In this document: in pieces, positions 1-64,000 of the stretch
How the letters are laid out: each line of letters opens with the position of its first letter
How positions within the stretch are numbered: the first letter of the stretch is position 1
Source of the DNA: Ruania alkalisoli
GTDB taxonomy: Bacteria > Actinomycetota > Actinomycetes > Actinomycetales > Beutenbergiaceae
Assembly (NCBI RefSeq): GCF_014960965.1
Contig: NZ_CP063169.1
Span: forward strand, 2,637,581 to 2,701,580
Direction: 5' to 3'
Length of the DNA stretch: 64,000 nt
Program-made: the position numbers and the translations under genes
The notes under the pieces: model-generated
The model's input: only the letters and a program-made list of their open reading frames with translations
Told to the model about the DNA's origin: nothing
Databases searched by the model: none

Positions 1-82
1 CGCGGTTCGCCAACATGAGGGCCGCCGTCATACCCACGGGCCCTGCGCCGGCGATGACGACCTGGGCGTCATTGTCTGCCAC
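1..82 (-). CDS. FAD-dependent monooxygenase, N-terminal fragment cut by window edge
   Basis: Only the first 27 codons are in the window. They begin at a GTG one base after the TRAP permease stop and encode a beta strand followed by the dinucleotide-binding loop GAGPVGM, which is the FAD ADP-binding motif of class A flavoprotein hydroxylases. The tight spacing implies co-transcription with the upstream TRAP transporter, so the imported acid may be its substrate. The rest of the gene, including substrate-binding motifs, lies outside the window, so the exact family (for example MhpA-like hydroxylase) cannot be decided. Confidence 0.6.
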   Translation of the reverse strand, partial: MADNDAQVVIAGAGPVGMTAALMLANR

Positions 83-83
83 G

Positions 84-2081
84 TCAGTTCTCCTTCCCGT
101 TCGAGACCTGCTCGAACGCGTTCTGTTGGTCGGGGGTTGTGGAGAGTTCCGGCTCGACGGCGTCCCCCGGGTTCCGCGTGGCGCTCGCCCTGGTGAGTAC
201 GACCGCGACGACCAAGCCGGCCGCAGCGATCGCGCTGACGATCTCCCCGGGGTAGATGAGGGCGATGGCCAGGACGAAGAACACGGCGCGCTGCCAGCCG
301 GAAAGGATGCGGCTCTGGTAGCCGATCACCGCCGCTGCCAGGGCGTACACGCCGAGCGCAGCGGTCGTGGCGAACCAGACGGCGCGCCAGGGTCCGTCCT
401 GAAGCAGTAGCGCCGGGGAGAGCGCGAATGCGAACGGGATGAGGTACGCCGCCAGGCTGATGCGGAACGCGGTGAGCCCGGTCTGGTGCAGGGGACTGCC
501 GGCGATCCCCGCGGCGGCGAACGCGGCGAGCGCCACCGGTGGGGTGATCATCGACATGCACGCGAAGTAGAAGACGAACAGGTGCGCCGCGATCGGCGGC
601 AGGCCCAGCTCGATCAGCGGGGGCGTGAGCAGCACGGCGGCCATGATGTAGGCCGAGGTGGTGGGCATCCCCAGGCCGAGCACGATGGAGCCGATCATCG
701 TGATGATCAGGGCGAGCACGAGGTAACCGCCGGAGAGCAACAACACCAGCTCGGTGAATCGCAAGCCAAGGTTCGTCTGCACGATGACACCGACGATGAT
801 GCCGGCCACTGCGGTGGGCAGGGCCACGTTGACTGCTCGTTGGGCACCGATCTGGAGGGCCTTGAGGATCGCTGCGGGAGTGAACCAGGTGGCGCGACGC
901 AGGAAGTTGATCACCACCACGGCGGCGATCGCCAGGAACGCCGAGGACATCAGCGACCGCCCGGAGAGGATGAGCGCCACCAGCAGGATCAGCGGCAGGA
1001 GCAGGTGGATGCGGCGGACCACCTCGGCCATGGGGGTGCGTTCGTCGGCACCGATCGGGCGCAGGTCTTCGCGCTGTGCTTCCTTGTGCACCATGAAGTA
1101 GCCGGCCACGAAGTACAGCACGGCCGGGATGAGTGCGGCGAGGGCGACGGCCCGGTAGTCCCAACCGAGCATCTGGGCCATGATGAACGCGCCCGCGCCC
1201 ATCACCGGGGGCAGCACCTGCCCGCCGGTGGAGGCGAGCGCCTCAACGGCGGCGGCGAACTTGGCTTTGTACCCGGTGCGCTTCATCAGCGGGATGGTGA
1301 ACACTCCGGTGCCGACCACGTTGGCCACGGCGGAGCCGTTGATGGAGCCCATCAGGGCCGAGCCGAGCATGGCTGCCTTCGCGGGGCCGCCGCGGGCGCG
1401 TCCGGTGACCGCGAGGGCGAGGTCGATGAAGAGCTTGCCGCCGCCGGAGACCTCGAGGAAGGCGGCGAACAGGATGAAGTAGAAGACGTAGTCAGCCGAG
1501 ACTCCGACGGGCACGCCGAACAGGCCCTGCGGGGAGAGCATCTGCAGGTCGACGAAGCGTTCGAAGTCCAGACCGCGGTGGCGCAGCACTCCGGCGAGCT
1601 GGTCACCCCAGAGCTGATAGGCAAGAAAGATCAGGGCCACGATCGACAAGCTCGGCCCGACGACGCGGCGGCAGGCCTCCAGCACCACGACCAGCAGCGC
1701 GATCGCGACGATCTGATCGCCGGCGGTGACCTCGTCGATGAAAGTCACGCGTTCGGAGATGCGCTGGGAGTTGAGGACGTAATAGGCGCCAATGGCCAGG
1801 GAAGCGAGGGTGAGGACGATGTCGCTCGCAGTGGCCCATCCGGGCGCCCGGCGACCGGACGGGGTCTCTCCCTCGTCGGAGTGATCGCTCACCCGGCGGC
1901 GGTAGGAGCGGCGGAAGGGATGGATCGCGAACACCAATGCCATCCCGAAGGCCACGTGCACGGGCCGGAACACCATCGCGTGCGGGGCTCCGGCCGCGGC
2001 GGCGTAGAGCTGAAACACCGACCACGCGATGGCGAGCACGGCAACCGGGCGCAGGAACTGCCGATAGCCGTCGGTGACCAT
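84..2081 (-). CDS. TRAP transporter fused permease (DctQM fusion, TAXI type)
   Basis: A 665-residue, very hydrophobic protein of the fused small-plus-large TRAP permease family. These use a sodium gradient and a periplasmic or lipid-anchored binding protein to import carboxylates. The N-terminal third has a few helices matching the Q subunit; the rest carries the repeated glycine-rich helices of the M subunit (for example ALMGSINGSAVANVVGTG near the middle and GLGMPTTSAYIM later). I chose the ATG at 2081 because GAGGAGG lies just before it; the longer upstream open frame has no membrane character. No TAXI binding protein gene is visible; it may lie elsewhere. It is followed after one base by a flavin monooxygenase. 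Confidence 0.9.
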   Translation of the reverse strand: MVTDGYRQFLRPVAVLAIAWSVFQLYAAAAGAPHAMVFRPVHVAFGMALVFAIHPFRRSYRRRVSDHSDEGETPSGRRAPGWATASDIVLTLASLAIGAYYVLNSQRISERVTFIDEVTAGDQIVAIALLVVVLEACRRVVGPSLSIVALIFLAYQLWGDQLAGVLRHRGLDFERFVDLQMLSPQGLFGVPVGVSADYVFYFILFAAFLEVSGGGKLFIDLALAVTGRARGGPAKAAMLGSALMGSINGSAVANVVGTGVFTIPLMKRTGYKAKFAAAVEALASTGGQVLPPVMGAGAFIMAQMLGWDYRAVALAALIPAVLYFVAGYFMVHKEAQREDLRPIGADERTPMAEVVRRIHLLLPLILLVALILSGRSLMSSAFLAIAAVVVINFLRRATWFTPAAILKALQIGAQRAVNVALPTAVAGIIVGVIVQTNLGLRFTELVLLLSGGYLVLALIITMIGSIVLGLGMPTTSAYIMAAVLLTPPLIELGLPPIAAHLFVFYFACMSMITPPVALAAFAAAGIAGSPLHQTGLTAFRISLAAYLIPFAFALSPALLLQDGPWRAVWFATTAALGVYALAAAVIGYQSRILSGWQRAVFFVLAIALIYPGEIVSAIAAAGLVVAVVLTRASATRNPGDAVEPELSTTPDQQNAFEQVSNGKEN

Positions 2082-2118
2082 CACGCCTCCTCGTTGGTGG
2101 AAACAACTTCGTATCCAG

Positions 2119-2130
2119 GTTGTATACAAC
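2119..2130. promoter_or_regulatory. GntR-type operator candidate, perfect 12-bp palindrome
   Basis: GTTGTATACAAC is a perfect palindrome whose core TTGTATACAA resembles operators of the FadR/VanR branch of GntR regulators. It sits directly downstream of the likely -10 box of the TRAP promoter, where a bound repressor would block initiation. No GntR gene is in the window, so the regulator is inferred. Confidence 0.55.
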
Positions 2131-2131
2131 G

Positions 2132-2161
2132 AGTATTTCGGGCACGTGTCGGGTATGTCAA
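2132..2161 (-). promoter_or_regulatory. Sigma-70-like promoter of the TRAP operon
   Basis: On the minus strand TTGACA (2161-2156) and AATACT (2137-2132) are separated by 18 bases. The predicted start site falls inside the palindrome at 2119-2130, about 45 bases upstream of the permease ATG. Confidence 0.5.
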
Positions 2162-2203
2162 GACTGGTGTCGAGTTGCGGTCCCGCCCGCCTACCCTGGG
2201 CCG

Positions 2204-3043
2204 ATGAGACGACGGCTGGGCGTGCTGGTGCTTTTCGCTGCCGTGCTCGCCGCCTGCAGCGCGTCACCCCAGCCCCCGACGGCGGAGGTCACTTCCCGGA
2301 TCGAGTACGGTTCCGCGCCGGAACAGTTCGGCGACCTGGGGGTACCCGGTGGCATCCCTGGCGGGCAGAGCCGGCCGGTGGTGGTGCTCATCCACGGCGG
2401 CTTCTGGCAGGCCGGCTACGGTCTCGGATTCATGGAACGGTTGGCCGAGGATCTGGTCGAGCGTGGGTATGTCACCTGGAACGTCGAGTACCGCAAGGTC
2501 GGCGAACCGGGCGGCGGGTATCCCGGCACGCTCGAGGACGTCGACGCCGCGATCGAGCACCTGGCCGCGCTGGCCGCCGACGGGCATCCGATCGACCTGG
2601 AACTGGTGGTCGTGGTGGGACACTCGGCCGGTGGGCATCTGAGCCTGTGGGCCGGTACCCGCGACGATGCCGAGGTGGAGCCGGTGCTGGTGGTCGGGCA
2701 GGCGCCGGTGCCGGTGCCGGACCTGGTGGCCGCGGCCCGGTCCGGGATGGGCGGCAGCGCCGTCAGGGACTTCATGGGCGGCACGCCCGACGACGTCCCG
2801 GCCGCCTACGCGGCTGCCTCCCCCGCCGAACGCTTGCCCGGGACGGTGCCTCAGCTGGTGGTCCAAAGGGGCGCCGATCCGGTGATCCCCGAGCCGTACG
2901 TGGCCGGCTATTTCGAGCGCGCACGCGAGGCGGGGGCGGCCATCGAATACGTCGTGGATGACGAAGCCGACCATGGCACGCCGATCGATCCGGGGAGCGA
3001 TCTGTGGGACGCGGTCGTGGAGCGGTTGCCGGCGCCGGGCTGA
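2204..3043 (+). CDS. Alpha/beta hydrolase lipoprotein (esterase / BD-FAE-like)
   Basis: A 279-residue secreted hydrolase. Residues 1-18 form a lipoprotein signal peptide ending in the lipobox LAAC (Cys18). The oxyanion-hole motif HGGFW is at 64-68 and the nucleophile elbow GHSAGGH carries Ser141. A late DEADHG supplies the likely catalytic His. This arrangement matches small carboxylesterases and kynurenine-formamidase-like enzymes. I placed the start at the ATG that opens the signal peptide; TACCCT lies six bases before it, so the message may be leaderless. It is divergent from the TRAP operon, so the two may share control. The substrate is unknown. Confidence 0.85.
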   Translation: MRRRLGVLVLFAAVLAACSASPQPPTAEVTSRIEYGSAPEQFGDLGVPGGIPGGQSRPVVVLIHGGFWQAGYGLGFMERLAEDLVERGYVTWNVEYRKVGEPGGGYPGTLEDVDAAIEHLAALAADGHPIDLELVVVVGHSAGGHLSLWAGTRDDAEVEPVLVVGQAPVPVPDLVAAARSGMGGSAVRDFMGGTPDDVPAAYAAASPAERLPGTVPQLVVQRGADPVIPEPYVAGYFERAREAGAAIEYVVDDEADHGTPIDPGSDLWDAVVERLPAPG

Positions 3044-3202
3044 CGGGCGACCTGGCCTTGGCCGCTGGGTGGTCCGACTGGGCCCTTAGCCATGAAGACC
3101 AAGACTCGTGACTCACGTCGTCGACGGCCCGGTCGCCTGGTCTCCACGCTAGGAGTCGCGCCCCGGGTCCTGTTTCTCGATTCCTGACCGGTCGACGAGA
3201 CG

Positions 3203-4093
3203 CTATTTGACCGCACCGGCGGTCAGGCCGGCGATCACTTGTCGCTGCAGGATGAGGAACAGACCGATCGGGACGAGCATCACCAGCACCGCGCCCGCAA
3301 GCGCCCCGGTGATGTTGAATCCGAACTGACTCTTGAAGCCGGCGAGGGCGAGTTGGACGTTGTGGTTGTCTGCCGAGACGGTCAGGAGGTTCGCGAAGTA
3401 GAACTCATTCCAGATCTTGACGAACGCGACCACGCAGACCGTGGCGATGGCGGGCCGTGACAGTGGGACGACGATCCGGCGCACGATCGTGAAATAGCCG
3501 GCGCCGTCCATGACCGCGGCCTCTTCGATCTCGCCCGGCAACGAGAGCAGGAACGATCGCAGCACGATGAATGTGAACGGGAACTCCAGCGCGGCGTAGA
3601 AGATGACCAGGCCGAGACGGGAGTCGAACAGTTCCAGGGAGCGGACCACGAAGAACAGCGGCGTCGCAAGGCCGACCAGCGGGATGGCCAAGGCGAGCGA
3701 GAATGTCGCCACGAGCGCGTTGCGACCTCGGAACGAATAGCGGGCCAGCGGGTAGGCAGCCAGGAAGGCCGCGACGAGCGCACCGGTGGTACCACCGACG
3801 GCGTACAGGACCGAGTTGCCGAAGTAGGCGTGCAGGTGGATCTCGGTGAACGCATCGGCGAACCCCTGCAGGGTCCAAGGCGAGGGCCATAGTCCCGAGC
3901 CGGAGTTGATCTGGAAGGCGGTCTTGAACGCGGAGGACATCACCCACACGGTGGGTGTCAGTGAGACGGCGGTGACCGCCGCGAGGAAGGCGTAGACGGC
4001 GATGCGTGGCCATACTCCCCGACCGGGTCGCGATGGCCTGGCTCGCATGGTCGAGGTCGTGCCGGTGGCCGGACGCCGTGTGGTCGTCGTCAT
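3203..4093 (-). CDS. Carbohydrate ABC transporter permease, MalG type
   Basis: A 296-residue inner-membrane permease with six predicted helices and the cytoplasmic EAA loop EEAAVMDGAGYFTIVRRIVV, which docks on the ATPase. The start ATG overlaps the stop of the preceding permease as ATGA, indicating translational coupling; the longer open frame upstream is shadow. It is the last gene of the operon FAD oxidoreductase, binding protein, MalF-type, MalG-type. No ATPase gene is present, as is common where a shared MsiK-type ATPase serves several importers. The sugar is unknown. Confidence 0.92.
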   Translation of the reverse strand: MTTTTRRPATGTTSTMRARPSRPGRGVWPRIAVYAFLAAVTAVSLTPTVWVMSSAFKTAFQINSGSGLWPSPWTLQGFADAFTEIHLHAYFGNSVLYAVGGTTGALVAAFLAAYPLARYSFRGRNALVATFSLALAIPLVGLATPLFFVVRSLELFDSRLGLVIFYAALEFPFTFIVLRSFLLSLPGEIEEAAVMDGAGYFTIVRRIVVPLSRPAIATVCVVAFVKIWNEFYFANLLTVSADNHNVQLALAGFKSQFGFNITGALAGAVLVMLVPIGLFLILQRQVIAGLTAGAVK

Positions 4094-5013
4094 CGGTCCC
4101 GCTCCCCGACCCTGAACGCGCGCCGCACCGCGACGATGAGGGCGCCGCCGAGCAGCAGGATGACCAGCCCGACGGCGTTGGCGTGGCCCCATTCTCCGTT
4201 GAGGTAGGCACGGTAGGCATACAGCGCCAGCGTGGCGGTGGTGTCGTCGGGACCACCGGCGGTCAGGATGAAGACGAGGTCGAACATGCCGATGTCGGCA
4301 AGGAGCCGGACGAGCACGCAGGTGCCGATGGCGTTGCGTAGCAGTGGCAGCGTGATGCGGGTCTCGCGCTGCCAGCCGGTTGCGCCGTCGACCTCGGCGG
4401 CCTCGTAGAGCTCGGCCGGGATCGAGGCGATCTCGGCCATGGTCACGACGATGACGAAGCCGAGGATGAAGACGAAGGTGCCGGCGATGGCCCAGCGTGC
4501 CGTGCCCGTCTCATAGAGCCAGTCGCGCTGCGGCAGCCCGAGCGGAACGAGCAAGTTGTTCAACAGACCGAAACGTGGGTTGTAGAACATCGAGAAGATC
4601 AGCGCGTAGGCGGCACCGGAGATGACGAACGGGATGAAGAGCACGGTGCGGAATGCTCGCCAGCCGGGCACCTTCGTTGCGAGCACGATGCCGACAGCAA
4701 CGCCGAGCGGCACCTGCACCAACGTCGACGCCGCCAGGTAGAACAGCGTGTTGCCGACGACTTTCACGAACACGGGGTCGCCCGCGAGCCGGGCGAAGTT
4801 GTCGAGGCCGACGAACGCCAGCTGCGCCCCGGACCAGTCGGTGAACGCCGTGCCAAAGAGCACCACGAGCGGGACGGCGAAGAAGACGGAGAACAGGACG
4901 ACCGCGGGTAGAAGCGAGAGAAGGATCGGGCCACGCATGCCGCGTGGAACCCGGGGCCCGGCCGCGCGCGTGGGCTGCCTGGTTCGCGGCCGAGCCAGGG
5001 ACAGTGACACCAT
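4090..5013 (-). CDS. Carbohydrate ABC transporter permease, MalF type
   Basis: A permease of about 307 residues with an N-terminal basic tail, six helices and the EAA motif ELYEAAEVDGATGWQRE. It pairs with the downstream MalG-type subunit. Two adjacent starts are possible, GTG at 5016 or ATG at 5013; the ATG overlaps the stop of the binding-protein gene by one base and is used here. Coupled by overlap to both neighbours. Confidence 0.92.
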   Translation of the reverse strand: MVSLSLARPRTRQPTRAAGPRVPRGMRGPILLSLLPAVVLFSVFFAVPLVVLFGTAFTDWSGAQLAFVGLDNFARLAGDPVFVKVVGNTLFYLAASTLVQVPLGVAVGIVLATKVPGWRAFRTVLFIPFVISGAAYALIFSMFYNPRFGLLNNLLVPLGLPQRDWLYETGTARWAIAGTFVFILGFVIVVTMAEIASIPAELYEAAEVDGATGWQRETRITLPLLRNAIGTCVLVRLLADIGMFDLVFILTAGGPDDTTATLALYAYRAYLNGEWGHANAVGLVILLLGGALIVAVRRAFRVGERDR

Positions 5014-6338
5014 CACAACCCCGCCGAGGCGTCTGCGGACAGTCGGGAGAGGAACGTGCCGGTGTCCATCTCACCATTGACGTACGCGGGCCACAGGTTT
5101 TTCCACGCGGGCCCGAAACCGGCGGGCCCGTACACCCGCACGTGGGGGTAGGAGAACTCCGCGTCGGCCGCAGCGACCACCAGTCCCGCTGACAGTGGCT
5201 CCAGGTCGGCGGACTCCAGGTCGGCGTCCGGAACGACGACGGCGGGGTTGGCACCGGTCTCGACAGCCTGGGTGAGGGCCTCCTCGGGGGCGGTCACGAA
5301 GCGCATGAACGCCATCACCGCCTCCTGGCTCGGTTCGTCGGTGGCGCCGGAGACCCAGCCGGCACCGGAGACGACGATGATTCCTTGGCCGTCGTCCCAT
5401 CCCGGCGATACGGCGTAGCCGGTGCTCTCGTACAAGCCCTCGGCGGCAGCCTCGGTCTGCAGGTTGGTCTTCACGAACCAGGGCCCGTTCGGCACAGTGG
5501 CCGCATCGCCGGAGAGGTAGGCCGCGGCGGCGTTGGAGAAGTCGCCGCTGAAGGCGTCGGAGTTCACATAGCCCTCGACATGCCACTGGCGCAGGCGCTC
5601 GGTGGCGGCCACGACCGCCTCGTTGCTGCTCCAGTCGCCCCCGCCGGCGATCTCGCCGGTGAGGAAGTCCACTCCTCCGGCTTGCGTGCCGATGAGGTTC
5701 GTCCAGGTCAGCATCGTGGCCCAATCGCCGTCCAGCGCCAACGCGAGCTCGCCCTGTTCGGCGAGAGCTGCAGCGCCCTCCTCGAAGGCGTCCCACGTGG
5801 TCGGGAACTCGTCGAATCCGACCGAGCCCCACAACTCGGTGTTCCAGTAGGTGCCGATCGGGTCCCGCTGCTGCGGGATCGCCCAGACCTGACCGTCATC
5901 ACCTGTCAGGGCGTCGAGCGAACCGGGCTGGAACGTCCCTGCCCACGCGGTATCGGCATCGAGGTCGCCCGTGAAGTCGTGCAGCTTGCCCGTCTCGGAC
6001 AGTGCAGCGATCTCCGCAGAGTTCAGCTGGAAGATGTCCGGCAGGTCATCGGCGAGGGCGAGGCGTTGGTAGTACTGCAGCCGGTCCTCGCTCGAGCCCG
6101 CGTTGGCGTTGTTGAGCATCTCGATGCGGTACTCACCGGCGTACTGCTCGTTGAACCGGGTGGCCGCCTCGAAGTTGTACTGGAGGAACGGGTCGGTGGG
6201 TGATTCCTGGCAGGTGGCACAGGTGATCACGATCTCATCGCCCTCTTCCTCTGCCGATCCGCCTGCGCAGGCGGACGCAGTGAGAGCGGCGGATATCAGG
6301 ACCACCACTGCGGTAGTCCTCCGTGCACGTGCGGACAT
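5013..6338 (-). CDS. Extracellular sugar-binding lipoprotein (SBP family 1)
   Basis: A 441-residue solute-binding protein. The signal peptide starts at an ATG preceded by AAGGAGA, has a basic n-region (ARARR), and ends in ...TASAC before a Gly/Ser/Glu-rich linker, consistent with lipid anchoring. The body has the mixed alpha/beta pattern and acidic surface typical of oligosaccharide-binding proteins. An unusual CATCQ just after the mature N-terminus gives two extra cysteines. It lies 57 bases after the FAD oxidoreductase and is fused by stop/start overlap to the permeases. The ligand cannot be told from sequence alone. Confidence 0.9.
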   Translation of the reverse strand: MSARARRTTAVVVLISAALTASACAGGSAEEEGDEIVITCATCQESPTDPFLQYNFEAATRFNEQYAGEYRIEMLNNANAGSSEDRLQYYQRLALADDLPDIFQLNSAEIAALSETGKLHDFTGDLDADTAWAGTFQPGSLDALTGDDGQVWAIPQQRDPIGTYWNTELWGSVGFDEFPTTWDAFEEGAAALAEQGELALALDGDWATMLTWTNLIGTQAGGVDFLTGEIAGGGDWSSNEAVVAATERLRQWHVEGYVNSDAFSGDFSNAAAAYLSGDAATVPNGPWFVKTNLQTEAAAEGLYESTGYAVSPGWDDGQGIIVVSGAGWVSGATDEPSQEAVMAFMRFVTAPEEALTQAVETGANPAVVVPDADLESADLEPLSAGLVVAAADAEFSYPHVRVYGPAGFGPAWKNLWPAYVNGEMDTGTFLSRLSADASAGL

Positions 6339-6395
6339 GTTCGTCTCCTTCGACGGTTCGAACGGGTGTGTCTGTGATTGATGCAAGGCCCACGT

Positions 6396-8015
6396 TCAGT
6401 AGCCGGCGACGCGTGGCCATGCGAGTTCCACCCCGGATGCGGTGAGCTCGGACTGGAAGTCGGCGAGCAGGTCGTCCTTGGCGCGAACCTGGGATGGCGT
6501 GCAGCCGTGCTCTTCGCAGTACGCAATGAGATGGGCGTCGACCTCCCCGACGTTCCACTCCACCAGCGGCATGCGATACGCGCCGTTGGTGATGTGCGTG
6601 GTGCCGATGTTCTTGGCCGCCGGGAGCAGGTTGCGAACCCGCACGGGCAGCAGCCCGCCGAGCGGGACCTGGAACGGCAGGCATGGGATGTCGATGTAGG
6701 GGTCTCCGCCGGTGGAGGGGTGCAGGTCGATGCGGTACATGCCGATGCCGATCGAGTCGCGGTGCTCGGCGGCGCCGTGGTTGCCACGCACCTCAAGCGC
6801 GATCTCCTGCTCGGTGATGGTGTGCTCGGCAACGATTCGCCGCGATTCGCGGATGTAGGGCGCCAGCGCGAGTCCGTCGGGGCTGTCGCCGAGCAGGTCA
6901 CCGCGCAGTTTCAGGCCGGGCCATCCCGTGCCACCGTCCGGACGCGGCGCCTCCGTCTGCAACCAGTACAGGAACGACAACGACAGGTGACGTGCCCGCT
7001 CGGCGTGCCGTGCGCCGTCGGGGGCTTCGATGACCGGTCCCTCCCAGTAGTCCACCTGGGGCCAGTTCACGAGCGTGATGTCTGACGGATAGGCGCCGGG
7101 CCGGAAGTTCTGCCGGGCGGCGATACGGCGGAACGTCCACAGGTTCTTGTCCATGCTTCCGACCCGCTCGTCGGCATAGTCGGGCCGGATCGCGGTGTGG
7201 TCGCCGTCGGGGTTCGGGTCGAAGAAGTGCTGCACGGGAGTGAGGAGTTTGGGGTGCGGCGCCTCGAAGGACAGCTGACTTCCGGGCCAGTGCTCGATGC
7301 GCGCGTCCGCGAAGTGCTGGTAGAGCGCCGGCTTGTCGATGCGGTGATCCTCCCCTGGCCGGTGGTCGACGGCGAAGCAGACACTGACCGGCTGCATGTT
7401 GAGCGGTGCCGGCACCGAAGGAGCATGCGGTTCCCCGGTTGTCTCGACCGACTCGGCACCGGTGACGTACTCGACCCCGGCCATTGGCAAGAGATCTCCG
7501 GTCTCGGTGGCATCGACCACCCAGTCGGCTGCGATGGTCACGAGGTCACCGGTCGGCAGGTGTTCGAGCGTGACCGCCTGGATCGCGTCCTGGTCGACCT
7601 CGGCGGAGACCGGTGCGTGCTCGAGTCGCACCTCCACCCGGCCGGAAGCCCGGTGGGGTGCCAGCAGTGCCTCCAGCACAGCGAGCGTCACCCGAGGTTC
7701 GTGGCAGAGGTCGGAGACCTTGGCGGCGCCGGGGTTCAGGTACCGGTCCGCGCGAGCGGTATCGGTCAGCGGATAGTGGCGCCGGTAGTAGTCGCGGATG
7801 TCGGCGCGTAGCTGCCGGTAGGTGGCGGTGCAGCCGAACTGCTCGATCCATCGATGCTCGTCCGGTGGCACTGCCTGCGAGGTCAGCACACCACCGATCC
7901 AGCGGGTCGGTTCGGACAGAACGACATGGAGGCCGCGCCGAGCGGCGGTCAGCGCAGCGGCGACTCCGCCGACCCCGCCACCAACGACCAGCACCTTCGC
8001 GTGGATGTTCGTCAT
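6396..8015 (-). CDS. FAD-dependent oxidoreductase (FAD_oxidored, PF12831-like)
   Basis: A 539-residue flavoprotein. VVGGGVGGVAAALTAARRG at about residues 10-28 is the Rossmann FAD-binding motif, followed by the characteristic IGGVLTSQ and later the second FAD strand VVDATETGDLL. This family is often encoded with glycan-uptake genes and polysaccharide lyases, where it may oxidise a sugar or uronate derivative; the reaction is not established. The ATG start at 8015 is preceded by GAGGAT. It is first gene of the ABC operon and divergent from an AraC regulator 34 bases away, which probably controls it. Confidence 0.87.
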   Translation of the reverse strand: MTNIHAKVLVVGGGVGGVAAALTAARRGLHVVLSEPTRWIGGVLTSQAVPPDEHRWIEQFGCTATYRQLRADIRDYYRRHYPLTDTARADRYLNPGAAKVSDLCHEPRVTLAVLEALLAPHRASGRVEVRLEHAPVSAEVDQDAIQAVTLEHLPTGDLVTIAADWVVDATETGDLLPMAGVEYVTGAESVETTGEPHAPSVPAPLNMQPVSVCFAVDHRPGEDHRIDKPALYQHFADARIEHWPGSQLSFEAPHPKLLTPVQHFFDPNPDGDHTAIRPDYADERVGSMDKNLWTFRRIAARQNFRPGAYPSDITLVNWPQVDYWEGPVIEAPDGARHAERARHLSLSFLYWLQTEAPRPDGGTGWPGLKLRGDLLGDSPDGLALAPYIRESRRIVAEHTITEQEIALEVRGNHGAAEHRDSIGIGMYRIDLHPSTGGDPYIDIPCLPFQVPLGGLLPVRVRNLLPAAKNIGTTHITNGAYRMPLVEWNVGEVDAHLIAYCEEHGCTPSQVRAKDDLLADFQSELTASGVELAWPRVAGY

Positions 8016-8049
8016 GTCGTCATCCTCGCGCCCGTGGTTACATTCCGGT

Positions 8050-8892
8050 ATGGCTACACCGCGCTCCCCTGTGTCCAGAATTGACCTGGAGGCACGCCGA
8101 CTGCGCCTGGCTGACTGCGTCGCACGCACCGTGGAGCACGAACCGGGCACCACCGTCGGGCCACGCACCCAGACCGAGATTCAGATGCTCCTCATCCACG
8201 CCGGCACCATGCTCGTGACCGTCGACGATCGCGAGCCCTATGTCGTCCCCGCCGGCCAGATGTGCATCCTGTTGCCCGGGCACGCCGACGTTGTCGCCTT
8301 TGCCGACGGCGCAGCGACGCGTCAGACGCTGGTCCGCGGCACTCCCGTGGACCTCACTGATGGCATGCGTGAATGGCTGGAGTCCGTACGACCAACCCGT
8401 CGACTCTCTGCCGCCCTGACCTACATTTCACGCGAAGCTGTCACCAGCGAGCAGACCAGGCTCACGGCGCACGGTGCACTGGTCGACGCGCTGGCGACAG
8501 CGCTGCTGTGGCGGTTCGTCGCCGAGTTCGAGAACTTCCCCGCCGCCCTGCCGGAGCCGATCGAGGCGGCGCGTCTCTTCATCCACGACAATCTCGGCCG
8601 GGCCATCACCCTCGCCGATATCGCGGGATACGCGCATGTCACCGGTCCGTACCTCATCAGGTTGTTCCGAGAGCACATGGGGACCACGCCCACGAAGTAC
8701 CTGTGGGACCGCCGGGTCACGCTCGGTGTTGAGCTGCTGACCAGCAGCGGACTACCGGTCACCAGGGTCGCCGAGCGGGCCGGTTTCGCTTCCAGCTTCC
8801 ACTTCGCCCGCAAGGTCAAGCAGGCCACGGGGCAGACTCCTACCCAGCTCCGCACGAGTGCGTGGTCCGGTCGGGACATCAGTCCGGGCTGA
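8050..8892 (+). CDS. AraC-family transcriptional regulator
   Basis: A 280-residue regulator with an N-terminal cupin-like sensing domain (pattern VPAGQMCILLPGHAD) and a C-terminal double helix-turn-helix, whose second helix region reads FASSFHFARKVKQATGQTP. The ATG at 8050 is chosen because the upstream frame overlaps the divergent gene; TTACAT lies about six bases before it, compatible with a leaderless transcript. Its position, back to back with the FAD oxidoreductase/ABC operon, suggests it senses that operon's sugar. Confidence 0.9.
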   Translation: MATPRSPVSRIDLEARRLRLADCVARTVEHEPGTTVGPRTQTEIQMLLIHAGTMLVTVDDREPYVVPAGQMCILLPGHADVVAFADGAATRQTLVRGTPVDLTDGMREWLESVRPTRRLSAALTYISREAVTSEQTRLTAHGALVDALATALLWRFVAEFENFPAALPEPIEAARLFIHDNLGRAITLADIAGYAHVTGPYLIRLFREHMGTTPTKYLWDRRVTLGVELLTSSGLPVTRVAERAGFASSFHFARKVKQATGQTPTQLRTSAWSGRDISPG

Positions 8893-8907
8893 GCCGGTGG
8901 GGACACC

Positions 8908-9840
8908 TCAGCGCACGTCGACCTGACGGCGATACTCCCGGGGCGTCATCCCGCACGCCCGGGTCACGTGCGCGTAGTAGCTGGAAAGCGAGCCGAAGCC
9001 GGCAGCCTCGGCGATCTCGATGGAGGACAGCCTCGAGCTGAGCAGCAGCCGTTGCGCCTCCGCCACCCGGCACATGGTCACGTACTCCCCGATCGTCACG
9101 CCCACTGCTCGGCGGAACACCGTCATGGCGTGCGACGGCGTCAGGAGGGCCGAGCGGGCGACGTCACCCACGCTCACCTCGCCCCGGAACCGGTCGACGA
9201 CGAACTGTGCCATGCGTAGGGCGTGACCTGCGTCGCTGGACCGTCCTGACACAGGGCTCCGGTCGCCGTCGGGGTTCTCCTGCTCGCCCGCCACGGCGGT
9301 CTCGGACGCACCATCCTCGAAGTGGGCGAGGACCGGCTTCGCGCGCAGGATGCGCCGCACCGCGGCCTGGATCTCCAGCAGGGCGATGCCTTCGCTCGCC
9401 CGATCCCCGATCTCCTCGAGCCAGGTGGAGACCATGGTGGCGAGGCGCTCCCGCAGCACCGCGTCGTCGGTGACCAGCGGCATCGCCTGCATCAGGCGTC
9501 TCATGTCCGCCTCGGCTAGACCCCATCTGAGCACGGTGGCGAACGGGACGTGCACCCAGCACGTCTCCCCCGCAGCGTCGGACTCCGTGCGGTCTTCGAC
9601 CAGGCCGTGCGGTTGCGTCGCCCAGAACATCGCGATCTGCCCCTCGCGCAGCACCAGCGGGCGGCCGGCGTAGAGGTAGCGCAGCTCACCGCGCAGGACG
9701 ATGTTGCCCTCGAGGTCATCGTGGCGGTGCAGCATGAGCATCGTCGGCGGTTCGCCGCGATGGCACCACAGTGCCGGCTGCTCGGTGACGACCCTGCGGG
9801 GCCTGGGCGGTACTGCCTCGCCCGTGATGTCCGTGCGCAT
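8908..9840 (-). CDS. AraC-family transcriptional regulator
   Basis: A 310-residue AraC-type protein: the N-terminal half begins with a cupin pattern (HRHDDLEGNIVLRGELRYLY) and the C-terminal half has the two helix-turn-helix motifs ending FGSLSSYYAHVTRACGMTP. It is convergent with the AraC gene on its left (15 bases apart) and divergent from the GH4 glycosidase on its right (91 bases apart), making the glycosidase the likely target. The start ATG at 9840 follows GGGTCGAGGC. Confidence 0.9.
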   Translation of the reverse strand: MRTDITGEAVPPRPRRVVTEQPALWCHRGEPPTMLMLHRHDDLEGNIVLRGELRYLYAGRPLVLREGQIAMFWATQPHGLVEDRTESDAAGETCWVHVPFATVLRWGLAEADMRRLMQAMPLVTDDAVLRERLATMVSTWLEEIGDRASEGIALLEIQAAVRRILRAKPVLAHFEDGASETAVAGEQENPDGDRSPVSGRSSDAGHALRMAQFVVDRFRGEVSVGDVARSALLTPSHAMTVFRRAVGVTIGEYVTMCRVAEAQRLLLSSRLSSIEIAEAAGFGSLSSYYAHVTRACGMTPREYRRQVDVR

Positions 9841-9848
9841 GCCTCGAC

Positions 9849-9920
9849 CCTACGGGGGTGATCGTAGGATCCTGGAAGAACAGCGAACCACGGGGCGAGA
9901 TTCCGGCTGAGGGCCGGAAT
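9849..9920. promoter_or_regulatory. Two inverted repeats in the AraC / GH4 divergent promoter region
   Basis: CCTACG (9849-9854) and CGTAGG (9863-9868) form one dyad next to the AraC start. ATTCCGGC (9900-9907) and GCCGGAAT (9913-9920) form a perfect 8-bp dyad with a 5-base loop ending 11 bases before the GH4 ATG. The second could be an operator or a 5' leader hairpin; the sequence does not decide. Confidence 0.4.
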
Positions 9921-9931
9921 ACGTTGAAGAC

Positions 9932-11329
9932 ATGACCACAGCGACGTTCGTCATGAACCCGAAGATCGCCATCATCGGAGCCGGGGGCTTCGTCTTCCCG
10001 TTCCGCCTGATCGGCGACATCCTCAGCTTCCCCGCCCTGCGGGAGTCGACCCTGTGCCTGATGGACATCGACCCGGCACGCCTGGATCCGGTGGCCGATG
10101 CCAGCGAGGAGCTCGTCGCCCACCATGGCTTCGCCACCACCGTGCAGCGCACCACCGACCGCCGCGAGGCCCTCGCCGGCGCCGACATCGTCATCATCAC
10201 CTTCCAGGTGGGCGGCGTCGCCTCGTACAAGCATGACGTCGAGATCCCCCGCAAGTACGGCATCGACCAGACCGTCGGCGACACGCTCGGCCCGGGTGGG
10301 GTCTTCCGGTTCCTGCGCTCGGTGGACGCCTACGACGAGATCGCCGACGACGCCCGCGAGCTCTGCCCGGACGCGACCTTCATCAACTACGCCAACCCGA
10401 TGGCCATGGCCACGGCGTACCTGAATGCCAAGGGGCTGAACGCCGTCGGGCTCTGCCACAGCGTGCAGGGCACCACCCGCATGCTCGCACGCACCTTGGG
10501 CGTGCCGTATGAGGAGGTCAGCTACCGCTGCGCCGGGATCAACCACCAGTCCTGGATCCTGGAGTTCCGCCACGGCCAGGAGGACCTGTACCCGCGGCTG
10601 CACGAGGTGATGGGCGAGCGTCACCAGCGCGGGCGCGGCGCCGCGGCATTGGCCGGTGACGACGGCGATCACAGCGAGGCGGCCGAGGAGATGAGCTCCT
10701 ACGAGGGCGGCAACGAGCAGGTCCGCACCGCGATCATGGCGCATTTCGGCAAGTTCCAGACCGAATCGAGCCATCACGCCTCGGAGTACCTGCCCTACTT
10801 CCGTAAGGACGCCGCGACCGTCGAGGAGTACATCCCGCAGCGGTGGGACTACTACGAGATCTGCGCCGCGCACGACGAGCAGGGCGACATCGCCGGGCAG
10901 CTGGCGAAGATGAAGGAGCAGCTGACGGCGTCGGTGGAGTACGGGGCGATGATCGTCAACTCCCTGGTCACCGGCACCCCGAGCGTCGTCTACGGCAACA
11001 CCCCCAACCGCGGGGTGCTCATCGAGAACCTGCCCGCCGATGCGTGCGTGGAGGTGCCCTGCCTGGTCGACTCCCGTGGCGTGCAGCCGACGGCGGTCGG
11101 TGCGTTGCCGCCGCAGCTCGCGGCCCTGAACCGCACCAACATCAACGTCCAGACCCTCGCCGTGCAGGCGGCGCTGTACGGTGATCGCGAGCACATGTTC
11201 CACGCCGTCGCCCTCGACCCGCTCACCGCGGCGAAGCTGACACTGGAGGAGATCCGGGCGATGACCGATGAGCTGGTCGCCGCGCATGGCGACATGCTGC
11301 CGGAGCGGTTGCGGGTGATCGTAGGCTGA
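9932..11329 (+). CDS. Glycoside hydrolase family 4 (alpha-galactosidase/alpha-glucosidase type)
   Basis: A 465-residue GH4 enzyme, a family that cleaves glycosides by an NAD+- and Mn2+-dependent redox-elimination mechanism in the cytoplasm. The NAD-binding loop IAIIGAGGF starts near residue 12, and the metal-ligand motif GLCHSVQGT carries Cys175, matching the known position of the GH4 metal cysteine. INHQSW and the C-terminal region also fit. Length is normal for the family. The CHS form of the metal motif favours alpha-glucoside or alpha-galactoside specificity, which is inference. It is a single gene, divergent from an AraC regulator. Confidence 0.93.
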   Translation: MTTATFVMNPKIAIIGAGGFVFPFRLIGDILSFPALRESTLCLMDIDPARLDPVADASEELVAHHGFATTVQRTTDRREALAGADIVIITFQVGGVASYKHDVEIPRKYGIDQTVGDTLGPGGVFRFLRSVDAYDEIADDARELCPDATFINYANPMAMATAYLNAKGLNAVGLCHSVQGTTRMLARTLGVPYEEVSYRCAGINHQSWILEFRHGQEDLYPRLHEVMGERHQRGRGAAALAGDDGDHSEAAEEMSSYEGGNEQVRTAIMAHFGKFQTESSHHASEYLPYFRKDAATVEEYIPQRWDYYEICAAHDEQGDIAGQLAKMKEQLTASVEYGAMIVNSLVTGTPSVVYGNTPNRGVLIENLPADACVEVPCLVDSRGVQPTAVGALPPQLAALNRTNINVQTLAVQAALYGDREHMFHAVALDPLTAAKLTLEEIRAMTDELVAAHGDMLPERLRVIVG

Positions 11330-11379
11330 GCCAAGCCAGAGTCGTCGACGACGAAAAGATCGTCACATATGTTGACTAC

Positions 11380-11412
11380 CTATTCGTAGTCGCCTGGGGT
11401 GACTACGAATAG
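11380..11412. repeat. Perfect 12-bp inverted repeat upstream of hipB remnant
   Basis: CTATTCGTAGTC (11380-11391) and GACTACGAATAG (11401-11412) are exact inverted copies with a 9-base spacer. A further half-site GACTAC is at 11374-11379. The position, 22 bases before the remnant hipB ATG, fits an abandoned HipB operator. Confidence 0.6.
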
Positions 11413-11434
11413 ATCATCAGATCAGGTGGTCGCC

Positions 11435-11667
11435 ATGGCGATTCGAGGCACTGTCTCGAGCCCGGAGTCCCTGGGCAGGATTCTGCAACAAGCCCGCTGT
11501 TGAGCGGCCTCTCCCAGCGCCAACTGGCGGACCGTATGGGTGTGAGCCAGCGCTACATCTGGGAGATGGAAGCCGGGAAGCCGTCGAAGTACACCGACCG
11601 TCTGTTCGCCATGATGCGCGAGACCGGCATGACCTTGTCGGCATCGATCGAGGCACCGGATGAGTGA
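11435..11667 (+). pseudogene. hipB-like XRE antitoxin pseudogene (frameshifted)
   Basis: The first frame reads from ATG 11435 for 22 codons (...LGRILQQARC) and stops at 11501. From about 11497 the next frame continues a clear helix-turn-helix: LSGLSQRQLADRMGVSQRYI, then WEMEAGKPSKYTDRLFAMM to a stop at 11665-11667. The two halves join into one XRE domain if a base is restored near 11490-11500. The stop overlaps the hipA remnant start, preserving the usual hipB-hipA coupling. The antitoxin would be non-functional as written. Confidence 0.75.
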
Positions 11668-11750
11668 GCTCCGGGTCGAGTTGTACGGCGGACTGCTCCG
11701 TCGGCGAGCGCGGCGATGGGCCCGTTTCCTAGTCGATCGGCGCAGACCCC
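11660..11750 (+). pseudogene. hipA N-terminal remnant
   Basis: ATGAGTGAG opens MSELRVELYGG, the start typical of HipA kinases. After one frameshift the next frame gives SVGERGDGPVS and a stop at 11730-11732, resembling the VG-L-x-R-x-G strand of HipA. Everything after about 25 residues of a protein of roughly 430 is gone; the sequence abuts the end of the convergent LacI gene. With the broken hipB this is a dead module, while an intact hipBA lies at 42009-43603. Confidence 0.6.
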
Positions 11751-12752
11751 TCACCGCCGCGTCGACCCCCGCACCACCAACCGGTGCGAAACCAGATACT
11801 CCCGCACTGCTCCCCCCGGATCCCCGATCCGCCCGATCAGCGCCTTCACCGCCGTCTCGGCAATCTCCGCATGATCGGCCGCCACGGTCGTCAACGGTGG
11901 GAACGAGAACGACGCCTCGGTGATGTCATCGAAGCCCACCAGCGCCATGTCCCCTGGTACGTCCACGTCGTGCTCGTGCAGTCGCCGCAGCGCTCCCATG
12001 GCGAGCATGTCGTTGAAGCAGATCACCGCGTCCGGCCGCTCGGCCGAGTCGACCAGGTTCGCCATCGCCTCGTAGCCGTCCTCAGCGTCGTAGCGCTCCA
12101 CGTACTGGTGGTGCCCGGCTGCCACTCCTTCCGCTTCCGCCAGAGCCGCCCGCACCCCCTCCTCGCGCAGGTGCGCGGTGCGCGCATAGTCCGCCCGCCG
12201 TAGCCCGATCGCGGCGATGCGCCGGTGCCCATCAGCAATCAACTTCCGCGTCGCCTCATACGCCGCCGCCCGGTCGTCGATGTAGACGTGATCGAGGTGA
12301 TCCCCGGCGATCCGCTCCCCCACCAGCACCAGCGGGAACTCCGACTCCCGGTGCTCGATGTGCTCAGCCCGCAACGCCTCGGGATGGAAGATCGCCCCGT
12401 CGAACATCGCACCGCGCGGCCCGAGCTGGATCAGCCGGCGTTCGCGCTCGATGTCCCCATGCGTCTGGTCCACGGCCACGGTGTACCCGCGGGCGGTCGC
12501 CGCCTGCACCACTTCGGCCGCCAGCCGCGCGAAGTGCGATTGCGCCAGGTCCGGCACCACGAAGCCGAGCAGCCCGATCTTGCCGGTGCGCAGGCTTTTC
12601 GCCAGCTGGTTCGGCCGGTAATCCAGCGCCGCGAGCGCCGCCTCCACCCGCGCCCGCGTCTCCCCCGCCACATACGGCTGATCGTTGACGACGTTGCTCA
12701 CCGTGCGCGGTGAGACGCCCGCCAACTGCGCCACATCCTTCAGAGTTGCCAT
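11751..12752 (-). CDS. LacI-family transcriptional repressor
   Basis: A 333-residue repressor. The N-terminal helix-turn-helix VAQLAGVSPRTVSNVVND is followed by the hinge RPNQLAKSLRTGKI and a periplasmic-binding-like sugar-sensing domain (DGAIFHPEAL, DAVICFNDMLAMGALRRL, VGFDDI). The start ATG at 12752 follows GGAAAGGGG. It is divergent from the beta-glucoside ABC module, and two LacI-type dyads lie between them, so it almost certainly represses that module and itself. Confidence 0.95.
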   Translation of the reverse strand: MATLKDVAQLAGVSPRTVSNVVNDQPYVAGETRARVEAALAALDYRPNQLAKSLRTGKIGLLGFVVPDLAQSHFARLAAEVVQAATARGYTVAVDQTHGDIERERRLIQLGPRGAMFDGAIFHPEALRAEHIEHRESEFPLVLVGERIAGDHLDHVYIDDRAAAYEATRKLIADGHRRIAAIGLRRADYARTAHLREEGVRAALAEAEGVAAGHHQYVERYDAEDGYEAMANLVDSAERPDAVICFNDMLAMGALRRLHEHDVDVPGDMALVGFDDITEASFSFPPLTTVAADHAEIAETAVKALIGRIGDPGGAVREYLVSHRLVVRGSTRR

Positions 12753-12769
12753 GGATTCCCCTTTCCTTC

Positions 12770-12829
12770 TTGCATCGTTGCATGAAAGAAGGATGTTGTA
12801 TATATTGGCACCGTCTTTCAACGTTGCAA
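12770..12829 (+). promoter_or_regulatory. Promoter with two LacI-type operators
   Basis: A -35 box TTGCAT (12778-12783) and a -10 box TATATT (12801-12806) are spaced 17 bases. Dyad 1, TTGCATCGTTGCAT (12770-12783), covers the -35. Dyad 2, TTTCAACGTTGCAA (12816-12829), has the perfect core CAACGTTG with the central CG usual for LacI operators and covers the start site. The binding-protein gene begins 17 bases further on. Confidence 0.7.
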
Positions 12830-12845
12830 GAGCACTGGAGGCATC

Positions 12846-14138
12846 ATGCGACTCACCCGACGCACCTGCATCGCCGCAGGTGCCGCCCTCGCCCTGACGG
12901 CCGGCCTGGCCGCCTGCAGCGATGGCGGTTCGACCGATGACGGCGGCCCCGTCACCTTGACCATGTGGCACGGCCTCACCGGCCCGGACGGCCCCGCCTT
13001 CCAGGAGGTGGTCGACAACTTCAACGACTCCCAGGACGAGGTCACCATCGAGGCTGAGGCCCTCCCCTGGGACTCCCTCTATCAACAGTTCCTCACCGCG
13101 GCCACCTCCGACGACGGCCCTGACCTGGTCGCGATGAGCGCCTCGCGCCTGCCTCAATACGCCGAGCGCGGCGTGCTCGCCCCCACCGATGACTTCTACG
13201 CCGACGACACCTACATGGACACCTCCGTGCTGGCCGAGGGTGCCGTGCAGGCCTCGGTCTTCGACGGCGTCAACTACGGCGTGCCCCTCAACCTCGGCCC
13301 GGTGCTGATGTACTGGAACAAGGCGCTGTTCGAGGAGGCCGGTCTGGACCCCGAGGCCCCGCCCACCACGTGGGAGGAGTTCGAGGAGATGATCCCCGAC
13401 CTCACCGTGGATGAGGACGGTGACGGCACCCCTGAGCAGTACCCCATCGCCATGGGCGATCACTCCACCGTCCCGGTCTTCCCGAGCTTCCTGTGGAACG
13501 GCGGCGGCGGTGTGGTCTCCGACGACGGCACCACCTCCCTGCTGGGCGACCCGGCCACCGTGGAGACCGCCGAGCACTGGGTGAACCTGGTCCGCGAGGA
13601 GCAGATCACCCCGGTGGGCATGTCCGGCGCCGACTCCGACCAGCTCTTCCAGGCCGAGCTCGCCGCGATCACCATCAACGGCCCGTGGATGACCGCGGGC
13701 CTGACCGAGGCCGGCCTCGACTTCGACGTCACCGTGCCGATGGCCGGCCCCGAGGGTCAGTCGATCCTCGGCGACGTCGTCTCCATGACCATCTCCCAGC
13801 GCCTCACCGACGCCGAGAAGGACGCCGCCTTCCAGTTCTTCGCCTACTGGGAGTCGGTGGAGAGCCAGGCCACCTGGGCCAACGGCTCCGGTTTCCCCGC
13901 CATCCGCACCGATATGCCGGGTGACGCGGTGACCAACGAATGGGCCGCCGTCTTCGGGGCACCGGAGGTGCTGGACAACGTGCGCCCGTACCTGACGGGC
14001 GTGCCGGGATCGGGTGAGATCAACGAGGACATCTTCACCCCGGCGCTGCAGTCGGCGCTGAACGGCACCGGTGAGGTGGCCGATCTCTTCCCCGCCGCGG
14101 GTGAGCAGATCCAGGCCATCCTCGACGACGGCTCCTGA
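12846..14138 (+). CDS. Extracellular sugar-binding lipoprotein (SBP family 1)
   Basis: A 430-residue solute-binding protein with a signal peptide (RLTRR n-region, ALALTAGLAAC lipobox) and a Gly/Ser/Asp linker. The start follows GGAGG. The mature part begins with the family motif VTLTMWHGLTGPDG and includes the domain-hinge region typical of maltodextrin/cellobiose-type binding proteins. It is first gene of an operon ending in a GH1 glycosidase, so a beta-linked disaccharide is the likely ligand; this is inference from context. Confidence 0.93.
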   Translation: MRLTRRTCIAAGAALALTAGLAACSDGGSTDDGGPVTLTMWHGLTGPDGPAFQEVVDNFNDSQDEVTIEAEALPWDSLYQQFLTAATSDDGPDLVAMSASRLPQYAERGVLAPTDDFYADDTYMDTSVLAEGAVQASVFDGVNYGVPLNLGPVLMYWNKALFEEAGLDPEAPPTTWEEFEEMIPDLTVDEDGDGTPEQYPIAMGDHSTVPVFPSFLWNGGGGVVSDDGTTSLLGDPATVETAEHWVNLVREEQITPVGMSGADSDQLFQAELAAITINGPWMTAGLTEAGLDFDVTVPMAGPEGQSILGDVVSMTISQRLTDAEKDAAFQFFAYWESVESQATWANGSGFPAIRTDMPGDAVTNEWAAVFGAPEVLDNVRPYLTGVPGSGEINEDIFTPALQSALNGTGEVADLFPAAGEQIQAILDDGS

Positions 14139-14150
14139 CCATCCGCTCCC

Positions 14151-14190
14151 GGGTGGGCCCTGCCTCGTTCGGCAAGACACCGGCCCACCC
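14151..14190 (+). other. Intercistronic stem-loop after the binding-protein gene
   Basis: GGGTGGGCC (14151-14159) pairs with GGCCCACCC (14182-14190); an inner TGCC/GGCA pair can extend the fold. It begins 12 bases after the stop and lacks a T-run. Such hairpins usually protect or attenuate so that the binding protein is made in excess over the permeases. Confidence 0.5.
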
Positions 14191-14209
14191 ACCGATCACG
14201 GGATGACCT

Positions 14210-15100
14210 ATGAGAATCGGTCGCACGGTCGCCGGCAGGCAGGCGCGGGCGGCGTGGATGTTCCTCGCCCCCGGTCTGGCGCTGCTGACCCTGTTCACGG
14301 CGTGGCCGCTGCTGCGCACGGCTTACCTGTCCTTCACCGAGTACAGCCTGCTCACGCCCCCGGAGTGGGTGGGGCTGGCGAACTACCGTGAGCTCATCGC
14401 CGATGACCAGGTGATGAACGCCCTGCAGAACACGGTGATCTACGCCGTCGTGGTGACCCCGGTGACCATCGCCCTGGCGCTGGCCCTGGCCATGGCCCTG
14501 AACGCGAAGTTCTTCGGCCGTGGCATCGTCCGCACGGCGGTGTTCGTGCCCTTCGTGGTCTCCCTCGCCGTCGTCTCGATCGCGTTCCGGTTCCTGCTGG
14601 ACCCGAACTACGGTCTGGTCACGCACTGGCTGGACGGGGTCGGGCTGGCTCCCACGCAGGGAGCGCTGGCGCAACCGGGAACGGCGATGGCCGCCGTCAT
14701 GGCCGTGGGTGTGTGGAAGAACGTGGGCTTCTACATGGTGATGTTCCTGGCGGGGCTGCAGTCCATCCCCCGCGACCTCTACGAGGCCGCCCAGCTCGAC
14801 GGCGCAAGTCGCCTCCAGAAATTAAGTACGGTGACCATGCCCTTGCTGAGCAACCAGACCATGTTGGTGAGCATCCTGGCCGCGATCGCCAGCTTCCAGG
14901 TGTTCGACCAGATCAAGGTGATGACCAACGGCGGGCCGGCGATGAGCACCGAGACGCTGGTGGTGATGGTCAACCGGGTGGGGATCAACAACCTCGAGTT
15001 CGGGTACGGCTCGGCGGTCTCGGTGCTGCTGTTGCTGCTGATCCTGCTGCTGTCGATGGCGCAGTACTTCTACTTCGGACGTAAGCAGGTGAGGTACTGA
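14210..15100 (+). CDS. Carbohydrate ABC transporter permease, MalF type
   Basis: A 296-residue membrane protein with six helices and the EAA loop DLYEAAQLDGASRLQKL. It is the first permease of the LacI-controlled module and ends with its TGA overlapping the next ATG by one base. A small in-gene oddity is the low-GC patch around 14815-14830 (AAATTAAGTACGG), a local departure from the surrounding codon use. Confidence 0.93.
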   Translation: MRIGRTVAGRQARAAWMFLAPGLALLTLFTAWPLLRTAYLSFTEYSLLTPPEWVGLANYRELIADDQVMNALQNTVIYAVVVTPVTIALALALAMALNAKFFGRGIVRTAVFVPFVVSLAVVSIAFRFLLDPNYGLVTHWLDGVGLAPTQGALAQPGTAMAAVMAVGVWKNVGFYMVMFLAGLQSIPRDLYEAAQLDGASRLQKLSTVTMPLLSNQTMLVSILAAIASFQVFDQIKVMTNGGPAMSTETLVVMVNRVGINNLEFGYGSAVSVLLLLLILLLSMAQYFYFGRKQVRY

Positions 15101-15936
15101 TGAGAACCACGTCCCCTGCCCTGCGCCGCGCCTGGACGGTGGCGCTGACGGTGGCCATGCTAGCGATCGGGCTGGCGATGATCTTCCCGATCGTGTGGTC
15201 GATCCTGACGGCGTTCAAGCCGAACGCCGAGGCGGCCTCGGCCTCCCCGACGCTGTTGCCGCAGACGTGGACGCTGGAGAACTTCGCCGAGATCTGGTCG
15301 GCGATCCCGTTCGCGCAGCTGTACGGGAACACGATCATCTTCGCCGGCTCGGTGATGGTGCTCTCCCTGGCCTTCGACACGATGGCCGGGTATGCGCTGG
15401 CTCGGTTCGACTTCCGCGGCAAGACGGCGGCGTTCATCGCCATCATCGTGATGCTGATGATCCCCTACCAGGCGGTGATCATCCCGCTGTATGACCTGGT
15501 GCACAGCCTCGGCCTGGGTCAGACCGTGGCGGGCATGATCGTGCCGCGGACGGCGAACGCGTTCGGGGTGTTCTTCATGCGTCAGTTCTTCCTCGCCTTG
15601 CCGAAGAACCTCGAGGAGGCGGCAAGGATCGACGGCGCGAACGAGTGGCGGATCTTCACCCGCGTGATGCTGCCGCTGACCACCCCGGCGCTGCTGACCT
15701 TGGGGTTGTTCCACTTCCAGTTCAACTGGAACGACCTGCTGTGGCCACTGGTGATGTCCAACTCGATCGACGGCGCCACGTTGCCGGCCGGGCTGGCGCT
15801 GTTCGCCGGGCAGCACGTGGTCGAGTACGGGCTGCTGATGGCCGGCTCGGTGCTGGCGCTGATCCCGCTGATCCTGTTCTTCCTCCTCATTCAACGCACG
15901 TTCGTCACCGGTATCGCGACCACCGGCATCAAGTAG
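15100..15936 (+). CDS. Carbohydrate ABC transporter permease, MalG type
   Basis: A 278-residue permease with six helices and the EAA loop NLEEAARIDGANEWRIFTR. Its ATG overlaps the previous stop (TGATG). It ends 20 bases before the GH1 gene, with which it is co-transcribed. It partners the MalF-type protein; the ATPase must come from elsewhere. Confidence 0.93.
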   Translation: MRTTSPALRRAWTVALTVAMLAIGLAMIFPIVWSILTAFKPNAEAASASPTLLPQTWTLENFAEIWSAIPFAQLYGNTIIFAGSVMVLSLAFDTMAGYALARFDFRGKTAAFIAIIVMLMIPYQAVIIPLYDLVHSLGLGQTVAGMIVPRTANAFGVFFMRQFFLALPKNLEEAARIDGANEWRIFTRVMLPLTTPALLTLGLFHFQFNWNDLLWPLVMSNSIDGATLPAGLALFAGQHVVEYGLLMAGSVLALIPLILFFLLIQRTFVTGIATTGIK

Positions 15937-15956
15937 CAAAGGAATCCGAGCGACTC

Positions 15957-17177
15957 ATGACGCACTTCTTCTCCCCTGACCGCATCGCCATGGGCGTCGG
16001 CATCGAGGACACCTTCATCCCGCAGGAGCAGGTGGGCCACCGCAAGCTGGACGAGTACGAACTCACCCAGCACTACCACTACTGGCGCGAGGACCTGAAC
16101 CTGGCGCGGGAGGCCGGCGCGGAGTTCATCCGGTGGGGCATCCCGTGGTTCCAGGTGGAACCGGCACCTGGGGAGTTCGACTTCTCCTGGATCGACGAGG
16201 TGGCCGCCCACATGCAGGAGATCGGGCTGCATTGCGTGGTGGACCTGCTGCATTACGGCACGCCGTTGTGGCTGGACAACTCGTTCGTGAACGCGCGCTA
16301 TCCGGAGTACTTCGCGCGCTATGCCGGGGCGGTGGCCGAGCGCTACCGGGGCGTGTTCACCTCCTTCACCCCGGCGAACGAGCCGCTGGTGAATGCCCAG
16401 TGGTGCGGGCGGGACGGCGGCTGGCCGCCGTACCTGACCGGCGAGGACGGCTACGTGAAGGTCGTGACGGCAGTGGCCGAGGGCATGTCGCGGGCGCAGG
16501 AGGCGATCCACGCGGCGGCGCCGGAGGCGGAGATCGTGTTCGTCGACGCCGGGTTCCGGTACGCGGGCGATCACTTCCCGGGGCACTCGCGTGAGCACCT
16601 GGAGGAGTGGCGGTTCATCGCTACTGATCTAGTGCTCGGGCGCGTCGATGAGGAGCACTCGCTGTACGGGCACCTGCGCGAGCACGGCATCAGCGCCGAG
16701 AAGCTGGCCTGGTTCCGGGACAACGCGAAGACCCCGGACATCATGGGCGTGAACTACTACCCCGGGTTCAGCACCACCACATTCGATGAGGCCGGCGCCG
16801 AGGTGCCGGGTGAGGGCGGGGTCGAGGGGCTCGTGGACCTCGTGCGGGTCAACCACGAACGCTACGGAATCCCCATCGCTATCACCGAGACCTCGCGGAA
16901 CGAGTCACCCGAGGCGAAGATCCAGTGGCTGCAGGAATCGCTGGCTGCGCTGGAAGAACTACGCGCCGACGGCGTCCCGATCACCGGGTACACGTGGTTC
17001 CCGTTCTTCTCCTTGATCGACTGGCTCTACCGATACGCCACCGACAGCGCCGACAACCACTGGAACCACCTGGGGCTGCTGGAGCTACGGAGGACGGCGG
17101 GGGGCGTGTTGGAGCGGGTGCCGAATGCGGCGCTGAAGATGTTCGCTGATGAAGCACGGGGAGCCGAATCCACCTGA
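15957..17177 (+). CDS. Glycoside hydrolase family 1 (beta-glucosidase type)
   Basis: A 406-residue GH1 enzyme lacking a signal peptide, so it acts on imported sugar in the cytoplasm. The acid/base motif is FTPANEP with Glu142, and the nucleophile motif is ITETSRNE with Glu311. Both catalytic residues are present. It is shorter than most GH1 beta-glucosidases (about 440-480 residues) and the N-terminal sequence diverges from the classical FPxxFxWG opening (here AMGVGIEDTF), placing it in a diverged, short branch whose substrate is uncertain. The start follows AAAGGAAT; a 20-base gap separates it from the permease. Confidence 0.88.
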   Translation: MTHFFSPDRIAMGVGIEDTFIPQEQVGHRKLDEYELTQHYHYWREDLNLAREAGAEFIRWGIPWFQVEPAPGEFDFSWIDEVAAHMQEIGLHCVVDLLHYGTPLWLDNSFVNARYPEYFARYAGAVAERYRGVFTSFTPANEPLVNAQWCGRDGGWPPYLTGEDGYVKVVTAVAEGMSRAQEAIHAAAPEAEIVFVDAGFRYAGDHFPGHSREHLEEWRFIATDLVLGRVDEEHSLYGHLREHGISAEKLAWFRDNAKTPDIMGVNYYPGFSTTTFDEAGAEVPGEGGVEGLVDLVRVNHERYGIPIAITETSRNESPEAKIQWLQESLAALEELRADGVPITGYTWFPFFSLIDWLYRYATDSADNHWNHLGLLELRRTAGGVLERVPNAALKMFADEARGAEST

Positions 17178-17583
17178 GCCGTTGGGCGCTTGCTCTACCT
17201 AGGACAACTCGGCTTCACTGAAGACGAGCTGACACACGCTCACGCACGATCTCTGGCCTATCGGTAGGGCAAGCCACGATCGCGGCTGAACCTCGAACAG
17301 CACTCCGGAGAACGACGCTGGCGCGACGTGTCGAGCCCACCAGGACCGAATCTAGCGGCCGTCTCCCCAGCACACCGATACCGAGGTCGAAGGATTCACT
17401 ATCTCACCGCTAAGCGTTACATCGCGAAATACCCGGCATCGTGACGCCACGGCGCGATCGAAGATGTCAGCTCCCGCGGCAATTGCCGATTAGAAAGCCG
17501 AGGATCCCAACCGGCCTGCCCCAATTCGCGCAACGACTCGCGTGCCGCACGAGTGGGCCTGTACCGGCGCCGCCCATCGGGCA
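17178..17583. other. Gene-free boundary between sugar module and defence island
   Basis: I see no convincing gene, RNA or hairpin here. Open frames are short, lack ribosome sites and do not show the G/C-rich third positions of the neighbours. Base composition is visibly lower in GC than the module to the left. It marks the left edge of the accessory island. Confidence 0.5.
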
Positions 17584-18246
17584 TCAGGCGGAACCATTCG
17601 TCCAGTTCGCTAAATCGTCGAGAATGCGACGCGCAATCGCTGGATAAACGTCGCCATTAGCCAACTCTGCGCGAAGTGCAGGGGGCGACTCCTCTACAAG
17701 CCCGGCAGCGGCACCCCCGGGATGACCAAGTGCATAAGTTGGCGCGCCATCTCGAATCTCACGGAAGAGCGCGTGCTCCTTGATAATACCGCCCATCCCT
17801 CCAACGAAGATGGCAGCCACAGGCTCTTCTTCCGTAAGCATCTGGCGCCTCATAAGATCAAGACTCTGGATCGCTTCCACCGGATCCGCTGACTCTCCAA
17901 AAGCCGCGGCAGTGCGCACGATCGACCCTACTCCCTCAGCTTCGAAACGAAGCGTCGATTCCGGAAGAACTGCGTCAAACACCGCCGATTGATAAACAAC
18001 AACCGTGGGATGAGAATTGAGGCGCTGCTCCGACGCCACGTAAAGAAGAAGGGGCGCAATCGTAGGGTGGGCTGCTGTCACCAAGCGACCACCTCGTTGT
18101 AACACCTCCCTGGCAATTGCAACGACCGCGTCAGTAATCTCTAGGACGTTGAAGGCACCATCCCAACGCGCAGTATCAGGTATACTAGCCGATAAGAACA
18201 CGGACGCCCCTCCGAGGCTCGTTGTAAGGCTGCTTAGCTTCACCAC
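17584..18246 (-). CDS. Stand-alone SLOG-domain protein (TIR-associated)
   Basis: A 220-residue protein that looks like a SLOG (SMF/DprA-LOG) Rossmann fold, a superfamily that binds nucleotides and NAD-derived signals. Visible features are the first loop VFLSASIP (residues 16-23), the helix ITDAVVAIAREVLQ, the strand-loop GGRLVTAAHPTIAPLLLYVA, and a late AIFVGGMGGI. SLOG domains form the signal-binding half of Thoeris ThsA; here the domain is a separate gene. GTG at 18246 or 18243 starts it, overlapping the TIR stop. It is third in the TIR/TIR/SLOG set. Its role as sensor is inference. Confidence 0.65.
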   Translation of the reverse strand: MVKLSSLTTSLGGASVFLSASIPDTARWDGAFNVLEITDAVVAIAREVLQRGGRLVTAAHPTIAPLLLYVASEQRLNSHPTVVVYQSAVFDAVLPESTLRFEAEGVGSIVRTAAAFGESADPVEAIQSLDLMRRQMLTEEEPVAAIFVGGMGGIIKEHALFREIRDGAPTYALGHPGGAAAGLVEESPPALRAELANGDVYPAIARRILDDLANWTNGSA

Positions 18247-19388
18247 AATCCTCCGACGGCGTTCTCCGAAATCATCCTCAAGTTACGATCGCCCTTTGCC
18301 CAGTCCAGGTGTCGCTTCCGACTTGCCTCCAGTTGCCTCGCGGCATGAATCAACAATGCATCGGCCGTCTCTTGAATGGAATTCCGCATCTCGTCAAGTC
18401 GATGCAGATCCTCCGACTCCGGCAAACGTGGCGCAACAGCAACTATCGAGCGCCCGCTTGGACCAGACACGTCCATACTCCAGTCCTTGAGGGCAGTACA
18501 TGTAGCACCTCCAGCCTCGGCCGAAGACTGGACACTGGAGAGCAACATCTTGCGGCGTCTAACCAATCCCAAGGCGTGTGCAGATTCAACCTCTCGGAGC
18601 ACTCGGTCAACTGCCTCGGACGAGAGAGCGTCGAACCCGTGACCTTTTTGGACCAAATCAGCAGACTGCAAGTGTACCCGTGGTAGTCGATCGCTGCCCG
18701 GTATGGGGGGCGGCTCGTCGGGCCATGTTACAATAAGCACTCCCATAGAGTGCGCAAGGGCGTACTCCAATTCATCGAAAACCCAATCGGACGCATGCGC
18801 GTCCGGAGTCTCCAGCAGTAGTACGAAAGCGAAGCTCTCAAGTGCATCGGCGATTCTGAGCTGAACATTGTCGCCGGCCGGTATCGCGAAACGATCAATG
18901 AACGGGCTGAAAGACACATGTGATAAGGCGTCATAGAGTTGTTCTGCGGCGGCGAGGCCATCGCTCCGTCTGTGACTGATGAATACCTTTCTATCACGCT
19001 CCTCAATGCCCAGTTGCTTCAGAACGATACGGGCAAGCCTCCGTTCCGGATCGCCACCCGACCACTCGAATCCGTTGAACGCGGATACCAGGTCAGGCAC
19101 CTGCGCAGCAAAGGCCGCAAGACTATCTACGACCGGGATAACTACAAGACCCGAGTCTCTGGCAGCGATGATCCGGCGGTCAAGGCTGGAAGCATTCTTG
19201 GTTGCAGGGCCAACCAATAACACCGCCACAGCCGGAGCTTCGCTGTCGAGCAACTCCTCGGTCACATTGACATTCAAAGACTTGTGCACACCCAACGCCA
19301 TCAACTCCGATGCGACCGACTGTCGGAGCTTAGCCAACCAGCCTGGGCGATCAACATGGAGCGCGAGAACCTGATAGGAGACCGTCAT
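18240..19388 (-). CDS. TIR-domain protein with second N-terminal Rossmann-like domain
   Basis: A 382-residue protein. Residues 133-225 are a classical TIR domain: KVFISHRRSDG opens it, and SDWVFDELEYAL carries Glu206, the expected NADase residue. Residues 1-125 look like a second, degenerate TIR-like Rossmann unit (VAVLLVGPATKNASSLDRRI, then VVIPVVDSL). The C-terminal 150 residues are helical and unrecognised. It lies between a DUF1863 TIR gene (37-base gap) and a SLOG gene (overlap). The likely role is NAD-cleaving effector or signal producer of an anti-phage system. Confidence 0.78.
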   Translation of the reverse strand: MTVSYQVLALHVDRPGWLAKLRQSVASELMALGVHKSLNVNVTEELLDSEAPAVAVLLVGPATKNASSLDRRIIAARDSGLVVIPVVDSLAAFAAQVPDLVSAFNGFEWSGGDPERRLARIVLKQLGIEERDRKVFISHRRSDGLAAAEQLYDALSHVSFSPFIDRFAIPAGDNVQLRIADALESFAFVLLLETPDAHASDWVFDELEYALAHSMGVLIVTWPDEPPPIPGSDRLPRVHLQSADLVQKGHGFDALSSEAVDRVLREVESAHALGLVRRRKMLLSSVQSSAEAGGATCTALKDWSMDVSGPSGRSIVAVAPRLPESEDLHRLDEMRNSIQETADALLIHAARQLEASRKRHLDWAKGDRNLRMISENAVGGLW

Positions 19389-19425
19389 AAAAACTCCTGA
19401 AGAACCGCCACAAACGTTGACGACG

Positions 19426-20022
19426 TTATGTGCATGCTGAATTTGATTTCTTGAGTTCGCGAGAATTGTCGACCAAGTCCGACTTGTCTAGTCTGTCGTT
19501 GAAAGCTGCCTCGATGTTCGATCGCACAACGGAGCTCGACGTCGGGTAGCTTAGATAGCGCACGTACGAAGCGTCCGTGTCGCCTTCGCGCCAATTGTCC
19601 CTGACTCGACCGGGGAGCCGAGCCTTGTTGTTCATCGAAGGCAATGGGTATACGAGAAGACCGTTGCGCTTATTGCTTGTATCGTTCCGGAGCGACGATG
19701 AGATCTCCCAATCGACAAACTTGCGCGCCCACGTACACTGGCCTAGAAGCAAGATTGTGACTGTCGAATCTGTTAGATACTCTTCGCGAATGCGACGCTT
19801 AATGTACTCGTCGCTATCGCTATCAATGAAGTCATCTTCGATTGTCACACCGACGGATCGAGCAAGGAACTCTGATCCGAAGGTCTCGATGAAGTCTTCG
19901 ACCGCAGCCATGTCGTCGGCGTGGTAGGAGACGAAACACTTGTGCCTGGTCGAGTCGACCTTCCTTGCTGCGGCGGCCTCTGCCACACGCTGCAGCCGAA
20001 CCATTGCGTCTCTGGTCGCCAT
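19426..20022 (-). CDS. DUF1863 (ThsB-like) TIR protein
   Basis: A 198-residue protein with a TIR-like fold of the MTH538/DUF1863 branch. KCFVSYHADDMAAVEDFIETF (28-48) begins the domain; YIKRRIREEYLTDSTVTILL (73-92) and CTWARKFVDWEISSSL (96-111) are hallmark blocks, with Glu106 in the WE position used for catalysis in ThsB proteins. ThsB enzymes make a cyclic ADP-ribose isomer after phage infection. The C-terminal tail is basic and low-complexity. It is first gene of the trio, preceded by a 220-base gap, and likely starts its own transcript. Confidence 0.8.
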   Translation of the reverse strand: MATRDAMVRLQRVAEAAAARKVDSTRHKCFVSYHADDMAAVEDFIETFGSEFLARSVGVTIEDDFIDSDSDEYIKRRIREEYLTDSTVTILLLGQCTWARKFVDWEISSSLRNDTSNKRNGLLVYPLPSMNNKARLPGRVRDNWREGDTDASYVRYLSYPTSSSVVRSNIEAAFNDRLDKSDLVDNSRELKKSNSACT

Positions 20023-20197
20023 CGTTGCCCCTCTCTCGCCCGCAGGAGACGGGTGAACCCGCGGCGCTGATGCCAGCCTATCGTTGACGAGCCGCCCCGT
20101 GGTGGACCATCCGATGGCACCATCGCGACCCGGATCCCGCTTTGGCGATAGCTGCGTCGAGGAGCCCTCATCTCTAACCTGAGTTTGGCTGTTGCGC

Positions 20198-20235
20198 CCC
20201 TGGGTTCAGTGGAGTGGAGCCTTCTCTGAACCCGG
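20198..20235 (-). terminator. Candidate stem-loop terminator after the PLD-like gene
   Basis: CCTGGGTTCAG (20198-20208) pairs with CTGAACCCGGG (20225-20235), about ten pairs plus one wobble, loop 16 bases. On the minus strand it begins eight bases after the stop of the upstream gene. There is no T-run, so it could also be a processing or stabilising hairpin. It separates the restriction/ATPase genes from the TIR genes. Confidence 0.45.
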
Positions 20236-20242
20236 GAGCGCG

Positions 20243-21316
20243 TCAGTTGGAATCCGCTCGGCTGAGGGCGAGGGCTAGCGGATGCCGTGCGAGCGAAGTG
20301 GCTGTTTGCTCATCTGATCGGAGCGCATCCAGTGCGCGGCTGCGCCATAGGTAGGTCCACCACATCCCACTGGTGTCCCAGATGCGCCTGTCGCGGAGGC
20401 GGTCGAACCCGGCCGGAATCTTGACGGCACTTCCGGTGCTGAACCGGATGTGGCGGTCGTGGGGGAAGCGCTGCCTGCCGTTGGAGGGGTCTCCTAGGTG
20501 CACCTCAACTCGGGCGAGCCTTCCTTCATTAGCCGGGGACCACCGGTGGTGGATGATTTGCGCAAGGGCACAGGCGTCGTCGCGGCTGTTGAGTTTGGAG
20601 GCGTTCCCAACGAGCCTGACGGTGGACCCTCCAGCCATGACGCTGTCCAGGTGTTCGAGGAGCCAACATATGTGCTCCGGCACATCAGATGCCGAACCTC
20701 GACCGTATGCGCTTCCAGTGATGCGGTTGAAGAGGTAGCCGTCGAGTATCACGACTTCGCGGGCACCTGTTGCGATGGGCCTCAGGACGTTGAACCAGAA
20801 ATCTTCGCGTGCGGTGCCGTGCGCGGCGAAGGGGCTCCGCTCCTGTTCCACGATTCGAGCAAGCGCAGGCGCAGTGGGGGCGGTGACTGCGACAGCCACG
20901 TCTGGCTTAAGTCCCGGCGCGCTCAGGATTCCGGTGTCCCCTGGAACGCCGAGAGTAACAGAAAGAGTTTGAGAAACGACCGCCACGTCAGCCTGGCCGC
21001 CCCACCCAGCTCTGAGACGGTCTATTCCGTCAACGGTGGCGAGTGTGTCGCGGCTGGGAGGATCAGCAACGACCACTCGGTGGGATTTCCTCAGGTGGAC
21101 AAGCATGGCCTCCCATCGCGCGCGTGCACCGGGAGGCATCCCGGCTATGCCTCTGACGGCGCGAACGAATTCCCTGGCTTCGTCGTCGCTTACGAACACG
21201 AGACGTCCATGGGCGAGCAGGGTCTCGACTAGGGACTCGTGAAGGGCGTTTGCCGCCAACGGCTGGATACTGCCGAGATCTAGGGCGTTGGGGGCCAAGG
21301 CAACTCGGGCGTACAT
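20243..21316 (-). CDS. Unrecognised protein, possible PLD-like (MIT C-terminal-like) effector
   Basis: A 357-residue protein with no clear match I can name. The N-terminal 165 residues are mixed alpha/beta. The C-terminal half has a strand VVILDGYLF (188-196), an alternating helix/strand order, and HDRHIRFSTG then AGFDRL (286-306), a layout I associate with phospholipase-D-like domains such as the MITD1 C-terminal domain. Only one such HxR motif is seen, so nuclease activity is a guess. The ATG overlaps the stop of the ATPase fusion by one base (TGATG), a strong sign that the two proteins work together. Confidence 0.5.
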   Translation of the reverse strand: MYARVALAPNALDLGSIQPLAANALHESLVETLLAHGRLVFVSDDEAREFVRAVRGIAGMPPGARARWEAMLVHLRKSHRVVVADPPSRDTLATVDGIDRLRAGWGGQADVAVVSQTLSVTLGVPGDTGILSAPGLKPDVAVAVTAPTAPALARIVEQERSPFAAHGTAREDFWFNVLRPIATGAREVVILDGYLFNRITGSAYGRGSASDVPEHICWLLEHLDSVMAGGSTVRLVGNASKLNSRDDACALAQIIHHRWSPANEGRLARVEVHLGDPSNGRQRFPHDRHIRFSTGSAVKIPAGFDRLRDRRIWDTSGMWWTYLWRSRALDALRSDEQTATSLARHPLALALSRADSN

Positions 21317-24120
21317 CAGAACGCGCCGAAGAGTTCGTCGAGGCGTTCGTCGAAGAAGCCGTGGGGCCATTCGTCTAAGAACTCGCCCTGCTCATCGAGG
21401 CGGAGTGGTTTAATCGTGGTGTCCCCTTCGGGACTTTGGTCCACGTAAACGACGGATACGCTGCTGGGGTCGAGGCTTCCTTCTCTGATGCGTCGTTGCA
21501 CCCGAAGGATGAGGTGCTCACTATGCGTCTCGACAATAAGTTGGTTGCCCTGGCGGCCCTGTCGTGTGGTGTCAATCAATAGGTCGGCGAGCCGTGCTTG
21601 GAGACGTGGATGTAGGTGGGTTTCGGGCTGTTCAATCACGACTATGCTATTCCGGCGGGATAAGAGCTCCACGACGATGGGAAGTACCTGGCTAATGCCG
21701 AACCCGACATCGGCAGGGGTGACGTTGACGTCGCTTCGACTGTCGGTCAGGGAGACGGCCACGAGGTCCCCGACGAGATGGGCGGCATTGCCCGCGTTCA
21801 CCGGGATCACGTCAAGAGAATAGGGCACCTCGAGGCGCTTGAGCCACTCGTTGACTTGCGTGACGACGGTGGCGTGGTCGAACAGGTAGATGGCAACGTC
21901 TCGGCCGTCACCGGTCGCAGAGGAGGCGTCAGCGCGGTCGTAGACGCGTTGGGGAACAGATCGTAGCGGGCCGAGCCATACGACGTTTTCGAGGAGCTGG
22001 GTCACTTCGGCTGCAACTCCCCCGGCGAGTTTGGTCGTCCTGTTGAGATAGGAGTCGACGATTCCTTGCTCACGTCTATCACCACCGGAACGCCGGGGGC
22101 TAAGGAGCACGTCGTTAGTAGGCATGATGCCGTTGGCGCGAACATGGATGGTGTCCACGCCATTGCGTTCGAGGGCACGCAGTGCGCGCCTCGCGTTCTG
22201 CTCCCGCCCCTTGAGCCGTCGAGCTTGCTCGACCTCGTCACCGTCCTGGTGGTGGCGGGCGTCGAATGGGTACAGGAGCGTGCCGCTGGCGACTCCCCTA
22301 AAAACCTCGTAGAGGTCCCCACGGTTGAGCGTAAAGGCGCTCGCGCCAGGGTCCCTGCCGAAGACGAGCCCATAATCCCCGAACCGGATGGTTGTCTCGG
22401 TTACCGCACCCTGACCGGACGCATTACTTTCGAACGTCCAGCCCACGTGCCGCGCAAGCGTGGGGTCGGGTGTCCCCTCTGCGCGGATCCACGCCGGGAG
22501 CGTGCCGTATGTGAGTGTCATCTTCACCGGCTCATCGGCGTGCCGGTGAACGAGGCCTCGGAAGCCACCCACGTTCAGTAGGGGGCCTTGGGTGACGAGA
22601 GCGTCGGATCCTAGGGACTGCTTCAGGAGCAGGAGCGACTGGACCAGCGTGGACTTCCCTGCCGAGTTCGCGCCGTACACCAGGGTGAGCGGCGCCAAAG
22701 GCATCTGCTTCGGGGCCCCGAAGGCTTTGAAGTTGCTGAGCTCGACCCGGGTGAGGAGTCTGCGGTCAGGTGCTGGGTGTGTGACTTGCTCGCCCGGGGG
22801 TTCATCCAAGTAGAGGGCGGGGTCCAGCCCACGGTCGAGATCGAGTTCGTGAGAATCGACGGTGCGCGCCACGTGCACGGGAGCCGTGATGGTGCCGGTG
22901 TCGCGAGAGCCCGCGACGATATCGACAAGGGCGGCGATAGCGCCGGGGCCGATATGGACCTGGCCCTTGTCGGCGGTTTCCACCAAGGTCTGCGCATCGA
23001 TTAGGGCGACCGACTCACACCGACGGGCCGTGCGCGCGCGAAGGAGCCACAGCACGGTGGAAATGCCGGTGTGGCGGAAGACCCCTGGTGGCAGCGAGAT
23101 GATTGCCTCGACCGCACCGCTTTGGAGGAGGTACTCGTGGTACGCGCGGTAGCGGGGCATGAGACTACTTCGCGAGAGGACGAGTGCTGCACGTCCGTTG
23201 GCCCGTAGGGCGTCGAGCGCAAGCAGCAGCCATGGCATGTCACCCTGGGGTGCGGCTGACTTTCCCGATAGCATTCCGCGCGCGAGACGACGAATGGTAT
23301 GTCGCTGCCGGTCGGTGAATGTCAGGTTCCACGGAGGCTGAGCGAGCACGACGTCAACATCGCCGGTCTGGGGCTCGTCAAAGGCGTCAGCGCACCGCGG
23401 GCCGAACCAGTCGGCAGTATCGACGCCGTGAATCTTGAGGCGCATGGAAGCGCGACGGGCAACCCGCTGGTTGATGTCGAAGCCGGATACGCTCACTTCC
23501 GGTTGGGCGCGGGCAGCGGCTAGCAATCCGGTTCCGTTTCCGCAAACTGGGTCGAGGACGTAGTCGCCAGGGCGCACTGTCAGCGTTGCCATCAGGTCTG
23601 CGACAGCGACGGGCGTTTCGGACTCTCCCGCCTGCTTCCCCAGCCGCGAGAGGTAGCCGAGCGACTCGTCGAACGTATCGGCGATCTGCTCATGCTGCTC
23701 TGCGACGGTCGCCGTCCATGGGATCGACCTGTCGATGAGATGCAGGATCGTGCGCAGGGTCCCCGGGTAGGCTTCCGCGTCGTCGAGCCGAGCCTCATCT
23801 GTCTGTTCTCGGGAAATGTCGAACCGAATGAAGCATTGGACCAGCCTTTCATCAGTGGCGGCTGCGCGGAGTTCCCGCCAACCCTCCACGTCGTCGTTGT
23901 GCGTCGTGACCCAACGTACGAACAGGGCGTGCAGCACAAGATCGACGCCGCGCTCGACGCCCAGACCGCGAGTGGCATCAAGTAGCTCCCAACTGAGGCG
24001 TTTGCCGTGGCTACTCACAATGCTCCACACTCGCGCACCAGACGGCTCGCGAACACCGAGCGACGCTCGCTCGCGCAAAGGCCGGTACACCGCATCAGGC
24101 ATCCGGCAGTGGCCCACCAT
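21316..24120 (-). CDS. Fusion of HsdM-like N6-adenine methylase domain and DUF3696-type AAA ATPase
   Basis: A protein of about 934 residues. Residues 1-160 are helical; 170-360 form a type I/II N6-adenine methylase fold with SAM motif DPVCGNG (190-196) and motif IV QPPW (261-264), where active enzymes have N, D or S before PP. Residues 455-934 form an ABC/SMC-like ATPase: Walker A GANSAGKST (483-491), a coiled middle, Walker B IEQPETHLHP (about 829-838), the ETHSEH switch, and a C-terminal DUF3696-like end (WPHGFFDERLDELF). The start is uncertain: ATG 24120 is used; 24102 or 24192 are possible. Downstream of hsdM, coupled to the next gene. Confidence 0.78.
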   Translation of the reverse strand: MVGHCRMPDAVYRPLRERASLGVREPSGARVWSIVSSHGKRLSWELLDATRGLGVERGVDLVLHALFVRWVTTHNDDVEGWRELRAAATDERLVQCFIRFDISREQTDEARLDDAEAYPGTLRTILHLIDRSIPWTATVAEQHEQIADTFDESLGYLSRLGKQAGESETPVAVADLMATLTVRPGDYVLDPVCGNGTGLLAAARAQPEVSVSGFDINQRVARRASMRLKIHGVDTADWFGPRCADAFDEPQTGDVDVVLAQPPWNLTFTDRQRHTIRRLARGMLSGKSAAPQGDMPWLLLALDALRANGRAALVLSRSSLMPRYRAYHEYLLQSGAVEAIISLPPGVFRHTGISTVLWLLRARTARRCESVALIDAQTLVETADKGQVHIGPGAIAALVDIVAGSRDTGTITAPVHVARTVDSHELDLDRGLDPALYLDEPPGEQVTHPAPDRRLLTRVELSNFKAFGAPKQMPLAPLTLVYGANSAGKSTLVQSLLLLKQSLGSDALVTQGPLLNVGGFRGLVHRHADEPVKMTLTYGTLPAWIRAEGTPDPTLARHVGWTFESNASGQGAVTETTIRFGDYGLVFGRDPGASAFTLNRGDLYEVFRGVASGTLLYPFDARHHQDGDEVEQARRLKGREQNARRALRALERNGVDTIHVRANGIMPTNDVLLSPRRSGGDRREQGIVDSYLNRTTKLAGGVAAEVTQLLENVVWLGPLRSVPQRVYDRADASSATGDGRDVAIYLFDHATVVTQVNEWLKRLEVPYSLDVIPVNAGNAAHLVGDLVAVSLTDSRSDVNVTPADVGFGISQVLPIVVELLSRRNSIVVIEQPETHLHPRLQARLADLLIDTTRQGRQGNQLIVETHSEHLILRVQRRIREGSLDPSSVSVVYVDQSPEGDTTIKPLRLDEQGEFLDEWPHGFFDERLDELFGAF

Positions 24121-24148
24121 GACCCGTTCATATTCGTCTCGACCATCG

Positions 24149-25636
24149 TCAGACCGCCCTGTCAGGGTCCGGCCGCTCAAGGGCCGCGGCAACGGCGGCG
24201 AATTGCTCGAGCGCCGCGGTCAGGTCCTCGACGATCTCGCGGGCGACGATCTCGGGCGCAGGAAGGTTGTCGAAGTCTTCGAGGGACTCGTCGCGCAGCC
24301 ACCTGATGTCGAGGTTGACCTTGTCACGGGCCAGTAGTTCGTCGTAGGCAAACGCCTTGAAGCGCTCAGACTCGACGCGCTCGTCGTGCGCCTTGCCAGA
24401 GCCGTATGACTCGACGAAGTCGTCCAAGTGCTTACGAGTCAATGGGTTCTGTTTCAGCGTGAAGTGCTGGTTTGTGCGTAGATCGTACACCCACAACTTC
24501 GACGTCCATGGCGTCTCGGACGCCGGCCGCTTGTCAAAAAACAGCACGTTCGCCTTGACGCCCTGGGCGTAGAAGAGCCCGGTCGGCAGGCGCAACAGCG
24601 TGTGCAGGTCGAAATCATTCAGTAGGCGGCGGCGCAACGTCTCGCCTGCGCCACCCTCAAACAGCACATTGTCCGGCATGACGACGGCGGCACGGCCGTT
24701 GATCTCCAGGATGGTCATGATGTGCTGCAGGAAGTTGAGTTGCTTATTTGACGTTGTCACGACGAAATCCTGCCGCTCCACGGCCCTGTCGTCTGTGGCC
24801 TCTCGACCGTCAGCACCGACCATCGTGAGCGACGATTTAGTACCGAATGGCGGGTTCGCCAGCACCACCGACCAGCGGCGGCCAGGGTCTGCGGCCAGGG
24901 AGTCCCTGACGTCGATCAGCGACTCACCGTTTGCTTCACCGATGCCATGTAGCAGGAGGTTCATTGCCGCGAGGCGTGCAGTCCCGTCGACGAGCTCTGT
25001 GCCGTGCGCGAAGCCATTGCGCAGGTGCTCACGCTCTGGCGGGGTCATCGACTCAGCCCCGCGAGACGCGTACTCATGAGCACCGAGGAGGAAACCGCCG
25101 GTCCCGCATGCCGGGTCAACGACCGAGTCAGCGACGCTCGGTTGGACGCATTCGACAATGGCAGCGATCACGGAACGTGGCGTGAAGTACTGGCCCGCGC
25201 CCGACCCCTTGTCCGAGGCGCCCTTGGCCAGCAGCGACTCGTAGGCGTCACCGTTGACGTCCGTTCCAGCGGACGACCACTGCTCCTTGTCGATGAGGTC
25301 GTGGATGAGTCGCTTGAGCTTCGCCGGGTCTTGGACCCGGTTCTGCGCCTTGCGAAAGATCGTTCCCAACGTGCCCGGCTGCCGGCCCAAGCCCTGAAGG
25401 GTCAGGGTGTACTCGGTCTCCAGCGCGGCACCCTCGGCATCCAACAGGCGCTGCCAGGAGTACGCCTCGGGCACGATCTGCTCGGGGTTAAGCTTTCGCG
25501 TCGCGCGCTCGTGTGCCATTTTCAGGAAGAGCAAGTACGTCAACTGCTCAGTATACTCGATGACTCCAATGCCATCGTCGCGCAGGACGTGCGCGTAGGA
25601 CCAGATCTTGTCGACCAGGCGACGAGCGTCAGACAC
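24149..25636 (-). CDS. hsdM: Type I restriction-modification methyltransferase subunit
   Basis: A 495-residue HsdM. It has the N-terminal helical domain (ARRLVDKIWSYAHVLRDDGI), the GQYFTPRSVI entry motif, SAM-binding DPACGTGGFLL and the catalytic NPPF. All key residues are intact, unlike the fusion protein downstream. It starts at GTG 25636, overlapping hsdS by eight bases. It forms the M2S1 methylase with HsdS and the full nuclease with HsdR, methylating adenine in host DNA. Confidence 0.95.
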   Translation of the reverse strand: MSDARRLVDKIWSYAHVLRDDGIGVIEYTEQLTYLLFLKMAHERATRKLNPEQIVPEAYSWQRLLDAEGAALETEYTLTLQGLGRQPGTLGTIFRKAQNRVQDPAKLKRLIHDLIDKEQWSSAGTDVNGDAYESLLAKGASDKGSGAGQYFTPRSVIAAIVECVQPSVADSVVDPACGTGGFLLGAHEYASRGAESMTPPEREHLRNGFAHGTELVDGTARLAAMNLLLHGIGEANGESLIDVRDSLAADPGRRWSVVLANPPFGTKSSLTMVGADGREATDDRAVERQDFVVTTSNKQLNFLQHIMTILEINGRAAVVMPDNVLFEGGAGETLRRRLLNDFDLHTLLRLPTGLFYAQGVKANVLFFDKRPASETPWTSKLWVYDLRTNQHFTLKQNPLTRKHLDDFVESYGSGKAHDERVESERFKAFAYDELLARDKVNLDIRWLRDESLEDFDNLPAPEIVAREIVEDLTAALEQFAAVAAALERPDPDRAV

Positions 25637-26870
25637 CGGCCATCTCCTCCACTTGTTCGATGTCGGACTCCGCGCCCGTCAACTTCCCGGAGAACGCCGC
25701 TACCAACAATGACCTCTTCAGCGAGTTGGCCCGCCGCGCAGCTGTCTCGACCTTGCGCGCAGTCCCGTGGACCGCATACGACCACTCGTCGAGGCGCGCA
25801 ATGAACGCCCGCTGGTGCTCGAGAGATGGAACAGGCAGCGTGATCCGTCGCAGATCGCCCTGGTTCACCTTATAGATTCCAGCTGTCGTGCGGGCGCGGG
25901 CTTCGATCTGACGGCGTACCAGACGAGAGTTCCACACCGCCGTAAGGTAGTCGGGTTGAATTCTTCCAAGATCTGGGCGCATGCGAATCATCGTGTCGGG
26001 ATAGGCGACCAAGTCTGGGTTATCGACGACCCACGCAGCTCGCCCAACAAGTTTCAGACTTCCGTTTCCGCGCGCAACAAACACGTCCCCCGCAGAGACG
26101 AGGAACGGTTTGGCCGCTTCCGCAGACCATCGACCCGTTTTTCGCTGCCTGAGGTCGATGGTCCCATCTCGCATCGCGGTCAAGCGAAGAACAGGGAACC
26201 CGCCATCGGCAGTTGGGACAGATTTTCCATTACTTAGAGGTTGAGCCAATATCTCGGCGAGGTCGCAACTGCGCGATTCCTCCAGTTCCGGAGCAGTGTC
26301 GACGATGGAATCTAAGAAAACGCTGAGGCGCGATTCTGCGAAACGTACACTTTCGGATCCGGCGTCGAGGCGAGAGAAGTGGTCATCGAGAATATCGACT
26401 ATCCGCCGCTGGTCCCTGATCGACGGCACCGGTACCTCGATCGGCTTCACGCGGGAAGGTTGCGCACGCATCAGTGACCCACCCACGCCTGAAACGGTCG
26501 ACATGAATTGCTGATGGAACTGGTCCGAGACCAGAAAGTAGCGCAAGAAGGCGGGGACTAGCACTTCCGAACGGAACGTGATCCACTCCGTCGACGCGAT
26601 CTGTCGGCGCTTACCCCTCGGGCCGACCACCCTCGCTCGGCGGATGTGGGGCACGATCTTTGACACGATCACGTCGCCCGGGGCGACGACTCTCTTGCTA
26701 GACCCGACATCGGCACCGCGCACCACATCGAACCCGCCGCGATCATGAGCAGGGATGCTGTAAAGGTCGAACTCCTCGTCAGGGAACTGCGCCGGGTTGA
26801 CGGCCCCCCCACGCTCAACCATAAAGTCACCGAGCTTCGCTGCTACCCAGCGGCGAGTTGCCTCCGTCAC
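25629..26870 (-). CDS. hsdS: Type I restriction-modification specificity subunit
   Basis: A 413-residue HsdS with two target-recognition halves, each closed by the conserved PVPSxxxQRxxxxxLD block (PVPSIRDQRRIVDILDDHF and PVPSLEHQRAFIARLDEW) and followed by a coiled spacer. The two halves would read the two parts of a split recognition site; the site itself cannot be predicted here. It starts at GTG 26870, overlapping the hsdR stop as GTGA, and runs into hsdM. Confidence 0.94.
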   Translation of the reverse strand: MTEATRRWVAAKLGDFMVERGGAVNPAQFPDEEFDLYSIPAHDRGGFDVVRGADVGSSKRVVAPGDVIVSKIVPHIRRARVVGPRGKRRQIASTEWITFRSEVLVPAFLRYFLVSDQFHQQFMSTVSGVGGSLMRAQPSRVKPIEVPVPSIRDQRRIVDILDDHFSRLDAGSESVRFAESRLSVFLDSIVDTAPELEESRSCDLAEILAQPLSNGKSVPTADGGFPVLRLTAMRDGTIDLRQRKTGRWSAEAAKPFLVSAGDVFVARGNGSLKLVGRAAWVVDNPDLVAYPDTMIRMRPDLGRIQPDYLTAVWNSRLVRRQIEARARTTAGIYKVNQGDLRRITLPVPSLEHQRAFIARLDEWSYAVHGTARKVETAARRANSLKRSLLVAAFSGKLTGAESDIEQVEEMAGV

Positions 26871-29641
26871 GCGGTAAGCTCCTCGTTGAGCTGATCGAGC
26901 AGAGCACCGGCGTCGTCGCCGAGGTCGCGGAGAGCGCCGCCGATACCACCCTTCTCGTCGAAGGGCGCCTGTTCAAGGTCGTCGGCAGTAATGCCTGCGG
27001 AGTTTGAGATCACGTCGACCATGCGGTCGAGCCACCACCTTTGCGTGTCGGTGAACTGGGCCCCGGCCTGTTCCTGGGCGAGAAGCCAGCCTATGTATCG
27101 TTCAGCGACTGCGTCGGCGAACGGGATCAGTTCAGAGTCTGCGCCGAGCGTATATCGCACCAGGGACACGACGTCCGTGAGACGGGGCTTGTCGCGGTGA
27201 CGTACACGACCTACATCGACCTGCTCGTACGCAGCCCAGACAATGTCCGGAGTCCAGTTGTACGGGGGCCGGGCGATGCGGTCGGCGAGCTCTTTGATCG
27301 CTTCGAACGAGACCCGGCGGGACTTGGCCTCGTCCATGACCTGGATAGCGGTGATCTCGTCGCGGTGCTCGTTCAGATACTTCGCCCAGTCCTCAACGAC
27401 CGACTTGGCGCGCTCGGGATCGACGACACCATAGGCATCGACCAATTCGTCGGCGTTATAGTCGTCTATGATCTGGTCGTGGGTACGGCGCAGTTCCATG
27501 ATGCGGGTCCGCAGGTCCGGGTTTGCTGCCAACGGTTCGATCGCCGCCTCGATGATGTTCTCGATGACCTGGGCTGGATCGGCGTCTTCGCCGCCGGCAT
27601 CGTCGAGGGCGGCGGCCTGCTTGTCGGCGTCGACGGCGTCGACCAGGCCGCGGACGACCTGCTTGAGAGACCCGCCAGCGACCTTGTCGATCTCGGCTCG
27701 CTCATCCGGAGTGAGTTGCAGCTCAAGCGCGGACAGGCGCGAGGCGAGGGTGGCGACCTCGTCCTCGGTGATTGTCAGGTTCGCTGCCTTCTTCAATAGC
27801 TGCACGAGCGAAACGGACTTCCGCCGGTTCAGAGGCGGCTCGACGAAGTCGTGCTCAGTCACGCCCACGCCGTCGACGATCACGAAGCGAGTCTTCTCCT
27901 TGGCGGCCGGATCCGGGGTGACGGCCTGGAAGTCCGCGGTCGCGATGGTGCGAGCGCCGCGGCCCTTCATCTGCTCGAAGTACTGAGCCGTCTTGACGTC
28001 CCTCAGGAAGAACACGCATTCTAGCGGCTTGACGTCCGTGCCGGTCGCGATCATGTCGACGGTAACCGCGATGCGCAGCTTCGGGGAGGTGCGAAACGCC
28101 TGGAGTTGGCCCTTAGGGTCGTTGGCGGCGTAGGTGATCTTCGCGGCGAACTCGTTGCCCTTGCCGAACACCTGCCGCACCAGGGTCACGATCTGCTCGG
28201 CGTGCGAGTCGTCTTTGGCGAAGATCAGCGTCTTCGGCACTGCCGAGCGGCCCGGGAAGACTTCGGTAAACAGCCGGTCGCGGAACGTTTCCAGGACCAG
28301 ACGGATCTGGTTGGGGTTCGTCACGGCGCGGTCGAGCTGCCTGGGCGTATAGTCGACGTCCTCGTCGATCTGCTCGATGCGCTGCACGCGGGTGCGCTTG
28401 TCGACTTTGGGGACGAAGATCCCTGCGGGCAGAGTGCCGCCTTCCTCGGTGACCTTTGTCCTGATGCGGTAGATGTCGAAGTCGACGTTGACCTGGTCGG
28501 CGACCGATTCCTGGTACGTGTACGACGAGACCAGATTCTGACGGAAGAAGGCGAACGTCTGTCTACCCGGCGTGGCGGTCAGCCCGACGACGTGAGCGTC
28601 GAAGTACTCCACGACGCTGCGCCACACCCCGTAGATTGACCGGTGTGCCTCGTCGACGATAACCAGATCGAACGTTTCCGGCGGCATGCCGGAGCTGTAC
28701 GTCGCCTGTACCGGGGAGTCAGGCTTCCAGTCGTCGAGCTGCGGGTCGTCCGAACCGAGGACCTCGTTCCCATTCAGGACCTTAAAAACCCGCTGGATCG
28801 TCGAGATCACGACGTTCGACGAGCCGAGCATGCCCGCGCCCGTGAGCTTGTCGACATTGTAGATCTCGGAGAAGCGGCGCCCGTCGTCAGGGGTGGTGTA
28901 GTTCTGGAACTCCGCCAGGGTCTGGTCGGCGAGGTTGTTGCGGTCCACTAGGAACAGAATCTTGGAGAAGCCGCCGTACTTCAGCAGCCGATACGCGAGC
29001 GTCACCGCGGTAAACGTCTTGCCGGCACCCGTGGCCATCTGGATCAGCGAGCGATCGAACCGCTGCTCGACGAGCGATTGCTCGGTGCCGCTAATAGCCT
29101 TGATCTGCGCTGGCCGCAGCCGTTCCACGTCCAGTTCGGGAAGTGCGCGCACCTTGCCCCGCCAGGTCGGGGCAGCCGGGTTCGCATCCGCCTCGCGCAG
29201 GGCGCGGGCAAGTGCTGACGGCTTCGGGAAGTGGAAGACCGCTCGTGCTCGTGGGTCCGGGTCGAACCCGTTGGTGAAGTGCGTCTCCGAGCCCGAGGCC
29301 TCGAAGACAAACGGCAGCCGCCCGTCGATCTCCCGGGCACGCTTGCGATGCCCCTCTGGCAAGCCGGTGGCATACATCGCGGACTGCCACTCGACACCCG
29401 ACAGCGTGGTGCCCTCGGGTTTCGCCTCGATGACGCCAACGACCCTGCGGTCCACGTACAGTAGGTAGTCCACGCGACCGTGGTCGGGTGCCATCACCTG
29501 CTCGCGGACCGCGACACCCTCGCCAGCGAAGAGGTTCAAGGCCTTGCCGTCCTGCACAGCCCAGCCCGCAGCCGTCAACTGGGCATCGATCTTCACGCGT
29601 GCCCACGCCTCTGCGGGAAGTTGCTTATCGTTGCTGGCCAT
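26867..29641 (-). CDS. hsdR: Type I restriction endonuclease motor/nuclease subunit
   Basis: A 924-residue HsdR. The nuclease motif has Asp58 (RVDYLL) and Glu72-x-Lys74 (VIEAKPEG). The DEAD-like translocase follows with Walker A ATGAGKT (202-208), a DEAH box (IVDEAHRS) and TATPG; the C-terminal helical region resembles the EcoEI-type domain that binds the methylase. The start ATG 29641 is chosen because TAGGAT lies seven bases upstream and protein homology begins there. First gene of the R-S-M operon. Confidence 0.95.
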   Translation of the reverse strand: MASNDKQLPAEAWARVKIDAQLTAAGWAVQDGKALNLFAGEGVAVREQVMAPDHGRVDYLLYVDRRVVGVIEAKPEGTTLSGVEWQSAMYATGLPEGHRKRAREIDGRLPFVFEASGSETHFTNGFDPDPRARAVFHFPKPSALARALREADANPAAPTWRGKVRALPELDVERLRPAQIKAISGTEQSLVEQRFDRSLIQMATGAGKTFTAVTLAYRLLKYGGFSKILFLVDRNNLADQTLAEFQNYTTPDDGRRFSEIYNVDKLTGAGMLGSSNVVISTIQRVFKVLNGNEVLGSDDPQLDDWKPDSPVQATYSSGMPPETFDLVIVDEAHRSIYGVWRSVVEYFDAHVVGLTATPGRQTFAFFRQNLVSSYTYQESVADQVNVDFDIYRIRTKVTEEGGTLPAGIFVPKVDKRTRVQRIEQIDEDVDYTPRQLDRAVTNPNQIRLVLETFRDRLFTEVFPGRSAVPKTLIFAKDDSHAEQIVTLVRQVFGKGNEFAAKITYAANDPKGQLQAFRTSPKLRIAVTVDMIATGTDVKPLECVFFLRDVKTAQYFEQMKGRGARTIATADFQAVTPDPAAKEKTRFVIVDGVGVTEHDFVEPPLNRRKSVSLVQLLKKAANLTITEDEVATLASRLSALELQLTPDERAEIDKVAGGSLKQVVRGLVDAVDADKQAAALDDAGGEDADPAQVIENIIEAAIEPLAANPDLRTRIMELRRTHDQIIDDYNADELVDAYGVVDPERAKSVVEDWAKYLNEHRDEITAIQVMDEAKSRRVSFEAIKELADRIARPPYNWTPDIVWAAYEQVDVGRVRHRDKPRLTDVVSLVRYTLGADSELIPFADAVAERYIGWLLAQEQAGAQFTDTQRWWLDRMVDVISNSAGITADDLEQAPFDEKGGIGGALRDLGDDAGALLDQLNEELTA

Positions 29642-29648
29642 CGCCACG

Positions 29649-29654
29649 ATCCTA
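29649..29654 (-). promoter_or_regulatory. Possible leaderless -10 box of hsdR
   Basis: On the minus strand TAGGAT lies seven bases before the hsdR ATG, the spacing of leaderless actinobacterial promoters. A second candidate, TATACT (29704-29699), lies further upstream. No clear -35 accompanies either. Confidence 0.35.
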
Positions 29655-29811
29655 AGCGAATCCGCACGTGACGCATGCGATGGTCGAGGTGCTGGAGGAG
29701 TATACGGGTGAGACCCTGCCGACGGCTGGAAGCAGCGCGACGTCGTGGGCCGCTCCGCGCAGCCGGCAAAACGGCGGCCTCCGTGCACTTGCGCGATGCT
29801 CAGGTTCGTTC

Positions 29812-30540
29812 TCAGTGACCCACTTCAGCGACGCCGTGCTCGGCTTGCTCGCGCGTGAACCCTTCGAACAGCAACTGATCCAACAGGCCTTGCCGTGAGA
29901 AGGACGAATAGTCCAAGTACTGCTCAGTCATCGCTGCAGCTTGCTCGTCCCCGTCGGGCTCGACGCGATCGAAGGCAAAGGTCACATTATCAGTGGAGTA
30001 GTCCCGAACTCGAGTTGACCGATCAAGCCGGAACGTGACAACGAGCTGTGGTCAAGCAAACTCCGGGAAGTGTCCACCGCGCTGCTCTGAGCCAGGCTGA
30101 ACTCCGGTTCCGGCTAGGGTTCGGGCTCCGGCTCAGGTTGCGATGTCTCCTCCGGTGGTGCCGTCGTTTCCTCGGGCTCAGCAGTTGTCGGCTCAGTCGA
30201 GGCGGTCGGTGTGGCTACCGCTTCGTCGCTATCAGTCCCATTCGCGAGATTGCCGACGATAAGGAGGAACACCACCGCGCCAACGACGATCAATTGCCAC
30301 TTGCTGCGCCTCTTGCGTGCAGGCGATCCGCCGCTATTCACCGGCGACTCGCCCGGCGGCTGCTGCGAATAGGCTCCGGGCGGAGGCAGCGGCCCAGGTA
30401 GTGTCCGCCACGACCTCCGGGCGGAGGGCCTACAGGGTACTGACCCTAGCTAGACGGCTGCGAGCCCTCCGGCTGCTGAGGGTTGCCCTGCGATGCGCCA
30501 TGTGAGGGCTGGCCAGGGTTCTGCCGAGGTCGTAGGTCAT
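29812..30540 (-). pseudogene. Decayed Ltp-family (host cell surface-exposed lipoprotein) gene
   Basis: Reading the minus strand across frames rebuilds one protein: a Pro/Gln/Gly-rich head (RQNPGQPSHGASQGNPQQPE), an in-frame TAG, PGPLPPPGAYSQQPPGESP, the membrane segment WQLIVVGAVVFLLIVGNL, a Thr/Pro/Glu linker, a TAG after EPEPEP, then Ltp repeats (SLLDHSSLSRSGLIGQLEF, and after another frameshift YLDYSSFSRQGLLDQLLFEG) to a stop at 29812. At least two nonsense codons and two or more frameshifts are needed, so it is dead. Ltp proteins of some phages block superinfection, which fits the neighbouring defence genes. Domain calls are from memory of the family. Confidence 0.75.
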
Positions 30541-30727
30541 GCCGCGTCACCATCCGGCCGACCGACGTCAAAGATCAGGGTAAAGATGGCAGCGCTACCA
30601 CAACGTGATGCGGCGGGCTACGGCTAGCAAGGTGCTCGTTGCTTCCGTGACCCGGCCGTTGAACACAGAGTGCAACGGATGACTGGACGATCGCGAGGCC
30701 CACATCGCCCTGACTTCATCGGCGCGG

Positions 30728-31582
30728 TCAGCGATCGGAGCGTTCGAGCAGTTGCAGGGCGGCGCCGAGCATCGCGACGTCCAGGAACGTTCCGTCGTCG
30801 AGTACCACTGTTCCGGCGCCGTCGGCCCCCGCGGAGCCGACGCGGTCGACAATCTCCTGAGCCCGGGCGATCTCTGCTTCCGTGGGCCGGAAGGCATCGC
30901 GGATCACGGGCAGTTGCGCTGGGTGGATCGCGGAACGTCCCACCAACCCGAGCGCCTTGCCCACCGCGCAACTGCGGGCCAGGCCGTCCGTGTCCTTCAC
31001 GTCGGCCCACACGCTCATCTGGGGGGCCGGGAGTCCGGCAGCCGCGGCGGCGACGACGAGCCGTGAGCGCACCCAGGCCAATCCGGGCTCCCCCGCCTCG
31101 CCAGCTGCCAGACCCAACTCCGCACGCAGGTCGGCCTCGCCCAGGGTCACCGTCGCTACGCCGGCGCTGGCGATCTCGAACGCTCGCTCGATGCCGATCG
31201 CGGTCTCGATCAGGGCGTGCACGGCACGACCGGGCAGTGCCGCCTGGATAGCCGCGACGTCATCGGGGCCGTTGACCTTCGGCAGGCGGACGCCGATGTC
31301 CTCGTTCAACTCCCCCACCGCGGCCAGGTCGTCCTGGTGCCAGGCCGAGCCGCGGGCATTCATCCGGACCTGAACGTTCGGGAGGCCCGAACCAGACCGG
31401 CCGTCACCAACATGACCAGCACCCACCCGGGCACGTGCATCTGCCAAGGATTCCCGTGCCAGCTGCTTGTGTGAGGGGGCGACTGCGTCCTCGAGGTCGA
31501 CGATCACGCAGTCCGCACCGGAGGCGAGTGCCTTGGCCACGCGGTCGGGCCGGTCGCCGGGGACGTAGAGCGAGGTCAGCAT
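30728..31582 (-). CDS. HpcH/HpaI (CitE-like) CoA-ester lyase
   Basis: A 284-residue TIM-barrel lyase. SLYVPGDRPDRVAKAL opens it, DCVIVDLEDAV carries the metal-ligand acidic pair, and ALIETAIGI and IHPAQLPVI complete the family pattern. Relatives split malyl-, citramalyl- or citryl-CoA to acetyl- or propionyl-CoA plus an oxoacid. It overlaps the CaiB/BaiF gene by seven bases, so the pair likely activates a hydroxy-acid to its CoA ester and then cleaves it. It is last in a long operon. The substrate is unknown. Confidence 0.9.
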   Translation of the reverse strand: MLTSLYVPGDRPDRVAKALASGADCVIVDLEDAVAPSHKQLARESLADARARVGAGHVGDGRSGSGLPNVQVRMNARGSAWHQDDLAAVGELNEDIGVRLPKVNGPDDVAAIQAALPGRAVHALIETAIGIERAFEIASAGVATVTLGEADLRAELGLAAGEAGEPGLAWVRSRLVVAAAAAGLPAPQMSVWADVKDTDGLARSCAVGKALGLVGRSAIHPAQLPVIRDAFRPTEAEIARAQEIVDRVGSAGADGAGTVVLDDGTFLDVAMLGAALQLLERSDR

Positions 31583-32763
31583 GCGCCGTCCTCCCGCATG
31601 GTGTGGATCTCCTCGTCCGAGAAATCAAGCTCCCCCAGCAGCGCCTCGGTATCCGCGCCCGGAGTACGGCCTGTCCAGGCGATGCGCGAGTCCGCACCCG
31701 ACATCCGGAACAGTGGACCCTGCATCTTCATGTCGCCGAGTACCGGGTCTTCGATGCCGTGAATCGTGCCGAGCGCTTGGAAGTGCGGGTCGGCCATGAT
31801 GTCGCCGGCGTCATAGATCGGCGCAACCGCGGCGTGCACCCGTTCGAACTCGGCCACCACCTCATCGCGGGAGCGCTCGGCGATCCATGCGCCCACGGCC
31901 TCGTCCAGTTCGTCGGCATGTCGTGCACGTCCGGCGCCGGTGGCGAACCACTCCTCGCGGGTCAGTTCGGGCCGGCCGACCAGCTCCATCACCCGTTCGG
32001 CGATCGACTGAGCGCTTGTGCTCACCGCGACCCATTTCGCGTCCGCGGTCAGATACGCATTGCGCGGGGCGTTGTTCGCCGACCGATTTCCGGTCCGCGG
32101 CTGCACCGTGCCGAGCTGATCCCAGCGGGTGATCTGCGGGCCCAGCATCGCCAGGATCGGCTCGATGATCGCGATGTCCAGCTCCTGGCCCGCACCCGTG
32201 CGGGCTCGATGATGCAGCGCCGTCATCACCGCATAGGCAGTGGTCAGCGAGGCGACCCCATCGGCCAGCCCGAACGGCGGCAGCGTGGGCGGCCCGTCCG
32301 GCTCGCCGGTCATCGCCGCGAACCCGCTCATCGCCTCCGCCAGCGTGCCGAACCCCGGCCGCGACCGATACGGCCCCTTCTGCCCGAAGCCGGTCACCCG
32401 GGCGAGCACCAGCCCGGGGTTCTTCGCCGAAAGCTGCTCATATCCCAGCCCCCACTTCTCCAGGGTGCCGGGGCGGAAGTTCTCAATCACCACATCCGCC
32501 CGCTCGGCCAGGCGCAGGAACGCCTCCACCCCACCGGCGGTGTGCAGATCGAGGGTCACCGTCTCCTTATTCCTGCCCAGGGTCTTCCACCACAGGTTCT
32601 CCCCGTCCTTGGCCGGGCCGTGCCCGCGCGAGGGATCGGGGCGCTGAGGGTGCTCCACCTTGATCACCCGGGCGCCCATGTCGCCCAGGTGCATCGCCGC
32701 CATCGGGCCGGCGAACAGGGTGGAGGCGTCCACCACCAGCAGGTCATCGAGCGGAGTGCCCAT
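31576..32763 (-). CDS. CaiB/BaiF family (class III) CoA-transferase
   Basis: A 395-residue protein with the family opening PLDDLLVVDASTLFAGPMAA, the CoA-binding stretch IKVEHPQRPDPSRGHG, and VIENFRPGTLEKWGL. These enzymes move CoA between carboxylates through an aspartyl-CoA thioester. The ATG overlaps the previous stop (TGATG). With the CitE-like lyase next to it, it probably activates a dicarboxylate or hydroxy-acid produced by the upstream hydrolases; this is inference. Confidence 0.92.
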   Translation of the reverse strand: MGTPLDDLLVVDASTLFAGPMAAMHLGDMGARVIKVEHPQRPDPSRGHGPAKDGENLWWKTLGRNKETVTLDLHTAGGVEAFLRLAERADVVIENFRPGTLEKWGLGYEQLSAKNPGLVLARVTGFGQKGPYRSRPGFGTLAEAMSGFAAMTGEPDGPPTLPPFGLADGVASLTTAYAVMTALHHRARTGAGQELDIAIIEPILAMLGPQITRWDQLGTVQPRTGNRSANNAPRNAYLTADAKWVAVSTSAQSIAERVMELVGRPELTREEWFATGAGRARHADELDEAVGAWIAERSRDEVVAEFERVHAAVAPIYDAGDIMADPHFQALGTIHGIEDPVLGDMKMQGPLFRMSGADSRIAWTGRTPGADTEALLGELDFSDEEIHTMREDGAC

Positions 32764-34733
32764 CAGTTCTCACCGTCCCAGCAGACCCTGAACCCGATCG
32801 AGGGCGAGGCGTCCACGCCCAGACCCGGCAGCAGGAACTTCAGCGCAAACTCCGGGGACTGCACTCCCCCATCGACGTACCAGTCCGAGCCCTCACTCTT
32901 GTGCTCGGCGCCGCCCTTGAGCATCACGAACCGGGTGCGCCCATCCGAGTGCTCCGACTCGGTCCAATTCCACTCCGCGGGCGTGCGGCGCTCGAACCCG
33001 TACCGAGTCGCAGCCAACTGCCACTCGTCCTCGGTAGGCAACCGGCCACCGGCCCACGCGGCGAACTGGCGGGCGCGAGCGAAGGTGACGCCCGTCGCCG
33101 GATGGTCAGCAGCCGGATCGACGCCAGAGTCCACTGCCTCGCCAAGAGCCTCGAGGAACTGCACGTACTCAGCCGCGGAAACCTCCCGGGCAGCCACACG
33201 GACGCCGTCGGAAATCTGCACAACACGCTCCAGCGTGCGCTGATCGTGCAACCGCGGCGGCAGCGGCTTCCACTCCTCCACGTACGGGGCGCCGTCGTAC
33301 ATACCGGTCTCGCGCTGGCGGTGCCGGACGGTGAGCACGTGCTCCCCGGCGGGCACCTCGACTACATCGGCACACAAGGCCGAAACGAGCGCTGCCTCCG
33401 CCTTCGGGCCGGTCCAGGAAGGTGCGCTGAGCCGCACCGCCCGGCGGTGCGGGAACGAGGAGTCGCGAACGGGCGGCTCAAAGTGAACGTCGGCGACCTC
33501 GGCGGGTAGTGCTGCGCCGTCGGAGAGATGAACCAGCGCTGCCACGCCCTGGGCGGGCACGATCACCTCGGCCTCCCCGTGCTGGAGCGGGCCGTCGAAG
33601 GTGACCCACGTACCGGGGCCGGAGGTGTAGGTGACGTCCTCATCGCTGGTGTTGACTAGCGTGTAGAGGGTGACGCCGTCGAGCTCGAACGTCGAGGCGA
33701 ACACTGGCGGCTCGCACACCGCCAGCGGGGTCCACTCGCCCTCGGTGATCCAACGGTGCATGGCGCGCTGTACGGGCAGCATCCGGCGCAGGGTGGCGGC
33801 GTCGCGCTCGTTCCAGCCGACCCAGACGCCGAAGACGACCTCCCAGACCATCACGCCGACGCCGTTCAGCCACGCCGAGCGCAGCTCGGCGGCATGGTCG
33901 CGGTTCCAGCGGCGGATGTGGTGCTGCATGTGCCGGCGCTCGAACCACCGCGCCCGCAGCACCCCCGGGATCTCGGAGTCGGCGAACCACTGCGCCCAGG
34001 AGAGTGCGTGGTCGGCGACCCGCTCGGTCACCAGCTTCGACTCCCCCTCCAAGCCGATGCCCGGGCGCGCCGCCTCCATCGCGGCCACGAACTCCGGGTC
34101 AGCCTTCTTCAGGGTGTCGAGGAAGACGCCGTCGGCGTTCAGGTGGCGAACCACGCTGGCGAGATCTTCGGCGTCGGTGTTGCCGGTGCGGCGGGTGCCG
34201 GTATCCCACGGGTTGTAGTCGACGAACACCGCGACCCCGTGCTCATGCAGGGTGGCGGCGGCCTCGGCCAGGCCCGGGACGTCGTGGAAGTCCCATTGGT
34301 TGCGCTCGTCGATGCCGATGATCGGGTAGGCATGCCAGAGCACGACGCCGTCGAGGCCGCCGAAGCGGTCCTGGGCGTCTGTGAGGAAGCGTTCCGGGGT
34401 GAAGACCTGGGCTTCGAAGTCGAAGAACAACTCATCCCACAGCCAGGTCTGCGCCACGGTGAAGCAGCGGTTCGCCCACTGGGCTTCCGGGGCGTCGTAG
34501 CGGGTGGGGGTGCCGTACCGGGCAAGAGCGCCCGCGCGCCAGGCGTGGAGCTGCTTGCGCCAAGCGTCCAGCGTGGCCTGGTCGGGTGGGTCGGCCTGGG
34601 TGCCGGGGGCGGCGAGGATCTTCGCCTCGTCTAGCGCCTCGGCAACTTCGCCACCTGTGAGGTCGCCGGTCAGCGGGACCTCGGTGGGCAGGTCGAGGGG
34701 GCGTGGGACGAGGGGGTCGAAGCCGCCGCTCAT
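32763..34733 (-). CDS. Glycosidase-like barrel fused to SUMF1/FGE-type domain
   Basis: A 656-residue two-domain protein. Residues about 90-400 look like a TIM-barrel glycoside-hydrolase-like region (VVLWHAYPIIGIDERNQW, VFVDYNPWDTG, ADGVFLDTLKKAD). Residues about 530-656 match the sulfatase-modifying-factor fold: DHPATGVTFARARQFAAWAG, GRLPTEDEWQLAA, WNWTES, LKGGA and the closing GFRVC. No sulfatase gene is near, so the SUMF1 part may be structural or carbohydrate-related. The start overlaps the ADP-ribosylglycohydrolase stop (ATGA). No signal peptide, so it acts inside the cell. Confidence 0.75.
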   Translation of the reverse strand: MSGGFDPLVPRPLDLPTEVPLTGDLTGGEVAEALDEAKILAAPGTQADPPDQATLDAWRKQLHAWRAGALARYGTPTRYDAPEAQWANRCFTVAQTWLWDELFFDFEAQVFTPERFLTDAQDRFGGLDGVVLWHAYPIIGIDERNQWDFHDVPGLAEAAATLHEHGVAVFVDYNPWDTGTRRTGNTDAEDLASVVRHLNADGVFLDTLKKADPEFVAAMEAARPGIGLEGESKLVTERVADHALSWAQWFADSEIPGVLRARWFERRHMQHHIRRWNRDHAAELRSAWLNGVGVMVWEVVFGVWVGWNERDAATLRRMLPVQRAMHRWITEGEWTPLAVCEPPVFASTFELDGVTLYTLVNTSDEDVTYTSGPGTWVTFDGPLQHGEAEVIVPAQGVAALVHLSDGAALPAEVADVHFEPPVRDSSFPHRRAVRLSAPSWTGPKAEAALVSALCADVVEVPAGEHVLTVRHRQRETGMYDGAPYVEEWKPLPPRLHDQRTLERVVQISDGVRVAAREVSAAEYVQFLEALGEAVDSGVDPAADHPATGVTFARARQFAAWAGGRLPTEDEWQLAATRYGFERRTPAEWNWTESEHSDGRTRFVMLKGGAEHKSEGSDWYVDGGVQSPEFALKFLLPGLGVDASPSIGFRVCWDGEN

Positions 34734-36205
34734 GAGGTCATCATCCGATCAGACAGTGCGTGGGTGCGGGAGGCGAGCTCGTCCAACTCGTGGGTCTGCG
34801 GGCCGGGCAAAGAGGTGTGCAGGCGGCCGTGCAGGGGGTCGGTCCAGGCTGGGTCGAGACCGGACTTGCCGGTCAGGGCGCCGAGGACGGAGCCGACGGT
34901 GGCGCCGGCGGAGTCGGTGTCCCAGCCGGCGGCTACGGCGAGGGTGATGCCGCGGGTGAAGTTGACGTCGGTGATGGGCCGATCATCGACGGAAACTTCA
35001 CCCCCGGTGGGTGTGGGGGCGGTGCCGGGGGCGGGTCTGGGAGCGGTGCCCGAGGCAGCCACGGCCATGGCGATCAGGGCCGCGTTGTTGAGCGTGTGCA
35101 CCCAATGCAGGTGGCCGTACTGGGCGTGCAAGGCGTCGAGTGCTTCCTCGTCGTCAATGCGACCGTCGCGCAGGTCCTCCCCTGCCGTGCGCCCGGAGCG
35201 GACCGCCTCGAGCAGGCGGGAGGCCGGGGGCAGCACCGACTCGGCGGCGTCGAGCACGTCATCCACACCGTCGCTGACAAGGGAGGCCGAGCACATGGCG
35301 GCGGCCCACATGGCGCCGTAGATCCCGTTGCGGGTGTGACTCAGCCGGGCGTCCACCCAGGCGAGCCGGGCGGCGGCGTAGACGTCTCCGGGGTGGGCCC
35401 AGCCGTACACGTCGGCACGGATGAGGGCGCCGATCCATTCGCGGAACGGGTTCAGGTGGGTGGCGGTCTCGCAGGCGCCGGTCTCGGTGATTTCCCGGGC
35501 GTCGAGCAGGTTGCGGTAAGCGGCCCGCTCGGCGGTGAACACGCGCCCGCCGGGCAGGTTCGCCAGCCAAGACTGCGCCACGTCAGTGGTGGTCAGGTTC
35601 GCGCCGTGGGTCTCCAGCAGGTCCAGCGCCAGCAGCGGGAAGTTCAGGTCATCATCTTCGGGCATGCCGTTGATGTTCTCCACCAGCGACGTCGGCGCCG
35701 AGCGGCGATTCCACGGCCACCGGGCGGCCACATCCTCCGGCAGGCCGTCGGCGGTGAAATATCCCCGCAGCGGCCAGTTCCCCGTGGCGCGGGCGATCTC
35801 CTCGATGCCCTCCCGCGGGATCTTCTCCACCGGCTTGCCGAGCAGGCAGCCGACCGAGCGGCCCCACCAGGCACCGGCGACCCGGTCCAGGTCGGCCGTC
35901 ACCGGCTGGCCCGGTGCGGCCGGGGTGGCCGGGATCTGGGCGGTGATGTCGGCCCAGTCGTCCGGTTCGGCCGGGTCGGTGGTGTCCAGCTCGGCCAGCT
36001 GGGCGAGCACCTGGCGGGCGATCAGCCGCAGCTGCGGGTCCGCGGCGTCGGCGCTCGCCCCGGAGCGCTCCGGCTGCAACGACCCACCGGCGGCCTCCCA
36101 CCGGTGTGCGGCCGAATCAAGGGCCGAATATTCGGCCCCTTGTTCGGCCAGTGCCACCAGCTCATGGGCGACGAGGTCCTCGGGCTGGGCCCAGGTGAGT
36201 CTCAC
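34730..36205 (-). CDS. ADP-ribosylglycohydrolase-fold protein, second copy
   Basis: A 491-residue protein of the ADP-ribosylglycohydrolase (DraG) family. The metal-site signatures are GRSVGCLLGKPVEKIPREG, MPEDDDLNFPLLALDLL and GWDTDSAGATVGSVLGAL. It has an extra N-terminal 130 residues with no clear domain. It starts at GTG 36205 overlapping the first copy as GTGA. In sugar operons members of this fold are thought to hydrolyse N-ribosyl or related glycosides rather than modified proteins; the substrate here is unknown. Confidence 0.85.
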   Translation of the reverse strand: MRLTWAQPEDLVAHELVALAEQGAEYSALDSAAHRWEAAGGSLQPERSGASADAADPQLRLIARQVLAQLAELDTTDPAEPDDWADITAQIPATPAAPGQPVTADLDRVAGAWWGRSVGCLLGKPVEKIPREGIEEIARATGNWPLRGYFTADGLPEDVAARWPWNRRSAPTSLVENINGMPEDDDLNFPLLALDLLETHGANLTTTDVAQSWLANLPGGRVFTAERAAYRNLLDAREITETGACETATHLNPFREWIGALIRADVYGWAHPGDVYAAARLAWVDARLSHTRNGIYGAMWAAAMCSASLVSDGVDDVLDAAESVLPPASRLLEAVRSGRTAGEDLRDGRIDDEEALDALHAQYGHLHWVHTLNNAALIAMAVAASGTAPRPAPGTAPTPTGGEVSVDDRPITDVNFTRGITLAVAAGWDTDSAGATVGSVLGALTGKSGLDPAWTDPLHGRLHTSLPGPQTHELDELASRTHALSDRMMTS

Positions 36206-37371
36206 GCAGATTCCTCCAGCATGGCGTTCAGGGCCTCGGTGCGCTGCCGGGCCCGGCGGGCGTCGTCAGCGGTGATCGCCCGCACGCTCGCGGTCATCGA
36301 AGCAATCACGGTGTCCAGGTCCAGTTTGCTCGCCGTGGTGACGTCCTGCACCCAGGCACCCGGGATGGCGTCCCGGCCGGCGAGTGCACCGCAGATGGCG
36401 CCGGCCATGGTGGCGATCGAGTCGGCATCGCGGCCATAGTTCACCGCATCGAGGATCGCTCCGCGCGCATCGCCGTCGTGGGCAACCACGAGCCCCAGCG
36501 CGACGGGCAACTCCTCGATCGACTTCGTGCGGGAGGGCAGCCGGGCGTCCATCGCCGGCTGCCGGTAGGTCTCGCCCACGGTGTCGTACGGGGACACGGC
36601 GGCGCGCAGCACCCGGTTCAGTTCGCGTTCGTCGTGGGCGGCCAGTCCCCCGGCGGCCTGGAACGCGGCGACGGCCTCGAGCACCGCGTCGATCGCGGCC
36701 CGGGTGCCGTCATGGGCAAGGCGACGGGCCTCGTCCACGGCACGCTCCGCCGTCGTGCCGGGAACCAGGGCAGCCGCGACAGCGGCGGCGAACACGCCGG
36801 CAGCCTCACGGCCATAAGAGACCTGATGCGCCCCGGCCAAATCGATCGCCTCGGCATAAGCGCCGGCCGGATCGCCGGCGTTCACCAGCCCCACCGGGGC
36901 CATGTACATGGTGGCGCCGCAGTTGACGATGTTGCCCACCCCGGCCTCGCGCGGGTCGACGTGGCCGTAGTGCAGCTTGGCCACCAGGTGCTTCTCGGCG
37001 AGGAAGACCCGCTGCAGGATGAGGGCCTCATCCTCCAGCTCGGGCACCCACCGGCGCTCGCCCAGCATCAGCGGCACCAGATCGGAGGCCATGTGATAGG
37101 CGTCCAGGTGGGTGTGGTGAGTGGCGTAGACCTCGATCAGCGCGTGCGTCATCAAGGTGTCATCGGTGACGTGCCCATCGCCCTTGTGATACGGCGCGAT
37201 CGGGCGGGCGGTGCGCCAGTCGGGCAGGAACGGGCCGACGATGCCGGTGACCCTGCCCCCGTGGCGTTCCTCGATCTGCTCGGGGGTCCAGCCCTCGGTG
37301 GCTCCGCCGAGCGCGTCCCCGACGGCGGCGCCGGCGAGTACGCCCGCCACTCGGTCTTCCAGCCAACTCAC
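36202..37371 (-). CDS. ADP-ribosylglycohydrolase-fold protein, first copy
   Basis: A 389-residue DraG-family protein. GAAVGDALGGATEGW begins the fold, HVTDDTLMTHALIEVY supplies the first acidic metal ligands, and NYGRDADSIATMAGAICGAL the second. GTG 37371 is the start, preceded by GGAGA; the longer upstream frame runs through the intercistronic hairpins. It is the first enzyme gene after the binding protein and heads a chain of five overlapping genes ending in the CitE-like lyase. Confidence 0.88.
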   Translation of the reverse strand: MSWLEDRVAGVLAGAAVGDALGGATEGWTPEQIEERHGGRVTGIVGPFLPDWRTARPIAPYHKGDGHVTDDTLMTHALIEVYATHHTHLDAYHMASDLVPLMLGERRWVPELEDEALILQRVFLAEKHLVAKLHYGHVDPREAGVGNIVNCGATMYMAPVGLVNAGDPAGAYAEAIDLAGAHQVSYGREAAGVFAAAVAAALVPGTTAERAVDEARRLAHDGTRAAIDAVLEAVAAFQAAGGLAAHDERELNRVLRAAVSPYDTVGETYRQPAMDARLPSRTKSIEELPVALGLVVAHDGDARGAILDAVNYGRDADSIATMAGAICGALAGRDAIPGAWVQDVTTASKLDLDTVIASMTASVRAITADDARRARQRTEALNAMLEESA

Positions 37372-37401
37372 GTGGGTTCTCCATTCGATTTCGGATCTCG
37401 T

Positions 37402-37453
37402 GTTGCCCCGATCTGTCGCCTCGCCTGAGACGCCAGCGACAGATTGCGGCAAC
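37402..37453 (-). other. 52-bp dyad in binding-protein / enzyme intercistronic region
   Basis: ATCTGTCGC (37411-37419) mirrors GCGACAGAT (37436-37444), and GTTGCC (37402-37407) mirrors GGCAAC (37448-37453) about the same axis. It lies 31 bases before the first ADP-ribosylglycohydrolase start. It may be an RNA hairpin or an internal operator; no promoter boxes are clear. Confidence 0.4.
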
Positions 37454-37495
37454 GCGCGGGTGGTGTGGGGTGGGACCCGCAGGTACCGGGTAGAT

Positions 37496-37525
37496 CCGCG
37501 GCACCCGGTTGCCCGGGTGCCGCGG
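37496..37525 (-). terminator. 13-bp perfect GC hairpin after the binding-protein gene
   Basis: CCGCGGCACCCGG (37496-37508) and CCGGGTGCCGCGG (37513-37525) form a perfect stem with a TTGC loop, six bases after the stop of the binding-protein gene. There is no T-run. It probably acts as a partial terminator or mRNA stabiliser that sets a high binding-protein to enzyme ratio. Confidence 0.6.
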
Positions 37526-37531
37526 ACGGGG

Positions 37532-38815
37532 TCAGCCCCAGCCGTCGGTGAGCTGAGTCGCCAGCTCCTCGGAGCTGATCTGGTCACCCAGGTACTGCTG
37601 CAGCGCCGGGTTCAGCACCGTTTCCTTCCACTCGGCGTACCCGTTCGCCTGCAGGAACGGGGCACCGACCATGCCATCGGCAGTCGCCAGGATCTGCTCC
37701 CAGCCGTCCTCGCCACCGGTCTCGGTGGCCACCACCTCACGGGCCGACTCCGAGGCCGGGATCAGCGCATCCGCCTGGGCGATCGCGGCGAGGGTCTCCC
37801 CTGAGGCGAAGAAGTCCAGGAACGCGGTCGCTTCTTCGACGTTCTCGGAGTCGATGTTCACCGAGTAGGTCTGCGGGTTCGCGGCCTGCAGCGCACCCTC
37901 GGAGCCCTCCAGCGGCGGCAGCGCCACCCAGTTGAAGCCCTCCGGGGCGTCATTGGCCATGTTCGCGGCCTGATAGGAACCCTGCACGGTCATCGCCACG
38001 GTGCCGCCGTAGAACGAGGCCAGCACGTCCGAACCGGACTGGGTCAGGCTCACCGGGTCCAGCGACTCGTCCTCGTACGCCATCTCATGGATGCGCTCGG
38101 GCACCTCGAGCTCGGCGTCGCCGACCTCGATCTGCACGTCATCGCCGGAGCCGGAGAAGAAGTCGCCACCGAAGCCCGGAGCGAGCGTCATCACGGTGGC
38201 GGCCGGGGAACCGAGACCCCAGCCGAGGCCGTAGACGTCATCGGTGGTGGTCGCCTCGGCGATCTCGGCAAGCTGGTCCCAGCTCATCGAGTCCCCGGTG
38301 GGCACCTCCACGCCGGCCTCCTCGAGCAGGTCCGCGTTCGCGAACGCCACGTAGGACTGCATCGTGGAGGGGTAGGCGATGATCTCGTCGTTCACGGTCA
38401 CCGAGTCCCAGATGCCCTCCGGGATGTCAGCGATCGTCTCCTCGCTGAGCCCCGCGGACAGGTCGGCAAGGTAGCCATCCTGCGCGAAGGCCACGATCGC
38501 GGCGGCCTCGAAGTGGATGATGTCCGGGGCGGTGCCGCCGGTGAACTGGGTGATCAGCTTGTCGTAGGCGCCGTCCCAGCCGGCCTGGATGATCTCCACC
38601 TGCACGTCCGGGTTGTCGGAGTTCCAGGAGTCCACGGCCGCCTGGATCGCTTCCTGTGTGGCCGGCTGGTCCGAGAGGGACTGGAACTGCAGCGTGACGG
38701 CACCATCTTCGGAGTCGCCGCCACCACCGCTCGCGCTTCCCTGCTGGCAGGCGGTCAGGGCGAACGCGCCTGCCGTCAGCAGCGCGAGAGCGCCGATGCT
38801 CTTCTTGCTGGTCAT
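37532..38815 (-). CDS. Extracellular sugar-binding lipoprotein (SBP family 1)
   Basis: A 427-residue solute-binding protein. MTSKKSIGALALLTAGAF begins a signal peptide ending in the lipobox ALTAC, followed by a Gly/Ser-rich linker. The start ATG at 38815 follows GAGAG. The mature domain has the usual DIIHFEAAA and hinge features of family 1. It follows the permeases by 23 bases and is followed by two strong stem-loops. The ligand is unknown. Confidence 0.92.
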   Translation of the reverse strand: MTSKKSIGALALLTAGAFALTACQQGSASGGGGDSEDGAVTLQFQSLSDQPATQEAIQAAVDSWNSDNPDVQVEIIQAGWDGAYDKLITQFTGGTAPDIIHFEAAAIVAFAQDGYLADLSAGLSEETIADIPEGIWDSVTVNDEIIAYPSTMQSYVAFANADLLEEAGVEVPTGDSMSWDQLAEIAEATTTDDVYGLGWGLGSPAATVMTLAPGFGGDFFSGSGDDVQIEVGDAELEVPERIHEMAYEDESLDPVSLTQSGSDVLASFYGGTVAMTVQGSYQAANMANDAPEGFNWVALPPLEGSEGALQAANPQTYSVNIDSENVEEATAFLDFFASGETLAAIAQADALIPASESAREVVATETGGEDGWEQILATADGMVGAPFLQANGYAEWKETVLNPALQQYLGDQISSEELATQLTDGWG

Positions 38816-38838
38816 GGTGAATCTCTCTTTCTGGGGTG

Positions 38839-39684
38839 TCAGCCCTTGACGGCACCGGCGAGCATCCCGCCGGTGAGTTTCTTCTGGAGGAAGGAGAAGA
38901 CGATCAGGGAGGGGATCGTCGCGAGTACGGCACCGGCGGCGAGCGGACCCAGCTGGGTCTGCCCCTCGGCACCGAGGAACGCACGCAGCGTGATCGGGAG
39001 CGTGAACAGCTCCGGGCTCTGCAGCAGCACGAGGGCGAGGAAGAACTCGTTCCACGCCGAGACGAACGTGAACATCGCGGTGGCCATCAGCCCGGGCCGC
39101 AGCAGCGGGAACACGATGTGCACCAGCACCTTGAACCGGCTCGCGCCGTCCATCGAACCGGCGTCCTCGAGCTCACGCGGCACGGCGGCCACATAGCCCT
39201 GCATCATCCACAGCGTGAACGGCAGCGTGAACGTGACATAGACGAGGATCAGCCCGAGCAGGGTGTCGTTCAGCATCAACGTCCGCAGCACCAGGAACAA
39301 CGGGATGATGATCAGGATCTGCGGGAACACCTGGGTGGCGAGGATCCACACGGTGCCGGCCGCGCGCAGCTTCCCGCGCAACCGGGCCAGCGCATAGGAC
39401 ATCGGCAGCGTGACGATCACCGCGATCACCATCGTGCTCACCGCCACCAGGAACGAGTTCCCGGCCGAGCTGAGCAGGTTCTGCCGCTCCAGCGCGGTGG
39501 TGAAGTTGGTGAACACCCACTCGTTCGGGATCAGGTTCGCGCTCAGGGAGTTCAGCTCCGCGGAGGACTTGAACGAGGCGGAGACGATCCACAGCACCGG
39601 GAAGCCCAGGAAGAGCAGGAACCCGCCGAGGGCCACATACTGCAGCACGGTCACCGGCAGGGGCGTCTTCATGTTGGTGTTCAT
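38839..39684 (-). CDS. Carbohydrate ABC transporter permease, MalG type
   Basis: A 281-residue permease with six helices and the EAA loop ELEDAGSMDGASRFKVLVHI, where Gly replaces the usual second Ala. It lies 7 bases after the MalF-type permease. ATG 39684 is used; an in-frame ATG at 39672 is also possible. Confidence 0.92.
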   Translation of the reverse strand: MNTNMKTPLPVTVLQYVALGGFLLFLGFPVLWIVSASFKSSAELNSLSANLIPNEWVFTNFTTALERQNLLSSAGNSFLVAVSTMVIAVIVTLPMSYALARLRGKLRAAGTVWILATQVFPQILIIIPLFLVLRTLMLNDTLLGLILVYVTFTLPFTLWMMQGYVAAVPRELEDAGSMDGASRFKVLVHIVFPLLRPGLMATAMFTFVSAWNEFFLALVLLQSPELFTLPITLRAFLGAEGQTQLGPLAAGAVLATIPSLIVFSFLQKKLTGGMLAGAVKG

Positions 39685-39691
39685 CTGTCCA

Positions 39692-40642
39692 TCACCGCCC
39701 TTCCTTGTTCTGCCGGAACTGGTTCACCAGGTAGATGCTCAGGATCAGCAGGATCGCCAGCACGAGCACGTCACCCATCGCCGAGGCGTACCCGATCTCG
39801 CGGTTGCGGAAGGCTTCCAGGTAGGTGAACAGCGGCGGGATCATGGTCCGGCCGCCCGGTCCGCCCTCGGTGAGCACGTAGACGATGCCGAAGTCGTTGA
39901 AGTTCCAGATGAAGTCGATGCTGGTGATGGCGATCAGCACCGGCGCCAGGCCCGGAAGGGTCACGTGCCAGAACCGGCGCGCCCCGTTCGCCCCGTCCAG
40001 TGCGGCGGCCTCGTGCAACTCCCCCGGGATGGACTGCATCCCGGCCAGCAGCAGCACCGTGGTCTGCGGCAGCCCGGACCAGATGCCCACCACGATCACT
40101 GCCGGCAACGCGGTGGAGAAATCGCCGAGCCAGTTCACCTTCTCGATCCCGAACCAGCCCAGCGCCGCGTTCAGCGGCCCGGAGTTGACGTCGTAGATCA
40201 TCCGCCAGAGGATCCCGGTGACCACCGGCGGCATCGCCCATGGAATCAGCACGATGATCCGGGTGAGGGACTTGAAGCGCAGCTTCGAGTTCAGCAGTAG
40301 CGCCAGCGCGATCGCGCTCATCCCGGTGAGCGCAGCCACCGACCCGGCCCACACCAGGCCGATGCCGAAGGAGTCCCAGAACTGCTTGTCTTGGGCGAGT
40401 TGGACGAAGTTGTCGAAGCCGATGAACTCGATCTCGGCGTTGCGCGCCAGGGTGGCGTTGGTGAACCCGAGGTAGACGCCCGCCAGCAGCGGGATCATCG
40501 AGAACACGATGATCGGCAGCAGGGCCGGGATCACCAGCGCGATGGCCTCGCGTCGTTCGGCCTTCTGCCGCGGGCCCAGGCCCGCCTTCCGGCGGGGTGA
40601 GCCGCCCGACGGCGGAGCCAGGGCTGGAGCGGGTGCGCTCAC
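39692..40642 (-). CDS. Carbohydrate ABC transporter permease, MalF type
   Basis: A 316-residue permease with a Pro/Lys/Arg-rich cytoplasmic N-terminus, six helices and the EAA loop ELHEAAALDGANGARRFWHV. It starts at GTG 40642, overlapping the LacI stop as GTGA, so the repressor and transporter share one transcript. Confidence 0.92.
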   Translation of the reverse strand: MSAPAPALAPPSGGSPRRKAGLGPRQKAERREAIALVIPALLPIIVFSMIPLLAGVYLGFTNATLARNAEIEFIGFDNFVQLAQDKQFWDSFGIGLVWAGSVAALTGMSAIALALLLNSKLRFKSLTRIIVLIPWAMPPVVTGILWRMIYDVNSGPLNAALGWFGIEKVNWLGDFSTALPAVIVVGIWSGLPQTTVLLLAGMQSIPGELHEAAALDGANGARRFWHVTLPGLAPVLIAITSIDFIWNFNDFGIVYVLTEGGPGGRTMIPPLFTYLEAFRNREIGYASAMGDVLVLAILLILSIYLVNQFRQNKEGR

Positions 40643-41682
40643 CGTGGCCTCCCCTCACCCGAGGCGAACCTGCTGACCGAGGAGGGCTGCGCCGTCGTGG
40701 ATCCACGCACCTGCAGCGAGGGCGGCACGCGCACCGCGCGCGGCGCCAGCTCGGGGTCTTCCATCCGGGCCAGCAGCAGCTGGGCAGCCTTGCGGCCACG
40801 GCGGGTCGAACCGAGGTCCACACTGGTCAGGCCCGGGTGGCTGACCTCGGTGAGGGAGGTGTTGTCGATGCCGACCACGGCGAGGTCGGTCGGGACGGTG
40901 AGGCCGCGGGTGGCAGCGGCGTGCATGATGCCGATGCCGACGAGGTCGTTGACGGCGATCACCGCATCCCAGGGGTCCTCTGCGGAGTCGAACATCGCTG
41001 AGGCGGCGGCGTACCCGGCCTCGATGGTGAAGTCCTCGGCAGAATATTCGGCACTGACGAGGTCGTTCCTCTCGGCCACCGCGCGCAGGAACCCGGCATG
41101 GCGGAACCGTCCCGGCGTGGTGTCGGCGGGGCCGTTGAGGAAAGCGATGCGGCGGGCTCCACCGGTCACGAGGTGCTCAACCGCGAGGGCCACTCCCCCT
41201 TCGGAGTCGGCCATCACGGTGTCCACACCGGCGCCGTCGGGCAGGCGTCCGATGACGACGGCAGGCACGGTGGAGGCCTCGAGGGCGGTCACCAGGGCGT
41301 CGGTCACGCGCAGCGGGGAGAGGATGAGGCCGTCGACGTAGCCGCGGTTGAGGTCACGGACGAGGTCGACGGTCGCGTCGGCGTCACCGGTGCGGGAGAC
41401 CACCAAGCGGTAATCCTCGGCGGCGACCACGGATTCGATCTCGCGCATCATCTCCACGTAGACCGGGTTGCCGATGTCGGCGACCGCGAACGCGAGTTGA
41501 CCGGTGCGGCGAGTGCGCAGGCTGCGGGCGGCCGAGTCCGGGATGTAGCCGAGCTCGGCGGCCGCGGCGCGGACCTTCTCCACCGTGGCGGCGCTGGCCA
41601 CCTGGCCGTTGAGGGCGCGCGAGGTGGAGGCGAGCGAGACGCCCGCCCGCTTGGCCACATCAGCGATGGTGACTCGGCCCAT
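40639..41682 (-). CDS. LacI-family transcriptional repressor
   Basis: A 347-residue repressor: the helix-turn-helix VTIADVAKRAGVSLASTSRA, the hinge IPDSAARSLRTRRTGQL, and a sugar-sensing core (DGLILSPL, DAVIAVNDLVGIGIMHAA, VVGIDNT). ATG 41682 opens it. It is the first gene of its own operon, ahead of the permeases, and two tandem operators lie just upstream, so it is autoregulated together with the transporter and downstream enzymes. Confidence 0.95.
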   Translation of the reverse strand: MGRVTIADVAKRAGVSLASTSRALNGQVASAATVEKVRAAAAELGYIPDSAARSLRTRRTGQLAFAVADIGNPVYVEMMREIESVVAAEDYRLVVSRTGDADATVDLVRDLNRGYVDGLILSPLRVTDALVTALEASTVPAVVIGRLPDGAGVDTVMADSEGGVALAVEHLVTGGARRIAFLNGPADTTPGRFRHAGFLRAVAERNDLVSAEYSAEDFTIEAGYAAASAMFDSAEDPWDAVIAVNDLVGIGIMHAAATRGLTVPTDLAVVGIDNTSLTEVSHPGLTSVDLGSTRRGRKAAQLLLARMEDPELAPRAVRVPPSLQVRGSTTAQPSSVSRFASGEGRPR

Positions 41683-41709
41683 CTGGTGCCTCCGGGTTTC
41701 ATCCACGAC

Positions 41710-41740
41710 ATTGGAAACGATTCCATTGGAAACGATTCCA
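41710..41740. promoter_or_regulatory. Tandem LacI operators (exact 15-mer repeated twice)
   Basis: ATTGGAAACGATTCC occurs at 41710-41724 and again at 41725-41739. Each holds the dyad TGGAA-ACGA-TTCCA with central CG, the classic LacI pattern. They start 28 bases upstream of the LacI ATG, and the 15-base period would place the two repressor dimers on roughly opposite helix faces. Confidence 0.7.
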
Positions 41741-41935
41741 GGACGGTAGCACGGAGATCTGGGGGTGGGCAAGGTGGGCGCGAGCACGGCGGGTGGGCAG
41801 CAGACTGGTGGGCACAGCAGAGGACATCAGCGTGCTCCGACCGAGGCTCCAGGCATCGACCAGGGTTTCGGCTTGGGACGACGCCTGGAACATGGGTCGA
41901 TGCGTCGAGCTCGGCCGCAGATCGTGTGGCTTGTA

Positions 41936-41983
41936 GTCCACTTCCGCGGATGTGTATTGTGATACACAATCGTAGAAGTGGAC
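41936..41983. promoter_or_regulatory. Nested palindromic operator of hipBA
   Basis: GTGTAT (41952-41957) mirrors ATACAC (41962-41967), and GTCCACTTC (41936-41944) mirrors GAAGTGGAC (41975-41983), all about one axis at 41959.5 with equal 7-base spacers. It is 25 bases upstream of the hipB GTG. This fits cooperative binding of HipB dimers; no independent -35/-10 is clear. Confidence 0.7.
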
Positions 41984-42008
41984 CAGGAGACACACAGGGA
42001 GGTCGGTC

Positions 42009-42224
42009 GTGAGGGTACGCACCATGGCTGAGGTTGGCGCTGTCATCCGCGATGCCCGCGAGCAAGCCAGTCTCACTCAGGCCGAGCTCGCCCGCCGTGC
42101 TCGTGTCTCCCGTGAGTGGCTCATCAAGGTCGAGTCCGGACGCACCAGCGCCGAGATGCCCCGCATCCTGGACGTCCTCGCCCACCTTGATCTCACTCTC
42201 GACATCAAGCACGAGCGTGAGTAG
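42009..42224 (+). CDS. hipB: XRE-family antitoxin of HipBA module
   Basis: A 71-residue helix-turn-helix protein (VIRDAREQASLTQAELARRA then VSREWLIKVESGR), the size and pattern of HipB-like antitoxins. The GTG at 42009 is chosen because GGGAGG precedes it; an in-frame ATG lies at 42024. It ends two bases before hipA. HipB binds HipA to restrain it and binds the upstream palindrome to repress the pair. Confidence 0.9.
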   Translation: MRVRTMAEVGAVIRDAREQASLTQAELARRARVSREWLIKVESGRTSAEMPRILDVLAHLDLTLDIKHERE

Positions 42225-42226
42225 CG

Positions 42227-43603
42227 ATGGCCGACCGTCACCTGGACGTCCACATGGACGGCACTCGCGCCGGGTCACTCACCTTGACCGGCGCGGGCAA
42301 CATCACCTTCACCTACGACGAGGACTACCGCGGCAGCCCCGGTGCCACGCCACTGTCCCTGTCGATGCCCACAGTGACCGGCCGGCATCGTCAGCGCGCC
42401 GCGCTGCCCTTCATCCAGGGCTTGCTTCCCGACAATGAGCAGGCCTTGGCCTCTCTCGCTACGACCTACCAAGTCTCGGCACGGTCCCCGTTCGCGATCC
42501 TCGAGCACATCGGCGGCGACGTCGCCGGAGCACTGCAGTTCCTGCCGCCTGGGCAGGAGAGCTCGGACGCTACCGCGAACCGATCCCTGCTGACGTCGGT
42601 CAGCGACGAGGAACTCGCGCGCGACCTGGCCACAGTCATTGACGCGTACCGGACGGGACGGCCGCTGCGGGGAAGGGAGCGACTGAGGTTGAGCCTGGCC
42701 GGCGCCCAACCCAAGCTCGCCCTGGTCGCTATGCCTGACGGAACCTGGGCGCGACCCGGCCCCGGGGCACCGACCACCCACATCCTCAAGCCGGAGTACA
42801 CAACACCGCGCACCGTCGCCGACGAACGGTTCCCCGACCTGTCGACGCTGGAGATGTTCAGCCTCGCCGTGGCCCGGCACGCCGGGCTGCGCACACCGGA
42901 TGCCCGCATGTGGACCTCGCCCGATGGGCAGCTGCGGTCGCTGGTCGTCCAGCGGTACGACCGACACCTCGGCACGGACGGACTCGTGCACCGCGATCAC
43001 CAGGAGGACCTGTGCCAAGCGTTGTCGGTCCCGCCGGAGAAGAAGTACCAGCATCGCGACGGTGGGCCGGGTGTTGGGGCGATCGGTGAGCTGCTGCGTC
43101 TGCGCTTGTCACCAACGGACCGGATCGCGACCGCGCGCGACTTCCTGGCACTGCTGACGCTGAACATCGCCCTGGTGAACACCGACGCGCACGCCAAGAA
43201 CTACTCCCTGCTGCTCGATGGTGCCAGCGTCCACCTCGCCCCGACATACGACGTCCTCTCCATCACCCCCTACGAGCATCCCGAGGACGCCGCCTTCACG
43301 GAGCCCCTGTCATTCCCGATGCGGATCGGCGACAGCTACCTGATTCGCGAGATGCACCCCGCCGTGATCGCGCGCGAGGGAGAGCGCCTCGGGCTGGAGG
43401 CTGAGGAGTCGCATGAAGTCGTTGCAGGCGTTCTCGCGGCGCTCCCTGGTGCACTGGAGCAGGCACGCGAGGCTGTCGCAGGTATCCCCGGTGGCATCCG
43501 GATTGCCGACACCACGATCCGCAACCTACGCGCCATCTCCCCGCTCCACGACCGACCGGGGCGCACGATCGACCTCCGATCGCCCCCGCCCGCAGCCTCG
43601 TAG
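42227..43603 (+). CDS. hipA: HipA-family serine/threonine kinase toxin
   Basis: A 458-residue HipA kinase. LSLAGAQPKLAL is the P-loop-like segment with the autophosphorylation serine region, VVQRYDRHL is conserved, NTDAHAKNYS is the catalytic loop and APTYDVLS the metal-binding DxxS. All are intact. E. coli HipA phosphorylates glutamyl-tRNA synthetase and causes persistence; the target here is unknown. It is two bases after hipB. A broken copy of the same module lies at 11435-11750. Confidence 0.93.
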   Translation: MADRHLDVHMDGTRAGSLTLTGAGNITFTYDEDYRGSPGATPLSLSMPTVTGRHRQRAALPFIQGLLPDNEQALASLATTYQVSARSPFAILEHIGGDVAGALQFLPPGQESSDATANRSLLTSVSDEELARDLATVIDAYRTGRPLRGRERLRLSLAGAQPKLALVAMPDGTWARPGPGAPTTHILKPEYTTPRTVADERFPDLSTLEMFSLAVARHAGLRTPDARMWTSPDGQLRSLVVQRYDRHLGTDGLVHRDHQEDLCQALSVPPEKKYQHRDGGPGVGAIGELLRLRLSPTDRIATARDFLALLTLNIALVNTDAHAKNYSLLLDGASVHLAPTYDVLSITPYEHPEDAAFTEPLSFPMRIGDSYLIREMHPAVIAREGERLGLEAEESHEVVAGVLAALPGALEQAREAVAGIPGGIRIADTTIRNLRAISPLHDRPGRTIDLRSPPPAAS

Positions 43604-43670
43604 GCACGGGCTCCGCCCGGTCCGTGGCGGGCGCGCCACGGCCCGGGTGCGTCGAGTTCGGCACTGGGCC

Positions 43671-44678
43671 ATGTGCCCGCATGATGCGATGTTCCGGGCG
43701 GTGGTGGGAGTGCCGGCGAATGCGGCGTCGGTGCTGACCTCGGTGCTGCCTGCGCACATCACGGGAAGCCTGGACCTGGACGGGCTGCGACTGGAGCCGG
43801 GCAGCTTCGTGGACGAGGAGATGCGTCAGCGCCACACCGACCTGCTGTTCTCCACCCGCCTCAACGGTGACCCCGCACTGGTGTATGTGCTGGTCGAGCA
43901 CCAGTCCAGCCCGGACCCGTTGATGGCGTTGCGAGTGTTGGACTACGTCACCCGGATCTGGTGGCGCCACCTCGACGTCGGCGCCGAGTCCGACGACCCG
44001 CACCAACCACGCCGCACTGGTCCCGGGGCGGCGGCCAGGACGCTGCCGCCGGTCCTGCCGGTGGTGGTCTATCAAGGCCGGCGCCGTTGGAACACGCCCA
44101 CGGCCATGGACGGGCTGTATGACGCTGCCTCCGAGCAAGCGCTGGGTTCATTCCTGCCCCGGCATCAGTTCGTGCTCCAGGATCTGACCGGAGTGGAGGT
44201 GGAGGAGTTGCTGGCGGCGCCGTTGACTCCGGCGGCCAGGCTGGCGTTGGCGATGCTCCGGTTCGCTCCCCGGCAGGAACACCTGGCTCAGGTGCTGGAG
44301 CAGTTCACACCGGACGTGCTGGACCTGGTGCGCACCCGGGCGGATCGGATGTTCACGATTATCATGGAGTACGCCTACCAGGTCAGCGACTCTCCACCGG
44401 CGCAGGTGCGCCGCTACTTCGAAGACCTGGGACCAGACGCACGGGAGGCCTACATGTCCAACACACTCGAACGAGGACGCGCCGAAGGAGTCGCCGAAGG
44501 AGTCGCCAAGGGCCGCGCCGAGCAGGGTGCCCGGATGATGACCCGCCTGCTGGTCCAGAAGTTCGGGCCCCTCACGTCCGAGCAGACCGCCCGGATCGAG
44601 TCCGCGACTCCTGACCAGCTTGAGGCCTGGGTCGACCACCTCGATGAGGCCACCACCATCGACGACGTCCTCCGCTGA
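43671..44678 (+). CDS. Rpn-family recombination-promoting nuclease / PD-(D/E)XK (Transposase_31)
   Basis: A 335-residue protein. MCPHDAMFRAVVGVPANAAS is the family start; LLFSTRLNGDPALVYVLVEH holds the PD-(D/E)XK-type core (D at the LLF site, the E of VLVEHQS) and Gln/His follow. DYVTRIW and the long helical C-terminus match Rpn proteins. Family members are DNA nucleases linked to recombination and phage defence. It starts 67 bases after hipA and is convergent with jetC, ending 77 bases from it, in the slot where jetD would be expected. Confidence 0.82.
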   Translation: MCPHDAMFRAVVGVPANAASVLTSVLPAHITGSLDLDGLRLEPGSFVDEEMRQRHTDLLFSTRLNGDPALVYVLVEHQSSPDPLMALRVLDYVTRIWWRHLDVGAESDDPHQPRRTGPGAAARTLPPVLPVVVYQGRRRWNTPTAMDGLYDAASEQALGSFLPRHQFVLQDLTGVEVEELLAAPLTPAARLALAMLRFAPRQEHLAQVLEQFTPDVLDLVRTRADRMFTIIMEYAYQVSDSPPAQVRRYFEDLGPDAREAYMSNTLERGRAEGVAEGVAKGRAEQGARMMTRLLVQKFGPLTSEQTARIESATPDQLEAWVDHLDEATTIDDVLR

Positions 44679-44755
44679 CGGAGGTCGCCGCGGAGGGCTT
44701 CGCTACGTCACCGCCCCGGCAGCCAGGCCATTGATTCCCGGAAGCGACGGCGTAC

Positions 44756-47700
44756 TCACCCGACGAGCGCCACCTTCGGCTTTGCCCAGGACCGGCCGCG
44801 CGTGTCCTTGAGGATGTCGTACTCCACATCGACGTGGGGCTCGATCGCGCTGTACTTGTCGTTCGGCGCGCCGATGATCAACTGGAATCCCAGGCCCCGC
44901 CATGCTCCGATCGCCCGCTTCGTGAAGTGCGCGTCGGCCTTGATCAGCGCCTCGTCGAGGAAGACCGGGGCGTAACGCGGGCGCTCGGAGTCGGGGTCCC
45001 CGAGCTGGTAGCGCAACGCCGCGCCGACGATGAACGCGATCAGCTCCTGCGACTCACCACCGGACTTCTCCCCGATGTGGTCGTACAGGGCGGCGTGCTC
45101 TCCCGTGTCGGCGTGCACCTTCTCCGCGCTGATCCGTACGTGGTTGCGCACATCGACGAGCTCGGCGAAATCTGGAGCCGAGCGCCGCATGCGTGCGATC
45201 AGCCGCGCCATCCGGCCATACACGGCTTCCCGATCGGCGTCGGTCTCGGCACTGTCGATGAGGCCGCGCACCTCGCGCAGCTCCCGGCGAAAGCGGCGAC
45301 GCGCCTCGGAGGAGGTCTCGCGTGCGGCGATCTGCAGGCGATGCGCGTCGTCATAGAAGGGAAGGTCGGCCATGATCTGGTTGATCGGCTGGATCCGGTC
45401 GCGGATCTCCCGCAGCGCCCGCCCGAGCGTCGAGTCGAGGTTGGTGAGGTCGTTGCCGGACAGCTGCAGCAGGCTGTCCTTCCACTCGGCCTCGAGCTGG
45501 TGCAGCCCGCTGATCTCGAGGTCGGTGAGGATTCGCTCGAAGTCACCGTAGGAGCTGTCGGGGTCGGCGCGAAGATTCGGGTTCGGCCAGCTCTCGAGGA
45601 ACGACTCGAACGTGCGCTGCAGGGCGTCGCGCTGCTCCGAGAGCGTCGTCTGCGCGGCCACCTGGTCCTCGGCGAGCAAACGAGAGGCATTCTCCAGAGC
45701 GAGATCGAAACGCTCGAGCTCATGCGTCCGGCTCGCACCCTCAACCGGGGCGACCACCGCGAAGCGCTCCTCCAGATACCCGGACTGGTCCTCGGTCAGC
45801 GTGTGCTCGGCGCGTTCGGCTCGGTCGAGCAGGAACTGGGCGTCATCGACCTGGTCGGTGATGAGGGCCCACTGCTCACCGAGACGCTCCACCTCACCAT
45901 CGGCGCGAGCGGCCGAGGTCATCAGCTTCGACAGCGTGGACTTCACCTCGACCAGCTGGCGCTGCAGCTTCGTGATCTCGGGGTTGCCCGTCGAGATGTC
46001 GTCGATCAGCCCAGCCCACCGATCCCGCTCGGCCTCGGCGGATGCGCTGTCGACCTGCGCCCACGTCAGCTCCACAAGCTTGCCGTAGGCGGTGTGCCGC
46101 GCGTCCAGGTCGTCCAGCGCCTGGGCTGCATGTTGCTGCGCTTCAAGGGCGGCCGTGCGGCGGGTCCGCGCGTCGGCGATCGCCGCCGACAGTTCGTCGA
46201 GACGGCGGTGGTTGGAGAAACCGAGCACGTTGCGGCGCCCGTGCCCCCCGTGCGCACCGCGGGCACCCTGAGAGATCTGCCCCGAGATCGTCATCGCCAT
46301 GTCGTGGCGGGTCAACTCGGCCGCGGTGTCCACGCACAGGAATCCGAATCGCTGGTCAAGGCGGTCCTGCAACCACCCGGTGAACGGCGACTCACGGAAG
46401 TCGAGGCGCCCGGGCATGCGCCGTGGATCGAGCTCCGGCAGCCGCGGCGAACCGGTGTGCACCCCTTCATAGCGCAACCGCACGCGCGTCGGCACGCTGT
46501 CGATCGCCCGGCGGAACCGGTCGAGGTGCGCCTGGTCGATCAGCAGCGTCGTCGCGAACCCGCCGAGAGCAAGGTTGAAGGCCTCACGCCACGGTTCGAA
46601 CTCGGTACGCACCTCGATGAGTTCCCCGACGAACGGCAGGTCCGCCAGGTCCAGCCCAGCGGCCTCGGCGAGCAACAGGCGAGCCTCGTGCTGCGGTGTC
46701 GGGATCGCGCCGTCATGCTCCCCCGCCTGCGCCGACTCCCCCTCCAGTTCGCGCAACTCCTGGTCGATCTCGCCGGTGCGCTGCCGGGCCGCCGCCCAGG
46801 CCTCGCGTGCGGTGTCCTTCGCACGCGGATCGTCCAGACTCTCCCGCGCCTGCGCAACAAGGGCATCGAACTGCTTGGCGGTCTCGGCGGTCACGCCGAT
46901 CCCGTAGAGGATCTGATCGAAGCGCTCGCGTTCTCGGGCGACCTCCTCGGCGTGGCGTTCGGCACCACGCAACTCTCGCTCCGCCGTCACCAATCGGTCG
47001 CCTCCGGCGGCGCGCAGGAGTTCGGCGAGCGCATCGCGCTGCTGCTCGGCGGCATCCACCTGCACCCGTGCCGCACGGGCGGTGTCATCGGCGGCGCGCT
47101 TGCGTGACTGCAGTTCCGCTTCGACGTCGCGCAGCAGACCGAGGCGCTTCTGCGCACGCCACAATGTGGCGGGAGATTCCGGGTCGGTGAAGCGCCCGAC
47201 CTCGTCGATGAGGCGCAGCCGATCGGCCGCGGATCCGATCCGCGCCTTCATCTCCCGGATGGGCTCCAACATGCGCACCTGCTTGCGCGCAGTCACCATG
47301 CGCTCACGGGTGCTCTCGAGCTCGTCGAAGTGACTCACCACGGCATCGGCCGTGGTGAGCGTCTCGGGCTCTTCGAGGACCATGCGCTTGTACAGCTCGT
47401 CGACGGTGGTGATCTGCTGACCGGCCTGGATGCGTGCGAGCAGGCTCATCGCCTTGTCACCGGCGCCGGCGGCGCCGATCCCGAGAACCGAGTGCAGCCG
47501 GGCGGTGAACTCCCGATCCGTGTGCACGGTGTCGAGGCCAGTCGCGGCCACGGCCGCATCGGAGAGCCGGTGCATCGCCGCGGACTCCAGCGAGCTCAGG
47601 TCGAAGTCGCCGTCCGTGGTGGCGCGTACCTTCACGGTGTCATCGACCAGGCGCGCGCCGGCCGGGATGTACCAGGCGCGCACAGCGGTGAACCGGGACC

Positions 47701-48106
47701 CGTCGTGGTCGATCCAGGTCATCGCGACGGCGGTCCAGGTGTCCTCACCGTCGCCGCGCAGTACGCGCACCTGGGTTCCGTCCTCGGTGCGGGATTCGTC
47801 GATCTTGCCGCGACCGTAGGAGACGATGTTGCGCTGGTCCTGGCCGCGCGGCCGGCCCGTCACGCCGCCGTTGGAGGCTCCGTTGAACGGGGTGGTGTGC
47901 GGCATCATGAGCGCGATGTAGGCGTCCATGAGGGTCGACTTGCCGGATCCGGAGCCGCCGACGAGCAGCGTGGCGTCGGGCGAGAACCTCACGCGGTGGG
48001 CGCCCTCGTAGCCGCCCCAGTTGACCAGCTGGATCTCGTCCGCGACCCACTGCTGGCCACGGCTGGTGGCAGGGATCATCCCGAAGAGGGTGTCGAGCAT
48101 GGTCAC
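44756..48106 (-). CDS. jetC: JetC-like SMC ATPase of a Wadjet/MksB-type condensin
   Basis: A 1116-residue SMC-like protein. Walker [10 protein letters not shown] is at residues 50-58; the ABC signature KSGGESQE is at about 1014-1021 and Walker B PVFLDEAL near 1046. Between them are two long coiled coils around a hinge-like region at about 500-660. JetC/MksB loops DNA; in Wadjet systems the complex detects small circular plasmids. It starts at GTG 48106, overlapping jetB as GTGA. It is last gene of the operon. Confidence 0.92.
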
Positions 48107-48834
48107 GAGGCGGCCTCCGGCTGGGGGTCGTCGGGCTGGGTCTGGTCCGGTTCGGCCTGGTCCGGTTCAGGCTGGTCAGCCTCGATCTGGTCGGGTTCGG
48201 TCTGGTCGCGCAGCCAGGTGGTGAGCTCGCGTAACTTGTCGGCGCTGAGCACGATCTCCACGAGCGGGCTGATGAGGTAGCGCCCTTCGGACTCCTCGTC
48301 GACAATGCCGTCCTGGCGCAGGCGAGCCAGAGCCGCACGGACGGCGCGCTGGCGGCGGGCGATATCGCCGTCGGCGTCCGGGAAGTAGGTGAGCACGGTC
48401 TGCTCAACCTCCTCCACGTCCACACGCGCGGACCGCTCCCCCGCCGTCGATTCGCGCTGGTACACCGTGCGCAGGTAGACGAGCACGAGCGTCTCGGCCT
48501 GCGAGTACGGCTCATCCCGCAACAGGATCGGCACCTCGAGGTCATCCGAGCGGACCTGCTGCTTGTACGCAACGCCACGTTCGACGTCGACGATGAGGCG
48601 CACGAACACATCGTGCAGACGCGACTCGACCACCTGGTGGTTGTCCATGAGGACGGCCCAGTCCTCCTTGTTGCGGTCGGCGAGCAGGAAGCGCCGTTGC
48701 AGCAGGCGCACCAGCACCCGGCGCACGGCTGGGTCCAGCACGCCGCGGTCACCGGGGAAGGTGGCGTCAGGGTCGTCCTCCATCGCCACGGGGGCGATGA
48801 AGGGGTCTTCGGTGGTCACCTCAACGTCAGTCAT
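48103..48834 (-). CDS. jetB: JetB-like DUF4194 winged-helix subunit
   Basis: A 243-residue acidic protein of the DUF4194/MksE type, the kite-like subunit that bridges JetA and JetC. It has the helical winged-helix pattern ([27 protein letters not shown]) and an acidic repeated tail (PDQ/EPDQ units, 219-243) of low complexity. It overlaps jetA by eight bases and jetC by four. Confidence 0.88.
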
Positions 48835-50299
48835 CGGCTAGGTCCTCCACGGTGCGGGCGGTGACGGCTCCGAAGGCGAATCGGCGCGTCGTGCCGTCGG
48901 GGCGCAGCGCCTCGACGACGGACAGCTCATCATTCTCGGTCATGCCACGGCGGTGAGCGATCTCGAGCAGCCCCACGAGATCGACGGGGCGCCGGGTCGC
49001 ATCGGATGCGCCGGCGAAGGCGGTGGCGAGGTCGAACTCCGGGCCGAGGGTCGCCGCGTACGCCTCGAGCTCAGGGTAGGCCGGGCCACCCCAGGCCCGG
49101 CTGTCGTCGCCGACGAACTCGGGGTCGTCGTCACTGGCAGTCAGCGAGGCCGGTACGCGGGGTGGGCTCGGATCGCTGAGGGAGCGGCGCAGGTCCGCCA
49201 CGTGGGCCACGGGGAAGCCGCGGAGCGGTTCGGCCTTCTGCGCCGGCCCGGCGTGCCGGGTCCACTCCTGCAGCGCGGACATCGCGCCGCGGAGCAGATC
49301 GTCGACCTCGCGGTCACGGACCGGGTCGTGCGTGCGCACCTGGGAGGTGATCACGTGCGAGGCGCGCCGCTGTGCGGTGAGCACCTCCTCGACACCCTGT
49401 TCGACGCGCCGGGCGATCGCACCGAGCTCGACCTGCTGGTCGCGGGCCATGAGACGGGCGAACGGCTGCACGAGCAGACGGTGGAGTTGGTCAGTGAGCT
49501 GGTCGATGCGGTCAGGGTCTCCGATGAGCCGCAACGCACCGGAGAAGGCGCGGCCCTCGGGGGTGGACTGCATGATGTGCTGCCCTCGCTCGAGGTACTC
49601 GCGCAGCACCTCCCCGGTCGGGCGCACATCCCGGCGCAGATCGGCGACGACATCACGCTGCATGGCGGCGATCGACTCTGCGACCCGCGAGAAGTCCGCC
49701 GGGAGCTCGCGGGTGAGGTGGAGGACGTTCTCGGCCTCTTCGAGGAGCTGCTCGTCGTCGGCCGGCTCGAACTGGTCCTCCTCAAGCCGGGCGAGCTCGG
49801 CGTCGATGGCGTCGCGCTCGGCCAGCAACCGGGCCCGGCGCTTCTCCGGATCGGCCTCGGCGTCGCGCGCGAGAGTGTCGATCGAGTCGAGCAACGTGCG
49901 CACCCGCGAGCGCGACACGCGGGCACGACCGCCGCCCGCGCGACCGGCGATCTCCAGAGCGCCCACCGCTTGAGCAGAGAGGCGGTACACCTCGACGTCG
50001 TCCTTGATCTGCGGCACGAGCCACCCCACCCGCACCCAGTACCGGCAGATCTCGCGACCGTTTCCGGCGGGCAGGCTGCGCTCGTCCTCGTCGTAGCCGG
50101 CCGCCCGCAGTTCGTCGACGATCTCAGCAACCTCCACATGTGCGTCACTGATCGCGACCGCCGTGCGCTCAGCCGTGAAGACGAGCGACAGGGTCGCTAC
50201 GACGAAGGGTGCGTACCGGCCGTGCAGGAGATCGAGCGTCGGGTTGCGAAAGGCCAGGACGGCGCGCTGATAAGCGCCCGCAGCGCGCGAGTGAGTCAT
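48827..50299 (-). CDS. jetA: JetA-like DUF3375 kleisin subunit
   Basis: A 490-residue DUF3375/MksF-type protein: [20 protein letters not shown] opens it, and the rest is largely helical with a central coiled coil. JetA is the kleisin that closes the JetC ring. ATG 50299 is the start; TAGACT nine bases upstream suggests a leaderless transcript. First gene of jetABC. Confidence 0.9.
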
Positions 50300-50330
50300 C
50301 GCGACCAGTCTATGGGCTCAGCCGTGGCGG

Positions 50331-50350
50331 GCTGCTGCCCGCGGCGGCAG
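50331..50350 (-). terminator. Short GC hairpin between small membrane ORF and jetA
   Basis: CTGCTGCC (50332-50339) pairs with GGCGGCAG (50343-50350), loop CGC, one wobble. On the minus strand it follows the stop of the 34-codon ORF by seven bases. No T-run. Confidence 0.3.
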
Positions 50351-50357
50351 AGGTCGC

Positions 50358-50462
50358 TCAGATCCCGACGTCGCGCAACACGTTGGCCGTCAGCAACGCC
50401 GTCATCCCCGCCAGTACCGCCAGCCGCAGCACCAGCACGCCCCACGTTGAGTCAGTCCACAT
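50358..50462 (-). CDS. Small single-pass membrane protein (34 aa)
   Basis: ATG at 50462 follows GGCGGGAGACAAG, a good ribosome site, and opens 34 codons with nearly all third positions G or C, as in real genes here. The protein has one hydrophobic helix (VLVLRLAVLAGMTALLTANV). No family is recognised. It sits upstream of jetA on the same strand; any link to Jet is speculative. Confidence 0.45.
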   Translation of the reverse strand: MWTDSTWGVLVLRLAVLAGMTALLTANVLRDVGI

Positions 50463-50628
50463 CTTGTCTCCCGCCTTTCCACTGGCCGTTGCCCCATAGG
50501 TGTGCAGCGGTCCGCCATTGATACGACCCGTCGGCAGGCAATTCGTCACGCGAGAACGCCAGGCGAGATGTGCGCGGACCGGCCGGCGTATCCTGAAGGA
50601 GACCCTTCCTCCGCGCGATGGACCGGTG

Positions 50629-51465
50629 ATGCAGCGAAGACTCGTGATCACGGCGGACGACCTCGGTGTCGATCCGGAGACGAATGCGACCATCGTCGAA
50701 CTGCTGCGCGAACGCGCAATCTCGGCGACCACGCTCATCCCGGTGGCCTCCGCTGCCGAGGACGCTGTTCGCCGGCTCAAGGCAGCCGGCCTGACGCAGC
50801 CTCGACTGCACATCACGTTCTCATCGGCGCGGGGACTGCCGGCGTGGGGCCCGCTCGCCCCAGGAGTCGGCACCCTGACCGACGCCCGTGGGAAGTTCGC
50901 GCTCGACCCGGCGCACGCCGAACGGCGCGCGTCCATGCCCGACGTGACTCGCGAACTGCTCGCCCAACTCGACTGGATGCGCCGGTCCGGGATGCGGCCG
51001 GCCGGGTTGGACTCGCACTCGGGCACCCTGTACGGACTGTACGGACGCTCGATGGCCGGAGACGCCGTCGACTTCTGCGCCGCGAACGGACTGGACTTCC
51101 GCATGCCCCGGAGGCTGAGCCGGACCCTGGGACTCGCCGTCCGCGGGCTCCGCCGCGCCCACCGCAGCGCCGTGCAGCGAGCCGATGCCCTGCGGGTACG
51201 GCTGCCGGAGGTATTGGTCAGCTCGTGGCTGCCGGGTCCGATGGTGCTCAGCTATGCGCAGTTGCGCACCGAGGTGCTGGCCCAGCTGCGCCGGCTACCT
51301 GCCGGGACTTCTGAGCTGATCACACACCCGTCCCCGCCCTCGGCTGCGCATTGGTTACCGGTAGCGGAGGCGCGCAAGCGGCTCTGGGAGCTGCGTCTGC
51401 TCCGCGACGACGTCTTCCACCGGGCGCTGCGACGTGCCGGGATCGAGGTCGTCCCGGCTTGGTAG
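50629..51465 (+). CDS. ChbG/YdjC-family carbohydrate deacetylase-like protein
   Basis: A 278-residue protein. LVITADDLGVDPETN carries the Asp-Asp metal motif and GLDSHSGTL the His; the fold is the TIM-barrel-like YdjC deacetylase that removes acetyl groups from chitooligosaccharides. ATG 50629 is used, where similarity begins; there is no strong ribosome site, and GTG 50626 is an alternative. It stands alone. Confidence 0.85.
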   Translation: MQRRLVITADDLGVDPETNATIVELLRERAISATTLIPVASAAEDAVRRLKAAGLTQPRLHITFSSARGLPAWGPLAPGVGTLTDARGKFALDPAHAERRASMPDVTRELLAQLDWMRRSGMRPAGLDSHSGTLYGLYGRSMAGDAVDFCAANGLDFRMPRRLSRTLGLAVRGLRRAHRSAVQRADALRVRLPEVLVSSWLPGPMVLSYAQLRTEVLAQLRRLPAGTSELITHPSPPSAAHWLPVAEARKRLWELRLLRDDVFHRALRRAGIEVVPAW

Positions 51466-51569
51466 GGCCGGGGTGACATCAACCACCGCAGCCACTCCGC
51501 GCCGACGGCCCAACAGCAGGAGTTCGATCGAGCCTCAGCGAATGTTCGACCTCGGGAGACTGGCGTGAT

Positions 51570-52835
51570 TCAGGGCCCGAGGAGCACCAAAGGGACGACG
51601 CCGACTCCGTCCGCGCGCCGATACGCGTGCGTGCCGCAATGGAGAACCACCGCGTCCACCATGTCGGAGCCGACTTGCTCCCGCAGCCAGTGCAGGTGAC
51701 GCACGTCAGAATCGACCACCCGGTCAGAGAGTTTGACCTCGAGAGCAACGAATGCGCCGTCGGGACGATGGACGATGAGATCGACCTCATGCCGACCGCC
51801 ATTGGTACGCAGATGACTGACGCGGGCCTGTGCCGCGGCGGCGTAGGTGTGAACGCTCATGGTTGCCAAGTGCTCGAAGAGTGCGCCGAGGATGGTCCCC
51901 TGGACGAGGTTCTCGCGCCTGGTGTCGGACCGGAGCAAGGAGCGAGCGTCCAGGCCGAGCAGTCGCGCAGCCAACGCCGGATCAGCCAGCTGATGCTTCG
52001 ACGCCCGACCCAGGCGCTCCAGGTGGTTGTGCCCGGGCATCCAAGCCGGTACCGGGTCGATCAGCCAGAGGGAAGACAGCGCGTCGCGATAGACGATGGT
52101 CGTCTCCGTGGCCGGCTTGTTGGCCAACCCTGGCGTGGCCGCGTCGAGGATCTTCGTGTACGACGTGGTCGACGATGTCGCTGCCGCGTAGGCAGCCAAC
52201 CATGCGCGCAGGGACTCAGGGCGGCGAACCTGGTAGCCCTGCTCCGGGAACTCCCGTTGGATCACGTTCTCGAGATAGCCGTCAAGCTCGATCCCCCGGA
52301 CCTGATCCGGCCGGGATCGAATCCCTGGAAAGCCCGACGCGGTGATCTCTTCGACATACTCCAACAACTCCACATCAGTGGTGCCGTGCAACTCGCGCTC
52401 GCCGTCGAGCAGTCTGGTCAGGCTGACCGACGGTGGTGTGAGGTCACGTTCGGCCAGGCTGAGCGGACGCATGCGCAACGGCACGATCCGTCCCGCACCT
52501 GAGTGAACCGTCGCCCCGCGGGGGGCCGAACTTCCAGCGATCAGGAAATGGCCATTGGGAACACCGTCGTCGACGGCCCGCCTGACGTGCTCCCAGACTT
52601 CGGGAAGTCGTTGCCACTCGTCAATGAGTACGGGCCCAGGTGTGCGGACCAGTACACGCGGGTCGGCCATCACGATCTCTCGCTGGCCGACCTGACTCAT
52701 ATCGAAGATGGTGCGCGCCCGGCGACTCGCGGTCGCAGTCTTTCCCACGCCCTTGGGGCCGTGCACGGACACAGCACGCAAGAGAGGCTGGACCTCGTCC
52801 AGCACGGTATCGATGACCCGCTCGCCGTAGTCCAT
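51570..52835 (-). CDS. AAA+ ATPase with C-terminal DUF4143 domain
   Basis: A 421-residue protein. Walker A GPKGVGKT is at 26-33 and Walker B PVLIDEWQ at about 68-75; the C-terminal part, with DLIVHRPDGAFVALEVKLSD, is the DUF4143 domain with its DxV..ExK strand resembling a PD-(D/E)XK site. Its function is unknown. ATG 52835 has TAGAGT six bases upstream, so the message is probably leaderless. Three 23-bp repeats lie immediately upstream. Confidence 0.88.
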   Translation of the reverse strand: MDYGERVIDTVLDEVQPLLRAVSVHGPKGVGKTATASRRARTIFDMSQVGQREIVMADPRVLVRTPGPVLIDEWQRLPEVWEHVRRAVDDGVPNGHFLIAGSSAPRGATVHSGAGRIVPLRMRPLSLAERDLTPPSVSLTRLLDGERELHGTTDVELLEYVEEITASGFPGIRSRPDQVRGIELDGYLENVIQREFPEQGYQVRRPESLRAWLAAYAAATSSTTSYTKILDAATPGLANKPATETTIVYRDALSSLWLIDPVPAWMPGHNHLERLGRASKHQLADPALAARLLGLDARSLLRSDTRRENLVQGTILGALFEHLATMSVHTYAAAAQARVSHLRTNGGRHEVDLIVHRPDGAFVALEVKLSDRVVDSDVRHLHWLREQVGSDMVDAVVLHCGTHAYRRADGVGVVPLVLLGP

Positions 52836-52840
52836 TGCAC

Positions 52841-52909
52841 TACTCTACCGCTTGCACACTTATTACTCTAATGTCTGCACACGAACTACTCTAGCGTCTG
52901 CACATGGCC
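52841..52909. repeat. Three tandem 23-bp repeats upstream of DUF4143 gene
   Basis: Units begin with TACTCTA at 52841, 52864 and 52887 and continue with a TTGCACA or TCTGCACA block. On the minus strand the first unit supplies the TAGAGT -10 box of the DUF4143 gene. The 23-base period and position suit an operator array for a repressor, perhaps the protein itself. Confidence 0.65.
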
Positions 52910-52992
52910 ACCGGCGCAACGCCCACGCGGTTCGGCGTTCTCCACTCACGTGGAGCGCCACTCGTGGGCGCCTCGCCCCACCTTGGTGAGCG

Positions 52993-53160
52993 CTACGTCG
53001 ACGGCACGAGGCGTGAAACGCGGACGAAGTCGGCTCGCGAGACGAAAGTGCGTCGCTGCCTCAGCGGGACCAGCTCGGCGATCTCGCGACCGTCCCGCGT
53101 GACGGTGTATCGCTCACCACCCTCGACGGCGCCCATGATCTCCTTCGAGCGCACCCGCAA
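52993..53160 (-). pseudogene. Phd/YefM-type antitoxin remnant
   Basis: The minus strand encodes RSKEIMGAVEGGERYTVTRD, then GREIAELVPL and a basic toxin-binding tail (RQRRTFVSRADFVRV) to a stop at 52993. This is the core of a Phd/YefM antitoxin, but the usual N-terminal helix is replaced by unrelated sequence and no good start is seen (TTG 53160, GTG 53154 or ATG 53136). No partner toxin is adjacent. Either a shortened orphan or a relic. Confidence 0.5.
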
Positions 53161-53211
53161 GGCGCGGTGGCGGAGGTACTGGAGGGAGAGCGGTCCGGAC
53201 GCGACGACCGG

Positions 53212-53736
53212 TCAGTCCTCGACTGTCCAGGTGCCGACGTCGATCACTCTGATCGACTCGATGCTCTGCCCCTCGGGGACGACGAAAACTTGGCAGCCAT
53301 ACATCAGTACCGGGTTGACGACCTCCGTGCCTTGCTCGAGACACGGGATCTCGGCCGCCGCCGTGCCTCCGGGCCCGCTGCCCTGCAGCTCCGTACTCCC
53401 AGTGTCGGCCACCCAGGCGGAATTGGACAGATCGCTGACGGCGTCCCACGAGAAATCCTCACGTGCGCCCTCGGTGAGGTCGATACGGTAGCCCACCAGC
53501 CAGGGCACACCATCCAGCTCGGTGCCGAAGATGCCCGTCAGCCCGCTCTCCTCGACGCTCGACTCGACCACCGAGAGCACGGCGAAATCGGCCGCGAGCG
53601 GTTCCTCAGCATCCAGCGGTGCAGCGGCGCCGAGCTCGAGCCGCTCGCCACCCCCCGAGCAGGAGGCCAGGGCCAGGCCCACGGCAGCGGTGACGGCAGG
53701 CAGACATCGACGGCGAGGCGAGGGGGTCACAGTCAT
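53212..53736 (-). CDS. Small secreted lipoprotein of unknown function
   Basis: A 174-residue protein with a signal peptide (MTVTPSPRRRCLPAV...) ending in LASC and a Gly/Ser linker. The mature part has two Cys residues (IPCLEQ and YGCQVF) that may form a disulfide. No domain is recognised. ATG 53736 is chosen to include the full basic n-region; GTG 53730 is possible. It lies just upstream of the antitoxin remnant. Confidence 0.75.
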   Translation of the reverse strand: MTVTPSPRRRCLPAVTAAVGLALASCSGGGERLELGAAAPLDAEEPLAADFAVLSVVESSVEESGLTGIFGTELDGVPWLVGYRIDLTEGAREDFSWDAVSDLSNSAWVADTGSTELQGSGPGGTAAAEIPCLEQGTEVVNPVLMYGCQVFVVPEGQSIESIRVIDVGTWTVED

Positions 53737-53795
53737 GCACTGTAGCGACAACACGTCCCCGCACTGACCGGTGGGCACGCCGAACGCTGAGTTGC

Positions 53796-54977
53796 TCAGC
53801 GTTCGGCGTGAGAGGGAGATACGGGCAGGCCGTCGCCCGAGCGCAGCAGCAGCGCCCGAGTCGCCTCGGCCACCCACCGCGCAGCATCGCCTCCCTGCGC
53901 CAGCTCGCTGCTCCCGGCTGCCTCGGTAGCCGACGCCGCCGCCACGATGCCGGCATCGGCCAGCGCCGACCGATCCACCGCGACCCGGCCCGCGACGGCG
54001 AGCACCGGCACACCCGCCGCGCTCGCGCGGCGGGCCAGGGCGATCGGGGCCTTGCCCTGCAGCGACTGTTCATCCAGGCTCCCCTCCCCCACGATCACCA
54101 GATCCGCCCAGCGCAACTGGTCAGCGAGCCCGGTCAGTCCGGCGACGACCTCGAGCCCACTCTGGAAATGCGCCCCGACGGCGGCATGCAGCCCCGCAGC
54201 CGACCCACCGGCCGCTCCACCCCAGTCAAGCGCGGCGGCATCTCGCCCCGTGGCCTCCTCAAGGCACCGCGCCCACACCACCAGACCCGCCTCCAGCCGT
54301 GCCACGTCCTCGGGCCCGGCCCCCTTCTGCGGGCCGAACACAGCCGCTGCCCCGGCCCGCCCGAGCAACGGGCTGCGCACGTCGGCGGCGAGCGTCACCG
54401 GCACGGCGCGCAGACGTGGGTCAAGCCCGGCCAGGTCCACCCGGGCCAACGCGGTCAGGTGACCTCCGCCGTCGTGAATCTCCCGGCCATCAGCATCGAG
54501 TAGCCGCGCCCCGAGGGCGGCCAGCAACCCGGCGCCACCGTCGGTGCAGGCGGACCCGCCGAGCCCGACGACGATCGACTCCGCACCGGCATCCAGCGCC
54601 GCGACCATCAGTTCACCGGTCCCGCGACTCGTCGCCCCCAGGGCGGTGGCCGGGTCAGGATTCACCAGCTGCAGCCCACTGGCGGCCGCGAGCTCGAGCA
54701 CGGCCGTGCCCTCGTCCATCGCCCACCGTGCGTGGACCGAGCCACCGAGCGGCCCGGTGACCGTGGCGGTGCGCGCGTGGGCCCCCGCACTCAGGGCGGC
54801 ATCGACCGTGCCCTCCCCGCCGTCGGCGATGACGAGCTCTCGTACCTGCGCGTGCGGGAGAGCGCCACGGACGCCGTCGGCGATGGCCCGGGCCGCCTGC
54901 GGGCCGGTCAGCGTGCCCTTGAACTTGTCCGGGGCCACCAACACACGCTGCGGCCAGGCGCCGGCGTCAGTAGCCAT
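53796..54977 (-). CDS. Glycerate kinase, GlxK/GarK type
   Basis: A 393-residue type I glycerate kinase. VLVAPDKFKGTLTGPQAARA opens it and IADGGEGTVDA, GLGGSACTDGGAG and VIVGEGSLDEQSLQGKAP are the family blocks. It phosphorylates D-glycerate to 2-phosphoglycerate (some members 3-phosphoglycerate). It is last in the operon, overlapping the dehydrogenase by 11 bases, and closes the route from tartronate semialdehyde to glycolysis. Confidence 0.93.
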   Translation of the reverse strand: MATDAGAWPQRVLVAPDKFKGTLTGPQAARAIADGVRGALPHAQVRELVIADGGEGTVDAALSAGAHARTATVTGPLGGSVHARWAMDEGTAVLELAAASGLQLVNPDPATALGATSRGTGELMVAALDAGAESIVVGLGGSACTDGGAGLLAALGARLLDADGREIHDGGGHLTALARVDLAGLDPRLRAVPVTLAADVRSPLLGRAGAAAVFGPQKGAGPEDVARLEAGLVVWARCLEEATGRDAAALDWGGAAGGSAAGLHAAVGAHFQSGLEVVAGLTGLADQLRWADLVIVGEGSLDEQSLQGKAPIALARRASAAGVPVLAVAGRVAVDRSALADAGIVAAASATEAAGSSELAQGGDAARWVAEATRALLLRSGDGLPVSPSHAER

Positions 54978-55965
54978 GGGCCCGGTCGACGACGTTGCGC
55001 AGCTCCTCGCCGCGAGCCCAGCGGGCGACGTTGTCGAGCATGATCTCGGTGCCGCGCCGGGCGGTCGCAGCGGTGGTGGCGCCGTTGTGCGGGGTGACGA
55101 TGACGTTCTCCAGGTCCCACAGCGGGCTCGAGGCGGGCAGCGGCTCCGTGGCGTGCGCGTCCAGGCCCGCTCCGGCGATCGTGCCCGTCCGCAACGCCTC
55201 GATCAGCGGTTCCTCGCTGACGATCCCGCCGCGCGAGATCACGGTCAGGAACGCCGTCTGCTTCATCAGCGCCAGCTCGTCGGTGCCGATCAAGTCCTGC
55301 GTCTGCGGGGTCCACGGCGCGGTCACCACCACGTGATCGCTGGTGGCGAGAACCTGCTCCAGTCCTGCCCGGCCGCGGAAGACTCGCACCCCGGCGTCAT
55401 CGACCTCCTCGGCCTCGCTTGCACCACGGCGCAGCGCCTGCACACTCATGTGGCACGCCTGTGCCTTGGCCGCCAGGTCACGGCCACTGTTGCCGTAGCC
55501 GATGATGCCGAGGGTCGATCCGGCGAGTTCACCGTGGGTGAAGCGGTCCCACACGCGGCGCTGCTGCGCGGCGAACCATCGCGGCGCCTCCCGGCTGAGC
55601 ATCAACATCAGCATCAGGGCGTGCTCGGCGAGCGGGATCGCCCCATTGCCCACCGCCGAGGTCAGCACCACATGCTCCGGCGGGGTGCCGGCGCTGAGCC
55701 ACCCGTCCACTCCCGCGGCCCCGCTGTGCACCCAGCGAAGTGCCGGCAGGCCCGAGAGATCATCCGCGGGCCCGGCCCCGAGCACCGCGCAGACCTGTCC
55801 TGGGTCGGCGCCGGCGGCGCGCACCGACTCCGGGGCCAGGGACTCGACGCGGTACACCGCGCACCCAGCGGCCGCCGCCTGCACCTGCGCCATGTCGATG
55901 CCGGAGGTGGCCGTGACCAGCAGTGCGCCGCTCGCATCAGGCCCGCCCCCGTCGGGCCCAGTCAC
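54967..55965 (-). CDS. D-isomer-specific 2-hydroxyacid dehydrogenase
   Basis: A 332-residue NAD(P)-dependent dehydrogenase. GIIGYGNSGRDLA is the nucleotide loop (near 153-165), VISRGGIVSEEPLIEAL holds the substrate arginine, and VTPHNGAT the catalytic His. It probably reduces hydroxypyruvate or glyoxylate. GTG 55965 is the start, overlapping the permease stop as GTGA. It lies between the transporter and glycerate kinase. Confidence 0.88.
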   Translation of the reverse strand: MTGPDGGGPDASGALLVTATSGIDMAQVQAAAAGCAVYRVESLAPESVRAAGADPGQVCAVLGAGPADDLSGLPALRWVHSGAAGVDGWLSAGTPPEHVVLTSAVGNGAIPLAEHALMLMLMLSREAPRWFAAQQRRVWDRFTHGELAGSTLGIIGYGNSGRDLAAKAQACHMSVQALRRGASEAEEVDDAGVRVFRGRAGLEQVLATSDHVVVTAPWTPQTQDLIGTDELALMKQTAFLTVISRGGIVSEEPLIEALRTGTIAGAGLDAHATEPLPASSPLWDLENVIVTPHNGATTAATARRGTEIMLDNVARWARGEELRNVVDRAHGY

Positions 55966-56876
55966 TTCAGGCCCGTGGTCGCGATCCCGCGGATCAGGTA
56001 CTTCTGCGCGAAGGCGAAGAAGCACAGGATCGGCACCAAGGAGAGCAACGACATCGCCATCAGCGTGCCCACTCCCTGGTTCGACTGGGAGTCCACGAGG
56101 GCGTTCAGCGCGATCGGCACCGTGTACACCGAGGTATCGGTGAGGTAGATCAACTGGCCGAAGAAGTCGTTCCAGGTCCAGATGAAGGTGAAGATCGTGG
56201 TGGTGATCAGCGCGGGCTTCATCAGCGGCAGGATGATGTACCAGAAGGTCCGGAACGGTCCGGCCCCGTCCACGAACGCGGCCTGATCGAGCTCACGCGG
56301 GATGCCGCGGATGAACTGCACCATCAAGAAGATGAAGAAGGCATCGGTGGCCAGGAACTTCGGCAGCACCAGCGGGATGAACGTGTTCACCAGGTCCAGC
56401 TCGGAGAAGATGATGTACTGCGGGATCATCGTCGCGTGCATGGGCAGCATCACCGAGGCCAGCACGATCCCGAAGTAGACCTTGCGCGCCCGGAAGTTCA
56501 ACCGCGCCAGGGCGTAGGCCGTCAGTGAGCACGAGACCAGGTTGCCGATGATCGCGCTGCCGGCCACCACGAACGAGTTGCCGAAGAACACCAGGAACGA
56601 GAGGTTCCCGACGTACCAGCCGTTGCGGAAGTTCTCCAGGGTGAGTTCGGTGGGGATCAGGCTCGGGTCGGTCAGCACGAGGTACCCGGGCTTGAAGGCG
56701 CTCACCGCCATCCAGGCCAGCGGGTAGAGCATGAAGAGCCCGAACAGGATGAGACCGCCGTGCCGCAGCACGCTGTTGCGCCGACGGACCCGGCGCACGG
56801 AGGGAAGCACGGTCCGCTCCGGTGGATCGCCGGGTGCGCTCGCAGAGCGTCGCGAGTCGAGTGTGGGAGCAGTCAT
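55962..56876 (-). CDS. Carbohydrate ABC transporter permease, MalG type
   Basis: A 304-residue permease with a basic N-terminus, six helices and the EAA loop ELDQAAFVDGAGPFRTFWYI. ATG 56876 lies one base after the previous stop; the 3' end overlaps the dehydrogenase start. Confidence 0.92.
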   Translation of the reverse strand: MTAPTLDSRRSASAPGDPPERTVLPSVRRVRRRNSVLRHGGLILFGLFMLYPLAWMAVSAFKPGYLVLTDPSLIPTELTLENFRNGWYVGNLSFLVFFGNSFVVAGSAIIGNLVSCSLTAYALARLNFRARKVYFGIVLASVMLPMHATMIPQYIIFSELDLVNTFIPLVLPKFLATDAFFIFLMVQFIRGIPRELDQAAFVDGAGPFRTFWYIILPLMKPALITTTIFTFIWTWNDFFGQLIYLTDTSVYTVPIALNALVDSQSNQGVGTLMAMSLLSLVPILCFFAFAQKYLIRGIATTGLK

Positions 56877-56877
56877 G

Positions 56878-57810
56878 TCAGTCTCCGTAGAAGACCCAGC
56901 GCTTCGACAGGGTGAAGTGCACGGCCGTGATGATCGCGATGACCACCATCAGCACCCACGCCAGAGCGGCGGCATACCCCATATCGAAGTTCACGAAGGC
57001 CTGCTGGTAGATGTAGAGCGTGTAGAAGAGCGTGGAATCCACCGGCCCACCGGTGCCACCGCTGATCACGTGCGCCTGCGTGAACGCCTGGAACGATCCG
57101 ATCGTCTGCAGAATGAGGTTGAAGAAGATGATCGGCGTCAGCAGCGGGATCGTGATCGAGGCGAACTGGCGCAGGATCGAGGCGCCGTCCACCCGGGAGG
57201 CCTCGTACAGTTCCTCCGGAATCTGGCGCAGTCCGGCCAGGAAGATCACCATCGGTGAGCCGAACGTCCACGCATTCAGCACGATCAGGGTGCCGAGCGC
57301 CGTGTCCGGGTTCTGCAGCCAGTTCTGCCCCTCGATCCCGACCAGGGCGAGTGCCTGGTTGATCAGCCCGTCGAAGCCGAAGATCTGCTTCCACAGCACG
57401 GCCACCGCCACGCTGGTTCCCAGCAGGGAGGGCAGATAGTAGGCGCTGCGGTAGATCGCCAAACCGCGTAGTCCCTTGTCCAGGATCAGCGCGAGCGCGA
57501 GGGCGAAGGCGAGCTGGAGCGGCACGGACACCAGCACATAGGTGACCGTGACTCCCGCCGCGCTCCAGAACCGGTCATCGCCCACCAACCGCTCGAAGTT
57601 CTCCGTGCCCACCCAGGTGGGGCTGGAGAGGATGTTGTAATCGGTGAAGGCCAGGTACAGCGAGGCGAACATCGGCAGCGCCGTCACCGCGACCAGCCCG
57701 ATCAACCACGGAGCCATGAACACATGCGCCGCGCCATCCTGCCGGGTTAGTTTGCCCGCCTTCGGCCGCCGGGTATCCGGCGGCCGAGCAGGGGTGAGAG
57801 TGTCAGCCAT
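56878..57810 (-). CDS. Carbohydrate ABC transporter permease, MalF type
   Basis: A 310-residue permease with six helices and the EAA loop ELYEASRVDGASILRQFASI. It starts four bases after the binding-protein gene and is one base before its partner. Confidence 0.92.
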   Translation of the reverse strand: MADTLTPARPPDTRRPKAGKLTRQDGAAHVFMAPWLIGLVAVTALPMFASLYLAFTDYNILSSPTWVGTENFERLVGDDRFWSAAGVTVTYVLVSVPLQLAFALALALILDKGLRGLAIYRSAYYLPSLLGTSVAVAVLWKQIFGFDGLINQALALVGIEGQNWLQNPDTALGTLIVLNAWTFGSPMVIFLAGLRQIPEELYEASRVDGASILRQFASITIPLLTPIIFFNLILQTIGSFQAFTQAHVISGGTGGPVDSTLFYTLYIYQQAFVNFDMGYAAALAWVLMVVIAIITAVHFTLSKRWVFYGD

Positions 57811-57814
57811 CGGC

Positions 57815-59119
57815 TCAGTCCGCTGCCCGTTCGATGCCGCGGTTGATCTCGGCGATCAGGTCGGTTGCGCCCTGGGAGACACTGACGTCACCGAGGGTGA
57901 CCCGCTCGAGCATGCGCGTCATCTCCGTGCGCCAGGTGTTCGTGCCCGGAGGCGCCTCGTAGCGGGGCGTGCGCTCGATCTCCCGATCTGCCGTGACCAC
58001 GTCGAGCATCTGCAGCTCGTAGTCGCTGGCGAACTCGCGAACCTCTTCGGTCACCCGCGGGCTCACCGGGGCACCCATCGTCAGGCCCACGTATTCGTGG
58101 ATCTCCGAGTTCGAGGTGCAGAACGACACCACTTCACCAGCGAGCTCGGCCTGCTCATCGCTGACGCCCTGGTAAATGGCCATCCGCGGGAAGTAGAGGA
58201 ACTGGTGACCGTCCGGGGCATCGGCTGCCTCGGGCATGTGGTGCAGTGCGAACTCCTGGTCCGGGAAGGTGGTGGCATCGTCGACGATGTGGTTGGAGTT
58301 CCCCGTCCACATCAGGGTGCGGTTGCCGACGTCCTCCCAGCTGGGCTCGACGCCGTCCTGCTCACCGAGCTCGGGAGTCACCCCGTCCGCGCGCAGCTTC
58401 TCCCACCAGTCAACCCAGCTCGCCAGGCCGTCCTCGCTGAAGCCGATCTGCCCGTCCTCGGTCCACAGCTGCTCGCCGTGCTGGCGCAGCCAGGCCTCGA
58501 AGGTGAGGTCGTGCGAGGCGTTGTACGGCAATGCGAACCGGCCATCGGCGCTGTTGGCGGTGTAGTCACGAGCGAACTCGGCCAGCTCATCCCAAGTCCA
58601 GTTCGCCGGGATCGTGACGCCGTCCTCCTCGGCGAGGGTGACGTTGCTGCGCAGCACCGGCACGAAGATCCCGTGCGGCATCGTGTTCAACTCACCGGCG
58701 AGCTCGAAGTCGCGCAGATCCTGCTCGCTGAAGTCGGACAGGTCGAGGCTGGAGATGCCGCTGAGCGGCCGGTACAGGTCGTTCGCGTAGTAGCTCATCA
58801 CGGATGCCGAGGGGATCCAGAAGATGTCCGCCACGTTCCCGGCGGCCATCTGGGTGGTCATCCGCTCCTGGAATGCGTTGTACTCGGCGAACTCCGTCTC
58901 CAGGGTCACGTCCGAGTTGATCTCCATCATTCGATCGAACGCGTCCTGGTAGTTCTCCAGGCGCACGTTGTTGCCCCAGAAGGCATAGCGCACGGAGCCG
59001 GAGGCGTCATCGCCGCCGCCACCTCCCCCGCCGCCAACGCCGCTGCAGCCGGCAAGGGTTCCGGCCCCGGCCATGCTTGCCGCGGCGATCAGAAGAGTGC
59101 GTCGATTGAGGTCTCGCAT
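57815..59119 (-). CDS. Extracellular sugar-binding lipoprotein (SBP family 1)
   Basis: A 434-residue solute-binding protein. The signal peptide from ATG 59119 (RDLNRRTLLIAAASMAGAGT, twin-arginine-like) ends in LAGC, followed by a long Gly linker (eight Gly in a row). The mature domain is typical of the family. It follows GHL6-like glycosidases, so its ligand is probably an oligosaccharide that those enzymes process. Confidence 0.92.
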   Translation of the reverse strand: MRDLNRRTLLIAAASMAGAGTLAGCSGVGGGGGGGGDDASGSVRYAFWGNNVRLENYQDAFDRMMEINSDVTLETEFAEYNAFQERMTTQMAAGNVADIFWIPSASVMSYYANDLYRPLSGISSLDLSDFSEQDLRDFELAGELNTMPHGIFVPVLRSNVTLAEEDGVTIPANWTWDELAEFARDYTANSADGRFALPYNASHDLTFEAWLRQHGEQLWTEDGQIGFSEDGLASWVDWWEKLRADGVTPELGEQDGVEPSWEDVGNRTLMWTGNSNHIVDDATTFPDQEFALHHMPEAADAPDGHQFLYFPRMAIYQGVSDEQAELAGEVVSFCTSNSEIHEYVGLTMGAPVSPRVTEEVREFASDYELQMLDVVTADREIERTPRYEAPPGTNTWRTEMTRMLERVTLGDVSVSQGATDLIAEINRGIERAAD

Positions 59120-59214
59120 CGTGGTGCTCCCGTCGTTGGAAGAAAGGTGGGCTTCATCGGCCGTCATCACTCTGGCGCCAGCCAGATTGTATGTCAATAG
59201 TACACGTATAGTTG
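59120..59214 (-). promoter_or_regulatory. AT-rich promoter region of the glycan ABC operon
   Basis: On the minus strand CTATACGTGTACTATTG and TTGACATACAAT give candidate -35/-10 boxes, and ATTG-N5-CAAT forms a short dyad. Base composition drops sharply here. A start between the GHL6 gene and the binding-protein gene is likely, but no single promoter can be fixed. Confidence 0.4.
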
Positions 59215-61197
59215 TTATGCGCCTGTGAGGTTCAGGACGTCGAACGCCCCGATCTGCGGGGTGTGGATCACCACCTCCTCGCCCTCACGTGTCCAGTTCA
59301 GGTCCACTCCGGCCACCAGAGCGCGCGCCCTGGTGGGGTCGCGCTCGAGCCGGAGGCGCACCGTGCCGGGAGCGATCGGCAGCGGCTGGACGAACCGCTG
59401 CGAGGCGTCACCGGAGCGGTTCAGCAGGTGGATCACCGGGCCGGCCGAACTTCGCCCGGGCACGATCTGCACCTGCTCGGGTAGTTCGGTCCCGACGGCG
59501 AGCCCGCCCTCCGCGCGGGTCAGCTCCAGCACCGTGGCCACCCAGGCGTCGCGCACGCGGGACAGCCCGACCTCGCGATAGACCAGGCCCGGGCGCCACG
59601 GCAGCACCACCAGCCGCCCGGGGCCCACATCGGCACTGACCCAGCCGGGATGACCCGTGCGGTCGTGCCCGTAGCACTTCTCCGGCGGGCCATACAACGC
59701 CCGGCCCCAGGCGTGCCAACCCGAGTGCGCCTGCGGCCCGGGCTCGAGCATGGCGAAGCCGCCGACGACGGGCGTCAGGTCTCCCTCGTTCTCGCCCACG
59801 GGTAGGTGCAGCGAGCGCACCGACTCCTCGGTGGCGAACACCGCCTTCTGCGTGGCCACATCACCTGCGAGTTGCAGGGCGCCCTCGGACCAGCCCGAAT
59901 CCCCGGTCAGCGCCACGGTGCCACCGGCGGCCAGTACGCCCTCCAGGGCGGAGACCTCCTCGGGGCGCAACGCTCCGCCGTCGGGAATCACCACGAGGTC
60001 ATACCTGTCGGCGGCCACCTGATCCAAGCGGTCCTGCCGGAGCACGTCAAAGGGCACGTGGCGTTCGACGAGGCTGAGATAGCACCCCTGGAACTCCGAC
60101 GTGCGGCGCTCGATCTCCTCGGTCGCGGACGTGCGCACCAGGGCCACTCTCGCCGTGGAGGTCAGGCCGGCGTAGACGTCGGCATGGTCGCGATGGAACC
60201 GCGTGATCTGCCGGCCCACGTCCAGGGCCTCGAAGGGGCTGTCGGCCGGGCCACCCATGATGTAGGTGGAGGGCTGGGCACCGTGGGCGATGGCCTGCAG
60301 CAGGTACTGGCCAAAATGGTGCGGATCCTCCCCCGCCCATCGGTAGGGCATGTCCACGAAGCTGACGGCGTTGACGAACACCGGCTGGGCCGGGTCCCCC
60401 GACCGCGCCACACTGACCGCCTCGGCGGTGGCGTGGTGCCACAACGGGCGTCCGACGGCGTTGTTCGCCTCGTGGAAGGTGATGTCGGCCCGGTCACCGA
60501 GGATCAGGCCTGCCTCGGGGGCGAGGGCGCGCACATGCGCCCGCATCTTGGCAGTCAGGTCATCGAGCACGCCGGCGGCGAAGCGCTGCCAGGTGCGATA
60601 GCCGGGTGAGTCGGGGTCGCGGGGGTGCTCGGTGCCGGGTGCGAATGCACGAAACCCGGCCAGGCAGGGTTCGCAGTGGCACACGCCCCAGTAACGGCGG
60701 CTGTAGTCGCGCTCGTTGAAGGACATCCAGTTGAAGAAGAAGCCGGCCAGGTCGTAGCGGGCGAGCACCTCGCTGATCACATCGAAGGATTTGCTCTGGT
60801 AGTACTCACCACTCGGGCAGACGCTGCGGTAGCCGTTGTAGATCTGTGGCTCGCCGTCGGGACTGACGAAGCACCACTGCGGGTTCGCCTCGGCCCGGCG
60901 GGCGTCGATCTTGGAGAAGTCCATCCGGCCGAGCAGCCGGATACCGCGTGCCCGTGCCGCCGCCACGGCATCCTCGATCAGGTCGCCGGAGTCGCGTTCG
61001 ACCAGGGCGGGGTTGACGCTCTGGCAGTCCAGTTCGCTCGGGTAGTTGGCGATGATTCCGCCGACGCTGAGCAGCCAGGTGTCGGCGCCGTAGTCCTCGA
61101 TGGCATCGAGTGTGGCCTCGACGTCCAGCCCGGCGTCGATCTCACGCAGGTTCGTCTGGAAGGTGCGGAACGGCGTGTGCCACCAGGGCTCTCTCAC
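59215..61197 (-). CDS. GHL6-like glycoside hydrolase
   Basis: A 660-residue protein of the hypothetical glycosyl hydrolase 6 type (GHL6, PF14871-like), a TIM barrel with a beta-galactosidase-trimerisation-like domain behind it. Features are the opening WWHTPFRTFQTNLREIDAGL, RMDFSKIDARRAEANPQWCF, and the barrel end GFFFNWMSFNE with a candidate acid residue. There is no signal peptide, so it acts after uptake. GTG 61197 overlaps the reductase stop as GTGA. A paralogue lies at 62180-64000. Confidence 0.75.
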   Translation of the reverse strand: MREPWWHTPFRTFQTNLREIDAGLDVEATLDAIEDYGADTWLLSVGGIIANYPSELDCQSVNPALVERDSGDLIEDAVAAARARGIRLLGRMDFSKIDARRAEANPQWCFVSPDGEPQIYNGYRSVCPSGEYYQSKSFDVISEVLARYDLAGFFFNWMSFNERDYSRRYWGVCHCEPCLAGFRAFAPGTEHPRDPDSPGYRTWQRFAAGVLDDLTAKMRAHVRALAPEAGLILGDRADITFHEANNAVGRPLWHHATAEAVSVARSGDPAQPVFVNAVSFVDMPYRWAGEDPHHFGQYLLQAIAHGAQPSTYIMGGPADSPFEALDVGRQITRFHRDHADVYAGLTSTARVALVRTSATEEIERRTSEFQGCYLSLVERHVPFDVLRQDRLDQVAADRYDLVVIPDGGALRPEEVSALEGVLAAGGTVALTGDSGWSEGALQLAGDVATQKAVFATEESVRSLHLPVGENEGDLTPVVGGFAMLEPGPQAHSGWHAWGRALYGPPEKCYGHDRTGHPGWVSADVGPGRLVVLPWRPGLVYREVGLSRVRDAWVATVLELTRAEGGLAVGTELPEQVQIVPGRSSAGPVIHLLNRSGDASQRFVQPLPIAPGTVRLRLERDPTRARALVAGVDLNWTREGEEVVIHTPQIGAFDVLNLTGA

Positions 61198-62063
61198 GAG
61201 GTGGGCTCCTCGGTGAGCAGGCGGAACAGCGCGGAGTGGTCCAGCTCGGCCCAGTCGCGGGCGATCGCGGCGTCCATCTGCGCGGCGACGGCCTGCACGC
61301 CGGGCACCGGGGTGCCGTGGTGCTCGGCGGCCGCGAGCGCCAGGCCTAGGTCCTTGCGGTGCAGCCGCATCCGGAACCCCGGGTCGAAGGTGCGCTCCAC
61401 CATCCGCTTGCCGTGCATCTCCAGGATGCGCGAGGAGGCAAATCCGCCCGAGAGCGCCTCACGTACGGCGGCGGGGTCGATCCCGGAGGCCTCGGCCACG
61501 GCCAGGCCCTCGGCGACGGCTTCGATCGTGAGGCCGACGATGATCTGGTTGACCACCTTGGTGGCCTGACCGGAACCGGCGGGCCCGAGGTGGGTGATCG
61601 TCTTTCCCATCACCTCCAGCAGCGGCATCGCCCGCTCGACGGCCTCATCGGTACCGCCGACGAAGATGGTCAGGGAGCCGTCGCGGGCGCCCACCTCTCC
61701 ACCGGAGACGGGGGCGTCGACGTACACGCCGCCCGCGGCCTCGACCTGCTCGGCGAGGGTGCGCGTGGTCACCGGGGAGATCGAGCTCATGTCGATCACC
61801 AGGGTGCCGGGCGCCAGGCCGGCGAGGACGCCGTCGTCGGCGGTGAGGACGTGCTCGACGTCGGGGGTGTCGGGGAGCATCAGGATCACCACCTCCGCGG
61901 CGCGGGCGACGTCGGCGGCCGAGCTGGCCGGGGTGGCGCCGGCCTTCACGAGCACCTGGGAGCGCTCCTTGACGCGGTGCACGGTGAGCGAGTGGCCGGC
62001 GTTGATGAGGTTGAGCGCCATGGGCACGCCCATGACTCCGAGTCCGATGAATCCGATTCGCAC
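61194..62063 (-). CDS. Tartronate-semialdehyde / 3-hydroxyisobutyrate dehydrogenase-type reductase
   Basis: A 289-residue enzyme of the GarR/GlxR family. IGFIGLGVMGVPMALNL binds NAD(P), VYVDAPVSGG is the substrate motif, and GSGQATKVVNQ holds the catalytic Lys. GTG 62063 follows a perfect AAGGAGG. It most likely reduces tartronate semialdehyde to D-glycerate, which the glycerate kinase of the same cluster would phosphorylate. Related 3-hydroxyisobutyrate dehydrogenases share these motifs. Confidence 0.9.
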   Translation of the reverse strand: MRIGFIGLGVMGVPMALNLINAGHSLTVHRVKERSQVLVKAGATPASSAADVARAAEVVILMLPDTPDVEHVLTADDGVLAGLAPGTLVIDMSSISPVTTRTLAEQVEAAGGVYVDAPVSGGEVGARDGSLTIFVGGTDEAVERAMPLLEVMGKTITHLGPAGSGQATKVVNQIIVGLTIEAVAEGLAVAEASGIDPAAVREALSGGFASSRILEMHGKRMVERTFDPGFRMRLHRKDLGLALAAAEHHGTPVPGVQAVAAQMDAAIARDWAELDHSALFRLLTEEPTS

Positions 62064-62116
62064 GAGATCCTCCTTTCGCGTGGACAGGGTCCGCGCAGTT
62101 GTGGTCGTGTGGTCGT

Positions 62117-62131
62117 GCCCCGGTCCGGGGC
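62117..62131 (-). other. GC dyad between GHL6 paralogue and reductase
   Basis: GCCCCGG-T-CCGGGGC is a perfect 7-bp dyad in the 116-base gap. It may be an attenuator or an operator; no T-run follows. Confidence 0.3.
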
Positions 62132-62179
62132 CTACGGTTCGCACAGCACGGGCCGAAGGCGCACCGGCGGCCCGGCCTG

Positions 62180-64000
62180 CTACCAGGTCAGGTGGACCAC
62201 CTCAAGGTGGTCGATGGCGGGCAGGGCAACCTCGGCGTGGCCCTCGCTCACGCTCACGGGAACGTCCTCTCCGGCGACGACGAGACGCGCGCGGGCCTCC
62301 TGCACCCCCTCGGGCAGGCGCATCCGCACGCTCTGGCCGGTGAGCGGGATCAGCTCGTGCGCCTGGCCACGCATGGCCATCGGGTTGGTCAGGTTGACCA
62401 CGCTCACGGCCAGCTCCCGTTCGCCCTCCTGGACGGCGAGGTCGACCAGACCGCGGCCGGCGACCTGCACGCGGGGCGAGTCGGCCAGGGCCCAGCGCAC
62501 CGCGTTGGCGATCAGTCGTCCGTGGTCGGACTGCAGGGCCTCCCAGTAGATCTCCCCGACGTTGAAGGCCACGTAGACCGTGCGCCCGCCGGAGGCGTGC
62601 TCGCGGGCGATCACGGCGGGCTCATGCGGTGCTTCGCGTGGGTAGACCTCTTCCATCGGCAGGTCGGGATAGTCCGGCACGAACCGGAACGGGACCGTGA
62701 CGCCCTCGGCCGTGGGGATCTGCTCGACTCCGAGCACCAGCGATCCGGCCACGATCCGCTGGGCGCCCTCGTAGCCGGCGACCAGCGGATGATCGGCGGT
62801 GATCGCCATGTACTTGTTTTTCAGCGGGCCCCGCACATCCTGGCGCAGCCGGACGCCGAAGATCTCACCGAGGGCGAGTTCACGGGAGCCGGCCGGCCCC
62901 CGCACGCTGGAGTCATGGGCAGCCACCACGGCGCCGCCGGCGGCCACGAACTCCTCGATCACGCCCACCTGCTGCGGCGTGAGTTCGGGGGTCGCCGGCA
63001 ACACCAACACGCGGATACCGGCCAGCCGGTCGGCACTGAGCGCCTCGTCGGCCACGTACTCGAACGGGATCCGCGCCTCCAGGAGGGCCTGGTAGACGCC
63101 GTCCTCGTGGGCCTCTCGTCCCGGCGGTGGCGTCCATGGCGTACGCCCGGCGGTGCCCCGGCTGTCCAGGATGGCCACCTCGGCCGTGTACCGCAGTCGC
63201 CCGATCACGGGCTCACAGCGCTCGTGCAGCCGGTAGGCGTCCACGATCGGCTGCACCCAGCGGTCATCGAAGTTCTCGGCTTTGAACTTGGTGAACCAGG
63301 GCAGTGCGCCCTGGGCGAAGCCATCGACCACGAGGGCCTTCGTCTCTTCCGGGTCGGCCACGGAGTCCTTCCAGCGCAGCTCGTGGTGCTCCGGTCCGAC
63401 CGAGGTGATCAGCGCGACGGGACGGTCGGGATAGAGCCCGCGCGCCCGCTTGCCGATCCGGCCGGGCGTCCAGGCGGGTTCCAGGTCGGAACGGCCCTGC
63501 TTGTCGACGAAGAACATCGGGTAGCGGTCATCCACGAGCTCGTGAACCAGGTCACGGGTCAGGGCGGCGCCGCGGTTGGGGATGAACCGGACGTGCGGTT
63601 TGATCTCCCGCACGGCGTCATCCCAGAGCACCACCAATTCGCTGAGTCGGCGGCTGTGCCAGGCGGCATAGGCCGGCCAGGCCGGGTCATTCAGATTCGC
63701 GACGCGCGGGAGCGCGAAGCCCGTGTCGGCAGTGAAGCGCTGCGCTGTGGCCTCGGTGTGAGATACCGAGCGGGGGCCATCCCAGCGATTGGCGAAGACC
63801 GCGTCGACGTCGTACTCGCGCACGATCTCGCGGGCGACCTCGGTGGTGAACTCGGTGTGGTAGCTGCTGAACGGGTCGGTCCACCACAGGCCCGGCACCG
63901 AACCGTGCGGGATCGGCTGGCCGTCCTCGTCCCGGGCCAGCCACTCGGGGTGGGCGTCGGCGGCGTCCTGGTGGATGGCGTGCGGGTCCACCCGGGCCAT
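62180..64000 (-). CDS. GHL6-like glycoside hydrolase, N-terminus beyond window edge
   Basis: At least 606 residues of a second GHL6-type protein. The first visible codon happens to be ATG, but the visible start (ARVDPHAIHQDAADAHPEWL) matches the middle of the barrel in the paralogue at 59215, so roughly 80-100 residues are missing. The C-terminal half has the glutamine-amidotransferase-like fold (RLAGIRVLVLPATPELTPQQ) and a beta-sandwich. Co-directional with the reductase, 117 bases away. Confidence 0.75.
   Translation of the reverse strand: MARVDPHAIHQDAADAHPEWLARDEDGQPIPHGSVPGLWWTDPFSSYHTEFTTEVAREIVREYDVDAVFANRWDGPRSVSHTEATAQRFTADTGFALPRVANLNDPAWPAYAAWHSRRLSELVVLWDDAVREIKPHVRFIPNRGAALTRDLVHELVDDRYPMFFVDKQGRSDLEPAWTPGRIGKRARGLYPDRPVALITSVGPEHHELRWKDSVADPEETKALVVDGFAQGALPWFTKFKAENFDDRWVQPIVDAYRLHERCEPVIGRLRYTAEVAILDSRGTAGRTPWTPPPGREAHEDGVYQALLEARIPFEYVADEALSADRLAGIRVLVLPATPELTPQQVGVIEEFVAAGGAVVAAHDSSVRGPAGSRELALGEIFGVRLRQDVRGPLKNKYMAITADHPLVAGYEGAQRIVAGSLVLGVEQIPTAEGVTVPFRFVPDYPDLPMEEVYPREAPHEPAVIAREHASGGRTVYVAFNVGEIYWEALQSDHGRLIANAVRWALADSPRVQVAGRGLVDLAVQEGERELAVSVVNLTNPMAMRGQAHELIPLTGQSVRMRLPEGVQEARARLVVAGEDVPVSVSEGHAEVALPAIDHLEVVHLTW

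Follow-up and report, generated by a model that had tools for sequence, protein, structure and literature searches.

A three-gene Wadjet-type operon without jetD in Ruania alkalisoli, and likely repeated loss of jetD among its relatives

Background

Wadjet type I systems comprise JetA, JetB and JetC together with JetD, the nuclease required for plasmid cutting; they are also known as MksBEFG in Corynebacterium glutamicum and as EptABCD in M. smegmatis. MksBEF of Pseudomonas aeruginosa is described as a MukBEF-like condensin that exists beside Smc-ScpAB, in a paper whose accessible text uses neither the word MksG nor the word Wadjet (PMC7485682). A review has proposed that the MksBEF condensin derives from JetABCD through the loss of JetD (PMC10586767). 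As Pseudomonas species also have a four-gene mksFEBG operon, according to the available part of Weiss et al. (PMC10123090), Pseudomonas is not a plain case of nuclease loss. In Paenarthrobacter lasiusi S21, a three-gene jetABC is entered as 'Wadjet' beside a separate type I JetABCD, and the accessible portion of that report does not comment on the missing JetD (PMC11719660); its likeness to the operon described here was judged by gene content, not by sequence.

The jetABC operon of Ruania alkalisoli

The operon lies on the minus strand of a 64,000-nucleotide stretch (hereafter the window) of the genome of Ruania alkalisoli, a soil actinobacterium, and consists of three full-length open frames. 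jetA (48827 to 50299) encodes an MksF-like kleisin of 490 amino acids (PADLOC JetA, E 2e-208; DUF3375, E 7.7e-109), jetB (48103 to 48834) an MksE-like KITE protein of 243 amino acids (PADLOC JetB, E 2.2e-109; DUF4194, E 2.6e-41), and jetC (44756 to 48106) an MksB-like SMC ATPase of 1116 amino acids (PADLOC JetC, E 0, 1654 bits) that also matches SbcC_Walker_B / AAA_29 in Pfam. The jetA and jetB frames overlap by 8 bases, and those of jetB and jetC by 4. The best PADLOC models for the three genes are JetA1, JetB1 and JetC1, and the solved chains that were matched at the cut-offs used belong exclusively to Wadjet JetA (PDB 8dk1, E 1.5e-12), JetB (8dk1, E 2.3e-8) or JetC (8dk2, E 4.5e-50).

In the homology, order and overlaps of these genes, the operon is the same as Wadjet type I; in contrast to the latter, it has no JetD (DUF3322 plus the JetD_C Toprim domain) as its fourth gene, and no frame or remnant of one scored in the 3.5 kb following jetC. 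An earlier note on this DNA had described jetA, jetB and jetC as intact and overlapping, with no JetD behind them and with 77 bases between the jetC stop and the end of a convergent Rpn gene; the frames, the PADLOC and Pfam matches and the measured gap all agree with that description. As judged by sequence, the products would form a three-subunit SMC-kleisin-KITE complex with ATPase motifs, since motif patterns for Walker A, the signature and Walker B are all present in JetC. JetB scores far higher against DUF4194 (141 bits) than against MksE (PF21980, 30 bits, with a cut-off of 27); on these Pfam scores it differs from P. aeruginosa MksBEF and would belong to the Wadjet branch.

Distribution of jetD

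The earlier note counted a jetD elsewhere in the genome against an operon without its nuclease. The 4.45 Mb Ruania genome does contain a single jetD (PF09983, E 1.1e-47), about 289 kb from the window jetC, where it stands fourth in a separate, complete jetABCD operon (locus L082, with jetA at 2977-4458, jetB at 4455-5090, jetC at 5087-8428 and jetD at 8425-9579 in locus coordinates), and because the distant gene belongs to that operon the anomaly in the window remains.

Neighbourhoods of 80 named relatives were fetched, and five with fewer than 900 bases after jetC (L027, L028, L034, L040 and L049) were left unjudged. Among the other 75, an intact jetD stands behind jetC in 9 and a broken copy in 1, whereas 65 have none there. 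Across 297 genomes of the order, 34 JetC loci of at least 35% identity were identified, with jetD adjacent in 5, located elsewhere in 3, and no PF09983 match anywhere in the genome in 26; the last figure includes one genome whose contig ends just past jetC (G163). Of 133 JetC rows, 132 were classed for jetD, the omitted row being the second fragment of a hit that had been split in two (G165); the rows classed as without jetD include G163 and probably G126, whose contigs stop at or close to jetC. A wider locus set took in 40 of 59 further JetD-adjacent loci, 20 of 52 lower-identity JetD-less loci and 6 others.

A hidden, diverged jetD, or a remnant of the gene, was sought after jetC by an unfiltered search with a profile of 14 sequences and by tblastn, and none was found except in Microbacterium helvum, where the broken jetD is an apparent intermediate. 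Two short matches were also seen, one a partial match of 34 residues at a locus whose contig ends 129 bases past jetC (L049) and one of 14 residues that falls inside the tail of jetC (L012). In a pair of genomes of the same genus (G049, with jetD, and G093), jetD alone has been swapped for a 1.8 kb stretch carrying a PLD-domain gene, the flanks being 93% and 87% identical. As in the MksBEF type, the complex appears to exist beside Smc-ScpAB, as judged by a search for ScpA alone, which was found in 31 of 31 JetC-bearing genomes tested, whether or not they bear jetD, and the variable neighbours of jetC include no constant linked nuclease.

Genomic context of the operon

Within Ruania the window-type operon is accessory, being present in 3 of 8 genomes. 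In the window it forms part of a block of about 8.8 kb that also holds hipBA and rpn (41780 to 50550, with approximate limits taken from blastn of the window against L203 and L205), and this block is missing at the matching site of these two operon-less Ruania genomes, which may reflect either a gain in the window or a loss in the two genomes. An accessory operon that is absent as a block together with rpn resembles a defence island more than a housekeeping locus. In a further Ruania genome (G234) the left flank of the site alone was matched, which is uninformative on an empty site, and a search for direct repeats at the block edges gave nothing convincing. JetC matches of at least 60% identity were found in 0 of 72,556 plasmid records and 0 of 50,697 phage records, and a plasmid- or phage-borne origin of the operon was rejected on this basis; more distant matches occur in 6 of these plasmid records and 1 phage record.

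The hipBA pair (42024 to 43603, plus strand) consists of a hipB-like frame (42024 to 42224), whose helix-turn-helix likeness was judged by eye only, and hipA (42227 to 43603; HipA_C, E 2.5e-41, and Couple_hipA). It is not part of the JetABC system, and neither of the other operon-bearing Ruania genomes (L113 and L114) has it beside the operon. The Rpn family gene, also on the plus strand, runs from a start predicted by the gene caller at 43689 to 44678, in a frame open from 43413; a Pfam search on 43530-44678 identified Transposase_31 (PF04754, E 1.1e-44) and DUF4351. It matches RpnA/Rpn models, with the curated cut-off exceeded only for TIGR01784, and was judged to be a neighbour outside the JetABC system.

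Evolution and selection

The identities of JetD and JetC are closely coupled (r 0.953 for 48 of 52 JetD-bearing rows, with 0 of 999 permutations as high). In a tree of 37 chosen rows, starred branches force at least six changes in the state of jetD, and a single clade of JetD-bearing rows is rejected (p-AU 0.00027). As the divergence of jetD tracks that of jetC and the trees require at least six changes of its state, repeated loss of jetD is the likely history of JetD-less jetABC; the trees are unrooted and have long branches meeting, so that they are also compatible with gains of jetD.

JetD-less jetABC is under strong purifying selection. The median dN/dS of JetD-less jetC is 0.098 in 38 disjoint pairs, three of them from a distant family without a recognised jetA, compared with 0.17 in 15 pairs of JetD-linked jetC, a difference that is not significant (p 0.10).

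Alternative explanations

The next genes of the 65 JetD-less operons match 69 Pfam families, the commonest being DUF222 with 5 of 65, and a PADLOC scan of the same genes placed no family in more than 4; a common replacement gene for jetD was thus not seen. Some of the repeated neighbours represent gene order common to related species. The earlier note had suggested that another nuclease, the convergent Rpn, might stand in for JetD, and rpn does follow jetC in all three operon-bearing Ruania genomes. However, this pairing is confined to Ruania among the relatives examined: a search with the window Rpn hit 1 of the 80 fetched neighbourhoods (that of R. rhizosphaerae), and no more than one of the 65 next genes belongs to its Pfam family. 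Furthermore, rpn is convergent to jetC and not co-transcribed with it, it is less constrained than jetABC (dN/dS between Ruania genomes of 0.25-0.51 versus 0.035-0.16), and Rpn is reported, in the accessible part of the source, to be a self-contained toxin-antitoxin anti-phage system (PMC10327210). Replacement of JetD by Rpn was therefore rejected as extremely improbable; the varying neighbours that refute it leave JetABC without JetD unaffected. It also appears unlikely that the effector is an unlinked nuclease, unrecognisable by sequence and recruited via JetA/JetB, given that no constant neighbour of jetC was found and that JetD detection succeeded for JetD-bearing members of the same clade. 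This possibility gains from the position of the Ruania operon in an accessory block with rpn and from an FxGDxGxL-type motif in the N-terminal stretch of the window JetB, which occurs both with and without JetD, so that a partner could still bind there. Both motif patterns were found in 40 of 95 JetD-less and 10 of 51 JetD-bearing rows, and neither in 19 of each, although these counts are noisy; loss of the motif after loss of JetD was not seen in these rows. The solved chains could be aligned no earlier than residue 49, so that the motif could not be linked to the published IFDR letters.

Borrowing of JetD from the second complete Wadjet operon would at least be feasible in R. alkalisoli, which does contain one jetD, but it is very improbable as an explanation of the window operon. 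Two of the three operon-bearing Ruania genomes (G105 and G189) have no PF09983 match anywhere, only 3 of the 29 loci of at least 35% identity without an adjacent jetD have one elsewhere in the genome, the two JetC proteins are only 29% identical, and JetD tracks its own JetC as described above. That JetABC is a decaying Wadjet leftover on its way out could be suggested by the apparently repeated loss of jetD and by the one broken copy in M. helvum. This is very unlikely in view of the full-length genes and the dN/dS of about 0.1 across many lineages, and of the motifs retained among 92 JetD-less JetC rows, in which the Walker A pattern was found in 82, the signature in 91 and a loose Walker B in 91 (one row being truncated and one in the wrong frame, with the other Walker A misses uninspected).

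Possible function of JetABC without JetD

The sequence evidence taken together suggests that the window operon is probably a Wadjet-derived, MksBEF-like SMC motor that has lost JetD and works without cutting DNA. Of the two readings offered in the earlier note, an MksBEF-like complex without a nuclease is thus the better supported, whereas the Rpn stand-in is unsupported. Many related bacteria have likewise kept the motor through what was apparently repeated loss of the cutter, so that the JetD-less motor probably has a job of its own. In a lineage that has lost JetD, the Wadjet-type SMC ATPase JetC would form a stand-alone complex with the kleisin JetA and the KITE protein JetB. If it acts as Wadjet and the MksBEF of P. 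aeruginosa do, this complex would load on DNA and extrude loops by ATP hydrolysis. The end point without JetD would then be DNA compaction or altered segregation rather than a cut. JetABC could serve as an accessory condensin beside Smc-ScpAB, with the chromosome, invading circles, or both as its target. Counting against a condensin-like reading, the JetD-bearing complex of C. glutamicum had no effect on chromosome folding, according to the accessible part of that study (PMC7083940). The accessory, island-like setting of the operon in Ruania also speaks against this reading.

A more specific proposal, which we regard as tentative and rather unlikely, is that JetABC without JetD still detects small DNA circles by carrying loop extrusion to completion and disarms them without a cut, by compaction that leads to silencing or mis-segregation, in a manner comparable to the restriction of extrachromosomal circular DNA by Smc5/6. 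If such disarming does take place, control of plasmids without a nuclease would have replaced their cutting on many occasions in Actinobacteria. The step of JetD loss is apparently visible repeatedly and at different ages, in intact jetABCD operons, in one case of jetD exchange and one of a broken jetD, and in operons that remain under selection without the gene, and sister pairs with and without jetD make it possible to ask what the motor does without the cutter. Surveys that score JetABC alone as Wadjet may overcount plasmid-cutting defence in Actinobacteria.

The distant family mentioned above (f12) is excluded from these statements on jetABC, because no adjacent jetA was recognised beside its jetC in any of the 8 loci examined. 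An uncalled gap of 1.4 kb at one locus (L177) could conceal a jetA. In this family, jetB immediately precedes jetC in two loci and lies near it in one.

Two distinct systems in R. alkalisoli

The jetA, jetB and jetC genes of the window (50299 to 44756, minus strand) are intact, as the earlier note had stated, being full-length with overlaps of 8 and 4 bases. Their products match the Wadjet subunit models of PADLOC and Pfam strongly, the solved structures that they match are Wadjet JetA, JetB and JetC chains, and a pattern search recovered the Walker A, signature and Walker B motifs of JetC. The reported absence of jetD behind jetC was likewise borne out, an Rpn-family gene converging on jetC across a gap of 77 bases instead. 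The R. alkalisoli genome is a single contig of 4.45 Mb that contains the window, and a whole-genome search with JetD_C returned one match, approximately 289 kb from this jetC. A jetD elsewhere in the genome, which the earlier note had regarded as fatal to its reading, therefore exists, but it is the final gene of a complete, separate jetABCD operon. As the JetC of that operon is only 29% identical to the window's, the genome carries two distinct systems, one with the nuclease and one without. Beside the complete operon is a long gene that resembles an ATPase on visual inspection (381-2678, minus strand, of its fetched neighbourhood L082). A similar arrangement is seen in a defence-gene table for Paenarthrobacter lasiusi, where a JetABC-only entry stands, uncommented, beside a type I JetABCD (PMC11719660).

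Distribution of jetD among relatives

The absence of jetD is widespread among loci with a close JetC. In 80 such loci from named records (the best 80 of 171, with genes called by a codon-based procedure), jetD directly follows jetC in nine, belonging to Actinomadura (three), Nocardia (two), Actinoplanes (two), Amycolatopsis and Actinophytocola (one each); it is missing in 65, including two further Actinomadura, and broken in Microbacterium helvum, while in five the contig ends too soon after jetC for a judgement. Judged by JetC, Ruania rhizosphaerae is the closest of the named relatives (97% identity). A jetD profile run against the genes immediately behind jetC in the 65 JetD-less named loci gave no match. 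Within the same order, JetD_C was detected in 66 of 297 genomes and JetC relatives in 120, with 132 counted loci; jetD is adjacent in 59 of these, elsewhere in the genome in 13 and absent in 60. Restricting the comparison to JetC identities of at least 35% leaves 34 loci, with jetD adjoining in five, elsewhere in three and absent in 26, one of the latter being cut by a contig end. JetD_C detected four jetD genes of these clades (G054, G060, G049 and G033), so its misses elsewhere do not reflect a general blindness to the family. At lower JetC identity, 26 JetD-less loci were laid out, of which 18 have the order jetA-jetB-jetC without jetD. The remaining eight, each from a different species (L127-L130, L177-L179 and L182), all belong to one family, f12, in which a JetC approximately 29% identical to the window's has no recognised adjacent jetA; the system of these loci may be SMC-like but reduced or of another kind, or a jetA may have escaped recognition.

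Evolutionary history

JetD identity follows JetC identity (r 0.953 in 48 of 52 JetD-bearing rows; none of 999 permutations reached this value), which supports joint transmission of jetD and jetC. A FastTree tree of 153 rows requires 14 changes of jetD status, and its starred branches make at least 13 of these unavoidable; a maximum-likelihood tree of 37 chosen rows requires seven, at least six forced, and rejects a single clade of JetD-bearing rows (p-AU 0.00027). Neither tree has a root, and some long branches come together, so the trees do not by themselves separate losses from gains; the co-variation of JetD and JetC favours losses as the putative source of the patchy pattern. Two intermediates help in reading this history. 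G049, which has jetD, and G093, of the same genus, share about 93% identity as far as the final codons of jetC and 87% beyond the end of jetD; in G093 the intervening 1.2 kb including jetD is exchanged for 1.8 kb carrying an antisense gene for an 821-residue protein with a PLD-like domain (8028-10493 of L116, minus strand), which overlaps the 3' end of jetC. The G093 jetC tail reads into this gene, and the altered tail also occurs in G163. In M. helvum, jetD is broken into two frames that span profile positions 5-250 and 338-413; the part between them is missing. In the part of the literature covered, searches gave no description of jetD being lost repeatedly in Actinobacteria; according to a survey of actinobacterial defence systems, 42% of genomes have Wadjet, and the survey's main text does not contain the word JetD (PMC10482375).

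Neighbouring genes and selection

Rpn as a stand-in for JetD is not supported: among the relatives examined, its pairing with jetABC was seen in Ruania only. Rpn is next to jetC in the three Ruania genomes with the operon, and a search of the 80 named neighbourhoods for the window's Rpn recovered only R. rhizosphaerae, one of these three. Pfam matches of the genes immediately behind jetC in the 65 JetD-less named loci fall into 69 families; among the families listed (25 of 69), DUF222 is the commonest (five of 65), and FtsK, FtsW/RodA, decarboxylases and transporters also occur. In four Corynebacterium species (L010, L014, L016 and L026), unlike the varying neighbours elsewhere, the JetD-less operon is followed by a shared series of small convergent genes. 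At its C-terminus the window's Rpn bears DUF4351; a published account describes Rpn proteins as self-contained anti-phage toxin-antitoxin systems, in which DUF4351 can also be part of the small partner (PMC10327210).

Among Ruania genomes, dN/dS is 0.085-0.11 for jetC, 0.035-0.12 for jetA, 0.14-0.16 for jetB and 0.25-0.51 for rpn. Median values for jetC are 0.098 over 38 disjoint closest pairs without JetD, three of them from f12, and 0.17 over 15 pairs linked to JetD, a difference that is not significant (p 0.10). The low values of JetD-less jetABC thus give no sign of decay.

The operon occurs in three of eight Ruania genomes. In G047 and G031, which lack it, the window's flanks (ending near 41,780 and resuming near 50,550-50,620) are separated by just some 330 and 130 bases; the window carries between them a hipB-like frame, hipA, rpn and jetCBA. 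The hipB-like HTH frame ends two bases before hipA (together 42024-43603, plus strand) and the pair adjoins rpn; in the other two jetABC-bearing Ruania genomes rpn is at the operon, and hipA and the hipB-like frame were not found there. The absence of the jetABC-rpn block at the matching site indicates that the operon is accessory in Ruania, and the difference could reflect either gain in the window's lineage or loss in G047 and G031. G047 differs at a second place, lacking the stretch at 51.5-53.2 kb with an AAA_14/DUF4143 ATPase that matches the PADLOC candidate defence family PDC-S01 (51570-52835, minus strand; E 1.9e-70).

Possible function

In Wadjet and MukBEF-type complexes, SMC dimers with kleisin and KITE subunits are loaded onto DNA and use ATP to extrude loops, and in Wadjet JetD is triggered once a small circle has been extruded completely. 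The window's operon probably encodes a stand-alone, Wadjet-derived motor resembling MksBEF: with JetA and JetB as partners, JetC dimers would follow the same steps of DNA loading and ATP-driven loop extrusion, and could compact, bridge or segregate DNA without cutting it. As ScpA is present in all 31 JetC-bearing genomes tested, such a complex would add to Smc-ScpAB rather than replace it. Pseudomonas aeruginosa MksBEF is stated in a review to derive from JetABCD by loss of JetD (PMC10586767); on JetD-less Wadjet or MksBEF, the part of the literature covered yielded this statement and the Paenarthrobacter table entry. Operons of four genes also occur in Pseudomonas, as shown by Weiss et al. 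(PMC10123090). According to Zhao et al., P. aeruginosa MksBEF has chromosome roles (PMC7485682), in contrast to the JetD-bearing complex of Corynebacterium glutamicum, which acts on plasmids and not on chromosome folding (PMC7083940). The accessory state of the operon in Ruania leaves room for nuclease-free action of JetABC on invading circles, a bolder and less probable reading. An N-terminal motif of JetB is found both with and without JetD. JetD is reported in the review to contact JetB at an N-terminal motif (PMC10586767), so another partner may bind in that region.
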